A DNA stretch of 64,000 bases from Rhodococcus sp. ABRD24 (GTDB lineage Bacteria > Actinomycetota > Actinomycetes > Mycobacteriales > Mycobacteriaceae). Positions within the stretch are counted from its first letter, which is position 1, and each line of letters starts with the position of its first letter. Positions 1 through 64,000 of this stretch are shown here, piece by piece. The DNA is taken from positions 4,154,001 to 4,218,000 of the forward strand of contig NZ_CP035319.1 in the NCBI RefSeq assembly GCF_004328705.1, in the 5' to 3' direction. Below the pieces are notes generated by a model, which worked only from the letters and a program-made list of their open reading frames with translations, did no database searches and was not told the origin of the DNA. Both the position numbers and the translations under genes were made by a program.

Positions 1-1
1 G

Positions 2-634
2 CGCCCTGTCGACGAGCCCTGGCCTCGTCTGACCTGGCCGGTCCCCGCTGAGACGGAGCTGACAGGCGAGGTAGTGCGGTTGAATCCGGTCGATCCGGCT
101 GCTGACGCAGCGGACTTGTTCCGGGCGCTCGACGACGACGCCGTCTGGGCATATGTTCCTGGGCGTCCCTGCGATCCGCGGGGTTTCGAGGAGATCCTGC
201 GCTCCCGTCACGTCCAGCCTGAGTGGAATACCTGGATCGTTCGCACCCGATGCGCGATCGCGGGTCTGCCGGCAGGTGCGGTGGTCGGCACGACCTCGTT
301 TCTCGACGCGAGCGCGCACGATGCGCGTCTCGAGATCGGCTACACGCTGTACACACCCGCGGTGTGGTCCAGTGCGGTGAACCCGGAGACCAAGCTGCTG
401 CTACTGGGCTATGCCTTCGACACCCTTCGCGCAGGCCGCGTCCAACTCAAGACTGACGCCAGAAATCACCGCTCCCAACAGGCCATTGCCCGGCTCGGTG
501 CCCAGTACGAGGGAACTCTGCGGCGCCATTTTCGGCGACCCGACGGGACCGTCCGTGACACTGTCATGTTTTCCGTGATCGCGGAGGACTGGCCGGATGT
601 GCGTCAGCGCCTCACCTCGCGGCTGCAAAACTGA
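2..634 (+). CDS. GNAT-family N-acetyltransferase, 5' end outside the window
   Basis: The frame is open from the first complete codon at position 2, so this gene starts upstream of the window. A GTG at 74 could serve as a start. However, the residues before it (ending LTGEVVRLNP) look like the usual first strand of RimJ/RimL-type acetyltransferases, which argues for a longer protein. The C-terminal half has the family pattern: a GYTLYTPAVW segment, a helix beginning NPETKLLLLGYAF, then the asparagine-containing stretch TDARNHRSQQAIARLGAQYEG typical of acetyl-CoA binding in ribosomal-protein and amino-group acetyltransferases. The acceptor substrate cannot be told. The gene overlaps the tail of the convergent zeta-toxin fragment by about 23 bases. 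Confidence 0.85.
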   Translation, partial: RPVDEPWPRLTWPVPAETELTGEVVRLNPVDPAADAADLFRALDDDAVWAYVPGRPCDPRGFEEILRSRHVQPEWNTWIVRTRCAIAGLPAGAVVGTTSFLDASAHDARLEIGYTLYTPAVWSSAVNPETKLLLLGYAFDTLRAGRVQLKTDARNHRSQQAIARLGAQYEGTLRRHFRRPDGTVRDTVMFSVIAEDWPDVRQRLTSRLQN

Positions 635-1160
635 CTCCCGGTATGCTCGCTTCGCTGACCTCGAGGGCGTTGACCTCGGTGACGGACTTTCCGTGCAGAG
701 GTGCCTTGTCCGGCTCCCGAAACTCGGTGAACAACGAGTCCACGGCGGTCGCGGGCACCCACCGGCCGCCGAGCTGCGCGGCGGGATCGGCCGGCGCGTT
801 GAGCGCCTGGAGGAAGCCCTGACGCCACCTGGCGACGATTCGCTCGGCGGCTACGCCCTTCGGAGCCTCGACGTCGATGACCTGGATGGTGTAGCCGGCC
901 CGGCTCAGGTCGGAGACCAGCCGCTCGGCGTGACTCTTCCAGGCGAGGGTTCCGTCGATGATCAGGTTCTCGCCGCGGGCCACGGCGTCGCGCTCTGCGG
1001 CCGCGAACAGGAAGTCGGTCGACTCGCGGTGGACGAGCGCGGACAGCTCGAAGGGATAGAACAGGCTCGCCTCGCCCGGCTGTGACCGCAGCTCCGGTGG
1101 CAACAGTTCCTGTAGGGAACCGTCCGCGACTGCCGCTTCGAGGAGGTACCGCTTGAACAC
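612..1160 (-). pseudogene. Zeta-toxin-like kinase, C-terminal part only
   Basis: The product resembles the core of zeta-toxin (UDP-GlcNAc kinase-like) proteins. It begins WRELDADVFKRYLLE when the open frame just upstream of the GTG at 1160 is included. It continues with a VHRESTDFLFAAAERDAVARG helix and the strand LIIDGTLAW. The N-terminal P-loop (GxxGxGKS/T) that binds ATP is absent. The frame stays open upstream to about 1310, where IS1380-type sequence begins, but no Walker A is visible there. The simplest reading is a toxin gene beheaded by the insertion. No antitoxin gene is recognisable beside it. A short intact kinase-like protein cannot be excluded, but without a P-loop activity is unlikely. 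Confidence 0.6.
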
Positions 1161-1311
1161 ATCGGCATCGAGTTCGCGCCATTGCCGCTGGTCCCGGCCG
1201 TGGTTTTCGTGTTCGGCGCTGGGCGACTGCCCGACGCGGTCGGGTGGCGTCGGGGTCCAGGGCCCCGAGGGTGGGTTGTCCTCTTGTCTCGGCTGGTCGG
1301 ATTCGTACTGG

Positions 1312-2690
1312 TCAGGTGGGTGCCGGCAGCCTCGTCAGGCGGGTGAGCGCGGTGGTGAGCAGGTCGCCGTGGCGTGCGTTCGCGGACAACCTCAGGTGGG
1401 TGCGGCGGGCGTGGCGGGCGATGCGGCCGGCGACCTGGAACAGCCGCAGGCGCAGCCGTTTGGGTTCCCACCGCCGTGCGTGTTCGGTGTCGAAGGCGAG
1501 CATCTGGGCCCACGCGATCAGCTCGCACGCGAGTTGCACGACCGCCAACCAGATCCGGTTCTGATCGAACTGGTGGAGTGGAAGGTTCTGCAGTCCGGTG
1601 TCTTTCGCGCCACGGATGCGGTCCTCGCAGCGGGCCCGGCGCCGATGGCGTAGCTCTAGGTCGGGTAGTTGGCCGCGGCGGGTGTTCGTGGCGAACGCGG
1701 TCAACCGCAGTCCGTCGACGTCGGTGAACCGCAACTGCGCCCCCGGATGGGGGCGTTCCTTCCGGACGATCACCCGCATGCCCTCCGGCCAACCGGACAG
1801 GTCGAGCAGTCCGGTCAGCTCCGCTACCCAGGCGCCTTCTCTGACCTGTCCGTCGGCGTCGTATGCCGGTGTCTACACGTCCTTCGGGATCAGGCCGATC
1901 CTGTCCATCATCGCCGCGGTGAGCCCGAATCCGACCGAATACGCCAGCTGTCGTTTGGTCAGGTACTTGAGGAACTCGTGGGTGCCGCCGGCGGCATCGG
2001 TGCGGATCAGCACCTTCCGCCCGACCCGGTAGCCCGGATCGCACGGCAACTGTGCGAGCGCCGTCTTGACCACGGTGCCGTGGTCGGCGGCGGTGTTCGC
2101 GCCGGCGTTGCCGGGGCGCAGCAGCATCGCCACCGGTTCCCCGGTCCCACTCTCGCCGTGATCAGCGAACGCGCACAGCGGGTGAAACCCGTAGCCCTGC
2201 TTGTATGTTGGTGCCGCAGACTCCTTGTCGGAATGCGCGGTCACCAGGGTCGCGTCGAGGTCGATGATCAGCGGCGTCGCCTCGCCGCTGCCGTGATCGG
2301 GGGCGCGGTCTCCGGCCGCGGACCACGCCCAGGCACGGGCTTGCGCACGGGCGGTGTCGATCGCCGCCAACACCGCCGTCGTGTCGCCGGCCAGCGCGCC
2401 GATCGCCCGCGAGACAGTCGGATCCGAGGCCACGACCCCGAACACCTCCGGATGCGCCCGCAACTGGGCCACATCGGCCAAACAGTCCCCGCCGATCGCT
2501 AATCCGACAGCGAGGTCGAGCACGATCTTGCCCGGATCGTGCGTGGCCAGGGGCTTGCGCCACGGCGACAGCGCGGCCGACAACGCCGTCGTCAGACCCG
2601 TCTTCTCGCGGTGCGCAGCAGCAGCACCGCACCGGCGTGCGACACAACACCCGATCCGGTGGCGCTTGCGGACAACGACGGACAGCAGGA
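1312..2690 (-). pseudogene. IS1380-family transposase with amber stop and likely frameshift
   Basis: The main reading frame from about 2605 down carries an IS1380-type DDE transposase. Recognisable segments are DPTVSRAIGALAGDT, the LIIDLDATLVTAHSDKE strand with the first aspartates, GYGFHPLCAFAD, LIRTDAAGGTHEF, and the C-terminal RRRARCEDRIRGAKDTGL with the catalytic glutamate. A TAG at 1873-1875 interrupts this frame after LIPKDV. Translation then continues in the same frame with TPAYDADGQVREGAWVAELT, so a single substitution, probably TGG to TAG, explains the break. The N-terminus lies in another frame (VVSHAGAVLLLRTAR), implying an indel near 2605. Both lesions predict an inactive product. 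Confidence 0.75.
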
Positions 2691-2707
2691 CGTAAACTTC
2701 CTCACCT

Positions 2708-2779
2708 GAAAGGTGCTCCTCGATCACGCGAATGTTCAACCTTAGACAAGTCGAATTTTCGCAGGTCGGAGCACCTTTC
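2708..2779. repeat. 12-bp perfect inverted repeat at an IS junction
   Basis: GAAAGGTGCTCC at 2708-2719 is repeated in inverted orientation at 2768-2779 with 48 bases between. The pair sits between the start of the IS1380-type transposase and the ISL3 fragment. It may mark a transposon end or be the promoter-proximal hairpin of the IS. Confidence 0.6.
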
Positions 2780-2780
2780 T

Positions 2781-2998
2781 TCATAAGCGACACGATGCCG
2801 TCGGCGAATCACCGTGAAAGCGCGAGGCTGGCCCTCGCCTACTTCGACGTCAGGGTCTCGAACGGCCCGGTCGAGGCGATCAACGGCCGACTCGAACACC
2901 TACGCGGCATCGCGCTCGGGTCCCGCAACATCAACCACTACATCCTGTTGTCGTTGATCCACTCCGGTCAGCTTCAGGATCGGATCAACGCACTCTGA
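2781..2998 (+). pseudogene. ISL3-family transposase, C-terminal fragment
   Basis: Only the last 70 or so codons of an ISL3 transposase remain. The diagnostic tail motif is present: SNGPVEAINGRLEHLRGIAL followed by RNINHYILLSLIHSG. The frame is open from an ATG at 2732, but the residues before about 2800 are derived from the neighbouring IS and are not transposase-like. The fragment ends with a TGA at 2996-2998. It cannot encode an active enzyme, because the N-terminal zinc and HTH domains and the first catalytic aspartates are missing. Confidence 0.75.
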
Positions 2999-3051
2999 AT
3001 CAGGAAAGAGTCATTCAAGGCCGCCCTCGAGAGTCTGGACTCCGATCCATG

Positions 3052-3822
3052 TCAGGCGCCTGAATCAGAGCCAATGTCACCACTGTCATGGCCGGGTGCG
3101 TCCAGGAGCCGAGATCGCCACTTCGGCGGCCACGGTGCGGCTCTGAAAGATGTGGGCTCGTCGATACTTCGAACATCGCCAGCTTGGTTGATGAATGATG
3201 TGCGCACTGAGTAGTCATGCTCTGTGAGATGGACTTCGAGGGATCCATCGACGACAGATAGCACCCACTGGTCCATGTCTTTAATCAGTTCTGTGGACCC
3301 GCGATCGCACGCATCGCACCCACAGTCGGGGATCGATGCCAAACTCACCGCCGGGTCGCCGGCCGCGACCGTCACGGTGAATATGTGTTCGCTGTCCACT
3401 GGCGTGTGTGTTGTCAACACCAATGGGACCGCACCGGCAGCTGTCGGTGCGAGAATTGTTCCGGCCCCGCCGGCGTCGAGTGGGCGGAACGCCCACCTTG
3501 TTTCAGATGCTTCGCGTGCCCAGCCGCGATCGAGGAGAACTTTCGTCCAGGCTTGCGCTCGGGCGACCACGATCAGGAACTTCTCTGGGTCTGTGACCCG
3601 CTCGTAGGCTTCCTCGTTCGGTACCTGGCCATCCTTGTACGGGTTTGGCCACCCAGGAGTGTCGGCGCCAGTGACCGCGAAAACGTTGTCGACGTCGGCG
3701 AGTAAGTCGCACATGTCACCGGACAGCAGCGGTACGTATCCGCGCCAGCCATTTTCGACTGCGCTGAAAAGGTTGCCGTTGTACTCGTCCCACCAAGACC
3801 GCGCTTGACTAGAAGTCACCAC
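3052..3822 (-). CDS. DUF6226-family protein
   Basis: The product of about 256 residues matches the actinobacterial DUF6226 pattern. It has an N-terminal segment with FAVTGADTPGWPNP, followed by EEAYERVTDPEKF and a helix with ARAQAWTKVLLDRG. It also has the cysteine motif CGCDACDRGS, whose three cysteines could bind a metal. The function of the family is unknown. The open frame reaches a TTG at 3855, but tandem GTG codons at 3822 and 3819 are better starts, and the residues before them are not family-like. No strong ribosome-binding site decides between them. It stands alone on the minus strand downstream of the LGFP-repeat gene in a transposon-rich stretch. Confidence 0.6.
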   Translation of the reverse strand: MVTSSQARSWWDEYNGNLFSAVENGWRGYVPLLSGDMCDLLADVDNVFAVTGADTPGWPNPYKDGQVPNEEAYERVTDPEKFLIVVARAQAWTKVLLDRGWAREASETRWAFRPLDAGGAGTILAPTAAGAVPLVLTTHTPVDSEHIFTVTVAAGDPAVSLASIPDCGCDACDRGSTELIKDMDQWVLSVVDGSLEVHLTEHDYSVRTSFINQAGDVRSIDEPTSFRAAPWPPKWRSRLLDAPGHDSGDIGSDSGA

Positions 3823-3930
3823 ATGAACGTACCCGCGCGTAGGGATATGCCGCAATCGCCTCTGCGTAGTGTTTTATGCGGCTGGTCTTTGGAAAATATC
3901 CGCAGGATGGAGATTCTTTGAATGAAACCA

Positions 3931-4008
3931 CGAAACCACGAAACCCCGAACATTTTGCAGGATACGCTTATGGGTGCGTCGTTGCATCAACGGGGTTTCG
4001 TGGTTTCG
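3931..4008. repeat. 18-bp perfect inverted repeat
   Basis: CGAAACCACGAAACCCCG at 3931-3948 is matched by its exact reverse complement at 3991-4008, with a 42-base spacer. The left arm itself contains a GAAACCAC direct repeat. It lies between two minus-strand genes, the LGFP-repeat gene and the DUF6226 gene. It is long for a terminator and lacks a T-run, so it may be a transposon or MITE remnant. Confidence 0.6.
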
Positions 4009-4092
4009 GCCATACTCATTGAGTGCGAGTTGGTTGTTCAACGAGGGGTGGGTGCAGACCTATCGGTTCCGCGAATCTTGAGGGATCCGACC

Positions 4093-4836
4093 TCAGACCT
4101 CGCAGTCAAGCTCCTTTGTGGGCGGATAGACCGCAGCGTAGTATGTCTTCCCGCCGTAAATGATCGTGCCCATGGTCCGGCCACCGAATCGGGTCATCAC
4201 CTTCCCGGTGCAGTGGAAGGACAGGTTCTTCTGCTCGAAAGAAATCACAGGTCCCATCGTCGTCTGTTCAGTCGCCGAAATAGCCCTGGGCCACGTCGTC
4301 CAGTACTTATACCTCAGGTCGGACTCGTGCTTGATGCTCTCCACGGCCACGTCGCACCATGTATACGGCTTGAAGCCGGCAACTCCGTATCCCATCCCGG
4401 TCCCACTTCTTGTACGCCAGTGAATGTACCGCGGCTCAATTTTGCAGGGGCCGTAGCTTACTGTTCCCCGCGCCGCGGGCGCGGGCTGACCATTTTCGAT
4501 TGCGTCAAAGTAGGCTATGGCGATGTTATCCCCATTGGGGATCTCGTCGGTGGCTGGGTAGCCCAGCGAGCCGGCCTCCCAGCCGTGTTGTTGCCACTTG
4601 GTCATGAACAGGAGGGTGACGGGATGCGCGCCAGTGGCTGCAGACCAGTAGATGGAGCCATTCAAGAACTCGCTGCGTGCGCCAGTGTTTCCTGGGTTCT
4701 GGTACTCGGGCGAGTTCGGGAAACTCAACCAACTGCCGGGGCCGCCCATGGCGTTGTACTTGTCACGGATAGCCCCGCACACTGCGTGCGGCGACGGCCA
4801 GTACGTTTGGCAATTCGAGGTGAGAGCCAGCGCCAT
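4093..4836 (-). pseudogene. LGFP-repeat cell-wall protein, signal peptide lost
   Basis: The first half carries LGFP repeats, modules of secreted mycolate-actinobacterial proteins thought to associate with the cell wall. Visible are AIRDKYNAMGGPGSWLSFP, a GSIYWSAATGAHPV segment, and WQQHGWEAGSLGYPATDE. The second half is a cysteine-containing domain of unknown function ending ELDCEV. Family members normally begin with a signal peptide just before the CxTYWP motif. Here the ATG at 4834-4836 lies only a few residues before that motif, and IS3 sequence starts immediately beyond it. The insertion has therefore removed the export signal and promoter. If translated, the product would stay in the cytoplasm. 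Confidence 0.6.
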
Positions 4837-4883
4837 TCGTTCAGACAGATCGGCGTCAAGGATGCGCTGCGGGAGATCGCGAA

Positions 4884-4890
4884 GGGAAAA
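4884..4890 (+). other. Programmed -1 frameshift heptamer (G GGA AAA) of IS3 OrfA/OrfB
   Basis: The OrfA zero frame reads AAG GGA AAA TTT TAG. The heptamer G GGA AAA has the X XXY YYZ form. Slipping back one base gives GGG AAA ATT TTA GGC, which continues exactly in the OrfB frame as KILGPAAKRRAVDML. This is the standard way IS3 elements make the OrfAB transposase. Confidence 0.6.
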
Positions 4891-5333
4891 TTTTAGGCCC
4901 GGCGGCCAAGCGGCGGGCGGTGGACATGCTTGTGCAGGTCAAGGGCATGTCCGAGCGGTTCGCCTGTAAGGTCGTCGGGCTGCATCGATCCACGTTCCGG
5001 CGGTTGCCGGCCGATCAGACCCCGGACGATCCCGATGCCGGTGTCAGGGCCTGGCTGCGCGAGTACGCGCGCAAGAACCCCTGTCACGGGTTCCGCCGGG
5101 CGTGGGCGGCGTTGAGGTTCGACGAAGGCCACCGGGTCAACCGTAAGCGGGTGCACCGGTTGTGGAAACAGGAGGGCCTGCAGGTGCGGGTGCATCAGCG
5201 GCGTAAACGCGCCGGATCCTCGTCGGTGCCGGCGATCACTGCGGATGCACCGAGGACGGTGTGGGCGTTGGATTTCCAGTTCGACTCCACCGTCGACGGA
5301 CGGGCGGGGAAGATCGCGTCGATGGTCGATGAA

Positions 5334-5368
5334 CCTCCCCCAAGCACTTCGTGCAGGGCGGTACCCCC
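5334..5368. repeat. 35-base interruption inside the IS3 transposase
   Basis: Upstream frame ends MVDE at 5333 and downstream frame resumes TRESLL at 5369, where an intact IS3 OrfB would need about one codon. The intervening bases (CCTCCCCCAAGCAC...GGTACCCCC) are C-rich. They resemble a short dispersed or MITE-like repeat rather than coding sequence. Confidence 0.5.
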
Positions 5369-5848
5369 ACCCGGGAGTCGCTGCTGCATCTGGTGGAACG
5401 CTCGATCACCGGTGAGAAGCTCGTCGCCGAACTCGAGCGGGTGTTCGGTGTCCGTGGTGTCCCGAGGGTGCTGCGGTGCGACAACGGTCCGGAGATGATT
5501 TCCGAAGCGCTGCAACGGTTTTGCGGCGACCGGGTCGGGATCACCTATATCCCGCCCGGTACGCCCTGGAACAACGGCTACATCGAATCGTTCAACCGCC
5601 GGCTTCGTGCCGAGTGCCTCAACCGCAACCACTGGACCTCCCTGCTCGAGGCCCGCGTGGTCATCGGTGACTTCAAAACCGACCACAACCTGCGACACTG
5701 GCATTCAGCGCTGGGCTACCGGACACCGGCCGAGTACGCTGCGGCCTGCACCCACACCCGCCACCCGGTGGACTGTGGGATCAACTGACAACGGACGAAA
5801 CAAACCGGGCTCTACTCCCGGGTGGTCGCGCTATCGGGGACCGGCCAG

Positions 5849-5947
5849 TCAGTTGTCGACCAGCTTCCGCCCTTTGGGCCAGACACTGAACAGACTCACG
5901 ACGGCAAGGATGATGAGTATCCAGAGATTAACTGACGACTGACCCAT
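5849..5947 (-). CDS. Small single-span membrane protein (32 aa)
   Basis: A short frame encodes a 32-residue product whose middle, roughly residues 8-23 (LWILIILAVVSLFSVW), is a credible membrane span. It is followed by a basic tail (KGRKLV). The ATG at 5945-5947 is preceded by a GGAGAG ribosome-binding motif 4-5 bases upstream. It fills the gap between the IS3 remnant and the DUF4913 gene. I recognise no family. The case rests on the ribosome-binding site and hydropathy alone. Confidence 0.35.
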   Translation of the reverse strand: MGQSSVNLWILIILAVVSLFSVWPKGRKLVDN

Positions 5948-6001
5948 GCTCTCCAATAACGATCTGAGAGTTTAGAGAGCGGCACCGACGTACAGAAACC
6001 G

Positions 6002-6652
6002 CTACTCGCCAAGCAGTGCGGTGAGGATGGCGTCGGGGACGGCGGCGCTGCCCATCGACGGGTGCATGGTCGGTGCGTGGGACATCGGTCCGGTGTCGCC
6101 GTCGAGGATGACGCGTAGGTGGGCGTCGAGGTGGTGGATCCACCAGTTCGACATAGCAGCAGGGTCTTTGTCGGCGCGGGCTTTTTCCCATGCTTGGTGG
6201 AGGGCCTTGAGTCGGCCGACAACCTCGGGGTACATCCACCAGCGCTGGTCCCAGGACAGACCTTTGCCGGCGTCTGGGTTGATCCGGCGGCGGATCACCT
6301 TGATGAAGAAGCAGTCGACCCATTCGAAGACGTTCGCGTACCGCGGTTCGATCGTCTCTTCCTCGTCGTCCTCGCTGTCGGGCTCGTGCTCGTCGTATTG
6401 CGTGAAGTCCGGCTCGGCGTCGGCGTCCTCGACGAGGTCGTTGGTGACGTCCTGCTCATCCTCGGGCTCACCCTCGGACTCGGGATCGGCGTCCTCGACT
6501 GTGTCGGCGTCGCTATCGGATTCGGCCTCGGCCTCGACCGCTTCGCTGGCCCACATCTCGTCGAGCGCGGCGTCTGCGTCGAAGTCTTCCTCGCCGCCGT
6601 TCTCGGGCTTGCCTTCGTCCCACGCGAGCTGGTTCGGGTTCGTGGCGATCAT
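6002..6652 (-). CDS. DUF4913-family protein with long acidic linker
   Basis: The 216-residue product starts at an ATG (6650-6652) with AGGAG about 8 bases upstream. Residues of roughly 20-100 are extremely acidic (Asp/Glu/Ser/Ala-rich) and probably disordered. Residues of about 105-185 match DUF4913: YANVFEWVDCFFIKVIRRR, then WDQRWWMYPEVVGRLKALHQAWE, then WWIHHLDAHLRVILD. DUF4913 proteins occur mainly on actinobacterial plasmids, integrative elements and phages. Their role is unknown, though the tryptophan-rich core suggests a nucleic-acid or protein-binding module. Its presence beside several transposon remnants supports a mobile origin for this part of the window. Confidence 0.75.
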   Translation of the reverse strand: MIATNPNQLAWDEGKPENGGEEDFDADAALDEMWASEAVEAEAESDSDADTVEDADPESEGEPEDEQDVTNDLVEDADAEPDFTQYDEHEPDSEDDEEETIEPRYANVFEWVDCFFIKVIRRRINPDAGKGLSWDQRWWMYPEVVGRLKALHQAWEKARADKDPAAMSNWWIHHLDAHLRVILDGDTGPMSHAPTMHPSMGSAAVPDAILTALLGE

Positions 6653-6969
6653 CGTCGGGTCTCCTCGCGTGTGGGGGACCAGCGACAGCGTTCCCGATCC
6701 GGCCGGGTCGCTTCACCGGACGGTTGACGAGGCTGAACGGGTAGCAACGACGCTGTTGGACGTTCGACCTGATTCGGGCGAATTCCACAATCGAGATTGG
6801 TTCGAGATGCTACGTTCACCTCGCCGATAAGCATGTAGCTGGGGAACCCTTGATCCGTCAGTCGGGGCGGGCGAATTCGTGAGAGTAATGCGGACATTCG
6901 GAGATTCTTTCTGCGTCCATGTGGTATCGGCTGGCTTTTCGTATTGCTGATGGAGGAGGTCGTACCACC
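6653..6969. other. 317-bp intergenic region between divergent genes
   Basis: This gap separates the start of the DUF4913 gene (minus) from the start of the LGS-repeat gene (plus) and should hold both promoters. I see no RNA gene, no strong palindrome and no convincing coding region in it. Confidence 0.4.
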
Positions 6970-8463
6970 ATGTCTGCCCACCGAGCCAGGAACACTCGCA
7001 CGCTGACGATGAAGAGCCGGGTAATGGTAGCCGCGACGGCGGTCGGAGCATTGACGATTGCAGTGCCCGCGGTCGGGCACTCCGCCCCGCTCGCTTCCTC
7101 GGGCTCGTCGAAGATTCCCAATGGCGGTGCCGGCGGTAGTACGGGCGGCGGCAGCGTGGGTTTGGGCAGCGCAATTCTCGCAGCTCCGGCGGTTGGAAGC
7201 ACTGTCGTGGGCGCCCCTGCCCTGGGCATCCTGGCTTCGCTCGCACTGGGCAGCGCCGATATGAGCGACCTCGGCCTGGGTAGCACCGGCAGCACCGGCA
7301 GCGGTGAATTCGGCTCCGGTGGCAGCTCTGGCACTTCCGCTGGCAGCGCCGCTGGTGGAGCGCTCGGCAGTGCCGGGATGGGCAGCGCCGTCTTGGGCGC
7401 ACCGGGGCTGGGCAGCCTCGCGGGACTCGCCCTCGGCAGCCTCGCGCTCGGGAGCGGCGGTGGTTCCGGCAGCGGCAGTGCTGGTAGTGAATCCGGCAGT
7501 GGCGGGGCCGGGAGTGGCGGGGTCGGGAGTGCGGAGCTGGGCAGCGCGGCGCTCGGCAGTGCTGTGCTTGCTCCGCCCGCACTCGGCAGCGCGGTAGTCG
7601 GCACTCCTACACTCGGCAGCCTGGCCGGGCTCGCGTTGGGTAGCGCGATCGTGGACGGTCTCGGCGTGGGCAGCAGCGTCGCAAACGGCAGTGGCGAGAT
7701 CGGAACCGGTGGTAGCGCGAGTACCACCACCGGGAGCGCTGGCAGTGCGAGACTCGGTAGCGCAGTGCTGGGTGCCCCGGGACTCGGCAGCCTGGCCGGG
7801 CTCGCTCTCGGCAGCCTGGGTGCGGGTAGCGTCGACAGTGCTAGCGCTGGTAGCGCGGGCGGATCCGGAAGCGACAGTGGTAGTGCGGCACTCGGGAGCT
7901 CAGCACTCGGCAGCGCAGTGCTCGGTGTCCCGGCGCTGGGCAGTGCGGTGCTCGGCGGCGCGGCGCTCGGCAGCACCGTCGTCGGAAGCTCCGCACTCGG
8001 CAGTGCGGCCTTCGGCGGCGTGACGCTTGGCAGCGCAGCTCTCGGAAGTGCTGCCGCCGGCAGGCCTGTGCCGGGCAGCAGCGGGGGATTCGTCGGCGAG
8101 GAGAATCGCGGTGAGGCCGGTGACGGGAGTGGTCCTGGAGAAATCGGAACCAGGAGCGTTGTCGCCGGGCACGACGACACCGTCGAGCGGCAGGACGCGA
8201 CTGCTATCGACGCCACCCTCGGGGCTTCGCTGACCGATGCGAATGGATTTGCACAACACCGCGACAATGAATCCAACGCGTGGGAACCGGCCCGCACCGG
8301 CGGTCAGATCACTGCCGTTCCCGTCGGCGGCGTCGATGCCGGAGGGCGCGGCGAGTCGGCTGGTGAGCCCGGCCGCGGCATCCTGCTCGGTACGGCGCTG
8401 CTGCTCGCTGCCGCGGCGGCGGGCTCTTCGACTGTCGCGGGACGCCACCGTCGGGAGCCGTAG
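6970..8463 (+). CDS. Exported LGS-repeat surface protein
   Basis: The 497-residue product begins with a signal peptide: basic MSAHRARNTRTLTMKSR, then a hydrophobic stretch to about residue 38. Then come some 300 residues of Gly/Ala/Ser/Leu-rich degenerate repeats with about twenty LGS triplets. The phrase AVLGAPGLGSLAGLALGSL occurs twice and near copies recur. A less repetitive region follows. The end is a hydrophobic segment (ILLGTALLLAAAAAG) and a basic tail (RHRREP), the layout of a wall-sorting or membrane-anchor signal, but without a visible LPxTG. The ATG at 6970 was chosen because AGGAGG lies about 11 bases upstream. A class F sortase gene follows 15 bases downstream, so this protein is a natural candidate substrate. 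Function is unknown; an adhesin or structural wall protein is plausible. Confidence 0.7.
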   Translation: MSAHRARNTRTLTMKSRVMVAATAVGALTIAVPAVGHSAPLASSGSSKIPNGGAGGSTGGGSVGLGSAILAAPAVGSTVVGAPALGILASLALGSADMSDLGLGSTGSTGSGEFGSGGSSGTSAGSAAGGALGSAGMGSAVLGAPGLGSLAGLALGSLALGSGGGSGSGSAGSESGSGGAGSGGVGSAELGSAALGSAVLAPPALGSAVVGTPTLGSLAGLALGSAIVDGLGVGSSVANGSGEIGTGGSASTTTGSAGSARLGSAVLGAPGLGSLAGLALGSLGAGSVDSASAGSAGGSGSDSGSAALGSSALGSAVLGVPALGSAVLGGAALGSTVVGSSALGSAAFGGVTLGSAALGSAAAGRPVPGSSGGFVGEENRGEAGDGSGPGEIGTRSVVAGHDDTVERQDATAIDATLGASLTDANGFAQHRDNESNAWEPARTGGQITAVPVGGVDAGGRGESAGEPGRGILLGTALLLAAAAAGSSTVAGRHRREP

Positions 8464-8478
8464 GAACAGCAGGGTCGG

Positions 8479-9123
8479 ATGATCAGGATGGCGAGATGCC
8501 CGCGCTCGCGGCGTACCGGCCCAGCGGCCTTCGCGGCCGCCTGCTTCGCAGTCGTGCTCGTTGTCACCGGGTGTGGCAGTGCCGGATCGCCCACGCGGGT
8601 GCCTGTTCCGGCTGCGGTCGTGCAGCCAGACAACGCGGCCGTGATGGAACCGACCGCGCAAGCGCGGCCGGTCCGGATCCAGGCCCCGGCAATCGGATTG
8701 GACTCGGGACTGATCGACCTCGGGCTCAACGCCGACGGTACCCTCGAGGTTCCGCCCGAAGGGTTTCCGGCCGGATGGTATTCGGGCTCACCGGTTCCCG
8801 GAGAGGTCGGGCCGGCCGTAGTGGCCGGTCACGTCGATTGGGCGGGCAGTCCCGGCGTCTTCCATCGTTTACACGATCTGTTGCCGGGCGATGCGATCAC
8901 CGTGACCCGCGCGGATGGGGCGCAGGCAGACTTCCGCGTCACCGCCGTCGAGGACCACGCGAAGTCGGCCTTCCCGACGGCGCGGGTCTACGGGGATCTC
9001 GATCACCCGGGGCTGCGGCTGATCACTTGTGGGGGAGAGTTCGATTCCGGTGCCAGCACCTACCGCGACAACACTGTCGTGTTCGCGGACCTGGTCACCG
9101 CCAGCCTGCCGACCACACACTGA
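8479..9123 (+). CDS. Class F sortase, predicted lipoprotein
   Basis: The 214-residue product has the class F sortase fold signature. QAPAIGLDSGLIDLGLNADGTLEVP is the first conserved block, and the catalytic triad is visible as His118 in VAGHVDW, Cys184 in LITCGG and Arg196 in TYRDNTVVF. Sortases cleave a C-terminal signal and join surface proteins to the envelope. Instead of a plain N-terminal anchor, residues 1-32 look like a lipoprotein signal: basic start, hydrophobic core, then the lipobox VTGC with Cys32. The gene follows the LGS-repeat gene by 15 bases on the same strand, so the two are probably co-expressed and may be an enzyme/substrate pair. Confidence 0.9.
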   Translation: MIRMARCPRSRRTGPAAFAAACFAVVLVVTGCGSAGSPTRVPVPAAVVQPDNAAVMEPTAQARPVRIQAPAIGLDSGLIDLGLNADGTLEVPPEGFPAGWYSGSPVPGEVGPAVVAGHVDWAGSPGVFHRLHDLLPGDAITVTRADGAQADFRVTAVEDHAKSAFPTARVYGDLDHPGLRLITCGGEFDSGASTYRDNTVVFADLVTASLPTTH

Positions 9124-9165
9124 CCCCCTGCGGATGGCGGTCCCATCACGCAGGAGGTCAGCGGG

Positions 9166-9393
9166 TCAGGCCGAGTCGGGACGGCGCTTGCCCCAACGGA
9201 AGTATGACAGCGGGCCGATGAAGTTGATCGCGATGATCGCGGCCCACTTGCCCTTCCGGCCGTTGATTTCTTCGGGTCGGCTCCTCGCAAGATCCGTCCA
9301 CGCGGTGGCGGCGAGACTCAACTGCACCGAACCCGCAGTGATGATCGCTACCCGCTGCAGGGGGCTGAGTTCTGCCCAGCGCTTCTTTGCCAT
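9166..9393 (-). CDS. Small PLDc_N-domain membrane protein
   Basis: The 75-residue product has a hydrophobic segment at about residues 15-30 and a second at about 48-62. The latter ends in the phrase INFIGPLSYFRWGKRR, matching the small PLDc_N (phospholipase-D nuclease N-terminal) membrane module. Such short proteins are common in actinobacteria and their role is not known. The ATG at 9393 has AAAGGA upstream. It is convergent with the sortase gene. Confidence 0.7.
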   Translation of the reverse strand: MAKKRWAELSPLQRVAIITAGSVQLSLAATAWTDLARSRPEEINGRKGKWAAIIAINFIGPLSYFRWGKRRPDSA

Positions 9394-9537
9394 GTTGCGT
9401 TCCTTTGCATCGAACGATGTAGTGGGACTGGCTCTCCATTGTTACTACACGGCGGCAGTGCGCGATTCCCCGCGCGCACATCTCAGTCGAACTGTAGCGT
9501 GACGTGCGTCCAAGATCGTGGCCATCAGGAGGGTGCA

Positions 9538-11169
9538 GTGGGACGGGGAAGCGGTGAGATGGCTGATCTGGTGCTGTTCGGAGATGTGCTGACGATGGAC
9601 GAGTCGTTGCCGCAGGCAACGGCGGTGGCCGTGGCGGACGGTCGCATTCTCGCCGTCGGGTCCGACGCCGATGTCGCGCCGCACATCGGCCCGGCCACAG
9701 TGGTCCACGATGTCGGCGATGGGTGCATCCTCCCCGGATTCATCGAGGCTCACGGGCATCCGTTGAACGAGGCTGTAGTACTCGGCGAACCGGTCGTCGA
9801 CATTCGGCCCGTCACCATTGCCGACGCCGACGGGGTGTTGGCGGCGATCGAGCGTGCCGTGGCCGAATGTGGACCCGAGGGCGCTCTGCTCAACGGTTGG
9901 GATCCTTTGCTGCAGAAGGGGTTGCCCGAGCCGACTCTGCAATGGCTGGACGGCATCTCACCCGCCGCCCCGCTGGTGATCCTGCACAATTCGGGGCACG
10001 CCGCCTACTTCAATTCCGCCGCAGCGGTCGCGGCCGGAATCACGCGCGACACCCCGGATCCCGAGGGCGCGAAGTTCGGTCGCGACGACGCCGGGGAACT
10101 CGACGGCGTCGCATACGAGATGGCCGCGGTGCTCGCTGTCGCGGGCCGGGTGCTGTCGCTGGACCCGGCCGGCTTCCCGGCGCTGCTCGCCGCCGAGTGT
10201 GCCCGAATGAACGCCGCCGGCGTCACCACGGTCAGCGAGATGGCGTTCGACCCGGCGATGCGACCGGCCCTCGCCGCCGCGGTAGAGGCCGGGGTGCTCA
10301 CCACGAGACTGCGCCTGTACGAGATGTCGGACGTCTCTCGTGCATCCGACGTCGAGCCAGGTGCCGGCGATGATCTCGTCCGTCAGGTCGGTATCAAGAT
10401 CTGGTCGGATGGCTCGCCGTGGATCGGCAACATTGCCCTGAGCTTCCCGTACCTCGACACGCCCGCCACCCGTGCGCTCGGTATGGCCTGCAGCCACGGG
10501 CACGCGAACTACACAGGCAAGCAGATCCGCGAGATCAGCACCCCGTACTTCGACCGCGGCTGGCAGATCGCCTGCCACGCACACGGCGATGAAGCGATCA
10601 CGATGGTGCTCGACGCCTGGGAGAAGATGCTCGGTGACGATCCCCGCCCGGACCATCGTCTGCGGCTCGAACACGTCGGTGCGATGCGCCCGGACCAGTT
10701 CGCCCGCGCCGCCGCGCTCGGCGTTACGTGCAGCCTCTTCGTCGACCACCTCTACTACTGGGGCGACGTTCTGGTAGACGACCTGTTCGGCAGCGACCAC
10801 GGTGGTCACTGGGCCGCCGCGGGCTCAGCGCTTGCCGCGGGCCATCGCATCTCGTTTCACAACGACGGACCGGTCACGCCCACCAATCCGATCCGGAACA
10901 TCGCCGACGCTGTCACCCGCCGCTCGCGCAGCGGTCACGTCCTGGCGCCCGACGAGCGCATCCCCGTACAGGCGGCCCTGCGGGCCCAGACGGTGGATGC
11001 TGCGTGGCAGTTGTTCAGCGAGGACAGCATCGGAACGCTTGTTCCCGGATCTCATGCAGATCTGGTCGTACTCTCAGCGAACCCGCTCACGGTCGAGCCG
11101 GACGAGCTCGAGAATCTCGAGGTACGCGCTACCGTGTTCGCCGGCCGGGCGGTGTTCGGCAGTCTCTGA
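9538..11169 (+). CDS. YtcJ-like metal-dependent amidohydrolase
   Basis: A 543-residue amidohydrolase-superfamily enzyme of the YtcJ type (hydrolysis of amide or imine bonds; substrate unknown). The first metal motif is HGHP in FIEAHGHPLNEA. Further ligands are in CHAHGDEA, LEHVGAM and the final FHNDGPVTP. A beta-sandwich part is formed by the N-terminus (LVLFGDVLTMDE) and the C-terminus (GTLVPGSHADLVVLSANPL). The GTG at 9538 was chosen because AGGAGGG ends about 5 bases upstream; the ATG at 9559 is an alternative. The gene is isolated, so context does not narrow the substrate. Confidence 0.8.
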   Translation: MGRGSGEMADLVLFGDVLTMDESLPQATAVAVADGRILAVGSDADVAPHIGPATVVHDVGDGCILPGFIEAHGHPLNEAVVLGEPVVDIRPVTIADADGVLAAIERAVAECGPEGALLNGWDPLLQKGLPEPTLQWLDGISPAAPLVILHNSGHAAYFNSAAAVAAGITRDTPDPEGAKFGRDDAGELDGVAYEMAAVLAVAGRVLSLDPAGFPALLAAECARMNAAGVTTVSEMAFDPAMRPALAAAVEAGVLTTRLRLYEMSDVSRASDVEPGAGDDLVRQVGIKIWSDGSPWIGNIALSFPYLDTPATRALGMACSHGHANYTGKQIREISTPYFDRGWQIACHAHGDEAITMVLDAWEKMLGDDPRPDHRLRLEHVGAMRPDQFARAAALGVTCSLFVDHLYYWGDVLVDDLFGSDHGGHWAAAGSALAAGHRISFHNDGPVTPTNPIRNIADAVTRRSRSGHVLAPDERIPVQAALRAQTVDAAWQLFSEDSIGTLVPGSHADLVVLSANPLTVEPDELENLEVRATVFAGRAVFGSL

Positions 11170-11366
11170 GCAGTCGGCCGGATCCGCGCACCGCGTGGCA
11201 GGCACTTGCTGCGCCGCCGAGCTCGAGTTCGGACGGTCGATTCGACGATTGCCGACGCACCGGCCATCGGCAGGGTTGCCGGGTGGGAGGCGGCGGCCCG
11301 CGCACGACCGGATAACATCCAGGTCGGCAGGCTGATCAGGAACGCAAGCGGCCGCCGATCGACGGT

Positions 11367-12341
11367 GTGATGGGAGCGGGTGTGCAGGTGCAGGAGCCAG
11401 AGCGTGGGGACGGTGCCGGTCAGGGGAATCTGATCGCCCAGCTCCCGCCCTACACCGACCTTCTGTGGCCGACTCTGCAGGCGCTGATCGCGCTGGGCGG
11501 ATCGGCCTCCAACAACGAACTCGACAGCGCGGTCGTCGAGCGGCAGGAGTGGTCGCCGGAACTGCAGGGCATTCTGCACGGTGATGGGCCCGGTACCGAG
11601 GTCGAGTACCGATTGGCCTGGGCGCGTACGTATCTCAAGGGCATGGGTCTGATTGCCAACAGTCGGCGCGCGGTGTGGACGGTGACCAAGCGAGGCCGGG
11701 AGGCCGCAGAGCCTGAATTGCGTCCGCTGCTCACCGCATTCACCGCGGAGAAGCGTCGCAAGCGGCTGAGTCGTAAGTCCAATACTTCTGGTGCGCAGGC
11801 ACTTCCGTTGGCCGACTTGAATTCGGATGCCGGCGCCGACCCGTCCTGTGGCGACTCCGTCGACGCCACGGCGTGGAAGCCCGCACTGCTCGACGCGATC
11901 CTGCGCATGTCGCCCACCGGATTCGAGCGACTCACTCAACGTCTGCTGCGGGAGGCTGGATTCTCGAGTGCCACGATCACGTCCCGCGGGACGGATGGCG
12001 GCATCGACGGGCTCGGGATGTGCCAGATCTCGCTGCTGAGTTTCGCGGTCGCGTTTCAGTGCAAGCGGGTCAGCGGCAGCGTCGGTGCGGGTGCGATCCG
12101 CGAACTGCGCGGTGCGATGGCCGGACGCGGGGAGAAGGGCTTGCTGATCACGACGGGTACCTTCACCAGCGAGGCCCGTGCCGAGTCACGTCGCGACGGT
12201 GCGCCGCCGGTCGACCTCATCGACGGGGACCGGTTGTGCGAGTTGCTCAAAGAGCATTCGCTCGGTGTCCACACTGCGACCCGGGTCGTCGAGGACGTGA
12301 CCGTGCGCGCGGACTTCTTCGCGGGCCTCGAGTCCGACTAG
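11367..12341 (+). CDS. Mrr-like restriction endonuclease (predicted type IV)
   Basis: The 324-residue product has an N-terminal winged-helix domain of the Mrr_N type. It reads YTDLLWPTLQALIALGG at about residues 30-45, then WARTYLKGMGLIANSRRAVWTVT. After a variable linker comes an Mrr catalytic domain: MSPTGFERLTQRLLREAGF, then the PD-(D/E)xK core with Asp214 in GTDGGIDG and Gln231-x-Lys233 in FQCKR. The C-terminus has the VDLIDGDRLCELL segment common in Mrr-type enzymes. Family knowledge suggests cleavage of modified foreign DNA. A second nuclease-like gene follows 135 bases downstream on the same strand. The start is taken at GTG 11367 without a strong ribosome-binding site; a GTG about 13 bases further on is possible. 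Confidence 0.85.
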   Translation: MMGAGVQVQEPERGDGAGQGNLIAQLPPYTDLLWPTLQALIALGGSASNNELDSAVVERQEWSPELQGILHGDGPGTEVEYRLAWARTYLKGMGLIANSRRAVWTVTKRGREAAEPELRPLLTAFTAEKRRKRLSRKSNTSGAQALPLADLNSDAGADPSCGDSVDATAWKPALLDAILRMSPTGFERLTQRLLREAGFSSATITSRGTDGGIDGLGMCQISLLSFAVAFQCKRVSGSVGAGAIRELRGAMAGRGEKGLLITTGTFTSEARAESRRDGAPPVDLIDGDRLCELLKEHSLGVHTATRVVEDVTVRADFFAGLESD

Positions 12342-12476
12342 GACAGGATCGCGCCCACGCAGTTGGTGAGTGTGGGTAGGCCGCTCCAGTCGTGCGGGTC
12401 GCCCCCGGCGCGGACCACAACAGTCGAACGTACAGTTGTGGATCGCCAAATGTGGGGATGAGGGGACGTCATTTCA

Positions 12477-14765
12477 GTGGCAGCAGAATTCGAGACGTAC
12501 AGCTACCTGATTCGGTATCTGGATGGCCGGTTTCGCGAGTCGATTGCCGGTCGTCAGGTGGTTGAGCTCTTGGGATGGTTCGACGAGCTCGGGAGCACTG
12601 TTGAATCTCACGTGCTCGCTTCGAGGATCCGTGAGCAGGAGACCGCAGACCTTGTCACGGCGGTCGATGCCGAACACTCGCGACTGGCCGAGGCGCTCGA
12701 GGCGGCACTGCGGAAGATCAACCCGGCCACGATTGATGATCTTCAGTGGTGCATCGGTACCGCATCGACGATTCGTGGATGGACCCTGCTCGAGCAGGTC
12801 GGCCTCGAGCGGTTGTTGTGGATTGTCGGGGCTGCGGGAGGCGACCCGAGTGCTCCCAAGGGAGCGTACTTCGCGAGATTCTGCGCACTCGCCGTTCAAT
12901 GGATTGCTGTTGAAGAGTTGCGGGGCCTGGTGAGTTTCGGTGATGCTGGCGTCGGCGCGCCGGGAGTTCAATACTTTCCGCAGTCGTCGATGGTGGCGCG
13001 GATGATGCCGATGGTGACGCACTTCCGATGGGCGACACTCGCTGCCACTCGAGAGATTCTCCTGTGTGCAGGTGACCCCGACCTCCCGCCGCGAGTGGCC
13101 GACGAGTTCGCCCACTACATCGAGTATTTCGATTCGCCAGTGTTCGGTGACGAACTCTCGGCGGTTGGTCCACCGATGTCATCGGAGCTGCGCGAGATCG
13201 CGTGCGACTGTTCGGTTGCCGCCGGTGAGCTCGCGGATATGCCGTTCGTCGAGTTGATGGCAACCCTGGATCTGACCATGCGGCCCTTTGTTCGCGTCGG
13301 AGAGGCCTTGATTCCGGCAGGCCTGCAATCCCTGAACTCGCGCTTGCACATCACTGTGTTTGCGTACCTCGCCAGGCGCCTGGGTCAGCAGCACATGTCG
13401 GCCGCCTTCGAGCATGTGTGTGCACGATTGCTCACCGAACTCGCCGGGACGGGATTTCGAGCACTCGAGTCGGGTTCGATGGTGCGCATCGAGGACGGAA
13501 ATCCCGGGGAGATCGACTTCGCAGTAACAGATTCGTCGACGATCTTCGTGGGTGAAGCGAAATCGCGCTCCGATTCCCGCGATCCACATGCTGCCGAACG
13601 GAACTTCGTCAAGCAGATCACCGAGGCGATTGATCAGGTAGACAAGCGAGTCTGGGCCCTCAATGCGGGCAGCCCGCTGATCTCGGATGGACAAGAGCTG
13701 CTTCTGCGGCCCGAAGGCCGCGTCTTCGGACTAGTTGTCACGTTGCACGACTACAGCGGCGGTATTCGGAATGCGGCCGCGCTCGACATGATCCGTGCAG
13801 GCAGGTCCCACGCGCCGGCCTTCTCCGTGATGGATATCGTCCTCCTTGCCAGAACGCTCCGCGGCGCTGACGAGTTCGTCGACTATGTGAGCTTCCGGCA
13901 AGATCTACTGCACGACGGTCTCCTGTTCTCCGACGAACTCGATGCCGTCGCGGCCTTCCTCGAGGACGCCGGGGGCTATCGGTCGCAGCTCGATCAGCTG
14001 CGTGGTGTTCCCAAGGTCGCCGCGATCATGCCTCCGCGAAATGTCACCAAAGAGCAACTGCTCGAGACCGATCCGCCGGGTCTGCTCGAGCAGTGGCGTT
14101 CCACGGTGGCAGCCTTGCCGAAGTCGCAGGTCCCGGGTGCGCACAAGACGAACGGGGGCCACGAAGTCCCAACTCCGGACGATAGCGCCGCGGTTCCTGG
14201 CAGCGATCGCCCGGCCGACACTGTCGGCGGCGCATTGCAATCCATCATCGAAGCGGACGTTGCCGCGGTGAGCGCACTGGCAGGAGTCCCCGAGATCGCT
14301 GTGTTCGCTGGGCGGCCGCGGCTACGACTCGGCATGCTCGCTGACTTGCCCGCGTTGATAGTCGATCTCGATTCGCCGCGGCCACCGCGGATGTCCGGCC
14401 GCGTGGATCGGCAACGCACGGACGAGGTGCTTCGGATTCTCTCCGCCGAGGGCTTCTGCACCTTCCGGAGTTTCGAGCAGGAACCGCTTCCTCTTCTCGA
14501 AGACTGGGGCTACATTCTGTGGCCCACCCGAGTGTTCATTTATGCGGGGCGCGACGACGCGGGAGGTGATCGGAAGCTGCTGTTCCAGTCCTTCATGCCG
14601 GATCATGCGTGGCATCAAGGCGTCCTTCAGCGTCCGTCCGGGGTGTTGGCGCTGGTAGTCGGAAGCTTCACGGGTGCAGTCTCGATGAATGCCGTTGACT
14701 TCGAGGGTGCGATGGCCAGGGGTGAAGTACTTGCCGCAGCAGTGACGGGGATCTGTGCACCGTGA
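12477..14765 (+). CDS. Large protein of unknown family with a PD-(D/E)xK-like nuclease motif
   Basis: I do not recognise the family of this 762-residue protein. Around residues 345-365 it has the spacing of a PD-(D/E)xK nuclease: Glu345 and Asp347 in NPGEIDFAV, then a strand SSTIFVGEAKSRS giving Glu360-x-Lys362. The N-terminal 300 residues are mostly helical-looking. Residues of about 530-590 form a polar linker. The last 180 residues hold a compact domain (LPALIVDLDSPRPP, YILWPTRVFIYAG). No ATPase, helicase or methyltransferase motif is visible. It starts at GTG 12477 with AGGGGA about 10 bases upstream. It follows the Mrr-like gene and may act with it in defence, but this is inferred from adjacency. 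Confidence 0.6.
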   Translation: MAAEFETYSYLIRYLDGRFRESIAGRQVVELLGWFDELGSTVESHVLASRIREQETADLVTAVDAEHSRLAEALEAALRKINPATIDDLQWCIGTASTIRGWTLLEQVGLERLLWIVGAAGGDPSAPKGAYFARFCALAVQWIAVEELRGLVSFGDAGVGAPGVQYFPQSSMVARMMPMVTHFRWATLAATREILLCAGDPDLPPRVADEFAHYIEYFDSPVFGDELSAVGPPMSSELREIACDCSVAAGELADMPFVELMATLDLTMRPFVRVGEALIPAGLQSLNSRLHITVFAYLARRLGQQHMSAAFEHVCARLLTELAGTGFRALESGSMVRIEDGNPGEIDFAVTDSSTIFVGEAKSRSDSRDPHAAERNFVKQITEAIDQVDKRVWALNAGSPLISDGQELLLRPEGRVFGLVVTLHDYSGGIRNAAALDMIRAGRSHAPAFSVMDIVLLARTLRGADEFVDYVSFRQDLLHDGLLFSDELDAVAAFLEDAGGYRSQLDQLRGVPKVAAIMPPRNVTKEQLLETDPPGLLEQWRSTVAALPKSQVPGAHKTNGGHEVPTPDDSAAVPGSDRPADTVGGALQSIIEADVAAVSALAGVPEIAVFAGRPRLRLGMLADLPALIVDLDSPRPPRMSGRVDRQRTDEVLRILSAEGFCTFRSFEQEPLPLLEDWGYILWPTRVFIYAGRDDAGGDRKLLFQSFMPDHAWHQGVLQRPSGVLALVVGSFTGAVSMNAVDFEGAMARGEVLAAAVTGICAP

Positions 14766-14904
14766 CCAGAGTCACTCATGTGGCAGACGAAATCAGCGGG
14801 ACTGTGGTGGAATAGGCGACGAATCCAACAGCGTCGGCGACGTTTCCGCCGCGACGTGCCCGCCACAGTGAGGCCGGAATCACCCGGCGATGTGAGGTTT
14901 TGCA

Positions 14905-15639
14905 GTGCAGGTATCCAGACGAGAACTGTTCAAGTTTGCCGCTGTCGGCACCGTTGCCGCTGGAGTGGCGGCCGTTACGGGTCCCTCCATTGCGAGTGCG
15001 GGTCCGGCGACACTCGTCGATTACTCCGCTGGCGTGCCGTCGCCGATCGGGATCCGCGCGGCCGGGCATGTCGGCGCCATCCGCTATGTCTCGGACCGTC
15101 GTCCCGGTGCCGAATGGATGCTGGGCAAGCCGATGCAGTTCGGGGAAGCCGCAGCCATGGCCGCGCTCGGCCTGCAGGTGGTGTCCTGCTATCAATTCGG
15201 CAAGGGGGAGACGTCCGACTGGCGAGGTGGCTTCGACGCCGGTGTGTGGCACGCGCGGCGCGGGCTCGAACTGCACCGCGCCGCCGGTGGTCCCGACAAC
15301 GCGCCGATCTACGCGTCCATCGACGACAACCCGTCCCAGTGGGAGCGCGACAATCCGGTCCTGCAGTATCTTCGCGGCTGGGAATCGGTGGTCGGACATC
15401 ACAACGTCGGCGTCTACGCGAACTCGCCGACGATCGATCGCTGCCTACGCGCGGGCGTGGGAGCCTGGTTCTGGCAGCACAATTGGGGCACTCCGGCCGG
15501 CTACGTCCATCCTGCGGCCCACCTGCACCAGTTCGAGATCGACAAGCGGAAGATCGAGGGGATCGGCGTCGATCTCAACTCGATCCTCAAGCCTGACTAC
15601 GGGCAATGGTCACTCCGCAGGCCCTACTTCCTCTCATAG
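14905..15639 (+). CDS. Tat-exported DUF1906 protein (Rv2525c-like glycoside-hydrolase-like domain)
   Basis: The 244-residue product begins with a twin-arginine signal, SRRELFKFAAVG, and a hydrophobic segment ending ASAG near residue 33. The rest is a DUF1906 / Rv2525c-like (beta/alpha)8 domain. It contains HVGAIRYVSDRR, LGLQVVSCYQFGKGETSDW, PIYASIDDNPSQW, VGVYANSPTIDRCL, WFWQHNWGTP and GIGVDLNSIL. Rv2525c is a Tat substrate linked to the cell wall, and members are thought to act on wall glycans, but the reaction is unproven. The GTG at 14905 is the start, with a GAGG motif about 9 bases upstream. It is a single gene with spacers of about 140 bases on both sides. Confidence 0.8.
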   Translation: MQVSRRELFKFAAVGTVAAGVAAVTGPSIASAGPATLVDYSAGVPSPIGIRAAGHVGAIRYVSDRRPGAEWMLGKPMQFGEAAAMAALGLQVVSCYQFGKGETSDWRGGFDAGVWHARRGLELHRAAGGPDNAPIYASIDDNPSQWERDNPVLQYLRGWESVVGHHNVGVYANSPTIDRCLRAGVGAWFWQHNWGTPAGYVHPAAHLHQFEIDKRKIEGIGVDLNSILKPDYGQWSLRRPYFLS

Positions 15640-15779
15640 CGCCCCTTCTCTCGTAGCGCCCCTCGTCTCATAGCCCGCTCGCCGAAGCTGCTACGTCCGC
15701 AACGGCACGAATCAATCCAAGGATTGATTTCCCACTCGGAATCGTGCTGCTACCGGGCACGTAAAGCTAAGGTAATGGC

Positions 15780-16130
15780 ATGTCTGTCGTCTACAACATC
15801 CTCGTCGCCGCCCACCTGCTGGGTATGGCCGCAATCGTCGGTGGTTACCTCTCGGTCCTGCAGGCCCCGCGGATCAGCGAGGTGATCGTCTGGGGTGCGC
15901 GCGTGCAGCTGCTCACGGGTCTCGCGATCGTCGGCATCGGCGAAGGCGCGCTGGACAAGGACTACAACCACATCAAGGTCGGCGTGAAGCTCCTCGTGAC
16001 GCTTGTCGTCGTGGCGCTCGCCGAGATCGGCCGAGCCCGTGAGAAGCGCAGTGAGGGCAACGTGAACATTGTGCACGCGGTCGGCGTCCTCGCCATCGTC
16101 AACGCACTCATCGCGGCACTCTGGACCTGA
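15780..16130 (+). CDS. Conserved four-helix membrane protein
   Basis: The 116-residue product is almost entirely membrane-embedded, with spans at about residues 4-26, 36-54, 68-84 and 97-114. The short loops hold charged residues (GEGALDKDYNH, EIGRAREKRSEGN). It looks like the small integral membrane proteins of unknown function found widely in mycolate actinobacteria. Nothing in the sequence suggests transport or catalysis. A strong hairpin terminator follows at 16145. Confidence 0.6.
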   Translation: MSVVYNILVAAHLLGMAAIVGGYLSVLQAPRISEVIVWGARVQLLTGLAIVGIGEGALDKDYNHIKVGVKLLVTLVVVALAEIGRAREKRSEGNVNIVHAVGVLAIVNALIAALWT

Positions 16131-16144
16131 TTCGCACGCGAGTA

Positions 16145-16186
16145 CGCGAAGCGGGCGCCCTCCGTCAGGAGGGCGCCCGCTTCGCG
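16145..16186. terminator. Bidirectional hairpin terminator (19-bp perfect stem)
   Basis: CGCGAAGCGGGCGCCCTCC at 16145-16163 pairs perfectly with 16168-16186 across a four-base loop (GTCA). It lies between the convergent membrane-protein gene and the SnoaL-like gene, the expected place for a shared intrinsic terminator. There is no long T-run. Confidence 0.8.
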
Positions 16187-16196
16187 TCTGAGGCGG

Positions 16197-16697
16197 TCAG
16201 CCCGGGATGTTCGACATCTTTTCGAGCCACTCCCGAGCGTCGTCTGGAAGGCACCCCGATTCCTCCGCATGTCGGCACCAGGTCTTGGCCATCGAAAGGA
16301 AGTTCATCGGGTTGTAGGCGTCCTCCTCGTGGGACCAGAGGTTGTCGCCCGCGTAGTGCAGGATCGTGATGTTCGCTGCCCCGTGCTCGCTGCCGTCGCC
16401 GGGATCCTCCATCGGATTCTGGACCTCGCAGATCACCCATCCGCGGTTCTCGTCTATCACGTACCAGGACACCGGGAATGCAGGCATTCGGCTGCCGGGG
16501 AACGCAGTCATCGTCCGAGTCACCCAGCGGCGGATCGCTTCTCGCCCCTCGAAACTGCCGAATGCGTGCTCGACGTAGGTGGCATCCTCGGTGAACTGGT
16601 CGGCAAACATGTTCCAGTCGCCGGTCCGTGTCGCCTCGACCACCGTCTTCTGGTAGTTCTCGAAGGCGACCTCGAGTTCCTCGCGGCTCCACCCCAT
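16197..16697 (-). CDS. SnoaL/NTF2-like fold protein
   Basis: The 166-residue product has the cone-shaped NTF2/SnoaL pattern. It opens with a helix (VAFENYQKTVVEATRTGDWNMFADQFTEDATYVEHAFG). Next come FEGREAIRRWVTRTM, the strands WYVIDENRGWVICEVQNPME and NITILHYAGDNLWSHEEDAY, and a C-terminal helix with MAKTWCRHAEES. Members act as small polyketide or steroid cyclases, isomerases, dehydratases or binding proteins. The active site here is not clear, so the role stays open. It starts at ATG 16697 with AGGAGG-like bases upstream and shares a terminator with the gene before it. Confidence 0.7.
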   Translation of the reverse strand: MGWSREELEVAFENYQKTVVEATRTGDWNMFADQFTEDATYVEHAFGSFEGREAIRRWVTRTMTAFPGSRMPAFPVSWYVIDENRGWVICEVQNPMEDPGDGSEHGAANITILHYAGDNLWSHEEDAYNPMNFLSMAKTWCRHAEESGCLPDDAREWLEKMSNIPG

Positions 16698-16809
16698 CGC
16701 TGCGTTCCTCCTGCTCGATTGTGGATACCCGGTTGTCGGGTCGTGCCCAGCAACCTAACCCACAATTGGAACGTGTTTCAGTTGTTTGCCGAATCGGACC
16801 ATGGTGCGG

Positions 16810-17052
16810 TCAGGACCCGTGGAACTCGGTCCATTCACCGAACGGCGGGGGACCCTCCCCGAGAACCTTGATGCCGTGTTCGGGGGTTCCGGTCTCGGCG
16901 TCCGAGTGTTTGACGTGCATCCACTGGTATCCGGCGAGGATGTGCTCCTCCGCGGTGTTGCGGTTGACGACGACGTGGTCCCCATTGGGCCGCTGCTCGA
17001 GCAGCCAACTGCTGTTCGGGCCCGCGAGAACCCACCATTTCTCTTTGCTCAT
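16810..17052 (-). CDS. Small conserved hypothetical protein (80 aa)
   Basis: The 80-residue product is soluble and tryptophan-rich (KWWVLAGPNSSWLLEQRP), with predicted short strands and the phrase HILAGYQWMHVKHSDAETGTP. I recognise no family. The ATG at 17052 follows AGGAGT-like bases ('gacgggagtagcgacc'), a good ribosome-binding context. Codon use is GC3-rich like its neighbours. Confidence 0.55.
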   Translation of the reverse strand: MSKEKWWVLAGPNSSWLLEQRPNGDHVVVNRNTAEEHILAGYQWMHVKHSDAETGTPEHGIKVLGEGPPPFGEWTEFHGS

Positions 17053-17236
17053 GGTCGCTACTCCCGTCCTGGAGCGACTTCACCGATGACGTAGTCAACG
17101 CTACCGCACCGGTGTGAGAGCACGCCCGGATGAAACGCAGTGAGGGAAACCTGCGATATGCCCGGTACAGGTCCGAGTCACGGACCGATTCGGTTACCGT
17201 GAACGGTCCGAAATCAGCTATGTCACGGAGGGTCTC

Positions 17237-17338
17237 GTGGAATTTCTCATCAACTTCCTCTACACGATCGCAACGAGCCTGTACATGGGCTCCTCGGAGA
17301 GCAGCACTTCGGGTGGCCAGACCCAGCAGAACGTGTAG
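17237..17338 (+). CDS. Small hydrophobic protein (33 aa)
   Basis: A GTG at 17237 preceded by GGAGGG, about 5 bases before it, opens a 33-codon frame. Residues 1-17 (VEFLINFLYTIATSLYM) form an amphipathic or single-span helix, and the C-terminus is polar (SSESSTSGGQTQQ). The frame ends directly before a strong terminator hairpin at 17351. Ribosome-binding site, length and terminator together support a real small gene. No family or function is recognised. Confidence 0.5.
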   Translation: MEFLINFLYTIATSLYMGSSESSTSGGQTQQNV

Positions 17339-17350
17339 GGGAAAGCGAAG

Positions 17351-17393
17351 CGCCATCGCCCGATCCGGCACCGTGCCGGGTCGGGCGATGGCG
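17351..17393. terminator. Hairpin terminator between convergent genes
   Basis: CGCCATCGCCCGATCCGGCA at 17351-17370 pairs with 17374-17393 with one T-G mismatch and a three-base loop. It separates the 33-aa gene (plus) from the MFS transporter gene (minus). Confidence 0.75.
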
Positions 17394-17402
17394 TACCAGC
17401 CC

Positions 17403-18836
17403 TCAGCCGGAGTGCTTGCCGGCCGGCTTGCTCCTGGGAATGAGGAAGGCGAACAGCAGCGCCGCCGCCGCCGCGACGATGGAGATTGCGAATGTAGCGC
17501 GGAACGCGCCGAGCGAGGGGATTGTGACGGTCCCGACGGTGATCGTCATGCCGGCGAGCACGACGCTGATGACTGCGGCCGAAACCGACGTACCGATCGA
17601 GCGCATCAGCGAGTTGAGCCCATTTGCTGCGGCGGTCTCCGATACCGGCACGGCGCCGATGATGAGGGCGGGCATCGATGAGTAGCTCAGGCCCACACCG
17701 GCACCGATCACCATGCCGCCGAGCATGATCATCCACACGGTGGACGAGGCGAAGAAGACGGATAGATAGCCGAGACCGACCACGACGGACCCGGTCATCA
17801 GGGTGACCCGCGGGCCGCGCCAGGCAGAGATCCTGGCCGACACCGGGGACAGGGCCATCATCAGGAGGCCGCCCGGAGCGAGCGCGATTCCGGCCGCGAC
17901 CATCGACAGCCCGAGCCCGTATCCGGTGGACTCCGGGGCCATCAGCAACTGCGGCAGCGTCAGAGCATTGCCGTACATGGCGAAACCGATTGCGATGGAT
18001 GCAAGGTTGGTGAACAGTACGGGCGGACGAGCCGAGACGCGAAGATCGACCAGAGGCCGGGTGGTTCGTAGTTGGAGGAATCCCCAGGCGACGAGCACGA
18101 CGGCCGCCGCCGCCAGCATTCCCAGTGTCGTCGCGCTGCCCCACCCCCACGTACCGCCCTTGGTGATCGGTACCAGGAGCAGAATCAGTGCGACGCTGAG
18201 GCCGAGGGCCCCGGTGACGTCGAAGCGCCCGGGGTTGCGGACGGTGGACTCCGGGATCGCGAAGTAGGCGAAGACCACGCACAGGACGCCGAGGGCGGCC
18301 GAGGTCCAGAACAGCATGTGCCAGTCGGTCGACTGCGCGATCGCCGCAGCGACAGGGAGACCGATCGCGCCGCCGACACCCAACGTCGCGCTCATGACTG
18401 CCATTGCGCCGGCAACCTTCTTCGGCGAGAGCTCGTCCCGCAGGATGCTGATCCCGAGCGGGATCGCGCCCATCGATGCGCCCTGCAGCGCTCGACCGAT
18501 CACGAGGGGCGCGAGAGATGAGGAGAATGCGCACACCCCGGACCCGGCGACCATGACCAGCAGGCACGCGATCAGCATGTGCTTCTTGCCGAACATGTCG
18601 CCGAGGCGTCCGCTGATCGGCGTGGTCACGGCGGCCGCGAGAAGAGTCGCCGTCACAGCCCACGATGTATCCGCCGGGCTCGCCGAAACCAGGTGCGGCA
18701 GCTGCGGAATGATCGGCACGACGAGGGTCTGCATCAGCGCGACGACGATGCCGCAGAAGCCGAGGACCGTGACGATGAGTCTCCCAGAACTCGTCGGCCC
18801 CTCGGTTGTCGGGGCGGGGGCGGCGAGATCGATCAC
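17403..18836 (-). CDS. MFS drug transporter, DHA2 (EmrB/QacA) type
   Basis: The roughly 477-residue product has about 14 hydrophobic spans. It has the MFS motif A between spans 2 and 3 (GRLGDMFGKKHML). The antiporter-like motif C region of the fifth span reads MAVMSATLGVGGAIGLPVAAA. Family members export drugs or toxic compounds with proton exchange. The open frame extends to a TTG at 18869, but the GTG at 18834-18836 is chosen because AGGAGT lies about 7 bases upstream and VIDLAAPAP is a sensible cytoplasmic start. A MarR-type gene is divergent across a palindrome-rich spacer, so the pump is probably repressed by it and induced by a ligand. Confidence 0.85.
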   Translation of the reverse strand: MIDLAAPAPTTEGPTSSGRLIVTVLGFCGIVVALMQTLVVPIIPQLPHLVSASPADTSWAVTATLLAAAVTTPISGRLGDMFGKKHMLIACLLVMVAGSGVCAFSSSLAPLVIGRALQGASMGAIPLGISILRDELSPKKVAGAMAVMSATLGVGGAIGLPVAAAIAQSTDWHMLFWTSAALGVLCVVFAYFAIPESTVRNPGRFDVTGALGLSVALILLLVPITKGGTWGWGSATTLGMLAAAAVVLVAWGFLQLRTTRPLVDLRVSARPPVLFTNLASIAIGFAMYGNALTLPQLLMAPESTGYGLGLSMVAAGIALAPGGLLMMALSPVSARISAWRGPRVTLMTGSVVVGLGYLSVFFASSTVWMIMLGGMVIGAGVGLSYSSMPALIIGAVPVSETAAANGLNSLMRSIGTSVSAAVISVVLAGMTITVGTVTIPSLGAFRATFAISIVAAAAALLFAFLIPRSKPAGKHSG

Positions 18837-18872
18837 GGGCAGACTCCTGGGAAGTGCTGAGGCGTACAAGAG

Positions 18873-18901
18873 TGTGTACCATACACATGATGTGCATCAT
18901 G
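18873..18901. promoter_or_regulatory. Two palindromes, likely MarR operators
   Basis: TGTGTA-CCA-TACACA at 18873-18887 is a perfect inverted repeat. CATGATG-TG-CATCATG at 18886-18901 is a second with 7-bp arms. They sit between the divergent transporter and MarR-type genes, where a MarR dimer would control both. Confidence 0.55.
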
Positions 18902-18949
18902 CACAAAGAAGGCGATGCCTCCGATCTAGCCGGAAAGGGTGACCGTGCT

Positions 18950-19450
18950 GTGTCCGACAGGAGCCCCGTGACTTCCGAGATCGAATACGAGTTGGCATTG
19001 CTTTCCCGCTACTACGCCGTCGCGAACCAGCGGCGGGGCCGACTTCTCGATCGATCCGCCTACATCATCCTCGGCCGGCTCGAGGTCGAATCTCCGGCCA
19101 GTCTCAGAATGTTGGCCGAGGCCTTCCGGCTGGACATCTCGACGGTCAACCGCCAGGTCAGTTCACTTCTGAAGAAGGGCTTGGTCGAACAGGTCGCGGA
19201 TCTCGACGGCGGAGCGGCACGCAGGTTCCGGCCCACCGCACTCGGGCTGGAATGCCTCGAGGCGGACCGTGCGCTCAACGAGGAGGGCATCGAATTGGTG
19301 CTCGGCGCATGGGGGGAGGCCGATATCAGGGAACTCCGGGACTGTCTCGTCCGGTTCAACCGGTCGGTCGAGCAGTGTGAAGGGGCGCCGTGGCCGCGTC
19401 GCGACGCAGGTGACGACCAGAGCATGTCTCCTGTCGGCGGTAGCACCTAG
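18950..19450 (+). CDS. MarR-family transcriptional regulator
   Basis: The product of about 166 residues has the MarR winged helix-turn-helix. Its parts are LLDRSAYIILGRLEVESPASLRMLAEAF, the recognition helix region LDISTVNRQVSSLLKKGLVEQV, a wing with GGAARRFRPTALG, and C-terminal dimerisation helices. The frame is open further upstream, with ATG codons at 18887, 18890 and 18899, but these lie inside the palindromes. GTG 18950 (VSDRSPVTSE) with GGAAAGGG about 11 bases upstream is preferred. It is divergent from the MFS pump and is presumably its ligand-responsive repressor. Confidence 0.8.
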   Translation: MSDRSPVTSEIEYELALLSRYYAVANQRRGRLLDRSAYIILGRLEVESPASLRMLAEAFRLDISTVNRQVSSLLKKGLVEQVADLDGGAARRFRPTALGLECLEADRALNEEGIELVLGAWGEADIRELRDCLVRFNRSVEQCEGAPWPRRDAGDDQSMSPVGGST

Positions 19451-19908
19451 CTTGGCGCCAGCCTGGCTGATGCCCGGCGCAGCATCGACTGCATAACCAC
19501 TGGGTGGACGACGCTGACCGGCGTGAAGTAGGCGCGCCCACGCCAGCCTTTCAGCTGCACGACCGTCGTGACCCGGACGAGTTGAGTCTCGGTATCGATC
19601 GCGACGCCGGCTCGAAAGTCGAGATGCCGGTCATCGACGGAGATCAGCGCCTCTCCATCCTGAACGCGCGAAACCGCGAAGGTGTCCCGGCCACCGCGGG
19701 GTACACCGATCAGCGGAACCAGCAGCTGCCGCACTGCAAACGCGAAACGGATCCACACCGGGCCCGAGCTGGTCGCGAACACCGTCTCAGCCCACACCCG
19801 TGGATCGTCGGTGGCACCCGGCGGTATTGGTGCCGCGACGACGTCGACGAAGTCCGGGCGGGGAACGTCCTCGAGGGCGAGGGACCAAAATGCGGGAAGC
19901 GGCGGCAT
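19447..19908 (-). CDS. DUF2867-family protein
   Basis: The 153-residue product starts at ATG 19908 with GAGAGGA about 8 bases upstream; a longer frame reaches 19947. It matches DUF2867: PRPDFVDVVAAPIP at the start, WAETVFATSSGPVWIRFAFAVRQ, and DTFAVSRVQDGEALISVDDRHLDFRAGVAID. It ends with the strand VRVTTVVQLKGWRGRAYFTPVSVVHPVV. Members are small single-domain proteins, sometimes fused to NAD-binding proteins, with a lipocalin- or START-like lipid-binding look. The function is unknown. It overlaps the 3' end of the MarR-type gene by four bases in convergent orientation. Confidence 0.75.
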   Translation of the reverse strand: MPPLPAFWSLALEDVPRPDFVDVVAAPIPPGATDDPRVWAETVFATSSGPVWIRFAFAVRQLLVPLIGVPRGGRDTFAVSRVQDGEALISVDDRHLDFRAGVAIDTETQLVRVTTVVQLKGWRGRAYFTPVSVVHPVVMQSMLRRASARLAPS

Positions 19909-19985
19909 GCCGCAATCCTCTCCCCGGCGCCGTGGCCCGCTCAACACGGAGTGGGCTCAATCACCGCCGCTACGACGAACTCGCC

Positions 19986-20321
19986 CTAGGACTGCACGCG
20001 CAGGGTCGGTGAATCGGTCGGGTCGGGCTCGCCGGGCACGATCACCAGTCGCGGTCTCTGGTCGGGTGAGTGATGGAATCCTCGCCACGACAGCAGCGAC
20101 CAGCGGGACAACCCGGACAGTGCGGAGCCGAGGCTTGCGAAGGACAGCGACGACATCACGGAGCCAGCCGACCCGATCGATCCGATCGACAGGATCGAGC
20201 CGACGCTACCGATCGACAGGATCGAGCCGACACTACCGATCGACAGGATCGAGCCCTCCGAGCGGATGGACAGGATGGACCGCCGCGATCGGCGGGAACG
20301 GATGGACAGGTTCTCGGTCAT
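19986..20321 (-). CDS. Ser/Ile/Gly-repeat protein (SILSIGSVG repeats)
   Basis: A protein of about 111 residues with a basic, serine-rich start (TENLSIRSRRSRRS). Next come tandem nine-residue repeats of the form GSILSIGSV, at least three near-identical copies. After that is a hydrophobic part (SLSFASLGSALSGL) and a polar C-terminus. The DNA shows matching tandem copies of a 27-base unit. Proteins with SIGS repeats of this kind occur in mycobacteria and rhodococci without a known role; the repeats would form a beta-solenoid-like or glycine-zipper surface. The start could instead be GTG 20336. It may be co-transcribed with nothing, as a terminator precedes it. Confidence 0.5.
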   Translation of the reverse strand: MTENLSIRSRRSRRSILSIRSEGSILSIGSVGSILSIGSVGSILSIGSIGSAGSVMSSLSFASLGSALSGLSRWSLLSWRGFHHSPDQRPRLVIVPGEPDPTDSPTLRVQS

Positions 20322-20365
20322 GCCTCGGTTTACCACGTCGCGCGACCCGCAAACTCCCGATACGC

Positions 20366-20400
20366 GGAGAGTCCCCGCCGAGTATCGGCGGGGACTCTCC
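20366..20400. terminator. Hairpin terminator (16-bp perfect stem)
   Basis: GGAGAGTCCCCGCCGA at 20366-20381 pairs perfectly with 20385-20400 over a GTA loop. It lies just downstream of the minus-strand exported-protein gene ending at 20420. Confidence 0.8.
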
Positions 20401-20419
20401 AGGCGGTTCGGCGTCGGTG

Positions 20420-21175
20420 CTACGCGACCGTGAACATTCCGACCGTAGGCAGGAAACTACAGGTGATGGGTGCGGTGCCGTTCGGCTGAGTGGTCAGCGA
20501 GCCCGAGATGACCGCGAGGACGCGTCCGGGTCCGGTGTTGGCGATCGCCGACAGTGTGGCCGGGCCGTCCGGGTTGATTCGGGCCTCGGGAGTGAGGTTC
20601 TGCGTCTCACGACGGCCGTTGTCGACATTGAGCCATGTGACCGTCATGCCCTGGTTCGGAGCCGCCTTTGCGGTGCCGAGCGCGGTGAAGACGAAACCGG
20701 CCTGGCCGGCGGCAGGCCCCGGAGGAGGCAGCAGCGCGGGTCCGGGTACGGCGAGCGCGGTGCCGATGGCGTCGCTGGCCGGGGCGATGCAGCCCTTGCC
20801 GACGGTGGGGTAGAGGAACTGAGCGATGACGGGCCCGTCCTTGGGGATTTCCGGTCCGCCACCGCCGCTACCGTCGAGGAAAGTGATCACTCGCTTGAGC
20901 GTGGACTTGAGCTCGGGCGGCAGGTTTGCGGACTCGAGCAGTGCCTTGGCCTGGGCCAGCAAATCGGCCTTGGCATCGACGTCGGCGATGTCCGCCGGGG
21001 CGGCTGCGGCACCGAGGATTGCGGGGGCGAGTGACGCCAACGCATCGATGGAGATGCCCTCGGGAAGGTTGGGAGGCGTCGGCTGGGCGACGGCATTGGC
21101 CGGCACAGCGAGCGCCGCGGCGGCCGCAACTGCGCAGGCAGTGATTGCTCGTCGCATTCCTCGGTAACGAATCAC
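20420..21175 (-). CDS. Exported Ala/Pro-rich protein, Rv1157c/Rv1158c-like
   Basis: The 251-residue product starts with a signal peptide (MRRAITACAVAAAAALAVPANAVA) and is exported. The middle is Ala/Pro/Leu-rich with a helical part (KADLLAQAKALLESANLPPELKSTLKRVITFLDG). The C-terminal 150 residues are a beta-rich domain bracketed by two cysteines (GKGCIAP and ITCSFLP) that could form a disulphide. Its position next to pimE matches the Ala/Pro-rich Rv1157c and Rv1158c genes of M. tuberculosis, whose function is unknown. Divergent from pimE across a 370-bp gap; a terminator follows it. Confidence 0.65.
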   Translation of the reverse strand: MIRYRGMRRAITACAVAAAAALAVPANAVAQPTPPNLPEGISIDALASLAPAILGAAAAPADIADVDAKADLLAQAKALLESANLPPELKSTLKRVITFLDGSGGGGPEIPKDGPVIAQFLYPTVGKGCIAPASDAIGTALAVPGPALLPPPGPAAGQAGFVFTALGTAKAAPNQGMTVTWLNVDNGRRETQNLTPEARINPDGPATLSAIANTGPGRVLAVISGSLTTQPNGTAPITCSFLPTVGMFTVA

Positions 21176-21545
21176 GTTTCCCCATCCTTGTCATTCAGAC
21201 GCGTGCTGTGCAGCGTCGATCTACCGTTCGGGCGCCGCGGCCTTAGTCGGTCGAGGGTCACTCTATGTATCCACCCCCGTGATGTACAGACCATGCCGTA
21301 CGACCCGTTCGTGACCTGCGCCTTGCGGAGTCTATGCAAGCTGTGATGCATCCGCCATCGTCCGGTGACCATAGCCTGTGACGGAAGTGAAGGATGTGAA
21401 TTTTGATGTAACTGTTACCGTTGATCGAGGTGTTTTCCGGCTGTTATCCAGGTCGGGTTAGGCTGACGCGACACCTGGTCCTTCCCCTCGATGCGCCACA
21501 CTGGGTGCGAACTGCCAGCACACGATCACGGGAGAACGTCAGCCA
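21176..21545. other. 370-bp intergenic region upstream of pimE
   Basis: The gap separates two divergent genes and must hold both promoters. A short palindrome GTAAC-T-GTTAC lies at 21408-21418, and a TAGGCT hexamer near 21459 could be a -10 element for pimE. I see no RNA gene or small frame with a convincing ribosome-binding site. Confidence 0.4.
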
Positions 21546-22808
21546 GTGTCTCAGTTTTCGCGCGCTGACGGACTAGTTGGCTCTGTGTTCGGCCGCCTCG
21601 TCCGATGGGCGCCACTGCTGTTCGTCGCCTCCGTCGTCGCGCGGGTGCTGTGGATGGTGTTCACTCCCAACGGCATGAATCTCGTCGACCTGCACGTGTA
21701 TGTCGACGGCTCGGCTGCACTGCTACGCGGCGACCTCTACGGCTACACCTATTCGGAGGAGACGCCCGACTTCCCGCTGCCGTTCACCTATCCGCCGTTT
21801 GCGGCGCTGGTGTTCCTCCCGCTGCACTATCTGCCGTTCGCGCTCGTCGGTGCGTGCTGGGAGATCCTGACTGTTGTCGCGTTGTACGTGCTGGCATGGA
21901 TGAGCATCGAACTTCTGGTCGGCGACGACGCGCGGAGCCGTCACTGGAAGCTCGTGGCACTGCTGTGGACTGCGCTCGGGATCTGGATCGAGCCGGTCCG
22001 GACCACGCTCGACTACGGACAGGTCAACGTTTTCCTGGCGCTCGGTGCGATGGTCGCCGTGCGCAGCAGTCGTTGGTGGCTGTCGGGCGGCCTGATCGGC
22101 GTGCTCGCGGGGATCAAGCTGACGCCCGCTGTCACCGGGCTGTACTTCCTCGCCCGTCGGCGCTGGAAGGAGGCGGCGTTCTCCGCGGTCGCCTTCGTCG
22201 GCACCGTCGCCCTCAGCTATCTCGTGATCGGGCCGCAGGCGCGCGAGTACTTCACATCGCTGCTCGGTGACGCCGACCGCATCGGTCCGGTCGGATCCGC
22301 GTGGAATCAATCGCTGCGGGGCGCGCTGAGCCGTATTGCCGGCCACGACGTCGAATCCGGCATCGTGTGGATCCTTGCGGTGGCCTTCGCGGCGGTCCTC
22401 GCGACACTCGCGTGGCGCGGACTACGGCGCGACGACCGTCTGGGCACCCTGCTCGTGGTGCAGCTCCTCGGTCTGCTGGTCTCGCCGATCTCGTGGGTGC
22501 ACCACTGGGTGTGGGTGCTGCCACTGCTGATCTGGCTGATCCACGGTCCCTACGCGCGACTCCTGGGTGCGCGGATCCTCGCCGGATTCTGGTTCGTCAC
22601 CACGGTCGTCGGGCTGCCGTGGGTCCTGCGTCAACTCGAGGGCGAGCCGATTTCGCGGCCGGCCGTGCTGGCGTGGGCGGGCGCGGTGAACGTGCTGGGC
22701 GCGCTCGCCGTGTTCGTGTGGGTCGCGTATGCCGGGCGGCGAGAGCGGACTACGCCGACGCCGCCAGCTCGTCGATCCGCCGAGCCAACGCCAGATCCAG
22801 CTTCGTGA
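21546..22808 (+). CDS. pimE: Polyprenol-phosphate-mannose-dependent alpha-(1-2)-mannosyltransferase PimE
   Basis: This 420-residue GT-C / GT87 membrane protein has ten or more hydrophobic spans. The first periplasmic loop has the aspartate-rich NLVDLHVYVDG (Asp48, Asp54), the usual site of the catalytic acid in this class, followed by PLPFTYPPFAAL. In mycobacteria PimE adds the fifth mannose to Ac1/2PIM4 on the way to higher phosphatidylinositol mannosides, using polyprenol-phosphate-mannose outside the membrane. The assignment is supported by order: phhB and mutT2 follow exactly as Rv1159-Rv1159A-Rv1160. Its last 59 bases overlap the convergent phhB gene. Confidence 0.85.
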   Translation: MSQFSRADGLVGSVFGRLVRWAPLLFVASVVARVLWMVFTPNGMNLVDLHVYVDGSAALLRGDLYGYTYSEETPDFPLPFTYPPFAALVFLPLHYLPFALVGACWEILTVVALYVLAWMSIELLVGDDARSRHWKLVALLWTALGIWIEPVRTTLDYGQVNVFLALGAMVAVRSSRWWLSGGLIGVLAGIKLTPAVTGLYFLARRRWKEAAFSAVAFVGTVALSYLVIGPQAREYFTSLLGDADRIGPVGSAWNQSLRGALSRIAGHDVESGIVWILAVAFAAVLATLAWRGLRRDDRLGTLLVVQLLGLLVSPISWVHHWVWVLPLLIWLIHGPYARLLGARILAGFWFVTTVVGLPWVLRQLEGEPISRPAVLAWAGAVNVLGALAVFVWVAYAGRRERTTPTPPARRSAEPTPDPAS

Positions 22809-23040
22809 TCCCGCCGGCGGAGTGTGTCGACAGCGAGTACGTGACCCGGCGCCAGCGGATGTCGATGTCGGGATGGTGGTCCGCGGACTCTGCGGCTTCC
22901 GCAACCCGGCCGACCAGCGCGATCGCGTCGGGAAAGCTCGCGGATTCCACGGTGCGGACCAGTGCGCCGTCGGCACGGCGCCAGTTCGGCAGATTCGTGA
23001 GTGCGGTATCGATCTCGGCGTCAGGCAGTATTTCGGCCAT
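22750..23040 (-). CDS. phhB: Pterin-4a-carbinolamine dehydratase
   Basis: The 96-residue protein has the full PCD/DCoH pattern: LPNWRRADGALVRTVESASFPDAIALVGRVAE, then the active-site motif ESADHHPDIDIRWRRVTYSLSTHSAGGIT. Two adjacent histidines and the HPD are retained. The enzyme dehydrates 4a-hydroxytetrahydrobiopterin, recycling the pterin cofactor of aromatic amino-acid hydroxylases. No such hydroxylase is nearby. The length is normal and the ATG at 23040 is in the right place. It is antisense to the pimE 3' end and is followed on the other strand by mutT2. Confidence 0.9.
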   Translation of the reverse strand: MAEILPDAEIDTALTNLPNWRRADGALVRTVESASFPDAIALVGRVAEAAESADHHPDIDIRWRRVTYSLSTHSAGGITKLDLALARRIDELAASA

Positions 23041-23073
23041 ACCTCATGATGGTGCGATGGCGAGGGGACCGCA

Positions 23074-23475
23074 ATGACTGGCGCAGGCGAACGGGAGGTC
23101 GTGGCCGCGGCCGTGATCCGCGACGGCCGCCTGTTGCTCGCTCAGCGCACCCGGCCGCCGGAGCTGGCCGGACTGTGGGAGTTGCCCGGCGGCAAGGTGG
23201 AGCCGGGGGAGACGCCGGCCGAGGCGCTGCGGCGAGAGCTGCGCGAGGAGCTCGGGGTGGAGGTCATCGCGGGCGATCGCGTCGGCGTCGACGTGCCGCT
23301 GCGTGACGGACTGGTGCTGCGTGCCTACCGGGCCGAGATGACCAGCGGGACGCCGGAGGCGCTCGACCATTCGGCGCTGTGCTGGGTGGATGCCGCTGAG
23401 CTGCGGGAGATCGCCCTGGTGCACAACGACCGGGAATGGCTGCCGGAGCTGGCCGCGCTGCTCGGCGGAACCTGA
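23074..23475 (+). CDS. mutT2: Nudix hydrolase MutT2 (nucleotide-pool sanitising)
   Basis: The 133-residue product is a single Nudix domain. The box GX5EX7REUXEEXGU is complete at roughly residues 39-61: GGKVEPGETPAEALRRELREELGV. The rest (AAAVIRDGRLLLAQRTRPPELAGLWELPGG at the start, VHNDREWLPELAALL at the end) matches the MutT/CTP-pyrophosphohydrolase type. In mycobacteria MutT2 hydrolyses oxidised and methylated dCTP/dGTP analogues. The ATG at 23074 has GAGGGGA upstream. In M. tuberculosis nitrate-reductase genes come next; here a catabolic island replaces them. Confidence 0.88.
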   Translation: MTGAGEREVVAAAVIRDGRLLLAQRTRPPELAGLWELPGGKVEPGETPAEALRRELREELGVEVIAGDRVGVDVPLRDGLVLRAYRAEMTSGTPEALDHSALCWVDAAELREIALVHNDREWLPELAALLGGT

Positions 23476-23539
23476 GGAAGCAGCCCCTGAGTCGGCTGGA
23501 TTCGACTGGTCGCATCCGGACAACCCGGCCAGCACCGGC

Positions 23540-25009
23540 TCAGGTCAGGGCGATGTACTTGGAGTCGAGATAGTCGCTGATGCCTTCACTGCCACCTTCG
23601 CGACCGATCCCGGACATCTTGACCCCGCCGAATGGTGCGGCGACGTCGGAGATGATGCCTCGATTGACTCCGACCATGCCGGCTCGCAGTGCAGTGGCCA
23701 CGCGTTTGCAGCGATCGATATCTCGGCTGTAGAAGTATGCGGCCAGCCCGTACTCGGTGGAGTTCGCGGCCGCGACGGCCTCGTTCTCGGTCTGGAAGGT
23801 GCTGATGATCGCGACTGGACCGAACACTTCCTCGCGGGTTGCCGGGGCATAGGCGTCGACCTGATCGAGGACGGTGGGCGGATAGAAGAACCCTTCGCCA
23901 TCGGGGATCTTGCCGCCCAGTCGTAGCCGTGCGCCGCTGGCGAGAGCGGACTCGACGATTCCCGCGACCGATGCACGCTGGTCGGCGCTGATCAACGGTC
24001 CGAGCGTCACTCCGGCGTCGTACCCCGCGCCGAGTCGGAGCGCTGCCATTTTCTCGGTGAGCTTCGTGGTGAACTCCTCGGCGATGGTCGAGTGGACGAG
24101 GAACCGATTGGCTGCGGTGCACGCTTCACCACCGTTGCGCATCTTCGCGGCGAATGCGCCCTCGACGGCGGCATCTACGTCGGCGTCGTCGAACACGAGG
24201 AACGGCGCATTTCCGCCCAGTTCCATGGATGTCCGCTGGACACGCTCGGCGGCCTGACGCAGGAGGATCTGCCCGACGCGAGTGGAACCGGTGAAGCTGA
24301 CCTTGCGGACTCGGCTATCCGACAGGATCGCGCCGGTCACGCCGCCGGCATTGGAGGTCGGAAGAACTGAAAGTACGCCCGCGGGTAGACCCGCTTCGGT
24401 GAGGACGTCGGCAAGCGCCAACATGGTCAGCGGGGTCTCGGACGCGGGTTTGACGATCATGACGTTGCCCGCCGCGAGTGCGGGCCCTATCTTGCGAGTG
24501 CCCATCGCCAGCGGAAAGTTCCACGGCGTGATGGCCAGGCATACGCCGAGGGGCTCGTGGGCGACGACGATCTGGCCCGTTCCGCCCGGTGACGTGGTGA
24601 CACGACCGTTGATGCGGGTGGCCTCCTCGGCGAACCATCGAAGGAAGTCTGCACCGTATCGCGCCTCGGCGAGGCTGTCAGGGAGTGCGCGACCGAGTTC
24701 GAGGGTCATGAGCATGGCGAACTCGTCAGTCCGCTCGACGAGAATTTCGTACGAGCGTCGCAGGATGTCGCTGCGCTCACGCGTCGGCGTCGCGGCCCAA
24801 ACGCTAGCGGCGGAGTGGGCAGTTTCTACTGCTCGAAGTGCGTCGTCGACAGTCGCGTCGGCCACGGATGTGAGAGTCCGCTCAGTGGCGGGGTCCGTGA
24901 CGTCGAACGCCGCGCCAGTGATGGACGGCACCGACTGGCCGCCGATGCGAAGCCCCGTCGGCAGGGTCCTGAGCAGCTGCTCAGCCGAGTCAGGGTAAGT
25001 CGAATTCAT
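23540..25009 (-). CDS. NAD(P)-dependent succinate-semialdehyde-type aldehyde dehydrogenase
   Basis: The 489-residue aldehyde dehydrogenase groups by motif with succinate-/glutarate-semialdehyde dehydrogenases (GabD type). Key parts are the cofactor region PWNFPLAMGTRKIGPALAAGN, FTGSTRVGQILL, the catalytic glutamate in LELGGNAPF (here MELGGNAPF), and the nucleophile cysteine in RNGGEACTAANRF. EEVFGPVA and the C-terminal PFGGVKMSGIGREGG complete the pattern. It would oxidise a short semialdehyde to a dicarboxylate that enters central metabolism, a fitting last step for a ring-cleavage pathway. It follows the first LLM monooxygenase gene by 31 bases and is probably in the same operon. Confidence 0.85.
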   Translation of the reverse strand: MNSTYPDSAEQLLRTLPTGLRIGGQSVPSITGAAFDVTDPATERTLTSVADATVDDALRAVETAHSAASVWAATPTRERSDILRRSYEILVERTDEFAMLMTLELGRALPDSLAEARYGADFLRWFAEEATRINGRVTTSPGGTGQIVVAHEPLGVCLAITPWNFPLAMGTRKIGPALAAGNVMIVKPASETPLTMLALADVLTEAGLPAGVLSVLPTSNAGGVTGAILSDSRVRKVSFTGSTRVGQILLRQAAERVQRTSMELGGNAPFLVFDDADVDAAVEGAFAAKMRNGGEACTAANRFLVHSTIAEEFTTKLTEKMAALRLGAGYDAGVTLGPLISADQRASVAGIVESALASGARLRLGGKIPDGEGFFYPPTVLDQVDAYAPATREEVFGPVAIISTFQTENEAVAAANSTEYGLAAYFYSRDIDRCKRVATALRAGMVGVNRGIISDVAAPFGGVKMSGIGREGGSEGISDYLDSKYIALT

Positions 25010-25040
25010 CTAGATTCCTATCAGCGGGCGGTATGCGTGG

Positions 25041-26186
25041 TCACCACGAGTAGTCGCGCGTCTCAGGCGGAGTCCACACTCCGGCCTCGCGCAGGTGGGC
25101 GAACACCGGAGCGAAGCCCTCGAGCTCCTCTGGGCTCCACAGCGGGAAGTTGACGAGAAGGTTGGTAGCGGCGGTGTTCTTCTTGATCGAGATGAGCTTC
25201 TCGGCTACCTGTTCGGGGGTGCCGATCAGCTTCAACATGGAGCCTGCGCCGCCGAATGCCATCGTGGCCTGCTCTTCGCCCATCGACTCGTACTGTGCGC
25301 GGGACGACTCGATCGACCCGAGGACGTCGGCAGCGATCTCCTTGGTCGCCGCTGGGTTCACCGACTTGCGGAGTTGCTCCCACTCCTCTTCCGCACGACC
25401 CTCCTCCTCTCGCACCAATGCGATGGCGAACGGGCAGGTCGCAACGCGACGACCGGTTGCGGCGGTCGCCTCGGCCAGACGTGTGTCGACGGCGCGGAGT
25501 GCGTCCTCGTCGGAGGCCAGCGTGACTAGCTGATCGCAGAACTGGGCGGCGAAGGCGGCGCCTGCGGGCGAGGCGCCCGCACTGACCAGTAGCGGATTGG
25601 GTTGCTGAACCGGACGAGGCATCTTGATTCGCCCGTGCACTTTGTAGTACTCGCCCTCGACGTCGATCGGCTCGATCTCGCTCCAGAGTTTGAAGACGAT
25701 GTCGGTGAACTCCGCCGCCATGTGATAGCGCTTGTCGTGCTCGACGAAGTCCTCGCCGAACAGTGCCGACTCGTCGGCGCTGAAACCGGTGACGACGTTC
25801 CATCCCCAACGTCCGTTGCTGAACGCGTCGAGGGTCGCACCCATGCGCGCGACATGCGCCGGCTTGTGATGGGTCGTGTGGAAAGTGGATATCACGCCGA
25901 TGTGCTCGGTGGCGGTCAGGAGCGCCATCGCGAGTAGGGGTGCGTGGTAGGCGGGAGCCTGGTGCCCACCGAGCTCGGCGGCACGCTGGTGCCCGGACCA
26001 GTTGTCGGCGATGAACAACGAATCGAAGCCGGTTCGCTCGGCGGCCTGTGCCAGCTCGACGAGATTCGCCTTGGTCATGTCCGGGGTGCGCTGAGCGGCC
26101 TCATCCGAGTAGAGGAAGTTTGTCTTTCCGGAGGGGAAGAAGTAGCCGAGATGCAGTTCACTGTCGTCGGAGGGGCGGGATTTCAC
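25041..26186 (-). CDS. Luciferase-like (LLM) FMN-dependent monooxygenase, paralogue 1
   Basis: The 381-residue product is a bacterial-luciferase-fold monooxygenase close to the RutA / dimethylsulfone / pyridine-monooxygenase branch. Typical segments are LGYFFPSG at the start, ERTGFDSLFIADNWSGHQ, and TEHIGVISTFHTTHHKPAHVARMGATLDAFSNGRWGWNVVTGF. MPRPVQQPNPLLVSAGASPAGAAFAAQFCDQ is the FMN-binding part. Such enzymes use FMNH2 from a separate reductase; one is encoded at 31093. It is closely similar to the protein at 33355-34509 throughout its length, so the pair arose by duplication. GTG 26186 has AGGAGT upstream. It precedes the semialdehyde dehydrogenase gene. Confidence 0.85.
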   Translation of the reverse strand: MKSRPSDDSELHLGYFFPSGKTNFLYSDEAAQRTPDMTKANLVELAQAAERTGFDSLFIADNWSGHQRAAELGGHQAPAYHAPLLAMALLTATEHIGVISTFHTTHHKPAHVARMGATLDAFSNGRWGWNVVTGFSADESALFGEDFVEHDKRYHMAAEFTDIVFKLWSEIEPIDVEGEYYKVHGRIKMPRPVQQPNPLLVSAGASPAGAAFAAQFCDQLVTLASDEDALRAVDTRLAEATAATGRRVATCPFAIALVREEEGRAEEEWEQLRKSVNPAATKEIAADVLGSIESSRAQYESMGEEQATMAFGGAGSMLKLIGTPEQVAEKLISIKKNTAATNLLVNFPLWSPEELEGFAPVFAHLREAGVWTPPETRDYSW

Positions 26187-26227
26187 GATGCGAACTCCTG
26201 ATCATTGAATAGGACGAATGGGATCCT

Positions 26228-26261
26228 GAGCGGTAACGCGGGAGGAGCGGTAACGCGGGAG
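26228..26261. repeat. Perfect 17-bp tandem duplication upstream of an LLM gene
   Basis: GAGCGGTAACGCGGGAG occurs twice head-to-tail (26228-26244 and 26245-26261), about 40 bases before the start of the first LLM monooxygenase gene. It may be a recent slip or a double regulator site. Confidence 0.6.
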
Positions 26262-26394
26262 GATTGAGAATCCCGTCGGGGGACCTCCTGCGGATCGGAG
26301 GCGCGGGCGCTGTCAACTGCCGCTTAGGTGGAAAGCAGTTCTTCGATCGTCGTGATCATCGACGGCGATGCCGTCTGTGATGGTCACCGGAGCG

Positions 26395-26964
26395 CTACTC
26401 GTCGGGAGAATCGGTGAAGATCGACTTCACGGGGGCGGCGAGTCCGAGGACGTGACCGATTGAAGTCGCCATGATGTAGTACCCGATCTGCAGCAGGACA
26501 CCGGCAGCTTGGTCGGCCCCGGCCTCCGCACTCAACCGTGCGAGGCTCTCGCGTGCTTGCTCCCATTCGCCGCGCGCGGCCGCTGCGGAGACAACTTGCA
26601 CAGCCGCTGCGCCTGCAGGGAGGTCAGGATGGTGCGGGTCGAGACTCTCGACCGCCGCGATCTCCTCACGAGTGAAGCTCAGGCGCAGAGCGCGATGCTC
26701 GTGCTGGAACAGTTCAGGCTCGGCATTGGTGGCTGCGGCGACGGCCAACGCGACGATCTCTCGGACGTTCTGGTCGACCGGAGCCGCCGAGGAGTCGGCG
26801 AACCCGACGAACGATCGAAGAGCGCCGTCGTTGTTGCCGAGGATCGCGAAGACGTCCCCGAGGTAGCCGAGGCGTTCGTACCGTGGACGCAGCAGGTCCT
26901 GCGATTCGGGTGTGAGCTCATCGAACTCGAGAGGGGTGATCGGCAGGTCGGTCGATTGCGTCAT
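26395..26964 (-). CDS. Carboxymuconolactone-decarboxylase-like (AhpD-fold) protein
   Basis: The 189-residue product has an AhpD/CMD-like helical fold: LRPRYERLGYLGDVFAILGNNDGALRSFVGFAD, then VDQNVREIVALAVAAATNAEPELFQHEHRA. The usual CxxC of peroxidase-type members is replaced (EPELFQHEH), so redox activity is unlikely and a lactone- or decarboxylase-type role fits better. It starts at ATG 26964, whose ATGA overlaps the TGA of the FAH-family gene, showing translational coupling. The substrate is unknown; in this setting it probably handles a ring-cleavage intermediate. Confidence 0.7.
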   Translation of the reverse strand: MTQSTDLPITPLEFDELTPESQDLLRPRYERLGYLGDVFAILGNNDGALRSFVGFADSSAAPVDQNVREIVALAVAAATNAEPELFQHEHRALRLSFTREEIAAVESLDPHHPDLPAGAAAVQVVSAAAARGEWEQARESLARLSAEAGADQAAGVLLQIGYYIMATSIGHVLGLAAPVKSIFTDSPDE

Positions 26965-27821
26965 GACACAGTCCAGTCGGTGGTTGTCGGGGCGAGGCTC
27001 TCGACACACTCGTTGCGTAGTTCGCCGAGTCCCGAGATGGTGGTCGTGAGCACTTGACCGGGGCGGAGCCACGGCTCGGGGTCTTGGCCCATGGCAATTC
27101 CGGGTGGAGTCCCGAGGAAGATCATGTCGCCGGGCTGCAATGCGATGACGGTGCTGATGTACGAGACCACGGTGGCGGGACTGAAGATCATGTCGGCGCC
27201 GGTGCCGTCCTGAACCCGAACGCCGTCGACGTCAGTGGTCAGTCGCATCTCCTGGACGGGGCCGGCATCTGTAGTGAGCCATGGGCCGATCGGCGTCATG
27301 GACTCCCAGATCTTGCCCATCAGCGGCGGCCGGTTACGGAACTGCCAGTCACGTACCCCGGTGTCGTTGCCGACGCAGTAGCCCGCGATGTGGTCTTCGG
27401 CCCGGTCGACGGGTATGTGGCGTCCCGCCGTGCCGATGATGGCGACGAGCTCGACCTCCCAGTCGTTGCTGACGCTCAGGCTCGAATGCGGAAGCATGAT
27501 CTGGTCGTTGGCACCGATGAGGCTCTCAGGGTATTTAGCGAAGATCGACGGGAACTCTGGTTGCGCCCGGCCGAGCTCGGCCGCGTGGGAGCCGAAGTTG
27601 AACCCGACCAGGAAGATCTTCGCCGACGACAGAGTCACGACCGGTGCGAGGTCCGTCGGTTCGAAGCTGATCGCCTCGCCGTCGGCGCGGGCCAGAGTCT
27701 CCCAGCCCTCGGTGTTGAGAAGGGCGCCAACGTCGGGCGAATCCAGCAGGATCGCGCTCGTCTCGGATTCCACGCGGGCTGCGCGGGTGCCGGTGGGGGT
27801 TCGCAAGGTTGCCAGACGCAT
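26961..27821 (-). CDS. FAH-family hydrolase/isomerase
   Basis: The 286-residue protein has the fumarylacetoacetate-hydrolase C-terminal fold: an IFLVGFNFGSHAAELG substrate/metal start, PESLIGANDQIMLP, the metal-binding DWEVELVAIIG, YCVGNDTGVRDWQ and GKIWESMTPIGPWL. The latter part has MIFLGTPPGIAMGQDPEPWL. Members cleave or isomerise acylpyruvates and 2-oxo-hept-3-ene-dioates formed from aromatic rings. It is the first gene of a minus-strand unit continuing to the CMD-like, LLM and dehydrogenase genes. The promoter region holds two copies of the cluster's palindrome. Confidence 0.85.
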   Translation of the reverse strand: MRLATLRTPTGTRAARVESETSAILLDSPDVGALLNTEGWETLARADGEAISFEPTDLAPVVTLSSAKIFLVGFNFGSHAAELGRAQPEFPSIFAKYPESLIGANDQIMLPHSSLSVSNDWEVELVAIIGTAGRHIPVDRAEDHIAGYCVGNDTGVRDWQFRNRPPLMGKIWESMTPIGPWLTTDAGPVQEMRLTTDVDGVRVQDGTGADMIFSPATVVSYISTVIALQPGDMIFLGTPPGIAMGQDPEPWLRPGQVLTTTISGLGELRNECVESLAPTTTDWTVS

Positions 27822-27911
27822 TGTTCGAAACCTCAGTTCGTTCGTGGGCTGGACTGATGAGGAGGTGCCGGGATGGAACGCCTCGTGTGCGCCGTCACAT
27901 CAGAAGTTACA

Positions 27912-27950
27912 CACCGTATTGCGGGATGGGCAACCCGCATTGCGGGATAT
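27912..27950. promoter_or_regulatory. Paired operators between the FAH-family and IclR genes
   Basis: Site 1 (27912-27928) has the half ACCGTA-T-TGCGGG and site 2 (27932-27950) the perfect CCCGCA-T-TGCGGG. Their centres (27919 and 27940) are 21 bases apart, two helical turns. The same motif pair recurs at two other divergent promoters of the island, so this is probably the binding site of the IclR-type regulator encoded at 28069. Confidence 0.65.
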
Positions 27951-28068
27951 GATCGTACAAGGTTGGCTGCTCACGGTTTCGTCGCTCCGCATTGACGTGC
28001 GGTCGAACTTGGCGGGGTCAAGGGTGGTCTGTATACGGGGATAGGCTGAGGGCGACGACGGGAGGACG

Positions 28069-28890
28069 GTGAAGCATGTGTCCACGGAAATGAGCATGGA
28101 TGCGCAACCCGGGGGGCAGGAATCGATCGGGCGACCTGGTGTGCAGTCTGTTCAGCGGGCCATCCAGCTACTCGAGGTTCTCGCCGCCGCTCAGTCCCCT
28201 CAGACGATGCAGAGTCTGGCGCTCAAGTTGGGATGCAGTCCGAGCACTGCCCACCGGATCGCGGTCACGCTCGCGCAGGGCAATCTGCTCGAGTTCAATC
28301 CGCTGACGAAGCGATACAGCTTGGGAGTCGGCATCACCAAGCTTGCGCAACGTCGGGCCGAGCAAATAGACCTCGGCTCGGTTGCGCAGCCATACATGGA
28401 CGAATTGCGCGAGCAGGTTCTGGAGACCACGTCATTGTGGACGCGCGCCGGCGACTCCAAGATCTGTGTTGCCTGTTCGGACAGCACATACACAATTCGT
28501 CAATACCTGCAGATCGGCACTCGGGTGCCGATGGCGGATCTCAGCGCGGGATCGCGGGTTCTGCTCGCGGACGAAGATCCAGAGTCGTTACGCGCGCTCA
28601 TGGCGGATTGGTATCCGGAGATGGCGAGCGACGAGATCAGCGACTTCCTTTCGAGTACTGCGTCGGTGCGTAGCACGGGCCTTTCGCTGCTGCCTGAAGA
28701 GAATGCGAACCGGGTACATCCGGATGTTTCGACGATGGCTGCGCCGGTGTTCGACAGTAGCGGGACGATCGTGGCTGCGTTGGTAGTCGCTGGACCCGTC
28801 ACTCGGTTCACGGCGGATGCCATGAAGCGTGCGGCAGGTGCTGTGCTCGGCTGCGCGCGCGACATCTCGACTGCCCTTGGTGCCGGTTAG
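28069..28890 (+). CDS. IclR-family regulator of the first catabolic island
   Basis: The 273-residue product has an N-terminal winged helix of IclR type (VQSVQRAIQLLEVLAAAQSPQTMQSLALKLGCSPSTAHRIAVTL). A C-terminal effector-binding domain follows, containing DLSAGSRVLLADEDPESL and a late MAAPVFDSSGTIVAALVVAGP. These proteins sense aromatic or other small acids. It is divergent from the FAH-family operon and sits amid the cluster, with its own promoter next to the paired operators. The start is taken at GTG 28069 just after GGGAGGA; GTG 28078 is possible. A terminator follows. Confidence 0.88.
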   Translation: MKHVSTEMSMDAQPGGQESIGRPGVQSVQRAIQLLEVLAAAQSPQTMQSLALKLGCSPSTAHRIAVTLAQGNLLEFNPLTKRYSLGVGITKLAQRRAEQIDLGSVAQPYMDELREQVLETTSLWTRAGDSKICVACSDSTYTIRQYLQIGTRVPMADLSAGSRVLLADEDPESLRALMADWYPEMASDEISDFLSSTASVRSTGLSLLPEENANRVHPDVSTMAAPVFDSSGTIVAALVVAGPVTRFTADAMKRAAGAVLGCARDISTALGAG

Positions 28891-28935
28891 TCTGCACGCT
28901 GGGTCGCGAGATCTGAGCGGGGGCGACTGCGTGAA

Positions 28936-28974
28936 CACTGCGATCGGCCGGGAAACACCCGGCCGATCGCAGTG
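28936..28974. terminator. Hairpin terminator (17-bp perfect stem)
   Basis: CACTGCGATCGGCCGGG at 28936-28952 pairs perfectly with 28958-28974 over a five-base loop. It lies between the convergent IclR-type gene and the DapA-family gene. Confidence 0.8.
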
Positions 28975-28998
28975 ACTGGATTCCGTTCAGCCGTCGCG

Positions 28999-29940
28999 TC
29001 AGATGGACTGCACGGGGAACGTCTCGCCCTGAATCACCGCATCGGCTTGGGCCAGCAGCTTCTGTATCTTTTCCAACCCTTCGGGTGTCGGCGTGATGAG
29101 CGGAGAACGCACCGCCGGGGACGCTAGTAGGCCCTTCTGGTGTAGAACCCACTTGGCCGGAGCCGGGTTCGTCTCGACGAACAGGAGATCGGTAAGCGGG
29201 TGCAGAGCGTAGTGAATCTCTCGCGCGCCTGCGAAGTCGCCTGCCTGCCAACGCTCGAACATGGTGGCGACGGCCTTGGGTGCAAGGTTTGCGGTGGCGC
29301 TGATGAACCCGCTCCCGCCGAGCGCCATCAGCGGCAGGCACAAGAGCTCGATGCCGGACCATACGAGGAAGTCGCGACCAGTCGCGTGCAGGACCCGTGA
29401 GAAGTGCTCGAAATCCTTGGTGGTCTCCTTGATTCCGACGATGTTCTCGTGCGCGCTGTTCAGGCGTGCGACGGTTTCTGGTGCCAGATCGACGGCGGTT
29501 CTCGACGGAACGTTGTAGATCACGATCGGCATGTCGGGGAACTCGGTGGCCACGGTCGAGTACCAGCGGAACAGTGCTTCCTGCGTCGGGCGGGCGTAGT
29601 AGGGCGTGATTACGAGCGCGGCGTCTGCACCGGCCTCGACTGCGGCCGCCGTGACCTCCAGGGTTTCGTCGAGCTTGGCAGAACCGGTGCCCGCCAGGAA
29701 CGGAACGGAGTCGTCCACGACCTCGGCGACGGTTCGGATCGCGGCAATTCGCTCGGCGACGGTCTGGGAGCTCGGTTCGCCGGTCGAGCCGCCGATCGAG
29801 ACGCCATGGGTGCCGCTGTCGAGGTGCCAGCGGGTGAGAGTGGCCAGGCTGCCGAGGTCCAGGCTCATGTCGTCGGCGAACGGCGTGATCAGGGGTGAAA
29901 TCGAGCCGGTGATCGACTGGGGGGTGCTACGGAACTTCAT
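28999..29940 (-). CDS. DapA-family (class I) lyase/aldolase
   Basis: The 313-residue protein has the dihydrodipicolinate synthase / N-acetylneuraminate lyase fold: SGTHGVSIGGSTGEP near the start, ALVITPYYARPTQEALFRWY, the tyrosine motif VIYNVPSRTAVDLA, and the Schiff-base lysine Lys171 in VGIKETTKDF. In catabolic clusters such proteins are often hydratase-aldolases or decarboxylases that release pyruvate or an aldehyde. The true reaction here is unknown. Its ATG at 29940 overlaps the TGA of the upstream ornithine-cyclodeaminase-like gene (ATGA), so the two are translated together. Confidence 0.85.
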   Translation of the reverse strand: MKFRSTPQSITGSISPLITPFADDMSLDLGSLATLTRWHLDSGTHGVSIGGSTGEPSSQTVAERIAAIRTVAEVVDDSVPFLAGTGSAKLDETLEVTAAAVEAGADAALVITPYYARPTQEALFRWYSTVATEFPDMPIVIYNVPSRTAVDLAPETVARLNSAHENIVGIKETTKDFEHFSRVLHATGRDFLVWSGIELLCLPLMALGGSGFISATANLAPKAVATMFERWQAGDFAGAREIHYALHPLTDLLFVETNPAPAKWVLHQKGLLASPAVRSPLITPTPEGLEKIQKLLAQADAVIQGETFPVQSI

Positions 29941-30872
29941 GCGGTCGGTGCTCCTGTGTGATTGGCGGCGGCGACGTTTGCCACGGCGAGGTCGGCGAGT
30001 CCCATGCCCATCCCCTTGAAAACAGTCAGTCGTGGGGACGTAGGGCGCGAGGTGGCGCCAGTCAGGATGTCGCCGAGGGTGGCGACCGAAGACCAGTCGT
30101 CGCCGAAGTGGTCGATCAGCTCTTTCGACGCATTGCGTGCATTCGTCAGGTTGTCCACGACGGTGAGGTCGGAGTCGTCCAGGATGGCGCTGTCGAATTC
30201 CGCCGCGTGGGGGAGGATGGCGCCGATCGCATTGAAATGTGCGCCGTTCGCCAAGATGCCGCGTGGGAAGAACGGTTCGCGAGCGCGCGTGACTATGGTG
30301 ACGATGGGGGAGTCGGCTACCGCCTCCTCCAGCGTGTTCGCGGTTTCCGCCGAGATTTCCAGATCGGTGCCGATCTGCTTGGTGAACGCCTTCCGGCTGG
30401 CAGGGGTCGGGCTCCACACGCGTACCCGGCGCAGTGACCGGACGCAGGCTACCGCTGCGACCTGCTGGAGTGCCTGTCGGCCAGTGCCGATGATGGTCAT
30501 CTCGTCGGCGTCGGGCGCGGACAACGCATCGGTCGCCACTCCAGACACGGCAGCGGTGCGGATTACGCCGAGTGTGACCGACTGCATCATCGCCAGGATG
30601 CGTCCGTTGGTCGAATCGAACAGGCTCAGCAGCGACTCGGCGCCAACGGGAGTGTTGACCCAGGTCTTGAATGCGACGCGACCGGTCTCGTGATCGAATC
30701 CGCCGAGCGCGTGGGCGGCGCTCGATGGATCCCATGTGGTCATGGTCTTGGCTATGTTGCCCGCTCGGCCTCGCGCCTCGTGGTCAATCGCTGCTGCTAC
30801 GGCGGAAATTGCTTCGCTCAGCTGAACGGATCGATCAACGTCGGCGTCGGTGAGCCAGGGTGGTTGATGCAC
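29937..30872 (-). CDS. Ornithine cyclodeaminase / mu-crystallin-family protein
   Basis: The 311-residue product shows the family pattern: an N-terminal dimerisation part, GRVAFKTWVNTPVGAESLLSLFDSTNGRILAMM, RTAAVSGVATDALS, and a Rossmann region with EMTIIGTGRQALQQVAAVACV. IVTIVTRAREPFF follows, and the late NGAHFNAIGAILPHAAEFD. Members are NAD(P)-dependent amino-acid or imine dehydrogenases, cyclodeaminases or lyases. A role on an amine, imine or amino-acid intermediate would fit an N-containing substrate. GTG 30872 has AGGAGG 8 bases upstream. It is the first gene of a two-gene unit with the DapA-family gene. Confidence 0.85.
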   Translation of the reverse strand: MHQPPWLTDADVDRSVQLSEAISAVAAAIDHEARGRAGNIAKTMTTWDPSSAAHALGGFDHETGRVAFKTWVNTPVGAESLLSLFDSTNGRILAMMQSVTLGVIRTAAVSGVATDALSAPDADEMTIIGTGRQALQQVAAVACVRSLRRVRVWSPTPASRKAFTKQIGTDLEISAETANTLEEAVADSPIVTIVTRAREPFFPRGILANGAHFNAIGAILPHAAEFDSAILDDSDLTVVDNLTNARNASKELIDHFGDDWSSVATLGDILTGATSRPTSPRLTVFKGMGMGLADLAVANVAAANHTGAPTA

Positions 30873-30934
30873 GGGTGCGCCTCCTGTGATGGCGGTTGTT
30901 TCGGCTTCGTCCTGCGACGGCTACAAGGTAGTCC

Positions 30935-30973
30935 ATCCCGCAATGCGGCATAGACATCCCCTATAGCGGATTG
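30935..30973. promoter_or_regulatory. Paired operators between the OCD-like and flavin reductase genes
   Basis: Site 1 at 30935-30951 reads ATCCCGCAATGCGGCAT, and site 2 at 30956-30971 reads ATCCCCTATAGCGGAT. Centres are about 21 bases apart, as in the other two divergent regions of this island. The motif matches that at 27934-27946. Confidence 0.65.
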
Positions 30974-31092
30974 TACCGTGGTGTAATGCCAGTCACTACC
31001 CCTGTGCGGGCCGGCCCACCAACGTCTGTCAGGGCCATCCGAGGCCGGTCAGGCCGTTCCTTCAATGCCACTCGAAATCTGGAGATCCGACT

Positions 31093-31602
31093 ATGAGATT
31101 CAATGACGCACAGCTTCAGCAGCCGATCGATATCGAACGGTTCCGTGAAGCGATGACCAGGTTCCCCAGCGGCGTCACCATCGTCACCACCACCGACTCG
31201 ACCGGAAAGCCGCGCGGTTTCACCGCGACCTCTTTCTGTTCGCTGTCCGCCGAACCGGCCCTCGTCCTGGTGTGCGTCGCCAACACCGCCGAATGCCACG
31301 AAGTGTTTCTCTCCGCAGACCGATGGAACGTCCACTTCGTTGCGCCGGGCCAGACCGATCTCGCCATCCGTTTCGCCACGCGTGGGGCCGACAAGTTCGG
31401 CGGTGGCGTGGCGAAGACCGACGCGCTCGGCCAGCCGCACATCCTCGATTCGAGCGTCACGCTGCGGTGCGCCGCGTTTTCCAAGCATCCCGGCGGAGAC
31501 CACACCATCCTCATCGGGCGCGTCGATGACGTCGAGTTCGGAAACGACGAACCGACCGTGTACCACATGCGTGAGTTCCGCAGCTTGTCCCAGGCTTCGT
31601 GA
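31093..31602 (+). CDS. NAD(P)H:flavin reductase partner of the LLM monooxygenases
   Basis: The 169-residue protein is a flavin-reductase-domain (DIM6/HpaC-like) enzyme: FREAMTRFPSGVTIVTTTDSTGKPRGFTATSFCSLSAEPALVLVCVANT with the flavin-binding TATSFCSLS. FAVNIL-type sequence is replaced by WNVHFVAPGQ, and GDHTILIGRVDDVEF is near the end. It supplies FMNH2 to flavin monooxygenases such as the two LLM proteins here. GGAG lies before the ATG at 31093. It is followed by the carboxylesterase gene on the same strand, 65 bases on, and its promoter carries the paired operators. Confidence 0.85.
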   Translation: MRFNDAQLQQPIDIERFREAMTRFPSGVTIVTTTDSTGKPRGFTATSFCSLSAEPALVLVCVANTAECHEVFLSADRWNVHFVAPGQTDLAIRFATRGADKFGGGVAKTDALGQPHILDSSVTLRCAAFSKHPGGDHTILIGRVDDVEFGNDEPTVYHMREFRSLSQAS

Positions 31603-31667
31603 CCCGCGGTATGACGAACTGCAGGTCAGTTAGCACCCGAAAGTAGAATCTCGAAAGGATCTGTCGC

Positions 31668-33269
31668 ATGACCGTGACCAGCACCGCTTTGATCGATTCC
31701 GGAGAACTGCGAGGACGCGCGACCGACGACGGCGCGGTCCGTTCGTTCCTCGGCGTTCCGTACGCGGCACCGCCTGTCGGAGACTTCCGCTGGCGCGAAC
31801 CGCAGCCGCCGTCGCCGTGGTCAGGGACGCGCGACGCACTACAGCATGCGGCGTCTGCGCCGCAGGACGCACCGCCTGCCGACTCGATCTACTACGGGGG
31901 AGAGCGGACCTTCAGCGAGGACTGTCTGTATCTCAACGTCTGGACCGGCGGCGCTGACGAGCAGCGCCCGGTCCTCGTGTGGTTCCACTTCGGCGCCTAC
32001 CAGTTCGGGTCGTCGGCGAATCCGATGTACGACGGTGAGCGATTGGCCCGGCTCGGCTGCACCGTGGTCACCGTCAACCATCGTCTCGGACGACTTGGAT
32101 TTCTCGCGCATCCGGATTTGTCGGCAGAGTCCGACGCGCACGTGTCGGGAAACTATGGACTGCTGGATCAGATCGCCGCGCTCGAGTGGGTGCAGCGGAA
32201 CATCGCTGCGCTCGGTGGCGATCCCGGGAATGTGACGATCGGCGGCGTCTCGGCAGGGGCCAACTCGGTGCACGTGCTCCGTGTGTCCCCCCTCGCCGAG
32301 GGCCTGTTTCACAAGGCAATTGCGCACAGTGGACCGGGCCTGGCATATGAAATGGAGGGGCCGGGACATCCATCGGGTCCGCAGACGCTGGCGGCCGGTG
32401 AAGAGTCCGGCGTCGAACTGTTGCGCCTGCTCGACATCGACAGCCTGTCCCAACTGCGCGCTACTCCACTGGAGAAGGTCAACTCGGTGATGCTCCCGCG
32501 TGCGGGAGGCGCGTGGAACTTCGCCCTTGCGCCGGGTGCTGAGATCAGCCTGCACCTGTTCGACAGCGCTTATCCCGTGGTAGACGGGTATGTTCTGCCG
32601 GAGTCCCCGTTGACGGCGTATCAGTCCGGCCGGGTGCATGATGTGCCATTCCTCGTCGGCAACGTCGGAAACGAGTCATCCGGGCTGCCGTACGTGCCGG
32701 CGTTGCCTGCTTATCTGGAACACCTTCGACAGACCTTCGGTGCTGCCGCCGATCGCGCGCTCGAGGCGTACCCCGCAGTCGACGACGCGAGTGCCCAGCA
32801 TGCGAGCTGGGAGCTCGAAGCCGATCGCATCTTCAACTGGTCGAACTGGGCTGCCGCCCGGGGGCACGCCGCACACTGCTCCTCGCCGCTCTGGCACTTC
32901 CGCTTCTTCCGTGAGCCTCCGATCGCGGCCGGCGACCGCATCATCGAAGCCTCATACTCCCGGGCCTTCCACGGGTCGGACGTGCTGTACGTATTCGGTA
33001 CGTTCGACACGGCACGACCTACCTGGGAATGGCGTCGAACAGACCGGGAATTGTCGGACACGATGATGCGGGCCTGGGCCAACTTCGTCACCTACGGGGA
33101 CCCGAACGGTAATGGCGTGCCGACTTGGCCGAGGTTGGACCCATCGGAGCCGACGACCATGCACTGGGACGAGAGCATCAGGGTCGGCGACACGGGATAT
33201 CGTGACGATCGCATGGCGCTGCTAGACGAACTCAACGGCTGGCGACATTCAGAGGGTGCGACGACCTGA
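31668..33269 (+). CDS. Type B carboxylesterase
   Basis: The 533-residue product is a type B carboxylesterase/lipase (alpha/beta hydrolase). Conserved pieces are GVPYAAPPVGDFRW at the N-terminus, EDCLYLNVW, the oxyanion region VWFHFGAYQFGS, the nucleophile elbow GGVSAGANSVH, the acid region NVGNESS, and a C-terminal AFHGSDVLYVFG with the catalytic histidine. It would hydrolyse an ester, amide or carbamate, perhaps the entry step for a substituted substrate of this pathway. GAAAGGA precedes the ATG. The frame ends close to a strong terminator. Confidence 0.88.
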   Translation: MTVTSTALIDSGELRGRATDDGAVRSFLGVPYAAPPVGDFRWREPQPPSPWSGTRDALQHAASAPQDAPPADSIYYGGERTFSEDCLYLNVWTGGADEQRPVLVWFHFGAYQFGSSANPMYDGERLARLGCTVVTVNHRLGRLGFLAHPDLSAESDAHVSGNYGLLDQIAALEWVQRNIAALGGDPGNVTIGGVSAGANSVHVLRVSPLAEGLFHKAIAHSGPGLAYEMEGPGHPSGPQTLAAGEESGVELLRLLDIDSLSQLRATPLEKVNSVMLPRAGGAWNFALAPGAEISLHLFDSAYPVVDGYVLPESPLTAYQSGRVHDVPFLVGNVGNESSGLPYVPALPAYLEHLRQTFGAAADRALEAYPAVDDASAQHASWELEADRIFNWSNWAAARGHAAHCSSPLWHFRFFREPPIAAGDRIIEASYSRAFHGSDVLYVFGTFDTARPTWEWRRTDRELSDTMMRAWANFVTYGDPNGNGVPTWPRLDPSEPTTMHWDESIRVGDTGYRDDRMALLDELNGWRHSEGATT

Positions 33270-33305
33270 CACCACCGGCCGACCGCTGAAGTATTCACAG
33301 ACGAA

Positions 33306-33338
33306 CAGGCCCGGAGAGCTGAGTGCTCTCCGGGCCTG
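33306..33338. terminator. Hairpin terminator (14-bp perfect stem)
   Basis: CAGGCCCGGAGAGC at 33306-33319 pairs perfectly with 33325-33338 over a TGAGT loop. It separates the convergent carboxylesterase and second LLM genes. Confidence 0.8.
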
Positions 33339-33354
33339 TCCATCCGTGGGGTGA

Positions 33355-34509
33355 CTACCAGGAGTAGTCGCGCTCGCTCGGCGGGCGCCACATCCCGGCG
33401 TCGCGCAGGTGATCCATGACTGGGGCGAACGATTGAAGTTCGGTCGGATTCCACAGCGGGAAGTTCAGTAGAACGTTGTTGGTGGATGTCTGTGTCTTGA
33501 GGTCGATGAGCTGTTGGGCGACCTGCTCGCTGGTGCCGAAGAGCTTGAGGATCCCTTGTCCGCTGCCCCATGCGCGGGCCGCCGCGCTGTGGCCTTGGTC
33601 TGCGAACAGTGCGCGCACCGAGTCGATTCCGCCCAAGATGTCGGCGGCTAGTTCCATGGTGGCCTCTTCGTTCAAGGAGCGGACGAGTCGCTCGTACGTC
33701 TCCTCGGCCTCGCCTTCGCCGTCACGCACGATGACGATTGTGAACGGTGTGGTTCCCAGCGGTGCGGTACGTCCCGCTTCGTGAACGGCCGCGTCGACGC
33801 GGCGGCTCGTCTCCTGCACCTTTTCGATTGTGTTCCCGGCGACGACTATCTGGTCGCAGTGTTGAGCGGCGAACTTCATTCCCGCAGGCGACCCGCCGGC
33901 GCTCACCAGGAGGGGGTGCGGCTGTTGCACCGGGCGCGGTGCCTTGATGCGTCCCTCGACCCGATAGAAGTTGCCGTGGACGTCGATAGGGTCGTCTTCA
34001 GACCAGAGTCTGCGGACAATCTCGACGAACTCGCCGGCCATCGCATAGCGCTCGTCGTGCTCTACGAGATTCTCGGCGCCGAACAGCTTGGCCTCGGGGT
34101 CGCCGAATCCGGTGACGACATTCCATCCCCACCGGCCTCCGCTGAACGCATCGAGAGTGGCTCCCATCCGCGCGATGTGGGCAGGTTTGTGATGCGTCGT
34201 GTGCATGGTTGTGATCACCCCGATGTGCTCGGTCGCGGCGAACAGGCCCATAGCAAGTAGCGGCGCGTGGTACTTAGGCGATTGATGCCCCGCGCGCTCG
34301 GCTTCACGCTGATGACCAGACCAGCTGTCAGCGATGAACAACGCATCGAAGCCGGTCTGCTCAGCGGCCCGGGCCATGTCCAGAAACACGGACTTCGACA
34401 ACGGTGGAGTCGCCCGTGCTGCTTCGTCCGACCAGACGTGGTCGGTTTGGCCGGTAGGGAAGAAGTAGGTCAGCCCGAGTTCGTCCGGGTTCTCGTTCTG
34501 GCGCTTCAT
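33355..34509 (-). CDS. Luciferase-like (LLM) FMN-dependent monooxygenase, paralogue 2
   Basis: The 384-residue product parallels the one at 25041-26186: LGLTYFFPTGQTDHVWSDEAA at the start, AEQTGFDALFIADSWSGHQ, and TMHTTHHKPAHIARMGATLDAFSGGRWGWNVVTGFGDPE. PRPVQQPHPLLVSAGGSPAGMKFAAQHCDQIV follows, and both end with a shared tail RDYSW. The fold and FMN-binding segments are intact, so both copies are probably active. They may act on successive intermediates or related substrates. It lies 36 bases after the RibBA-like gene, and the two appear to share the promoter near 35690. Confidence 0.85.
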   Translation of the reverse strand: MKRQNENPDELGLTYFFPTGQTDHVWSDEAARATPPLSKSVFLDMARAAEQTGFDALFIADSWSGHQREAERAGHQSPKYHAPLLAMGLFAATEHIGVITTMHTTHHKPAHIARMGATLDAFSGGRWGWNVVTGFGDPEAKLFGAENLVEHDERYAMAGEFVEIVRRLWSEDDPIDVHGNFYRVEGRIKAPRPVQQPHPLLVSAGGSPAGMKFAAQHCDQIVVAGNTIEKVQETSRRVDAAVHEAGRTAPLGTTPFTIVIVRDGEGEAEETYERLVRSLNEEATMELAADILGGIDSVRALFADQGHSAAARAWGSGQGILKLFGTSEQVAQQLIDLKTQTSTNNVLLNFPLWNPTELQSFAPVMDHLRDAGMWRPPSERDYSW

Positions 34510-34545
34510 TCGTGTCTCATTTCCTTTCAGGCGATTTCTGTTGCG

Positions 34546-35613
34546 TCAAGATGTTCGGGCTTGCAGTGCGACACAGGTGCGTTGTGTCGGCTGCACTGGA
34601 TGGATTCTGTCGATGGCGAGCTGAGCCAGCAGCCGACGGTGAATCGGCTCGAGTGTGGTACGTCCGGCGTTGCCGGGGCAGGCACCTCCAGCTGCGGCGG
34701 CCGGCCGTCGGATGTACACGACGACTCCGTGGCCGGCCCGAACGATGGCGCTCATCGCGCGATCCAGGCCTTCCTCGCATTCGCAGGAGTCCGTAAAGAA
34801 GGTTTGCCCTAGGCATTCGTCGTGCACGTACACGGGAGTTGAGGCGGCGGTTTGAGGAGTGCCGAAGGTGAAGACGACATGTTCGACGGGCTGCCCAGGC
34901 AGATAGTAGGTGGTGCCGACGAACACCCCGTGACGCATGTGCGTCGTGAACGGCGGACCTTCGGCCACGAAGGCTTCACGATCGGCGTACCAGTCGACGA
35001 TGTCGCCGATGTCGAGTGCGACGAGACCGTGGTGGTCAGCGAAACTGCGCGCTTCGGCCGCATCGGCGAGTTCGGCTGGCCGGGCCTCGCTGACCAGGTG
35101 CCCGATTCCGCAGGCGAGCGAGACGCCGGCGATCCTCGCGAGATCGACTGCAGCATGAGCGTGGTCGCGGTGGGTTCGGACGCCGGCACTGCTCGTGCCG
35201 CGCGGCTGGACGTGCCCGGGGCGCGTGAACGACGCTGCTGTGCTCTGCGGGTCGGTGAGCAGTCGCATCGTGGTTGCGCGATCCGCTGCCGAGATGCCGG
35301 TTCCGATGCCCGCTGCCGCGTCGACGGTGACTGTATAACCGGTCGCGTCGTTGCCGGTCGGATCGGCCCCGGACATCACGCTCAATCCAAGGCGTGCGCA
35401 CTCGGTCGACGGCAGCGCTACCTCGAGGTATCCGGACGAGTGCCGCACCAGGAAAGCGACGGTGGACGTCGTCGCAGATGCTGCGGCACACACGAGAACC
35501 GCAGTCGGCTGGTGGAGCTCAACGGTGTCGGCGATCAGGAGGATCGGCCGACCGTTCTCCAATTCGCGTGCAGCTCGTTCGACAGCGATGTCGTGGTCAT
35601 CGGTGCGCTTCAT
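34546..35613 (-). CDS. Divergent RibBA-like protein (degenerate RibB domain, truncated RibA domain)
   Basis: The 355-residue protein aligns over two riboflavin-synthesis domains. The N-terminal part keeps the RibB fold (VAFLVRHSSGYLEVALPSTEC, GISAADRATTMRLL, RPGHVQPRG, AAVDLARIAGVS). It has, however, lost the DREnEGD metal-binding motif, where ILLIADTVELHQPTAVLV is found. The C-terminal part resembles GTP cyclohydrolase II with VYVHDECLGQTFFTDSCEC, keeping Cys267, Cys277 and Cys279 for zinc. It stops short of the usual EGRGIGL and nucleotide-binding tail. It therefore cannot be a normal RibBA. It may boost flavin supply for the LLM enzymes, or be a hydrolase recruited to open an N-heterocycle. 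ATG 35613 has AGGAG upstream. Confidence 0.7.
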   Translation of the reverse strand: MKRTDDHDIAVERAARELENGRPILLIADTVELHQPTAVLVCAAASATTSTVAFLVRHSSGYLEVALPSTECARLGLSVMSGADPTGNDATGYTVTVDAAAGIGTGISAADRATTMRLLTDPQSTAASFTRPGHVQPRGTSSAGVRTHRDHAHAAVDLARIAGVSLACGIGHLVSEARPAELADAAEARSFADHHGLVALDIGDIVDWYADREAFVAEGPPFTTHMRHGVFVGTTYYLPGQPVEHVVFTFGTPQTAASTPVYVHDECLGQTFFTDSCECEEGLDRAMSAIVRAGHGVVVYIRRPAAAAGGACPGNAGRTTLEPIHRRLLAQLAIDRIHPVQPTQRTCVALQARTS

Positions 35614-35684
35614 CGTGAGGCTCTCCTGCCGCGCTGATCTTAGTGACGAGCGCTACAGTACCAGCGTTCCGTCTAGCAATATAT

Positions 35685-35763
35685 ATATCCCGCACCGCGG
35701 GATATTAGCTTGTTTGCCTGTTTGCATCCCGTTGGGCGGGTTGAGCATCCCGTAATAAGGATT
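35685..35763. promoter_or_regulatory. Three operators between the RibBA-like and cupin genes
   Basis: A perfect palindrome ATATCCCGC-ACC-GCGGGATAT lies at 35685-35705. ATCCCGTTGGGCGGGTT follows at 35726-35742 and ATCCCGTAATAAGGAT at 35747-35762; the last two have centres 21 bases apart. They match the sites at 27912-27950 and 30935-30973. The AT-rich ATATATAT just before the first site could be a -10 region. Confidence 0.65.
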
Positions 35764-35831
35764 GTATGGTGAGGTTGCCGACACTCTGGGTGTCGAGATC
35801 GATGAAGCCCACAACCGAAGGGAGCGTGGCG

Positions 35832-36950
35832 ATGCCCGATGTGCTCGCAACTTTTCTTGATCAGACCGAGGTCGACGAGGTCACCTCGCCGGTGTGGCCC
35901 GCCCTCAAGGTGAGTCGCGGACAGATCGAGGCTGAGGTGGCACGCCTCGCTGCCTTGGCTCAGCCTGCCGACGGTGACGTCCGTCGATCGCTGATCGTCC
36001 ATCCGAATTCGCGGTTCCGGAGCCTGACCCCGACCATCCGCGTCGGCATCGAGGTCGTTCTGCCGGGTGAGAAGACCGCGCCCACGACGCGAAGCAGCTC
36101 GAGTGTCGAGCTCTGCATCGGTGGTACTGGCATTGTCGAGGTTGACGGAAGCCGATTCGAGACGTCGAAGCATGATACGTGGACGGTCCCGAATCTGACC
36201 GCCAAGTGGTACGAGGCCACCGGCGACGAGCCCTATGTGCGACTCGTCTTCAGCGACGCTCCGCTCCTCGAATACCTTGCAGCGCACTATGTCAACGACG
36301 ACTATCGTGCCGCGGTCGACAGCGAGAGTGGGCACGAGCGTGAGCCGATGGCTGATTTCGTCTATGAGATGCCGTCCGGTGGCGGTGCGCTGAAGACCTA
36401 CGCTGGCCTGATGGACCCAGAAGTGGTTCGTCATCGACCAAAGTGCTGGAAGTGGACCGAAGTCAAGGCCTATCTGGACGGCCTCGACAAATCGGGCCCG
36501 GACTACCGTTCGGCGATCATTGCGCTCCTCTGGGACGACGCGACCGGCCGTGTCAACGGCAGCACCAACACCCTCACCGCCTTCATCTCGGGTGGTTTCG
36601 ACCCGACTTGGGTCGAAGGCAAGTACCGGATGGCGCGCTCGCACCGACACAGCATGGCTGCCATCAACTATGCGTTCGCCGGCGACTGGCAGACTGTGGT
36701 CGAGGGCAAGAAGATTCGTTGGAGTGCAGGCGATCTGGTCTTGACTGCCCCGGCCTGGGCGCTGCACACCAACGGCTCGTGCTCGCAGCAGCCGTACACC
36801 TTCGCGATGCAAGATGCCGCGCTGGTTGCTTCGATGAACGCATCCGTCGTTCAGGAGTATGTTGGCCAACAGCCGATTCTCATCGGCTCGCATTCGGGCT
36901 TCAACACCAGCATTGACACCGAGCATGCAGACGAGCTGGTCGATCTGTAG
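35832..36950 (+). CDS. Double-cupin protein, gentisate-1,2-dioxygenase-like
   Basis: The product of about 372 residues has two cupin domains in the layout of gentisate 1,2-dioxygenase. In those enzymes the N-terminal cupin holds the iron ligands (HxH...H). Here that cupin reads APTTRSSSSVELCIGGTGIVEVDG and lacks the histidines. The C-terminal cupin has SHRHSMAAINYAFAG (His271, His273) and ALHTNGS (His312), so the metal site has moved or only that one is kept. The ATG at 35832 has AGGGAG 7 bases upstream and is preferred to 35766, which lies in the operator region. It may cleave an aromatic or enediol ring intermediate; the substrate is unknown. Confidence 0.7.
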   Translation: MPDVLATFLDQTEVDEVTSPVWPALKVSRGQIEAEVARLAALAQPADGDVRRSLIVHPNSRFRSLTPTIRVGIEVVLPGEKTAPTTRSSSSVELCIGGTGIVEVDGSRFETSKHDTWTVPNLTAKWYEATGDEPYVRLVFSDAPLLEYLAAHYVNDDYRAAVDSESGHEREPMADFVYEMPSGGGALKTYAGLMDPEVVRHRPKCWKWTEVKAYLDGLDKSGPDYRSAIIALLWDDATGRVNGSTNTLTAFISGGFDPTWVEGKYRMARSHRHSMAAINYAFAGDWQTVVEGKKIRWSAGDLVLTAPAWALHTNGSCSQQPYTFAMQDAALVASMNASVVQEYVGQQPILIGSHSGFNTSIDTEHADELVDL

Positions 36951-36959
36951 CTGGTGTCT

Positions 36960-37830
36960 CGCGGGACCAAGTGCCTAGCAGGACTTTGTCCGGTTGGAAA
37001 CCTGTGGTGACACAGTGGGCAGGTGCCGATCCAGATGGCGAGTGCGCGCGTTGGATGTCGCGGACGATGTCGTAGAGGGTCAGCCCTGCCCACGGGCTTC
37101 TCGGTCGGTCAGTCGCGGGGTGGTCAGCCGCGTGATAGGCCGCAAGATCCTGCACGCCAACACTATCCGTATCACCGGCATGTAGGGCCCGGAAGCCGCC
37201 ATCTGAAGGCGTTGTGATGTCGGTGTCATCACCCCATCGCAGCACACTCTCGGGCTCACGGATCTGCCCGAGAGTGCACGCGAACAGGTAATGCGCTGTT
37301 CTCAGGTGGTGTGTCCGAACCTCGACGATGGTGTGCCGCTGACAGAGGCCGCGCGCGGGGTCGATGTCCCCAGCGCCCGCACTGGGAGCACCTCGCTCTC
37401 GTCGCGGTCCGGCGTCGTATCGGATACCCACACGATGTGCTGATCGGGGCGGACCAGTACCAACCCAGGTGCTGCATGTCCGGCCAGCGGTGTCCCTAGT
37501 CCAGGTCTATGAACGTGAGGGGAACCCCGCGGTCGTTCGCGACCTGGACTAGCGACTCAGGCAGAGCCGGTGTATCAGGATAGGGCTGATCACGAGTGCG
37601 CGTTCGATAATGAGCTGGGCCGCCATGAGTTTGGTGGCAAGCCCCACACCGTCGCAGATGCCCATGGTGCGTCACTGGGGGCGATCGCGGGTCAGGGTTC
37701 CGGGGAGGTGGGGCTCCCGGTTGATCAGCGCGCGCCGGGTAGCACTTGCGTAGGCGAGGAGTACCCCGATCTGGTCGACCAGGTAACCGCTGCGTGCCGC
37801 GCCGAAACCGATTCGACGACTACCCGGCAA
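36960..37830 (-). pseudogene. Decayed FAD-dependent aromatic monooxygenase, C-terminal remnants
   Basis: In different minus-strand frames, pieces of a PheA/MhpA-type flavoprotein hydroxylase C-terminus can be read: PDTPALPESLVQVANDRGVPLTFIDLD near 37510-37600, then after a shift GLVLVRPDQHIVWVSD near 37440-37480. No frame runs through. Only this C-terminal stretch is recognisable, so it is a relic. The stretch fills most of the gap between the cupin gene and the small cysteine-rich gene, and no intact gene is seen in it. Confidence 0.4.
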
Positions 37831-37866
37831 GGATCACGGACCAGTTCAAGCAAGTGCCTTGTTGTC

Positions 37867-38055
37867 CTAGGCGGCCCGGGCGTTCTTGAGGCCCTTCTTG
37901 AGCTCCTTCTTGGAGGCGCCCTCGTTCTCGAGCTTCTTCATCCGCATGATGACTACTGGGCACTCGAGGCAGCGTGTCTTCTTGCGACAGCACTTCTTCT
38001 TGGGCTTGAGGCCGGAGACCTTGCTGGCCTTGACCTTTCCCTTTCCCTTGCCCAT
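37867..38055 (-). CDS. Small basic Cys-rich protein (62 aa)
   Basis: The 62-residue product is very basic (lysine-rich at both ends) with a cysteine cluster, KKKCCRKKTRCLECPVV, i.e. CC-x5-C-x2-C, which could bind zinc or iron. The end is a helix (MKKLENEGASKKELKKGLKNARAA). Similar short proteins appear conserved in mycolate actinobacteria, but I know no function. The length, basic composition and conserved-looking motif make a real gene more likely than chance. It lies on the strand opposite to the LuxR-type gene beyond. Confidence 0.55.
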   Translation of the reverse strand: MGKGKGKVKASKVSGLKPKKKCCRKKTRCLECPVVIMRMKKLENEGASKKELKKGLKNARAA

Positions 38056-38188
38056 GTGCGAGCCCGGCCTTCCTCCCGAGTGCGGCTCCGCGATACGAAA
38101 CTGACCGCACAGGAGTTAGCGTACCCTCATTTTCTGAGCCGGCGCAGATTGCCGGCCCCCGAGGACCCGGGCAATCTGCGTCGAGGCG

Positions 38189-39580
38189 TCAGCGCCCGTG
38201 CACCGGATAGTTGCCGCGAACGACGTACGACGGGTCGACGGCCTCCTTCAGCCGACAGAGCTTGGCGAGCGTATCGGCATCGAATGCGTGCTCGGGGGAG
38301 TCGTCGTCCGGGCCGAGGAGCGTCGGCACGGTCGGTCCCGCGGACCACGGCGACAGCTCGCCGCGTAGTGCCGTCATCGCTGCAGATGCGGCGTCCAGCA
38401 GCGTGGGCACCGGCGCGACCGCGAGCATCGTCACTGCAAACTCCGCCTCGCACCGGCGCAGGTCCACCGCACCCGGTCGTCCCGCGGCCGCGGCCTCCCC
38501 GAGATGACGGAACTGGATCTGAGTCAGCGGCGTCGATCCTGGAGTGCCGGTGCGGTCGAGGACCAGGTCGATCAACCGCTCGTCGAGCTTGGTGATGGTT
38601 GTCGACGAATGGGTGCCGGGCGATGGATCGACCGGCTCCTCGCATATCGCGGCCATATCGGACGGCTGTACCGGGCGCACGGTGTCGCGCAGGACCGTGC
38701 CGGCGGCGCGCACGGGCGACAGCAGCGCGTCGAGACTGCCGGGGGCGCCGAGAAGCGCGGTGTCGACGAAGCAGAACGACTGGCCCCGGATAGCGTCGGG
38801 CAGCTCAGGGATCGGCGGGAAGTGCATGATCGACGCCCACAGAGTCAGCTCCGGCGGTGCAGCCTCCGTGGCCGCGGCGACCGCCCGCAGTACCGCGCGT
38901 GCGTCCGTTGCGGGAAACACGATCCGGCCGGCGGTGATCTGCGGTGCATGAAAGAGATCGATCTCGACGGCGGTGACGATTCCGAACTCGCCGCCCCCGC
39001 CGCGAAGCGCCCACATCAGCTCGGGGGCGTTGTCGTCGCTGATCCACCGGTGCGCGCCGTGGGCATCGACGATCTCGACCGCGGACAGCGCCCCCGAACC
39101 TGGGCCGAACGGGCGTGTGAACCAGGACAGCCCGCCGCCGAGGCAGAAGCCCACCACCGAGACGTCCGGGTTGGAGCCGGTGAGCCCGGTGAGTCCGGTC
39201 CCGTCGAGGGCAGCCTGCAGTGCGCCCCACTTGACGCCGGCGCCGACGCGGGCGATCCGTGCCTCGGCGTCGATCCAGGTGTCGTCGAGGGCCGTGGTCC
39301 GGACCAGGATCGTGTCGTCGAGGGCGCGCGTGGCACCGTGGCCGCTGGGCTGCGCTGACACGCGCATGCCGTGCGCTCCCGCGAAGCGCACCGCTTTGAC
39401 GATGTCAGTGGGGCTCGCGGCGGTCAGAACCGCGGACGGGCGCTGAGCGATGCTCAGGTTCCACGCTTGTGACACCGTGGACCATTCAGGGCTGTCGGGC
39501 AGGTCGAGCCGGCCGTCGATGTCAGCCGCGAGTCGGCCGAGCGCATTCGCCGTGTCGGGGTGGAGCGGTGTGATTGTCAT
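38189..39580 (-). CDS. FAD-linked oxidase (BBE / 6-hydroxynicotine-oxidase-like)
   Basis: The 463-residue flavoprotein has the FAD_binding_4 domain: RPSAVLTAASPTDIVKAVRFAG, the histidine motif VSAQPSGHGATR, VGAGVKWGALQAAL, and the FAD-holding GFCLGGGLSWFTRPFGPGSGAL. LRGGGGEFGIVTAVEI follows, and a C-terminal berberine-bridge segment reads DPSYVVRGNYPVHG. Such enzymes oxidise alcohols, sugars or amine substrates with O2. The histidine matches the FAD-attachment site of the group. Divergent from the LuxR-type gene, which may regulate it. Confidence 0.85.
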   Translation of the reverse strand: MTITPLHPDTANALGRLAADIDGRLDLPDSPEWSTVSQAWNLSIAQRPSAVLTAASPTDIVKAVRFAGAHGMRVSAQPSGHGATRALDDTILVRTTALDDTWIDAEARIARVGAGVKWGALQAALDGTGLTGLTGSNPDVSVVGFCLGGGLSWFTRPFGPGSGALSAVEIVDAHGAHRWISDDNAPELMWALRGGGGEFGIVTAVEIDLFHAPQITAGRIVFPATDARAVLRAVAAATEAAPPELTLWASIMHFPPIPELPDAIRGQSFCFVDTALLGAPGSLDALLSPVRAAGTVLRDTVRPVQPSDMAAICEEPVDPSPGTHSSTTITKLDERLIDLVLDRTGTPGSTPLTQIQFRHLGEAAAAGRPGAVDLRRCEAEFAVTMLAVAPVPTLLDAASAAMTALRGELSPWSAGPTVPTLLGPDDDSPEHAFDADTLAKLCRLKEAVDPSYVVRGNYPVHGR

Positions 39581-39692
39581 GAACGGAAGCGTCGCGGGCG
39601 GCGTGCTCGCCGGGTATCCCTCGTGGAGGGGTACGTCGGACCCCAGGATTCTGGGGGTTCACAAGATCTGACCGGTCGGTCACAATACGGCG

Positions 39693-40832
39693 ATGGGCAC
39701 CTACCAGGCGGGATCCGCTCGCGAACGGGTCGGCGCACTCTCGCGTGCGGGTCTGGCATGGGCCGATTTCGGCGAGCAGGCACTCGAGGTGCTCACCACT
39801 GCAGTGCCGTTCGATTCGGCCTGCTTCGGGACGATCGATCCCGCTACGGCGCTGGTGACCGGCTCGGTCAAGACCGGGCTGCCCGAGCCGTGCGAAGTGG
39901 AGTTCATGCATCACGAGTACGTCGAGGACGATGTCAGTCTCTTCGTCGACCTTGCCAAGCGTGCGGTGGGCGTGAGCATCCTGCACGACGAGACGGGCGG
40001 CGACCCGCGCCGCAGTTCCCGGTTTCGCGACTTGTTCGAACCCCGGTTCGGGCTAGGGCACGAGCTGCGGTTGATGCTTCGTTGCGGCGACCAGACATGG
40101 GGTGGCCTCGCGATCTACCGGAGCGCCGGCAGCAGTGGGTTCAGCCCCGCAGAGGCTGATTTCCTCGACGGGCTGTCGACAACTCTTGCGGTGGGGATAC
40201 GGGCTGGGCTGGTGGCGGCGGCCGGTGGCTCGCTCGATCTCTCACGCGACACGGCTGGGCCGGCGGTCATGTTGTTCGACGGGGCCGGGGAGGTGGTACA
40301 GGCCACGGCCGCTGCCGAAAGGCAGGTCTCCGAACTCGGCGGTGATCTCTGGGGACAGTTGCCTCCATCGATCGTGTCGATCGTTTCCGCGGCCCGGGCC
40401 CTCGCGTCCGGTCGTACTGGGGCGGTTCCGCGGCTGCGCGTGCGATCGCGCTCCGGTGAGTGGCTGACGATCCACGCCGCACCGATGGCCGGGCACGGGG
40501 ACGGTTCGATGCAGATTGCGGTCACCGTCGAAAAAGCCGGACCACCGGACGTCCTGCCCTTGATCGTGTCGGCGCTGGGCCTGACGGGTCGTGAGCGGGA
40601 CGTCGTCGCACACGTGCTGCACGGCGCGACGACTGCGGAGATCGCAAAGAGGTTGTACCTATCGCCCTACACCGTCCAGGATCACCTGAAGTCGGTGTTC
40701 GAGAAGGCGGGGGTTTCGAGCCGCCGGGAGCTCACTTCGAGGGTGTTCTTCGACCAATACGCCCCCCGGATCGGCGAAACCGTGACGCCGTCCGGATGGT
40801 TCGCGGAGGCCACCTTAGGGGTAGTGGTGTAG
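39693..40832 (+). CDS. LuxR-type transcriptional regulator with sensory N-terminus
   Basis: The 379-residue protein ends in a LuxR HTH: LTGRERDVVAHVLHGATTAEIAKRLYLSPYTVQDHLKSVFEKAGVSSRRELTSRVF. Its first 250 residues form a sensory part of GAF-like or PAS-like type (FGEQALEVLTTAVPFDSACFGTIDPATALV, LMLRCGDQTWGGLAIYRSAGSSGFSPAEADFL). A phosphoacceptor domain is not seen. It is divergent from the FAD-oxidase gene across 112 bases, so it probably controls that gene. The start is the ATG at 39693. Confidence 0.85.
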   Translation: MGTYQAGSARERVGALSRAGLAWADFGEQALEVLTTAVPFDSACFGTIDPATALVTGSVKTGLPEPCEVEFMHHEYVEDDVSLFVDLAKRAVGVSILHDETGGDPRRSSRFRDLFEPRFGLGHELRLMLRCGDQTWGGLAIYRSAGSSGFSPAEADFLDGLSTTLAVGIRAGLVAAAGGSLDLSRDTAGPAVMLFDGAGEVVQATAAAERQVSELGGDLWGQLPPSIVSIVSAARALASGRTGAVPRLRVRSRSGEWLTIHAAPMAGHGDGSMQIAVTVEKAGPPDVLPLIVSALGLTGRERDVVAHVLHGATTAEIAKRLYLSPYTVQDHLKSVFEKAGVSSRRELTSRVFFDQYAPRIGETVTPSGWFAEATLGVVV

Positions 40833-41056
40833 ATCACTATTTCCAGGTCGGAAGGGGTTTTGGGGAGAGGGTGTGCGCGAGGAACGGCCAAAAGCGGGTA
40901 CGATATTCGCTGGCCGCAATCCCGGCGCTGACGCGAATATCGTGAACATTCAGCGGCGCGGGTCGCGAATGGAATCACGCATACGCGTAGCGGCAGCCAT
41001 AAGCCGTGCGAGTGCAACTTCGCGTGGCCCCGTCAGCAGCCAGGAGAACGCCCCGC

Positions 41057-42964
41057 GTGAGCACCACGAATTTCCGTAACGTTGCCATTGTCGCGCACGT
41101 CGACCATGGCAAGACCACCCTCGTCGACGCAATGCTGCGCCAGTCCGGCGCCTTCGCCGAGCGCGCAGAGCTGGTCGACCGCGTCATGGACTCCGGTGAC
41201 CTCGAACGCGAGAAGGGCATCACCATCCTCGCGAAGAACACCGCCGTGCACCGCCACAACCAGGACGGCACCGTCACGGTGATCAACGTGATCGACACCC
41301 CGGGTCACGCCGACTTCGGTGGCGAGGTCGAGCGGGGTCTGTCCATGGTCGACGGTGTCGTCCTGCTCGTCGACGCCTCCGAAGGCCCGCTCCCGCAGAC
41401 TCGTTTCGTGCTGCGCAAGGCCCTCGCTGCCTCCCTGCCGGTGATCCTGGTCGTCAACAAGACCGACCGACCCGATGCCCGCATCGAAGAGGTCGTCACC
41501 GAGGCCCAGGACCTGCTCCTGGACCTCGCGTCGGATCTGTCCGACGAGGCCGCCGAGGCCGCCGAACTCGCTCTCGGTCTGCCGGTGCTCTACGCGTCCG
41601 GTCGTGAAGGCAAGGCGTCCACCGTGCAGCCCGCAAATGGCGCCGCGCCCGACGCCGAGAACCTCGACGCACTGTTCAAGGTCCTGATGGAGCACGTTCC
41701 GGCGCCCAAGGGTGATGTCGCGGCGCCGTTGCAGGCTCACGTCACAAACCTCGACGCCTCCGCATTCCTCGGCCGCCTGGCACTGGTCCGCATCCACAAT
41801 GGTGAGCTGCGCAAGGGCCAGACCGTGTCGTGGTGCCGCGAGAGCGACGGCGAGCCTGTCGTCACCCGCGCGAAGGTCACCGAGCTGCTGCAGACTGTCG
41901 GTGTCGAGCGTCAGCCCGCCGAGGTCGCCGTGGCCGGCGATATCGTCGCGGTCGCCGGTTTCCCGGACATCATGATCGGCGACACTCTTGCCGACCTGGA
42001 GAACCCGGTGGCACTGCCCCGCATCACGGTCGATCAGCCCGCCATCTCGGTGACCATCGGCACCAACACCTCGCCCCTGGTCGGCCGGGTCAAGGGCCAC
42101 AAGCTCACCGCGCGAATGGTGAAGTCGCGCCTGGACGCCGAGCTCGTCGGCAACGTCTCGCTGAAGGTTCTCGACATCGGCCGCCCCGATGCGTGGGAGG
42201 TCCAGGGGCGTGGCGAGCTGGCGCTGGCCATCCTGGTCGAGCAGATGCGCCGTGAGGGTTTCGAACTCACTGTCGGCAAGCCGCAGGTGGTCACCCAGCT
42301 CGTCGACGGCAAGGTCCACGAGCCGTTCGAGGAGCTGACCATCGACAGCCCCGACGAGTACCTCGGCGCCATCACCCAGCTCCTTGCGAACCGCAAGGGC
42401 AAGATGGTCCAGATGGCCAACCACGGCGCCGGCTGGGTCCGGATGGAGTTCATCGTCCCGTCGCGCGGCCTGATCGGTTTCCGCACCGACTTCCTCACCG
42501 AGACTCGCGGCACCGGCATCGCCAACGCCGTCTTCCACGGCTACGCGCCGTGGGCTGGCGAGATCCGCGCCCGCCACACCGGCTCGCTGGTCTCGGACCG
42601 TACCGGTTCGGTCACCCCGTTCGCGATGATCCAGCTGGCCGATCGTGGCACGTTCTTCGTCGAGCCGGGTGCCGACACCTACGAGGGCATGGTTGTGGGC
42701 ATCAACCCGCGTGCCGAGGACCTCGACATCAACGTCACCCGTGAGAAGAAGCTGACCAACATGCGTCAGTCCTCCGCTGACGTGATGGAGACTCTCGCCA
42801 AGCCGATCGAGCTGAGCCTCGAGGGCGCCATGGAGTTCTGTGCCGCCGACGAGTGCGTCGAGGTCACGCCCGAGATCGTCCGGGTCCGCAAGCTGCACCT
42901 GTCCCAGAACGATCGCGCCCGCGAGCGTTCGCGCGCGAAGTCGCGTGACAAGGCCGCGTTGTAA
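41057..42964 (+). CDS. typA: Ribosome-associated GTPase TypA/BipA
   Basis: The product of about 635 residues is a translational GTPase. G1 is [11 protein letters not shown]3 [13 protein letters not shown]4 [11 protein letters not shown] and G5 in [11 protein letters not shown]-like domains and the TypA-specific C-terminal region follow ([48 protein letters not shown]). TypA binds ribosomes and helps under stress and low temperature. The start at GTG 41057 has AGGAGA about 9 bases upstream; the longer frame from 41006 is not supported. The position downstream of mutT2 fits the M. tuberculosis order once the catabolic island is removed. A terminator follows. Confidence 0.95.
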
Positions 42965-42969
42965 GAGTT

Positions 42970-43013
42970 CCGTGCGCGTTGTGCGAGTCTGAACACTCGC
43001 ATAACGCGCACGG
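42970..43013. terminator. Hairpin after typA
   Basis: CCGTGCGCGTTGTGCGAGT at 42970-42988 pairs with 42995-43013 with one mismatch over a six-base loop. It starts six bases after the typA stop codon and precedes lpqW. Confidence 0.7.
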
Positions 43014-43047
43014 GCGGCGAAGCCGCTCGCGGAGAGGGGTACCGGTA

Positions 43048-44865
43048 GTGGCGCAGGTCGGGAGCGGGGGATTCCGTGTGATCGGTGGTCGGATGCTGAG
43101 CCGACGAGGTTTGGGTGCTGCCGCGGCCGCCTCGTTGCTGGCACTTGCCGCCTGTACCGCGAATCCGCCGCCGCCGGTGGAAAGCACCGACAGCCCCAAG
43201 CCGACGACGACGGTCGCCACGAAGAACACCGTGGTCGTTGCGATCGACGACGTCGGGATCGGGTTCAACCCGCATCTGCTGGCGGACCAGTCTCCGGCCA
43301 ACTCGGCGGTCAGCGCGCTGGTACTGCCGAGTCCGTTCCGGCCGGTGCTCGATCCGGTTCGTCCCGGCATGACCGACTGGGTGCCCGACACATCTGTGGT
43401 GGTGTCGGCGGCGCTCACCTCCGAAGCGCCGTACACCATCACCTACCAGCTCCGTAACGAGGCCCAGTGGTCCGACGGTGCGCCGATCGCCGCAGAGGAC
43501 TTCCACTACCTGTGGCAGCAGATGATCAGCCAGCCTGGGGTGGTCGATCCCGCCGGGTACGGGCTGATCGAGAACGTCGAGTCGTCCGGTGGCGGCAAGA
43601 CCGTCACGGTCAAGCTGACCGCCCCCTATCCGGCATGGCGTGAGTTGTTCACCGACCTGCTGCCGTCGCACCTGGTGAAGGACACTCCGGGTGGTTTCGA
43701 GCGCGGTCTGACGGACAGCATCCCCGTGTCGGGCGGTCAGTTCCATATCAAGTCGGTCGACCGGGGCCGCGACGAGATACTGCTCGAACGCAACGACAGG
43801 TTCTGGGGTACGCCGGCGAAGCCGGACCAGATCCTCATGCGCCGCGGCGGCTCGCCCGCGCAGCTGGCCGACTCGATGCGATCCGGTGACGCCCAGGTGG
43901 CGCGCGTGCACGGCGGCGGCGCGACCATCGCGCAGCTGTCGGTGATCCCGAGTGTTCGCACCGGTACCGAATTTCAGCCGCGTGTGCTGGCGATGACTCT
44001 CAACGGGCGGGTTCCCGAACTCATGGATCCACAGGTCCGCAAGGGCCTGCTCGGATTGATCGACGCCAACCTCCTCGCAACGGTGGGTGCAGGCAGCGAA
44101 TCCTCGGCGACGCCCGCACGGGCCCAGGTGTTGTCGCCCTCGGATCCCGGCTATGTTCCGACCGCCCCGCCGCCCGCCACCCGGGAGCAGGCGTCCGCGA
44201 TGCTCACGGCAGCGGGGTACCAGCGCGTCGCCAACGGCAAGCCTGGTGCAGACCCCGAGACGGTGACGGAAGGTCGCATGATGCGCGCCGGCGAGCAACT
44301 GACGCTCGTGGTCGGTGCGCCGGAGAACGACGAGACCGCGATCGCTGTCGCCAACACTGCCGCCGACCAGTGGCGGGGCGCCGGAATCGCCGCGTCGGTG
44401 CGCCCGCTGAAATCGGAGAACCTGTACGGCGAGGCGCTGGCCGGTGGAAGTGTGGACGTTGTCGTCGGCTGGGAACGTGCCGGATCCGATCCGGCGACAT
44501 CCCTCGCGTCCCGATTCGGATGTCTATCGCTGTCGACATTGCAGACCCCGGCAGAGTCGACGCCCGGCGCGGCCTCGAGCGCGGTGCCGACGCCCGAACA
44601 GGTACGTGCGCCGAGCAATCTGTCGGGGCTGTGCGATCCGGTGCTTCAGCCGGCGATCGACGCCGCGCTACGGGGCGAGGGTGACGTGACACGTGTGATC
44701 GCGGATGCCGAGCCGAGGCTGTGGGAACTAGCGGCGGTGCTGCCCGTGCTGCAGGACACCACTGTCGTTGCGGCAGGGCCGGGAGTGGACGGGGTGTCGC
44801 TGGCCGGTCCGATCCAGGTCGGCGTGTTCGTGGACGCGGCGGGCTGGACCCGTACCGCCAAGTGA
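43048..44865 (+). CDS. lpqW: Lipoprotein LpqW (PIM/LAM pathway regulator)
   Basis: The 605-residue product has a lipoprotein signal (MLSRRGLGAAAAASLLALAAC, lipobox LAAC with Cys36) and the periplasmic dipeptide/oligopeptide-binding fold (SBP_bac_5). It matches mycobacterial LpqW in characteristic places: GIGFNPHLLADQSPANSAVSALVLPSPFRP, PIAAEDFHYLWQQMISQPGVVDPAGYG, PAWRELFTDLLPSHLVKDTPGGF and LQDTTVVAAGPGVDGVSL. No permease genes lie nearby. LpqW in mycobacteria helps channel intermediates into LAM or higher PIMs, working with PimE, whose gene is also in this window. GTG 43048 has GGAGAGGGG 8 bases upstream; ATG 43093 is possible. Confidence 0.88.
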   Translation: MAQVGSGGFRVIGGRMLSRRGLGAAAAASLLALAACTANPPPPVESTDSPKPTTTVATKNTVVVAIDDVGIGFNPHLLADQSPANSAVSALVLPSPFRPVLDPVRPGMTDWVPDTSVVVSAALTSEAPYTITYQLRNEAQWSDGAPIAAEDFHYLWQQMISQPGVVDPAGYGLIENVESSGGGKTVTVKLTAPYPAWRELFTDLLPSHLVKDTPGGFERGLTDSIPVSGGQFHIKSVDRGRDEILLERNDRFWGTPAKPDQILMRRGGSPAQLADSMRSGDAQVARVHGGGATIAQLSVIPSVRTGTEFQPRVLAMTLNGRVPELMDPQVRKGLLGLIDANLLATVGAGSESSATPARAQVLSPSDPGYVPTAPPPATREQASAMLTAAGYQRVANGKPGADPETVTEGRMMRAGEQLTLVVGAPENDETAIAVANTAADQWRGAGIAASVRPLKSENLYGEALAGGSVDVVVGWERAGSDPATSLASRFGCLSLSTLQTPAESTPGAASSAVPTPEQVRAPSNLSGLCDPVLQPAIDAALRGEGDVTRVIADAEPRLWELAAVLPVLQDTTVVAAGPGVDGVSLAGPIQVGVFVDAAGWTRTAK

Positions 44866-44883
44866 GTGAGTTGACTGACCGCC

Positions 44884-45759
44884 ATGAGTGATCGACGAAT
44901 CCTGTTCGTGCATGCGCACCCCGATGACGAGACCCTCACCACCGGAGGCACCATTGCGCGGTATGCCGCGGAGGGTGCCGCTGTGACGGTGCTGACCTGC
45001 ACGCTCGGTGAGGAGGGTGAGGTGATCGGCGAGAAGTGGGCCGGCCTGGTCGCCGCCCGCGCCGACCAGTTGGGCGGCTTCCGGATTCTGGAACTGACGC
45101 GGGCCCTGCACGCGCTGGGCGCGGGCGCGCCCCGCTTCCTCGGCGGTGCCGGACGCTGGCGCGACTCGGGTATGGCGGGCACGCCATCGGCGGCGAATCC
45201 GCGGGCGTTCGTGAACGCCGATCCGGACGAGGCTATCGGCGCTATCGTCGCGGTGATCCGAGAGCTGCGCCCCCACGTGGTGGTCACATACGACCAGGTC
45301 GGCGGGTACGGGCACCCCGATCATGTTCAGGTGCACCGGTTCACGACGGCCGCGGTGGAGGCCTCGGGCACGTCGGCCTTCCCCTCCGCGGGCCAGCCAT
45401 GGGACGTCGCCAAGCTCTACTGGACCGTGACCGAGGCGTCCGCGCTGGACGCCGGGCTCGCCGCGATCGGCGAGATTCCGGTGGGCTGGCGCCGACCGGA
45501 GGCCGGGGAGCTGCCCAGCGTTCCGGATTCGACGGTGACCGCGGTCGTCGACGCGTCGTCGGTGATGGATGCGAAGCGGGACGCGTTACGCGCGCACGCC
45601 ACCCAGGTGACGGTCGCGCCGAGCGGGACGGAGTTCGCGCTCTCCAATGACGTTGCGCAGCCGATCCTCGCCGTCGAGCACTTCGTGCTGGTCCGGGGTG
45701 GTACCGGACCTATCGGACCCGATGGCCGCGAGCACGGCCTTTTCGGTGGGGTGTCCTGA
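44884..45759 (+). CDS. mshB: Mycothiol biosynthesis deacetylase MshB
   Basis: The 291-residue protein is a LmbE/PIG-L-type zinc deacetylase: [21 protein letters not shown] at residues 11-31 (zinc ligands in AHPDDE), [18 protein letters not shown], and a second metal motif GHPDH in [14 protein letters not shown]. MshB removes the acetyl group from GlcNAc-Ins in the mycothiol pathway, the main low-molecular-weight thiol of actinobacteria. It starts at ATG 44884, 18 bases after lpqW, and the two are likely co-transcribed. M. tuberculosis has the same neighbourhood (lpqW Rv1166, mshB Rv1170). No other mycothiol gene is here, as usual. Confidence 0.95.
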
Positions 45760-45844
45760 CCGGGCGCCGTATCCTGTGATCTACGCCACTGTCGTGGGGT
45801 CTCGATCGTCGGCGTAATGGGCTGCCGAGCGGGAGGGGCGACGA

Positions 45845-46003
45845 ATGTACAACTGGGATGTACAGAACGCGATCGTGGCATTCGTGGACAGTTTGCGGCC
45901 GATGGCGCCCTACTATCGCGACCTCTACATCGGATCGCTGCACGCCTTCGCGGATCATCAAAGCGAGCTGCTGACGATGCTCGGCTATCCGCCGGTGCCG
46001 TGA
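45845..46003 (+). CDS. Small conserved-looking protein (52 aa) after mshB
   Basis: An ATG at 45845 with GGGAGGGG about 7 bases before it opens a 52-codon frame ending TGA at 46001-46003. The product (start YNWDVQNAIVAFVDSLRP, end LLTMLGYPPVP) is soluble, aromatic-rich and helical. It contains APYYRDLYIGSLHAFADHQSE. The stop overlaps a possible GTG start of the next membrane protein gene (GTGA). This suggests a small unit mshB / 52-aa gene / Rv1171-like gene. I recognise no family. Confidence 0.6.
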   Translation: MYNWDVQNAIVAFVDSLRPMAPYYRDLYIGSLHAFADHQSELLTMLGYPPVP

Positions 46004-46464
46004 CGGTGACCCCGATGTCGCGCGGTCTGACCGGATGGCGCACCATCGGTGACATGACTGCCGCGAGCATCTACGTCGAGCAACCTGTGACTCCTGCCGA
46101 ATCGCGCACGACATTGGCGTTGCTCGCGTTCGACGGTTTCCTGTGCGCGGTGCTGTCGGTGCTGTTCCTTCCCGCGTATTTCGGGACGATGCCGTTCCCG
46201 ATCAGCATCCTCGTCGCGGCCGTCGTCAATCTGCTGCTGGTACTCGGCGCCCGCAAGTTCACCGATCGCGCGATTCTCACTGCGTTGCCGATCTTCGGCT
46301 GGCTGCTCGGCTTCCTCGTGTGCGTACTCGGTGGGCCGGGCGGCGACCTACTGGTGTTCTCGGACTGGCGGACGCTGTTGCTGTTCGTCGCCGCGGTGCT
46401 GCCCGCCGGCGTGTACCTGTTCCGGGTACAGCTCGAGTCGATGGTGGTGCGGGCGCAGGGTTAG
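46000..46464 (+). CDS. Rv1171-like membrane protein
   Basis: The protein of up to 154 residues has four hydrophobic spans: LALLAFDGFLCAVLSVLFLP, ISILVAAVVNLLLVLGA, ILTALPIFGWLLGFLVCVL and RTLLLFVAAVLPAGVYLFRV. These alternate with short loops (GGPGGDLLVFSDW). Its place after mshB equals that of the membrane protein Rv1171. Function is unknown. GTG 46000 overlaps the upstream stop as GTGA, but ATG 46054 (MTAASIYVEQPVTP) is a plausible real start, since the residues between look unlike a membrane protein's beginning. Confidence 0.65.
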   Translation: MTVTPMSRGLTGWRTIGDMTAASIYVEQPVTPAESRTTLALLAFDGFLCAVLSVLFLPAYFGTMPFPISILVAAVVNLLLVLGARKFTDRAILTALPIFGWLLGFLVCVLGGPGGDLLVFSDWRTLLLFVAAVLPAGVYLFRVQLESMVVRAQG

Positions 46465-46505
46465 TGCCGTACGCGGGTGGCTGGACGGCTCACCCGCGCA
46501 CGGCA
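46465..46505. terminator. Hairpin terminator between convergent genes
   Basis: TGCCGTACGCGGGTG at 46465-46479 pairs with 46491-46505 with one mismatch across an 11-base loop. It lies between the membrane-protein gene (plus) and pheA1 (minus). Confidence 0.6.
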
Positions 46506-46520
46506 CCGGCCGACGCTACC

Positions 46521-46560
46521 TCCTGTAGTACGCGGTCACTTCTTGTAGTACGCGGTCACG
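46521..46560. repeat. 20-bp tandem duplication at the pheA1 stop codon
   Basis: TCCTGTAGTACGCGGTCACT (46521-46540) is repeated with two differences at 46541-46560. The second copy encodes the last residues of PheA1 (VTAYYKK) and the first contains the stop (46536-46538), as if the 3' end of the gene had been duplicated by slippage. Confidence 0.6.
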
Positions 46561-48155
46561 TCCTCGTTTCCGATCAGATCCGGCACTGTCCAGCCGTCGA
46601 GGTCGTACTCGCTCATGAACTGTTCGGCCAAGCCCTTCATTGCGGAAACCCCGCCGCGATTCTCCGCGGCGAACAGCAACTCCGCCTTGACGTTCTCGTG
46701 GTTGCCGGAGTAGTTGCGCTCGTAGAGTTCGTGTCGGCCGCCGAACTCGGACCCGATCGAGTCCCACAGCGCCTTCATGACCTTGACCCGGTCGACTGCA
46801 GTGATGCCGTCGCTGCCGCGGACGTACTTGTCGAGATACGGACGGACGTCGGGGTTCTTGAAGTCCGCCGCCGACGACGGCAGATAGATCAGGCCGGAGG
46901 CGACATCCTGCTCGATGATCTCCTTGATCCGCGGGTAGCCCTGGATCATGAACATCCGGTAGGTCAGGCCGTACTCGAGCTTGGGGATGACGGTGTCGCC
47001 GATCCACGGCTCGGGATCGCGGGCCATCGACTCGGTGAGCGACCAGAACAGGTTGCGCCAGCCGATCACCTCACCGACACGGGTCTGGACGCCGCGGAAG
47101 CCGCCGGCGCCGGTGGCGTCGAGGGCCTTCATGAGCAGTCCGGCAATGAAGTCGAGCTTGACCGCCAGCCTGGTGCAGCCCTGGAAGGTGAACCGCGGCA
47201 GGAAGCCGGACTGGGGGAAGAAGGCGTTGATCTTCTCGACGTCGCCGTACATGAACACGTTTTCCCACGGCACCAGCACCTTGTCGAAGATGAAGATGGC
47301 GTCGTTCTCGTCCATCCTGGACGAGAGCGGGTAGTCGAATGGCGAACCGACGATGGCGGCGTTTTGCGAGTAGGAGGCGCGCGAGATCAGTTTGATGCCA
47401 GGGGCATCCATCGGCACCGTGCAGATCAGTGCGTATTCCTTCTTCTTGATCGGCAGGCCGTAGTGGGCGATGAAGTTGTAGTTGGTGATCGCCGACCCGG
47501 TGGCGACGACCTTCGCGCCGGAGACGATGAGGCCGGCGTCGGTTTCCTTCTCGACCTTCATGAACACGTCACCGACCTGGTCCGGGGGCAGCTGACGATC
47601 GACCGGCGGGTTGATGATCGCGTGGTTCCAGTACAGGACCTTCTCCTGCGACTCGCGGTACCAGCGCTTGGCGTTGTCCTGGAAGGGGGCGTAGAGCTCG
47701 TTGTTCGCGTTGAGCGTGCCGAGGAAGCTGGCCTTGTAGTCGGGGGAGCGGCCCATCCAGCCGTAGGTCATGCGGGCCCAGGTGGCGATCGCATCGCGTT
47801 CGCGGAGCAGATCGTCGGAGCTGGTGGGCGTCTTGAAGAACGGCATGGTGATGCCGCCGTTGCCGGTGTCGGTGGGACAGGTGAGCGTGTCGACGTGCTC
47901 ACCGGTGTGCATTGCGTCGTACAGGCGTGCGGTCATCCGGATCGAGTTGCGGAACGCCGGGTGGTTCCAGAACTCCTTGACCTTGTCGCCGTGCAGGTAG
48001 ATTTCGCGGCCGTCCTTGATCGACTCGATGTACTCGTCGCCGGTCATGGGGCGGGAGGCGAAGTTCGCGGTCCGGTTCGCTTCGGAGTCGGCCGCGACAT
48101 TGACCTGGGAACGGTCGACGTCCGTGACGGCGGGGCGGGGCTCGGTGGTGGTCAT
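46536..48155 (-). CDS. pheA1: Phenol 2-monooxygenase, oxygenase component (PheA1)
   Basis: The 539-residue flavin-dependent hydroxylase belongs to the 4-hydroxyphenylacetate/phenol hydroxylase (HpaB) family and has the length of rhodococcal PheA1. Typical stretches are [23 protein letters not shown], the FAD-related [43 protein letters not shown], and [36 protein letters not shown] sequence comes late. It hydroxylates phenol to catechol using FADH2 from PheA2. ATG 48155 has AGGAGA upstream. The flavin reductase gene lies 25 bases upstream on the same strand, and the catechol genes lie close by, completing the route. Confidence 0.88.
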
Positions 48156-48180
48156 CGTCTCTCCTGTGTGGGGGATGGGG

Positions 48181-48744
48181 TCATGTGGTGGCACCCGACA
48201 GGTGCAGCGGTACGAAAGCGGTCTCGGAGTCGAACCAGCCGCGGTGCGGATCGTCCATCGATCCGTTCCAGGCGGCACTCCCACTCGGCGCGCCGAGATC
48301 GTGGAAAGTGCTGCGGTAGAAAAGCAACGGATCGACGTCGCGACACCGTGCGTCGGTGATCTCGCCAATGAAGATCACGTGGTCGCCGCCGTCGTATTCG
48401 CGCCACGGGACGCAGGACAGGGTGGCCGCACTGCCGGCGAGGATCGGTGCGGTCGGACCTTGCTCCCAGACCGGTTCGGGGGCCTGCGGGCGACCGGCGA
48501 AATGAAGCGCGACATCGGTCTGGTCCGCAGCGAGGATGTTCACGGCGAACGGTGATCCAGACAGGAACGAACATGCTTTGGAGGTTCGCGTCATCGTCAC
48601 CTGACACAGTCGCGGTTCGAGGGAGACCGCCGTAAAGGCTGTGACGGTTGCGCCGTGGGGTGTGCCGTCCGGCTTGGTGCAGGTGATGACAGTGACTCCA
48701 CTTGCGAACTGTCCGAATATGTTTCGCAGTCGACGCGAATCCAT
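48181..48744 (-). CDS. pheA2: Flavin reductase component of phenol hydroxylase (PheA2)
   Basis: The 187-residue flavin reductase starts at ATG 48744, with AAGGAGC upstream. Its domain shows [46 protein letters not shown], then [21 protein letters not shown] and [14 protein letters not shown]. It reduces FAD with NADH and passes it to PheA1. A longer frame runs to 48966 but its extra residues are non-conserved. The gene is divergent from an AraC-type regulator gene across about 200 bases. Confidence 0.85.
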
Positions 48745-48944
48745 GTCGGTGCTCCTTGCTGGGGATGGTGGCTGTGACGGAAACCATAGGACGGCCGGAC
48801 CGGGGCCGGCGATCCGCGCAGCGGCCTCGCTATCCGGATTGCGCGACCGGTTCGGCCATCCGTTGTTGCCAGGGGACGTGTTCCCGATCACACTGGGCCG
48901 AAGTCCCGAATCGGACGGGACGGGAAGGGCACGAGGAAATGGCG

Positions 48945-49871
48945 ATGAACGTGACCGTCGACCCAAGTGATTGGGACGAGGCGGAGGACGTGGTCTCCGA
49001 TGCGTACTTCCCGCACGACCTGACGCCGGTCTCGGCCGATTCCGAGCCGAATGTGAACGTGCGGGCCATGCAGTTGGGGTCGCTGCGCCTGGCGCGGATC
49101 GGTTGGGGAGCAGAGGTTTCCGTGGGAACGGAGCACCCTGGAGGGTACGCGGTGAACATTCCGCTGTCGGGCCGGATCGAATCGGTCAGTGCCGGCCGCG
49201 ACGTGATCTCAGATGTGGGGAAGGCGTCCGTGTTCCGGCCGGATACCCCGGCTGTGATCACGCGGTGGACCGCGGACTGCGAGATCCTCGGCATCAAGAT
49301 CGACCGGGACTACCTGCACCGCGAACTGGCGCGCGTCCTCGGACGTCCTGACCGCCGGTTGCCCGATCAGGTGGACCTGTCGACCGCGGCGGGGCAGAAC
49401 TGGATGGGGTTGCTGCGCTCGATCGTCCGGCAGATACGGGACGGTGAGGTGCTGTGGCAGACCCCGGTTGTTGCCGAGCAGTTGTCGGGAGCCCTCACCG
49501 GAGCGTTCGTATTGGCGGTCCTGCCCGACGCCGCGGCGGCACCGCCGCGGCCGCGCATCGTCAAGCGGGTACTCGATCGTATCGACGAGGACCCGTCCCT
49601 CGCGTGGACTGCGAGCGACATGGCTGAGGCCGCAGGTGTGAGCGTCCGGCGTTTGCAGGAGGGGTTTCGGGAGTACCTGGGCATGTGTCCGCGCGATTAC
49701 CTACTCGATGTCCGACTCTCGCGGATCCACGACGACCTGATGGCGGGAGATCCGTCGGTCACGTCGGTGACCGACGTTGCTCTGCACTGGGGTATCACCC
49801 ACACCGGGCGGTTTGCGGCGGCCTATCGGCGCAAGTACGGGTATGCGCCCTCGGAGACATTGCGGTCGTGA
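48945..49871 (+). CDS. pheR: AraC/XylS-family regulator of phenol hydroxylase genes
   Basis: The 308-residue product has a 170-residue sensor part (AraC_binding_2-like: LRLARIGWGAEVSVGTEHPGGYAVNIPLSGRIES, VFRPDTPAVITRWTADCEILGIKIDR). A C-terminal double HTH follows: WTASDMAEAAGVSVRRLQEGFREYLGMCPRDYLLDVRLSRIHDDL and VTSVTDVALHWGITHTGRFAAAYRRKYGYAPSETL. It is divergent from pheA2 and probably activates pheA2A1 in response to phenol. The start ATG 48945 is preferred to 48939 because the GAGGA motif is then at a normal distance. The symbol follows from context only. Confidence 0.75.
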   Translation: MNVTVDPSDWDEAEDVVSDAYFPHDLTPVSADSEPNVNVRAMQLGSLRLARIGWGAEVSVGTEHPGGYAVNIPLSGRIESVSAGRDVISDVGKASVFRPDTPAVITRWTADCEILGIKIDRDYLHRELARVLGRPDRRLPDQVDLSTAAGQNWMGLLRSIVRQIRDGEVLWQTPVVAEQLSGALTGAFVLAVLPDAAAAPPRPRIVKRVLDRIDEDPSLAWTASDMAEAAGVSVRRLQEGFREYLGMCPRDYLLDVRLSRIHDDLMAGDPSVTSVTDVALHWGITHTGRFAAAYRRKYGYAPSETLRS

Positions 49872-49890
49872 TGTTCGGGTACCGGTTCGT

Positions 49891-50661
49891 TCATCCGCGG
49901 TGGCCGAGGTCGGCGCTGAGCGCGTTCGCGGCGGAGACGACGTGCTGCGCAGCGGCGTCGCGGAACTCTTCGGGGGTGCTGCGCCCGGAGGAGGTGGAGC
50001 ACGCGGTGACCGCGACGACAGCCCCCGTCGCGTCGCGGACGGGCGCGGCGAGCGAGATCAGGCCCTCCTCCAGTTCCGCGGAGGTGAGTGCATAGCCGAA
50101 TTCTCGTACTCGGTCCAGTTCGGCTCGCAGATCTTCGGCGGAAGTCACCGTGGACGTCGCAAGCTTCTCGAACCGGGTTCCGGCGATCACTCGCTCGACG
50201 GTTGCGTCCGGCGCCCAGGCGAGCAGTGCGCGCCCCATCGATGTTGCGTAGGCCGGCACGCGGGTGCCGACCGAGACGTTGATGCTCATGATTCGTCGCA
50301 CGGGCACGCGGGCGACGTACACCACGTCGGCCCCGTCGAGTACGCCGAGCGAGGCGGATTCGCTTGTGCGCTCGGACAGTTGAACGAGCTGCGGCATGGC
50401 GGATTCGACGAGGGCGTGGGACGCGGAGTAGTGCTGGGCGATGCTCAGGACGCGGGGTGTGAGCGACCACCGGGTGCCGTTCGCGGCGACGTAGCCGAGT
50501 TTCTGAAGGGTGAGCAGGATGCGGCGCACCGCCGGGCGGGACAGGTCGGTCTTGGTGGCGAGTTCGGCGAGCGACGGGGTGGGGTCCTGCTCGTCGAATG
50601 CGAGCAGCACGGCGAAGCCCCGTTCGATGCTCTGGATGAAATCCCGGTCTTCGTTTGACAT
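49891..50661 (-). CDS. catR: IclR-family regulator of the catechol genes
   Basis: The 256-residue product has an IclR-type winged helix (FIQSIERGFAVLLAFDEQDPTPSLAELATKTDLSRPAVRRILLTLQKLGY) and effector domain (GTRVPAYATSMGRALLAW, ELEEGLISLAAPVRDATGAVVAV). It is of the PcaR/CatR branch. It starts at ATG 50661 with CAGGAG upstream. Divergent from catA across about 200 bases that contain a repeated GTGTACGCA motif, it most likely controls catABC. Effectors in this branch include cis,cis-muconate and beta-ketoadipate. Confidence 0.85.
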   Translation of the reverse strand: MSNEDRDFIQSIERGFAVLLAFDEQDPTPSLAELATKTDLSRPAVRRILLTLQKLGYVAANGTRWSLTPRVLSIAQHYSASHALVESAMPQLVQLSERTSESASLGVLDGADVVYVARVPVRRIMSINVSVGTRVPAYATSMGRALLAWAPDATVERVIAGTRFEKLATSTVTSAEDLRAELDRVREFGYALTSAELEEGLISLAAPVRDATGAVVAVTACSTSSGRSTPEEFRDAAAQHVVSAANALSADLGHRG

Positions 50662-50740
50662 TCGATGCTCCTGGCTGCGGGTTCGGTGTGACGTCGAGGT
50701 CGGGTGTTGACAATGGCTGTGACTCGACGCACAGTATGAG

Positions 50741-51710
<970 letters not shown>

Positions 51711-51782
51711 GCTGAATCGAATGCCGGTGTCCCCCTTGGGCACCGGCATTCCGTACTTCCCGATCCGATTGAGAGCTGTTCG

Positions 51783-52910
51783 ATGCCCGACCCCGATCTC
51801 GCCATCGTCTCCATCGAGACGACCATCATCGACGTGCCACTGGTGCGTCCGCACAAGTTCGCCACCACGACCGCCGAGAAGCAGCCGATCCTGCTCGTCG
51901 CGATCACCACCGCCGGCGGTGTCACCGGCCACGGCGAGGGTGTGGTCCCCGGCGGACCCTGGTGGGGTGGCGAATCCGTCGAGACGATGAAGGCGATCGT
52001 CGACCGCTACATCGCGCCGTACATCATCGGCCGGGGTGTGGACGAGATCACCGGCATCATGGTCGATCTCGAGAAGATCGTGGCGAACGCGAGATTCGCG
52101 AAGGCCGCCGTCGACGTCGCACTGCACGACGCGTACGCCCGGCACCTCGGTGTCGGGGTACACACGCTACTCGGTGGCGCATTCCGCACCGGCGTCGATG
52201 TCCGCTGGGCTCTCGGCGCCGCTCCGGTCGAGGAGATTCTCGACGAAGTTGCGCACAAGATGGAAGCGCGGCTGAACTTCTCCTTCAAACTCAAGATGGG
52301 TGCGCTGGACCCGGCAGTCGACACGGAGCGGGTGGTCTCGATCGCGCAGTCGCTCGGTGGCAAGGCGGGCGTGAGCATCGACGTCAACGCGCGGTGGGAC
52401 CGCTTCACTGCGTTGCGTTTCGTGCCCGAACTCGTCGACGGCGGTGTCGAACTGATCGAGCAGCCCACCCCCGCCGAGCAGATCGAGGTGCTCGCCGAGC
52501 TCAATCACCTCGTCGCCGCACCGGTGATGGCCGATGAGTCGGTGCACACGCCGCACGACGCCCTCGAGATCGCCCGGATCGGAGCCGCCGATGTCATTGC
52601 CCTCAAGACGACGAAATGCGGTGGGTTGCAACGGAGCAAGGAAGTTGTCGCGGTCGCGAAGGCGGCCGGCATCCGCTGTCACGGCGCCACGTCCATCGAG
52701 GGGCCCATCGGCACCGCCGCCTCGATCCACTTCGCCTGCGCTGAGCCGGGCATCAATTTCGGAACCGAACTGTTCGGCCCCCAGCTGTTCGCCGTCGAAC
52801 TGTTGCAGACCCCCCTCGACTACTCCGAGGGTCAGGTCCACCTGCCGCAGGGGCCCGGGCTCGGCGTCGAACTGGACATGGAAGTCGTCAGGCATCTCGC
52901 CCGCGACTGA
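51783..52910 (+). CDS. catB: Muconate cycloisomerase
   Basis: The 375-residue enolase-superfamily protein has the muconate-lactonising pattern. It opens with VSIETTIIDVPLVRPHKFATTT. The barrel has FKLKMGALDPAVDTE (catalytic Lys-x-Lys region), VSIDVNARWDRFTALRFVPEL (metal Asp), ELIEQPTP (metal Glu) and APVMADESVHTPHDAL (third metal ligand), with DVIALKTTKCGGL giving the second lysine. It converts cis,cis-muconate to muconolactone. It lies between catA and catC in one operon. The length is normal and all catalytic positions appear intact. Confidence 0.93.
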   Translation: MPDPDLAIVSIETTIIDVPLVRPHKFATTTAEKQPILLVAITTAGGVTGHGEGVVPGGPWWGGESVETMKAIVDRYIAPYIIGRGVDEITGIMVDLEKIVANARFAKAAVDVALHDAYARHLGVGVHTLLGGAFRTGVDVRWALGAAPVEEILDEVAHKMEARLNFSFKLKMGALDPAVDTERVVSIAQSLGGKAGVSIDVNARWDRFTALRFVPELVDGGVELIEQPTPAEQIEVLAELNHLVAAPVMADESVHTPHDALEIARIGAADVIALKTTKCGGLQRSKEVVAVAKAAGIRCHGATSIEGPIGTAASIHFACAEPGINFGTELFGPQLFAVELLQTPLDYSEGQVHLPQGPGLGVELDMEVVRHLARD

Positions 52911-52940
52911 TCGCACGCACGAAGAAATAGGGAGAACCCC

Positions 52941-53222
52941 ATGGCACTGTTTCACGTCCGGATGGACGTCGATATCCCCCGCGATCTGGAATCCACGGTG
53001 CGGGACGAGACGATCGCCCGCGAGAAGGCGTATTCGCAGGAGCTTCAGCGTCAGGGTAAGTGGGCGCACCTCTGGCGAATCGTCGGGCAGTACAGCAACA
53101 TCAGCATTTTCGATGTGGACTCGTCCGACGAACTCCACGAGATCCTGTGGAACCTGCCACTCTTCCCGTTCATGACCATCGAGGTAACGCCGATGACGAA
53201 GCACGGCAGCTCGATCCGCTAA
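52941..53222 (+). CDS. catC: Muconolactone delta-isomerase
   Basis: The 93-residue product is the complete small isomerase: ALFHVRMDVDIPRDLESTVRDETIAREKAYSQELQRQGKWAHLWRIVGQYSNISIFDVDSSDELHEILWNLPLFPFM. It isomerises muconolactone to beta-ketoadipate enol-lactone, which pcaD and later enzymes elsewhere would use. The ATG has GGGAGAA upstream ('atagggagaacccc'). The stop codon overlaps the stop of the convergent PH-domain gene by a few bases, with no terminator visible between. Confidence 0.93.
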   Translation: MALFHVRMDVDIPRDLESTVRDETIAREKAYSQELQRQGKWAHLWRIVGQYSNISIFDVDSSDELHEILWNLPLFPFMTIEVTPMTKHGSSIR

Positions 53223-54781
53223 ACGGACCGGCGCCAGATCCCGCCTGCTCCGGGGGTGACGGCGTCGATCAGCGCCCACGCCTGTTCGACCGGGAGATCG
53301 TGGACCACGTACCGTCCGGTGCCCGCCGGCGTCGCGGCGATCACGGACGCGACGCCGGCGCGGCGCTGGAAGAACGTCTGCCGCACGGTCCAGCCGATGA
53401 TGCCGGCGGCCTCGACACTGTCGCGCCGACGGTCCAGGGAACCGCTGCGGGTGATCAGCCAGCCGGGCAGCACGGCGTGCCCGAGCCCGCGGTAGCGGTC
53501 CCACGCCAGTCCGGTTCCCGCGACGGCCACCGCGGCGACGCCCGCCCACACCGGCCACGGAACGTCACAGCCGGCGACGGCGAGTGCGACCGCGACGAGG
53601 GCCGCAAGGACGGCGGGCCACAGTGCACGGGCGTATCGGCGCCGGCGCGCAGCCGCGCCGTGCGGGACCAGCGCCACGGTCGCCTGCCGGTCGTCGCCGA
53701 TCACGGTTGCCATCACTCGCTCGGCTTCGGCCCGTGGACTCTGCGGCAGCAGCAACGACGATTCGCTGTGCTCGGCGCTGACCCCAGTCATGATTGCATC
53801 GAGTCTGGCGCCGCCCGCGAGTCTCAGCAGTAGGGGCTCCGCCAGCGTCGCCCCGCGCAGCCGGGCCCGGTCCAGAGTGGTCTGCCGGGTCCGGAGCAGT
53901 CCGTGGCTCACATGCAGGGTCCGGCCGTTGTCGGTGATGCTCATGCGGCCGTAAACCACGAGGTAGCGCGCACACGCAAACACGCTCGCCGCAACGAAGA
54001 GGACCACGAGAGCGAGCAGGCCGAGTAGGGCGAGGATCAGCGCACCGGCCTGTTCGGCCGAGTCCACACCTTCCGAAATGGTGGGCGACTTCGCGATCCG
54101 GTCGGCAAGGCCGTACTGGAAGATGACGCCGACAAGTGCGCCGACCGCGATCAGCCCGGTGACCGAGAACGGTGCGTACCGCACCCACGACGGCGACCAG
54201 TGGCCGATCTCGGTGGCCGAATCTGCGTTCGGAACCTCGTTTGTCTGCGATGTGGGTACGGCTGCGTCGTCGGGGCCGGTCGGCGGCGTGCGGTGTCCCG
54301 CGAGCAGTGCGGCGCGCAGGCCCGGTACGACCGACGCGTCGAGTGCGTTGAGTTCGAACTTGTCGGATTCGTCGACACCCTGAGTCTGCCGCCCGGTCCC
54401 GATCCGCACGACGGCGAGCCCGAGCAATCGGTGCAGCAGCCCGGCCTCGACGTCGACCGAGCGGATGCGGGTGCGCGGGACCGACAGCACCTTCCGCTGG
54501 AACACCCCGCGCCGCAATTGCACGTGGACGGGACCGACGCGGTAGCTCGTCGTGAACCACCGAAGTACGCCGTAGATCACCAGCACAACGATGGCGACCA
54601 GGCTCCAGTACTGATTGCCGCTGCGACTGCCGACGACGACCGAGACGGCGACCACCGGAAGGAGTTTGACGACCTCGTTGATGGGGTGTACCAGCAGCAT
54701 CCGCTTGTCCAGTCGCAGCCACGGCTGCTCCTCCTCGGACGCGAGCGCAGCCTCCCCGGACTGCTCGACGGGCACACTCAC
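53219..54781 (-). CDS. PH-domain (bPH_2/YdbT-like) membrane protein
   Basis: The 520-residue product has repeated pairs of hydrophobic spans, each followed by a bacterial PH-like (formerly DUF304) strand domain. Examples are VVVGSRSGNQYWSLVAIVVLVIYGVLRWF then VRLRRG-type IRSVDVEAGLLHRLLGLAVVRIGTG. A second set is near residues 270-340 and a third near 400-500. B. subtilis YdbS/YdbT-type pairs protect against some antimicrobial peptides. Here the role is not known. GTG 54781 overlaps the stop of the smaller upstream PH-domain gene (GTGA), so the two are co-translated, as in the ydbS-ydbT pair. Confidence 0.8.
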   Translation of the reverse strand: MSVPVEQSGEAALASEEEQPWLRLDKRMLLVHPINEVVKLLPVVAVSVVVGSRSGNQYWSLVAIVVLVIYGVLRWFTTSYRVGPVHVQLRRGVFQRKVLSVPRTRIRSVDVEAGLLHRLLGLAVVRIGTGRQTQGVDESDKFELNALDASVVPGLRAALLAGHRTPPTGPDDAAVPTSQTNEVPNADSATEIGHWSPSWVRYAPFSVTGLIAVGALVGVIFQYGLADRIAKSPTISEGVDSAEQAGALILALLGLLALVVLFVAASVFACARYLVVYGRMSITDNGRTLHVSHGLLRTRQTTLDRARLRGATLAEPLLLRLAGGARLDAIMTGVSAEHSESSLLLPQSPRAEAERVMATVIGDDRQATVALVPHGAAARRRRYARALWPAVLAALVAVALAVAGCDVPWPVWAGVAAVAVAGTGLAWDRYRGLGHAVLPGWLITRSGSLDRRRDSVEAAGIIGWTVRQTFFQRRAGVASVIAATPAGTGRYVVHDLPVEQAWALIDAVTPGAGGIWRRSV

Positions 54782-55302
54782 GTCGCGTCCCCGGCATTGC
54801 GGGCGGCGACCTCGGTGAGATGCGCGACGGCTCGGTCGGCGACATCCAGGTCGAGCGCGGCGATCTTCACGGCGCCCGCGGACGATGCGGTGGTCACGGT
54901 GACGGTCGCGAGGCCGAAGAAGCGGTCGAGCGGCCCGCGCTCGGTGTCGACGGTCTGCACTCGGGTGATCGGGGCGATGCGGCGCTCCTGGTTGAACCAT
55001 CCGGTGCGCGTGTACACCGCATCGTCGCTGATCTCCCAGCGGTGTACGCGGAACCGCCACCGCGGCACGACGATGATGTCGGCGAGGGCCACCACGGCGG
55101 TGACCACGAACAGCGTGACGTGTGGCCACGTGGTCCAGCGACCGTCGATCAGGGCCCACACGATCTGCGCGATGAATACGGGAGTCCAGAGCAGGGCAGC
55201 GGCCGTTGCCCAGAGGTTCGGGGCGCGGGTGCTCGGCCGATTAGCCGGTTCGGCCATCGTCACCGTCCGTGCGGCAGGAAAGGGATCGGGAGGAAGGCTC
55301 AC
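54778..55302 (-). CDS. Small PH-domain (YdbS-like) membrane protein
   Basis: The 174-residue product has two membrane spans (LWATAAALLWTPVFIAQIVWALI and HVTLFVVTAVVALADIIVV) followed by one bPH_2 domain: WRFRVHRWEISDDAVYTRTGWFNQERRIAPITRVQTVDTERGPLDRFFGLATVTVTTA. It is the typical partner of the larger multi-copy PH protein that follows and overlaps it. GTG 55302 is the longest start; ATG 55257 (MAEPANRPS) is possible. Confidence 0.8.
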   Translation of the reverse strand: MSLPPDPFPAARTVTMAEPANRPSTRAPNLWATAAALLWTPVFIAQIVWALIDGRWTTWPHVTLFVVTAVVALADIIVVPRWRFRVHRWEISDDAVYTRTGWFNQERRIAPITRVQTVDTERGPLDRFFGLATVTVTTASSAGAVKIAALDLDVADRAVAHLTEVAARNAGDAT

Positions 55303-55385
55303 AGCTTCATCCTGCCCGAGTCGGCGTGCCGCGTCCTATGGTGGAGGTGGCCGCGAGAGTCTGCCGAGACGAAGGGGTAGTCGTC

Positions 55386-55604
55386 ATGGAACGAACCGAT
55401 GATGTGGGGGACACCGGTGGTGTCCGGCCCGAGGACGTGGAGGCGGTCCCCGAGGCCGACCAGGTGGAGCAGATGACCCCAGTCGTGGGTGAGGACGAGG
55501 GCGATGAACCGGACGAGATCGAGACGCCGCTGGAGGTGAACGAGGCCGACGCCGCCGAACAGCGGCGCAGCGTGCCCGACGACGAGGACTATCCCCGCGG
55601 CTGA
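55386..55604 (+). CDS. Small acidic protein (72 aa)
   Basis: The 72-residue product has about one Asp/Glu per three residues ([37 protein letters not shown]) and few hydrophobics, so it is probably disordered. An ATG at 55386 follows the stretch GAAGGGGTAG. I recognise no function. It lies just before fbiC on the same strand. Confidence 0.45.
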
Positions 55605-55608
55605 TGCA

Positions 55609-58269
55609 ATGTACCGGGACCCGCGCTGGCAGTATCTCGGGCGAGTGACGCATGATCGACGGGTGACCCACTCAGGCGATTCCTCCGATCGGTCCACAAT
55701 TCTGCCGATTCCGTCAGTTCCCGGGCGTCCGGCACATGCTGATGCCCCCTCTGCCAGCGCGATGCGACGCGCCCTGCGACGTGCGCGGGACGGGGTCACG
55801 CTCAATGTCGACGAGGCCGCGGTACTGCTGCATGCGCGCGGCGCCGACCTCGAGGACCTGTGCGCGTCGGCCGCGAAGGTGCGCGACGCGGGCCTGCTCG
55901 CGGCGGGTCGACCGCAGACGGTGTCGTACTCGCGCAAGGTGTTCATCCCCTTGACGCGGCTGTGCCGGGACAAATGCCACTACTGCACGTTCGTCACGGT
56001 GCCGGGAAAGCTGCGCGCGGAGGGACACGGCGCGTATCTCGAAGCCGATGAGGTGCTCGAGATCGCCCGGCGGGGCGCCGAGATGGGGTGCAAGGAGGCG
56101 CTGTTCACGCTCGGCGACCGGCCCGAGGCCCGGTGGCCGGAGGCCGAGCGATGGCTCGACGAGCGTGGATACGATTCCACGCTGGACTATCTGCGCGCGA
56201 TGGCGATCCGGGTGCTCGAGGAGACCGGTCTGCTGCCGCACCTGAACCCGGGCGTGATGACCTGGGAGGAGATATCGCGCCTCAAGCCGGTCGCGCCGTC
56301 CATGGGGATGATGCTCGAAACCACCTCGACGCGTCTGTTCACCGACAAGGGCGAGTGTCACTACGGCAGTCCCGACAAGGATCCCGCGGTACGCCTGCGC
56401 ACGCTCACCGAAGCGGGCCGGCTGTCCGTGCCGTTCACGACCGGAATCCTCGTCGGGATCGGTGAGACGCGCACCGAGCGCGCCGAGTCGATCATGGCGA
56501 TCCGTAAGTCGCACAAGGCATTTGGGCATATCCAGGAGGTAATCGTACAAAACTTCCTCGCCAAGCCCGACACCGCGATGCGGGATGCGCCCGATGCGGA
56601 ACTCGAAGAGTTCCTGGCGACCATCGCGGTGGCACGGCTGCTGCTCGGTCCTGGAATGCGGATCCAGTCGCCGCCGAACCTGGTGTCGCAGGCCGAGTGC
56701 CGCGCGCTGATCGGCGCCGGCGTCGACGACTGGGGCGGAGTCTCGCCGCTCACCCCGGACCATGTGAACCCCGAACGGCCGTGGCCGAACCTGGACACCC
56801 TCGCGGAGATCACCGTGCAGGCCGGGTACACGCTCGTCGAGCGCACCGCCGCACAACCGCAGTACGTGCTGGCCGGTCATCCGTGGATCGACCCGCGGAT
56901 CGGCGCGCACGTGCGGGCACTGGCCGATCCCGTCACCGGCCTTGCTCGTGCGGACGTGAAGCCGTCGGGACTGCCGTGGCAGGAGCCGGACGAGGAGTGG
57001 ACGTCGACCGGGCGGATCGACCTGAACATCGAGATCGACACGGCGGGCCGCAACACCGAGACTCGGTCGGACCTCAGCAGCGCGTTCGGGGACTGGGAGA
57101 CGGTCCGCGAGCAGGTGCTCGAACTGGGCCGTACCGAACCGGCCCGCGTCGACACCGACGTCCTGGGTGCGTTGCGGAGCGCCGAACGTGATCCTGCCGG
57201 GCTCACCGACGACGAGTATCTGGCCCTTGCGACCGCTGAGGGCGACGGACTCGAGGCGGTCGTCGCGCTCGCCGACGCGCTGCGCAGGGAGGCCGTCGGC
57301 GACGACGTCACGTACGTGGTGAACCGGAACATCAACTTCACCAACATCTGCTACACCGGCTGCCGCTTCTGCGCGTTCGCGCAGCGCAAGGGCGACGCCG
57401 ACGCGTTCACGCTCTCAGCGGAGGAGGTTGCGGACCGGGCGTGGGAGGCGCACGTCGCCGGCGCGACCGAGGTGTGCATGCAGGGTGGAATCGATCCCGA
57501 ACTACCGGTCACCGGCTACGCGGACTTGGTGCGTGCCGTCAAGCGCCGGGTGCCGTCGATGCATGTGCACGCGTTCAGCCCTATGGAGATCGTCAACGGC
57601 GCGTCTCGGGGCGGCAAGAGCATCCGGGACTGGCTGACCGAGTTGCGTGAAGCCGGACTGGACACGATCCCCGGAACCGCCGCGGAGATCCTCGACGACG
57701 AGGTTCGCTGGGTCCTCACGAAGGGCAAGCTGCCCGCGTCGGCGTGGATCGATGTGATCACCACCGCCCACGAGGTGGGGCTGCGCTCGAGTTCGACGAT
57801 GATGTACGGGCATGTGGACAGTCCGCGGCACTGGGTGGGTCACTTGCGAGTGCTGCGCGGAATCCAGGACCGGACCGGGGGATTCACCGAGTTCGTGCTG
57901 CTCCCGTTCGTGCATCAGAGTGCACCGTTGTATTTGGCGGGTGCGTCGCGCCCGGGTCCGACGCAGCGCGACAACCGCGCGGCACACGCGTTGGCGCGAA
58001 TCATGCTGCACGGCCGGATCGCCAACATCCAGACCAGTTGGGTCAAGCTCGGAGTCGCCGGTACGCAGGCGATGCTGCAGGGTGGGGCCAATGATCTCGG
58101 CGGCACCCTGATGGAGGAGACCATCTCCCGGATGGCCGGTTCGCAGCACGGCTCGGAGAAGACAGTCGGCGAACTGCGGGCCATCGCCGAGGGGATCGGA
58201 CGTCCGGTGCGGGAGCGGACCACGAGCTACGGGGTGCGTCAGCACGCTCCGGCTTTGCCGTTGGTGTGA
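55609..58269 (+). CDS. fbiC: F420 biosynthesis protein FbiC (FO synthase, CofG-CofH fusion)
   Basis: The long protein, up to 886 residues, is a fusion of two radical-SAM enzymes. The CofG half has CRDKCHYC at about residues 118-125 and the CofH half has CYTGCRFC at about 580-587. Linking and flanking segments match mycobacterial FbiC closely ([100 protein letters not shown]). It makes the deazaflavin chromophore FO from a pyrimidine and tyrosine. The first 40-50 residues are weakly conserved, so starts at GTG 55645 or 55663 are as plausible as ATG 55609. Confidence 0.93.
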
Positions 58270-58420
58270 GGATGGGGAAGATCGGCCGGTCAGGGGACCG
58301 GGACCACCAGGCGACCCTGATCGCACAGACTTCGTCGGCGCGCTTCATACTGATGGTCCCGGACTCGCGTCGGGTGCAAGGTTCCCGACGCTCCATTGCA
58401 GAAAGGCAGGGAGAGCAGCA

Positions 58421-58744
58421 GTGACCTACACGATTGCCGAACCGTGCGTCGATGTGCTGGACAAGGCATGTATCGAGGAATGCCCGGTCGACTGCATCTA
58501 CGAGGGTGGTCGCATGCTCTACATCCATCCGGACGAGTGCGTGGACTGCGGCGCGTGTGAGCCGGTCTGCCCGGTCGAAGCCATCTTCTACGAGGACGAC
58601 GTCCCGGACCAGTGGACTGGATACGTCAGTGCCAACGTCGACTTCTTCGACGACCTCGGTTCGCCCGGTGGTGCCGCCAAGCTCGGCAAGGTCGACTACG
58701 ACCCTCCGTTCGTCAAGGCGCTGCCTCCCATGGGCGAGGATTAG
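58421..58744 (+). CDS. fdxC: Seven-iron ferredoxin FdxC
   Basis: The 107-residue ferredoxin has a [3Fe-4S]-type cysteine run near the start ([17 protein letters not shown]) and a [4Fe-4S] run ([21 protein letters not shown]) as in the mycobacterial FdxC. A short aromatic C-terminal tail follows. It carries electrons for unknown reductases. GTG 58421 has GGGAG upstream ('gcagggagagcagcagtg'). It is followed 15 bases later by dapC, as in M. tuberculosis (Rv1177-Rv1178), so the two are likely co-transcribed. Confidence 0.93.
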
Positions 58745-58759
58745 GTCGAGGTTCGAGCG

Positions 58760-59860
58760 TTGCCCCGCATTCCCGTAGCCCGGTCTCTGCCCGATTTTCC
58801 CTGGGACTCCCTCGCCTCCGCGAAGGCGAAGGCGCAGTCGCATCCCGGCGGCATCGTCAACCTTTCCGTCGGGACTCCGGTGGATCCGGTTGCACCCAGC
58901 ATCCAGGCGGCCTTGTCGTCGGTAGCGGCCGAGCCCGGTTACCCCACCACTCACGGCACTGACGAGCTGCGTGAGACGACAGTGGCGTCTCTCGCGCGCC
59001 GATACGGTATGACCGGCATCGACCCGGCCGCGGTTCTCCCGGCGATCGGCACCAAGGAGATCATCGCCTGGCTGCCGCGGCTGCTCGGACTGGGTGCCGA
59101 CGATCTGGTGGTGATCCCCGAGGTCGCTTATCCCACGTACGAGGTGGGTGCGCTACTCGCCGGCGCACGGATGCTGCGCGCGGATGGGACGGCGCAGCTC
59201 GGCCCGGAGAAGCCGACGTTGATCTTCCTCAACTCGCCTTCCAACCCGACGGGCAAGGTCCTCGGTGTCGACCACTTGCGGAAGGTGGTCGAGTTCGCCC
59301 GGGAGCGCGGCGCGATCGTCGCATCCGACGAGTGCTACCTGGGACTCACCTGGGACGCCGAAGCAGTTTCGATTCTGGATCCGCGGGTGTGCGGCGGTGA
59401 CCACACGGATCTGCTGGCGATCCATTCGCTGTCGAAGACGTCGAACCTGGCCAGCTACCGGGCCGGGTTCATTACCGGAGATCCCGCTCTGGTGGCTGAA
59501 CTGCTCGAAGTCCGTAAGCACGCCGGAATGATGATGCCAGCGCCGATCCAGGCCGCGATGGCCGCGGCCATGGTCGACGATGCGCAGGAGAAGGAGCAGC
59601 GCGAGCGGTACCGGCGCCGTCGCGATGTCCTGCTGGCTGCGGTCCGCGGTGCGGGCTTCACGGTCGACGACTCCGAAGCCGGCCTGTACCTCTGGGCTTC
59701 GCGCGGCGAGGACTGCCGGACGACGGTCGACTGGTTTGCCGAGCGGGGAATCCTGGTCGCTCCGGGAGACTTCTACGGCCCGCGTGGCCGTCAGCATGTG
59801 CGGATCGCACTCACTGCGTCCGACGAGCGCATCGCGGTGGCAGCTTCTCGCCTGTCCTGA
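58760..59860 (+). CDS. dapC: N-succinyldiaminopimelate aminotransferase DapC
   Basis: The 366-residue class I/II aminotransferase has the PLP lysine (Lys226) in SLSKTSNLASYRAGF, NPTGKVL in LIFLNSPSNPTGKVL, SDECYLGL and a C-terminal arginine in RQHVRIALT. It matches the actinobacterial DapC (Rv1178) type. It transaminates N-succinyl-2-amino-6-ketopimelate in the lysine/DAP pathway. The TTG at 58760 is the start with a GAGG motif upstream. Tandem repeats follow its stop. Confidence 0.85.
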   Translation: MPRIPVARSLPDFPWDSLASAKAKAQSHPGGIVNLSVGTPVDPVAPSIQAALSSVAAEPGYPTTHGTDELRETTVASLARRYGMTGIDPAAVLPAIGTKEIIAWLPRLLGLGADDLVVIPEVAYPTYEVGALLAGARMLRADGTAQLGPEKPTLIFLNSPSNPTGKVLGVDHLRKVVEFARERGAIVASDECYLGLTWDAEAVSILDPRVCGGDHTDLLAIHSLSKTSNLASYRAGFITGDPALVAELLEVRKHAGMMMPAPIQAAMAAAMVDDAQEKEQRERYRRRRDVLLAAVRGAGFTVDDSEAGLYLWASRGEDCRTTVDWFAERGILVAPGDFYGPRGRQHVRIALTASDERIAVAASRLS

Positions 59861-59885
59861 CCACGGTCCCGGCTGCACCGAGGTA

Positions 59886-60001
59886 CCCGGGTTCTCGCGC
59901 TTTGCGCACTTGTCGCGCGCGCGGGGCCCGGGTTCTCGCGCTTTGCGCACTTGTCGCGCGCGCGGGGCCCGGGTTCTCGCGCTTTGCGCACTTGTCGCGC
60001 G
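59886..60001. repeat. Three tandem copies of a 41-bp unit after dapC
   Basis: The unit beginning CCCGGGTTCTCGCGCTTTG repeats at 59886, 59927 and 59968 with a 41-base period, the last copy partial. Each contains CGCG/GCGC-rich inverted segments. It lies between dapC and pruA. It may act as terminator-like structure or be a dispersed rhodococcal repeat. Confidence 0.75.
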
Positions 60002-60081
60002 AACTTGCGGGGCGCGGGGCGCGGTGTCGGGCGTAGCCTGAGCTTGGTTGCAGTCATTTGGCTCTGGCTGAGGAGGGCAGC

Positions 60082-61725
<1,644 letters not shown>

Positions 61726-61729
61726 ACCG

Positions 61730-62698
61730 GTGGCCGGGGTGTTGTCGAACCCGCTGCGGCCGGCGATCCTCGCAGCCGCTCGGTCGTCGAGGATCGAGCG
61801 GGCCATCACCCGGGCGCCCGTGACGAAGTCTCTGGTCGAGCGGTTCGTCGCGGGTGAGTCTCGAGCCGACGCGCTGGCTGCGGCCGGCCGGATCCTCGGC
61901 TCGGGCCGTGCGGTGAGCATCGACTACCTGGGGGAGGACATCACCGATCCGGCGCAGGCGCGTGCGACCGTCGAGGAGTATCTGGTTCTCGTCTCCGACC
62001 TTGGCGGCCTGCCCGGTGCTGCTGGGTCGCCTGACTTCTGTCCGCTCGAGGTGTCGGTGAAGCTGTCCGCGCTGGGACAGGGCCTGCCCGCGGGCGGCGA
62101 GGAGATCGCACTAGGGCACGCCCGTGCCATCTGCGCGGCCGCGCAGCGGCACGGGGTATGGGTGACCATCGATGCGGAAGACCACAGCCGTACCGATTCC
62201 ACGCTGTCGATCGTGCGGGAGCTGCGCTCCGACTTTCCGTGGCTGGGCGCGGTTCTGCAGGCCTATCTGTACCGCACCGAGAACGACTGCCGCGCGCTGT
62301 CCGGGCCCGGGTCTCGGATCCGGTTGTGCAAGGGGGCCTACCGGGAACCAGAGTCGGTCGCCTACCAGTCGCGGGCCGATGTCGATGCGTCCTATCGGCG
62401 TTGTCTCGATGTTCTCGCCGCAGGTGACGGCTACCCGATGGTTGCCACTCACGATCCCGCGATGATATCGGTCGCCGACGAGATGCTGACCCGAAGAGAT
62501 GGGGATGCAGAGGGTTTCGAGCATCAGATGCTGTACGGGATCCGCGATCTCGAGCAGCTGCGGCTGGTCGAGGCCGGCCGCCGGATGCGGGTGTACGTAC
62601 CGTACGGCACCGCCTGGTACGGGTACTTCATGCGGCGGCTCGCCGAGCGGCCGTCGAACCTGAAGTTCTTTCTCAGGTCGACACTCACCCGGAGCTGA
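61730..62698 (+). CDS. putA: Proline dehydrogenase
   Basis: The 322-residue monofunctional proline dehydrogenase has a (beta/alpha)8 barrel: VSIDYLGEDITDPAQARATVEEYL, LEVSVKLSALGQGL, GVWVTIDAEDHSRTDSTL, VLQAYLYRTENDC, SRIRLCKGAYREPESVAYQ, and the flavin/substrate region LYGIRDLEQLRLVEAGRRMRVYVPYG. It oxidises L-proline to P5C, reducing FAD and then quinone. GTG 61730 has AGGAG, within the pruA end, 6 bases upstream, so the genes are translationally coupled. The length and active-site arginine-rich C-terminus are intact. Confidence 0.93.
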   Translation: MAGVLSNPLRPAILAAARSSRIERAITRAPVTKSLVERFVAGESRADALAAAGRILGSGRAVSIDYLGEDITDPAQARATVEEYLVLVSDLGGLPGAAGSPDFCPLEVSVKLSALGQGLPAGGEEIALGHARAICAAAQRHGVWVTIDAEDHSRTDSTLSIVRELRSDFPWLGAVLQAYLYRTENDCRALSGPGSRIRLCKGAYREPESVAYQSRADVDASYRRCLDVLAAGDGYPMVATHDPAMISVADEMLTRRDGDAEGFEHQMLYGIRDLEQLRLVEAGRRMRVYVPYGTAWYGYFMRRLAERPSNLKFFLRSTLTRS

Positions 62699-62723
62699 CG
62701 ATCCCGTGTGAGACAGTGGCACC

Positions 62724-64000
62724 GTGCTGCTCCGATCGTTGAATCCCCTCGCAGTCGCCCGCGGCGACGACATGCCCGACGCCGTGCGGATCGGTGACAC
62801 GGCACTCTCGCGTACCGACATCCTCGGCGCCGCCGGGGCCCTGGCCAAGCGCATTGCCGGCGCCCGCGTGGTGGCGGTGCTCGCCGACTCGACCCCGTCG
62901 ACAGTGATCGCGGTGGTGGGCTGTCTACTCGCCGGGGTGACGGTCGTCCCGGTGCCGCCGGATTCCGGTCCGGCGGAGTTGACGCATATCCTGTCCGACT
63001 CCGGCGCGCAGGCGTGGCTGGGGAAGGCTCCCGAGGCGTCCGAGCTCCCGGTGGTTCCGGTCCGGGTGCACGCCCGCGACTGGCACTCGCACCCCGAACC
63101 GCACCCGTCGTCCACCGCGTTCGTGCTCTACACGTCGGGCACCACGGGCCCGCCGAAGGGCGTGCTGCTGAGCCGCGGCGCAATCGCCGCGGGCATCGAC
63201 GCGCTCGCCGAGGCGTGGGACTGGACGTCGAAAGACGTTCTGGTGCACGGGCTACCGCTCTTCCATGTGCACGGATTGATCCTCGGGGTGCTCGGCCCGC
63301 TGCGGGTGGGTAGCCGGTTGATCCACACCGTCAAGCCGACGCCACAGGCATACGCGGAGGCAGCCCGGGCCGGTGGCTCGCTGTTCTTCGGCGTACCCAC
63401 CGTGTGGTCGCGGATCGCTCTGGACGAGGCGTCGGCCCGCGCACTCAGTGGAGCGCGGCTGCTGGTGTCGGGCAGCGCTCCGCTGCCGGTGCCGGTGTTC
63501 GAACGGCTGCGCGAACTCACCGGTCTCGCGCCGATCGAGCGCTACGGCATGAGCGAGACCATGCTGACGCTGAGTACCCGCGTAGACGGCGAGCGCCGTC
63601 CCGGCTGGGTGGGGCTGCCGGTGCGCGGCGTCGAGACCCGGTTGCGTGACGAGCGTGGGGCGGAGGTGCCGCACGACGGCGAGAGCATCGGCGGTCTGCA
63701 GGTCCGCGGGGCGACGCTGTTCGACGGCTATCTGAACCGGCCCGAGGCGACCGCCCAATCGTGGACCGAGGACGGCTGGTTCAAGACCGGTGACGTCGCG
63801 GTGATCGACGAGGGCGGCTTCCACCGTATCGTCGGGCGCGAATCCACCGACCTCATCAAGTCCGGCGGCTACCGCATCGGGGCCGGCGAGGTGGAGGCGG
63901 CACTGCTCGGACATCCAGGCGTGAGGGAGGCCGCCGTGCTCGGGCTGCCGGACGCGGATCTGGGACAGCGGATCGTGGCGTTCGTGGTGGGAGAAGGCCT
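62724..64000 (+). CDS. fadD36: Acyl-CoA synthetase FadD36, 3' end outside the window
   Basis: The frame from GTG 62724 runs off the window after about 425 codons. It is an AMP-forming acyl-CoA synthetase: the P-loop VLYTSGTTGPPKGVLLSR, GLPLFHVHGL, SGSAPLP, ERYGMSETMLTLSTR (A5-type), FKTGDVAVIDEGG and GRESTDLIKSGGYRIGAGE, all as in mycobacterial FadD36 (Rv1193). The start LLRSLNPLAV also matches. Such enzymes activate fatty or malonate-type acids; for FadD36 the natural substrate is uncertain. It follows proline dehydrogenase by 25 bases. The A8-A10 C-terminal lysine region is probably just beyond the end. Confidence 0.9.
   Translation, partial: MLLRSLNPLAVARGDDMPDAVRIGDTALSRTDILGAAGALAKRIAGARVVAVLADSTPSTVIAVVGCLLAGVTVVPVPPDSGPAELTHILSDSGAQAWLGKAPEASELPVVPVRVHARDWHSHPEPHPSSTAFVLYTSGTTGPPKGVLLSRGAIAAGIDALAEAWDWTSKDVLVHGLPLFHVHGLILGVLGPLRVGSRLIHTVKPTPQAYAEAARAGGSLFFGVPTVWSRIALDEASARALSGARLLVSGSAPLPVPVFERLRELTGLAPIERYGMSETMLTLSTRVDGERRPGWVGLPVRGVETRLRDERGAEVPHDGESIGGLQVRGATLFDGYLNRPEATAQSWTEDGWFKTGDVAVIDEGGFHRIVGRESTDLIKSGGYRIGAGEVEAALLGHPGVREAAVLGLPDADLGQRIVAFVVGEG

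What the first reader, a model, noticed from the sequence alone, without database searches (positions are those of the whole stretch)
23540..36950. Uncharacterised catabolic island with paired luciferase-like monooxygenases
Two LLM monooxygenases, a flavin reductase, semialdehyde dehydrogenase, FAH, CMD, DapA-family lyase, OCD-like protein, cupin dioxygenase, carboxylesterase and RibBA-like protein occur together with shared operators. I know no described pathway with this set. LLM enzymes of this branch open N-heterocycles such as uracil and pyridine, and the OCD- and SSADH-type steps would suit an N-containing ring, so an N-heterocycle (perhaps ester-linked) is a reasonable guess. The substrate remains inference.
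Basis: inference. Interest (0 to 1): 0.75.

Follow-up and report, generated by a model that had tools for sequence, protein, structure and literature searches.

The report
Mobile catabolic island, dead riboflavin enzyme
A block of twelve genes that probably lets a bacterium break down an unknown ring-shaped compound has been inserted between two conserved genes, appears to be switched by one regulator, and carries next to one of its two oxygen-using enzymes a vitamin B2 enzyme that has lost its active-site motifs yet keeps an intact gene.

Summary
The gene list is right: twelve genes fill 23540-36950. They lie in a 14.4 kb insertion (about 23468-37868) missing at this site in the genus relatives compared. 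The two LLM monooxygenases are distinct types; both recur with the type-B carboxylesterase in at least seven named actinobacterial genera. Attached lower-pathway genes differ between loci (homoprotocatechuate-like, gentisate-type, benzoylformate-decarboxylase-like). I read the island as a horizontally acquired catabolic module: LLM2 probably makes an ester that the carboxylesterase hydrolyses, and the rest leads towards pyruvate and succinic semialdehyde. The substrate stays unknown; an N-heterocycle is possible but not favoured. The most unusual part is the RibBA-like gene. It lacks catalytic motifs of both domains and keeps two RibB motifs. Similar degenerate copies exist in three other sources: directly beside LLM2 in one, on an LLM2-bearing contig in the other two. 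Another degenerate RibB occurs in Rhodococcoides kyotonense. This suggests a non-catalytic partner, as the lumazine protein is for luciferase.

The parts
23468..37868 (.). inserted segment (genomic island)
   Evidence: nucleotide similarity to four genus relatives stops at 23467-23468 and resumes at 37869-37871; the two edges are 16-18 bases apart there
23540..25009 (-). aldehyde dehydrogenase, succinic-semialdehyde-dehydrogenase-like
   Evidence: Aldedh 518.5 bits; best NCBIfam model TIGR01780 SSADH 528.1, below its cut-off 646.35
25041..26186 (-). LLM1, luciferase-like monooxygenase
   Evidence: PF00296 179.3 bits
26395..26961 (-). carboxymuconolactone-decarboxylase-like protein
   Evidence: PF02627 25.1 bits, cut-off 23
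26961..27821 (-). FAH-family hydrolase/isomerase/decarboxylase
   Evidence: PF01557 188.4 bits; HpaG C-terminal model 147.6, below cut-off 276.4
28069..28890 (+). IclR-family regulator
   Evidence: IclR_C and HTH_IclR
28999..29946 (-). DapA-family lyase/aldolase
   Evidence: TIGR02313 HpaI-NOT-DapA 344.6 (cut-off 396.7); TIGR00674 dapA 284.5 (cut-off 206.15); two further genes of the genome pass the dapA cut-off
29937..30872 (-). OCD/mu-crystallin family enzyme, overlaps the DapA gene
   Evidence: PF02423 134.5 bits
31093..31602 (+). flavin reductase (presumed FMNH2 source for the LLMs)
   Evidence: PF01613 128.3 bits
31668..33269 (+). type-B carboxylesterase
   Evidence: PF00135 332.6 bits; GVSAG motif at residue 193
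33355..34509 (-). LLM2, luciferase-like monooxygenase, 59% identical to LLM1
   Evidence: PF00296 181.9 bits
34546..35613 (-). degenerate RibBA (pseudoenzyme), 36 bp upstream of LLM2
   Evidence: PF00926 160.6 bits and partial PF00925 45.4 bits; catalytic motifs lost
35766..36950 (+). bicupin protein with a His-Arg-His...His site in its C-terminal half
27911..27948 (.). operator pair, FAH|IclR promoter (27911-27927, 3 mismatches; 27932-27948, 1 mismatch)
30935..30972 (.). operator pair, OCD|flavin reductase promoter (30935-30951, 1 mismatch; weak 30956-30972, 5 mismatches)
35687..35763 (.). operators, RibBA|cupin promoter (35687-35703, 1 mismatch; weak 35726-35742, 4, and 35747-35763, 5 mismatches)

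Best explanation
A horizontally acquired catabolic island, controlled by its own IclR regulator, for a ring compound that carries or can be turned into an ester. Shown by sequence: the insertion, the gene content, the common operators, and the recurring set LLM1 + LLM2 + carboxylesterase. Inferred: the IclR protein binds the operators; the flavin reductase feeds FMNH2 to both LLMs; LLM2 inserts oxygen beside a carbonyl (Baeyer-Villiger type) and the carboxylesterase hydrolyses the ester; LLM1 and the bicupin oxygenate and open the remaining ring; FAH, OCD and the DapA-type aldolase shorten the product to pyruvate plus a semialdehyde, probably succinic semialdehyde, which the aldehyde dehydrogenase oxidises. 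The RibBA-like protein no longer makes flavin precursors and probably serves as a non-catalytic accessory of this flavin-hungry system.
For: Insertion into a conserved GT87-NUDIX-TypA neighbourhood. Operators in three divergent promoters, with pairs spaced 21 bp, echoed in Gordonia. Of 10 loci with at least 67% identity to LLM2 in the genome scan, 8 carry LLM1 and the carboxylesterase, in 7 of them with the carboxylesterase within 100 bp of LLM2 by alignment boundaries; the same neighbours occur on a Streptomyces chartreusis plasmid. LLM chemistry: an LLM turns progesterone into testosterone acetate (PMC12239570, abstract and passages). Homoprotocatechuate-like back end: the DapA protein scores best with TIGR02313, FAH second-best with the HpaG model, and the Nocardioides currus cluster has an HpaH-like gene at 347.9 of 351.5 bits.
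Against: No island protein reaches the NCBIfam cut-off of a model for the proposed role; the DapA protein passes the ordinary dapA cut-off. FAH scores higher for 2,4-didehydro-3-deoxy-L-rhamnonate hydrolase (165.3, cut-off 500) than for HpaG (147.6). In two of the 10 LLM2 loci (Gordonia L013, Tsukamurella L015) the carboxylesterase is not downstream of LLM2; in Gordonia it is on another contig, and in Tsukamurella neither it nor LLM1 was found in the 10 kb fetched. An eleventh locus (L029), whose LLM is 56% identical to LLM2, has OCD, FAH and a flavin reductase but no carboxylesterase hit. L025-L028 and the Rhodococcus-type loci have LLM1 without LLM2 in the DNA fetched. No diketocamphane monooxygenase (the type II Baeyer-Villiger reference) is named among the PDB matches of either LLM. 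An OCD enzyme suggests a nitrogen-containing intermediate that a purely benzenoid scheme does not need. No transporter family was found among the twelve genes.
Confidence: 0.4

Rival explanations
1. N-heterocycle catabolism: one LLM opens an N-containing ring as RutA, PyrA (pyridine) or TgnA (trigonelline) do, the product is hydrolysed, and OCD, DapA and SSADH finish it.
For: RutA is among the PDB matches of both LLMs. OCD-family and SSADH-like genes are present. An M24 protein distantly like ectoine hydrolase (58.8 of 613 bits) sits in the Acrocarpospora cluster. PyrA and TgnA are recalled, not compared here.
Against: No amidase, formamidase or amidohydrolase family among the island genes. 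RutA model 116.3 and 106.5 bits against cut-off 498.3. Related loci carry gentisate and 3-hydroxybenzoate type genes.
Confidence: 0.26
2. Catabolism of a sulfur compound: LLMs of the DszA/SfnG branch cleave C-S bonds.
For: DszA is the second-best PDB match for both LLMs; TIGR04021 SfnG 146.1 and 153.7 bits.
Against: Both below the SfnG cut-off 382.95; no desulfinase or sulfur-transport family among the island genes.
Confidence: 0.08
3. Tailoring part of a secondary-metabolite cluster rather than catabolism; the neighbouring FAD oxidase and LuxR regulator resemble bagremycin/ferroverdin proteins.
For: Below-cut-off similarity of 38189-39580 and 39693-40832 to BagK/FevA1 and BagY/FevT.
Against: That pair lies outside the insertion and occurs in a genus relative without the island at this site (L074); no biosynthetic core gene was found among the twelve genes; enzymes typical of degradation dominate.
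Confidence: 0.05
4. Unrelated accessory genes gathered by chance in an insertion hot spot.
For: Three of 13 genus relatives have a larger gap (3.0-3.8 kb) at the same place, so the site accepts genes.
Against: The same set in Gordonia and partial sets in other genera; one operator type in all three divergent promoters.
Confidence: 0.03

Closest known systems
pdc cluster of Caenibius tardaugens (LLM acting as Baeyer-Villiger oxygenase on progesterone; PMC12239570, abstract and passages)
   Same: an LLM in a small regulated catabolic cluster
   Different: four genes only: a type I BVMO, the LLM and two regulators; substrate is a steroid
Pyridine (Pyr) and trigonelline (Tgn) LLM pathways (recalled, from no call)
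   Same: LLM plus flavin reductase plus SSADH-type enzyme
   Different: they use one LLM and an amide or formamide hydrolase; here two LLMs, a carboxylesterase, OCD, DapA and bicupin, and no such hydrolase found
Homoprotocatechuate (Hpa) lower pathway
   Same: FAH-type, DapA-type (nearest model TIGR02313) and semialdehyde-dehydrogenase-like genes; HpaH-like gene in a related locus
   Different: no extradiol dioxygenase family other than the cupin was found in the island; no Hpa-model score in the window reaches its cut-off
lux operon with rib genes and lumazine protein in Photobacterium (PMC10049116, passages)
   Same: riboflavin-synthesis genes, and a riboflavin-synthase homologue used as a binding protein, linked to a luciferase
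   Different: there derived from riboflavin synthase and chromophore-binding; here derived from RibBA, in a catabolic island, ligand unknown
Arabidopsis RIBA isoforms, two of three of which lost bifunctional activity (PMC3509567, title and start of abstract in a search listing)
   Same: degenerate RibBA paralogues are kept
   Different: plant isoforms; here catalytic motifs of both domains are gone and the gene is tied to an LLM

Membership tests
Luciferase-like monooxygenase (PF00296) | score over the curated cut-off | tested here: met
   179.3 and 181.9 bits, cut-off 27.9
NtaA/DmoA subfamily (TIGR03860) | score over cut-off 279.7 | tested here: not met
   195.1 and 219.4 bits
RutA pyrimidine monooxygenase (TIGR03612) | score over cut-off 498.3 | tested here: not met
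   116.3 and 106.5 bits
Dimethylsulfone monooxygenase SfnG (TIGR04021) | score over cut-off 382.95 | tested here: not met
   146.1 and 153.7 bits
Type II Baeyer-Villiger monooxygenase system | LLM-type oxygenase with a separate flavin reductase gene | tested here: met
   definition from PMC12239570 passages
Type II Baeyer-Villiger monooxygenase system | ketone to ester activity | not testable with these tools
   needs an enzyme assay
LLM N-heterocycle pathway (Pyr/Tgn type, definition recalled) | amide or formamide hydrolase in the cluster | tested here: not met
   no such family among the 12 island genes
Homoprotocatechuate lower pathway | HpaI-type DapA protein over the TIGR02313 cut-off | tested here: not met
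   344.6 against 396.7; the dapA model, 284.5, passes its 206.15
Bifunctional RibBA | RibB DDEDRENEGDL and GHTE motifs, RibA HEGRGIG and DTVDAN motifs (their catalytic role is recalled) | tested here: not met
   absent in the window protein, N. nova, P0125 and G. polyisoprenivorans; present in the genome's other RibBA (L069) and, with small variations, in L066-L068
Gentisate 1,2-dioxygenase (TIGR02272) | score over cut-off 442.1 | tested here: not met
   57.6 bits
Gentisate-dioxygenase-like bicupin | three histidines of the metal site (role recalled) | tested here: met
   H293, H295, H334 invariant in 7 of 7 cupins aligned, two of them gentisate-dioxygenase-like
Succinic semialdehyde dehydrogenase (TIGR01780) | score over cut-off 646.35 | tested here: not met
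   528.1 bits; two other genes of the genome score higher, also below

The most novel reading that the evidence does not exclude
The RibBA-like gene is a pseudoenzyme recruited by a luciferase-family monooxygenase system. Such clusters first carried a working extra RibBA to raise flavin supply, as the Streptomyces and Rhodococcus plasmid copies still seem to. In the lineage of the window, Nocardia and Gordonia copies, and perhaps separately in Rhodococcoides kyotonense, both active sites were lost while two motifs of the RibB half (GIS-[AG]-DRA-like and RPGH) were kept. The protein now binds a flavin precursor, a phosphate ester or the LLM itself, as a sensor or carrier: a counterpart of the lumazine protein in a degradation pathway.
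Probability: 0.3. Interest if true: 0.72.

Novelty: new variant of a known kind. Interest (0 to 1): 0.5.

Why it matters
The set LLM1 + LLM2 + carboxylesterase occurs in at least seven named actinobacterial genera, and my searches found no pathway for it, so one biochemical study would annotate many genes that some sources now call dimethylsulfone monooxygenase. A palindromic operator of known position gives a direct readout for finding the inducing substrate. If the dead RibBA is functional, it would show a riboflavin-biosynthesis enzyme recruited as a non-catalytic part of a flavin monooxygenase system outside bioluminescence.

Tried and rejected
Looked for a described cluster with this set: searches gave no paper. 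One search gave two papers; the relevant one, on skatole (PMC13101512, passages), concerns a cluster built on a group E monooxygenase and does not match. (15 of 232 papers listed) led to the lumichrome commentary (PMC12752717, part 1 of 2 read); the genes it names (P450, TPP enzymes, molybdoprotein, Rieske and extradiol dioxygenases) do not match. One search (trigonelline; 20 of 89 listed) showed nothing relevant. One search (strain JS3073) gave three papers with one occurrence each, not opened. led to the lux-rib paper.

Considered the RibBA-like gene a decaying pseudogene. For decay: it has the lowest identity of the eleven genes compared between window and Gordonia (55.1%), the highest dN (0.372) and 28 gapped columns. 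Against: open frames in four sources, and dN/dS 0.165, like the carboxylesterase, IclR, FAH and CMD genes (0.170-0.178); dS exceeds 1 for all eleven, so the ratio is rough. Considered a single origin of all degenerate RibB copies: the tree joins R. kyotonense with the other four at support 90/64, with a long-branch warning, so neither one loss nor two is shown. The AlphaFold model of the RibBA-like protein (mean pLDDT 74.6, pTM 0.66) has confident stretches in the RibB half and low confidence at residues 81-104 and at the C-terminal end; it was not compared with other structures. The genus of the window was not identified. The confidence of the best explanation was lowered from 0.42 to 0.40, and the N-heterocycle rival raised by 0.01, on recheck, because of loci L013, L015 and L029.
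Full report
WHAT IS THERE. Twelve genes occupy 23540-36950 (see parts). Several expected motifs are present: GVSAG in the carboxylesterase, GIKE in the DapA protein, GEAC and ELGG in the aldehyde dehydrogenase, GTGRQ in OCD (their roles are recalled). LLM1 and LLM2 are 59% identical. The genome has 18 PF00296 places, so LLM genes are common here, but this pair is not: of 121 genomes searched, own included, only one other genome had a match to LLM2 at E <= 1e-50. In the longer stretch fetched from it (L012) that gene is closer to LLM1, 72%.

THE INSERTION. In all 13 other genomes of the genus that were searched, the GT87 gene and the TypA gene that flank the island lie close together: about 1.2 kb apart in 10 of 13, and 3.0-3.8 kb in three. 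In the window they are 18.2 kb apart. I fetched four of the 13 for alignment. In all four, similarity ends at window 23467-23468 and resumes at 37869-37871, and in the relatives these edges are 16-18 bases apart. The insert is about 14.4 kb. Island G+C is 0.639, against 0.655 upstream and 0.673 downstream. The FAD oxidase and LuxR genes at 38189-40832 lie outside the insert; one of the four relatives (L074) has them.

REGULATION. The palindrome ATCCCGCANTGCGGGAT occurs with one mismatch in each of three divergent promoters: FAH|IclR, OCD|flavin reductase and RibBA|cupin. These are the only sites with at most one mismatch in the 5.1 Mb genome; two sites with two mismatches lie elsewhere. The pattern came from these promoters, so the count shows specificity, not independent discovery. 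Independent support comes from Gordonia polyisoprenivorans. Locus L026 has 3 matches with up to 3 mismatches against a shuffle mean of 0.14 (0 of 200 shuffles reached 3), and two of the three lie in the orthologous promoters. L013 has none at 3 mismatches, but at 4 mismatches its cupin|RibBA promoter has two sites 21 bp apart. The window has pairs with the same 21 bp spacing in all three promoters (27911/27932, 30935/30956, 35726/35747). The members of these pairs other than the two one-mismatch sites 27932 and 30935 have 3 to 5 mismatches. At 5 mismatches the whole window has 55 matches, so single weak members mean little and the weight rests on the spacing. No site with up to 5 mismatches was found in the LLM1-CMD gap. 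That the IclR protein binds these sites is inference.

RELATIVES. A genome scan with the LLM2 alignment gave 53 loci, of which 20 (L013-L032) are at 55% identity or more. Of these 20, 12 carry the carboxylesterase. Ten of them (L013-L021, L024) are at least 67% identical to LLM2; 8 of the 10 also carry LLM1 and the carboxylesterase, and in 7 the carboxylesterase starts within 100 bp of the end of LLM2. The two without are Gordonia L013, whose LLM1 and carboxylesterase are on another contig (L026), and Tsukamurella L015, whose contig begins 88 bases before LLM2 and shows neither in the 10 kb downstream. L029, best matched by LLM2 at 56%, has no carboxylesterase hit and is not among the ten. A tree of 111 LLM proteins separates the 36 LLM2-type rows, window included, by one branch (SH-aLRT 98); the other rows, LLM1 of the window among them, form several groups. 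G. polyisoprenivorans has 11 of the 12 window genes on two contigs; the aldehyde dehydrogenase was not found in the DNA fetched. In Rhodococcoides kyotonense and Williamsia muralis, LLM1, OCD, DapA, FAH, flavin reductase and a bicupin occur, with no LLM2 or carboxylesterase in the DNA fetched. A Streptomyces chartreusis plasmid has, in a stretch of about 16 kb, IclR, RibBA, flavin reductase, LLM2, carboxylesterase, an M24 protein, LLM1, an ABC transporter, a cupin, FAH and a maleylpyruvate isomerase. Other loci carry a benzoylformate-decarboxylase-like TPP enzyme (258.7 of 493 bits), a 3-hydroxybenzoate-6-hydroxylase-like enzyme (369.7 of 459), a gentisate-dioxygenase-like cupin (248.4 of 442.1) and, in Nocardioides currus, an HpaH-like protein (347.9 of 351.5). 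None of these reaches its cut-off, so they are likenesses, not identifications. My reading is that the LLM module prepares a compound and different hosts attach different lower pathways for benzenoid acids.

MECHANISM. LLM2 and the carboxylesterase are neighbours in 7 of 10 LLM2 loci, on the S. chartreusis plasmid and, convergently, in the window, and an LLM-catalysed Baeyer-Villiger reaction giving an ester is demonstrated elsewhere (PMC12239570, abstract and passages). I therefore infer that LLM2 makes the ester that the carboxylesterase cleaves. The FAH, DapA (nearest model TIGR02313) and aldehyde dehydrogenase genes resemble the homoprotocatechuate route to pyruvate and succinic semialdehyde (route recalled), though no Hpa-model score in the window reaches its cut-off and the DapA protein passes the ordinary dapA cut-off, as do two other genes of the genome. 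OCD is the piece this scheme explains least; an imine or amino acid step is likely, which keeps an N-containing substrate alive. The bicupin keeps the three histidines of gentisate-type dioxygenases, but in its C-terminal half.

THE RIBBA-LIKE PROTEIN. The genome has another RibBA at C1:4977067, with its motifs intact, and this one. In the window protein the RibB acidic motif, the GHTE motif and the following glutamate are replaced, and the RibA half lacks its HEGRGIG and DTVDAN motifs. GISAADRA, RPGH and three RibA cysteines remain. The same state is seen in N. nova SH22a, a protein of unnamed source (P0125) and G. polyisoprenivorans (GISAGDRA there), at 69, 47 and 57% identity to the window protein. 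In the window and in Gordonia the gene lies 36 and 14 bp from LLM2. In S. chartreusis and two Rhodococcus plasmids the cluster RibBA keeps these motifs with small variations. R. kyotonense has a shorter RibB-only protein without the acidic and GHTE motifs but with TTGISGADRA and RPGH. dN/dS is 0.165 between window and Gordonia, with saturated dS. The precedent for rib genes beside a luciferase system, and for a riboflavin-synthase homologue used as a binding protein, is Photobacterium (PMC10049116, passages).

VERDICT. Observation confirmed and sharpened. It is a real, acquired, apparently co-regulated catabolic island and a new variant of a known kind. The substrate is unassigned; an N-heterocycle is one candidate among several. 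The pseudo-RibBA is the most surprising part.

Noticed in passing
36951-37868, minus strand: Frame-broken remnant at the right end of the insert; one frame reads like the C-terminal end of a PHBH-type FAD monooxygenase (by eye, motif recalled; ORF 36901-37431 has no Pfam hit; translations).
   Followed up: partly
38189-40832: FAD oxidase and LuxR regulator resembling BagK/FevA1 and BagY/FevT, below cut-offs; found in one of four genus relatives fetched.
   Followed up: partly
L022 14607-15197: Rhodococcoides kyotonense has a RibB-only degenerate protein in its LLM1 cluster.
   Followed up: partly
L019 9322-9402: A 27-residue stretch 89% identical to the C-terminal end of the S. chartreusis RibBA lies just before the flavin reductase, perhaps a remnant of a cluster RibBA.
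   Followed up: no
37869-38085: Stretch conserved in the four relatives between the insertion point and TypA; one minus-strand frame is a short lysine-rich open frame.
   Followed up: no
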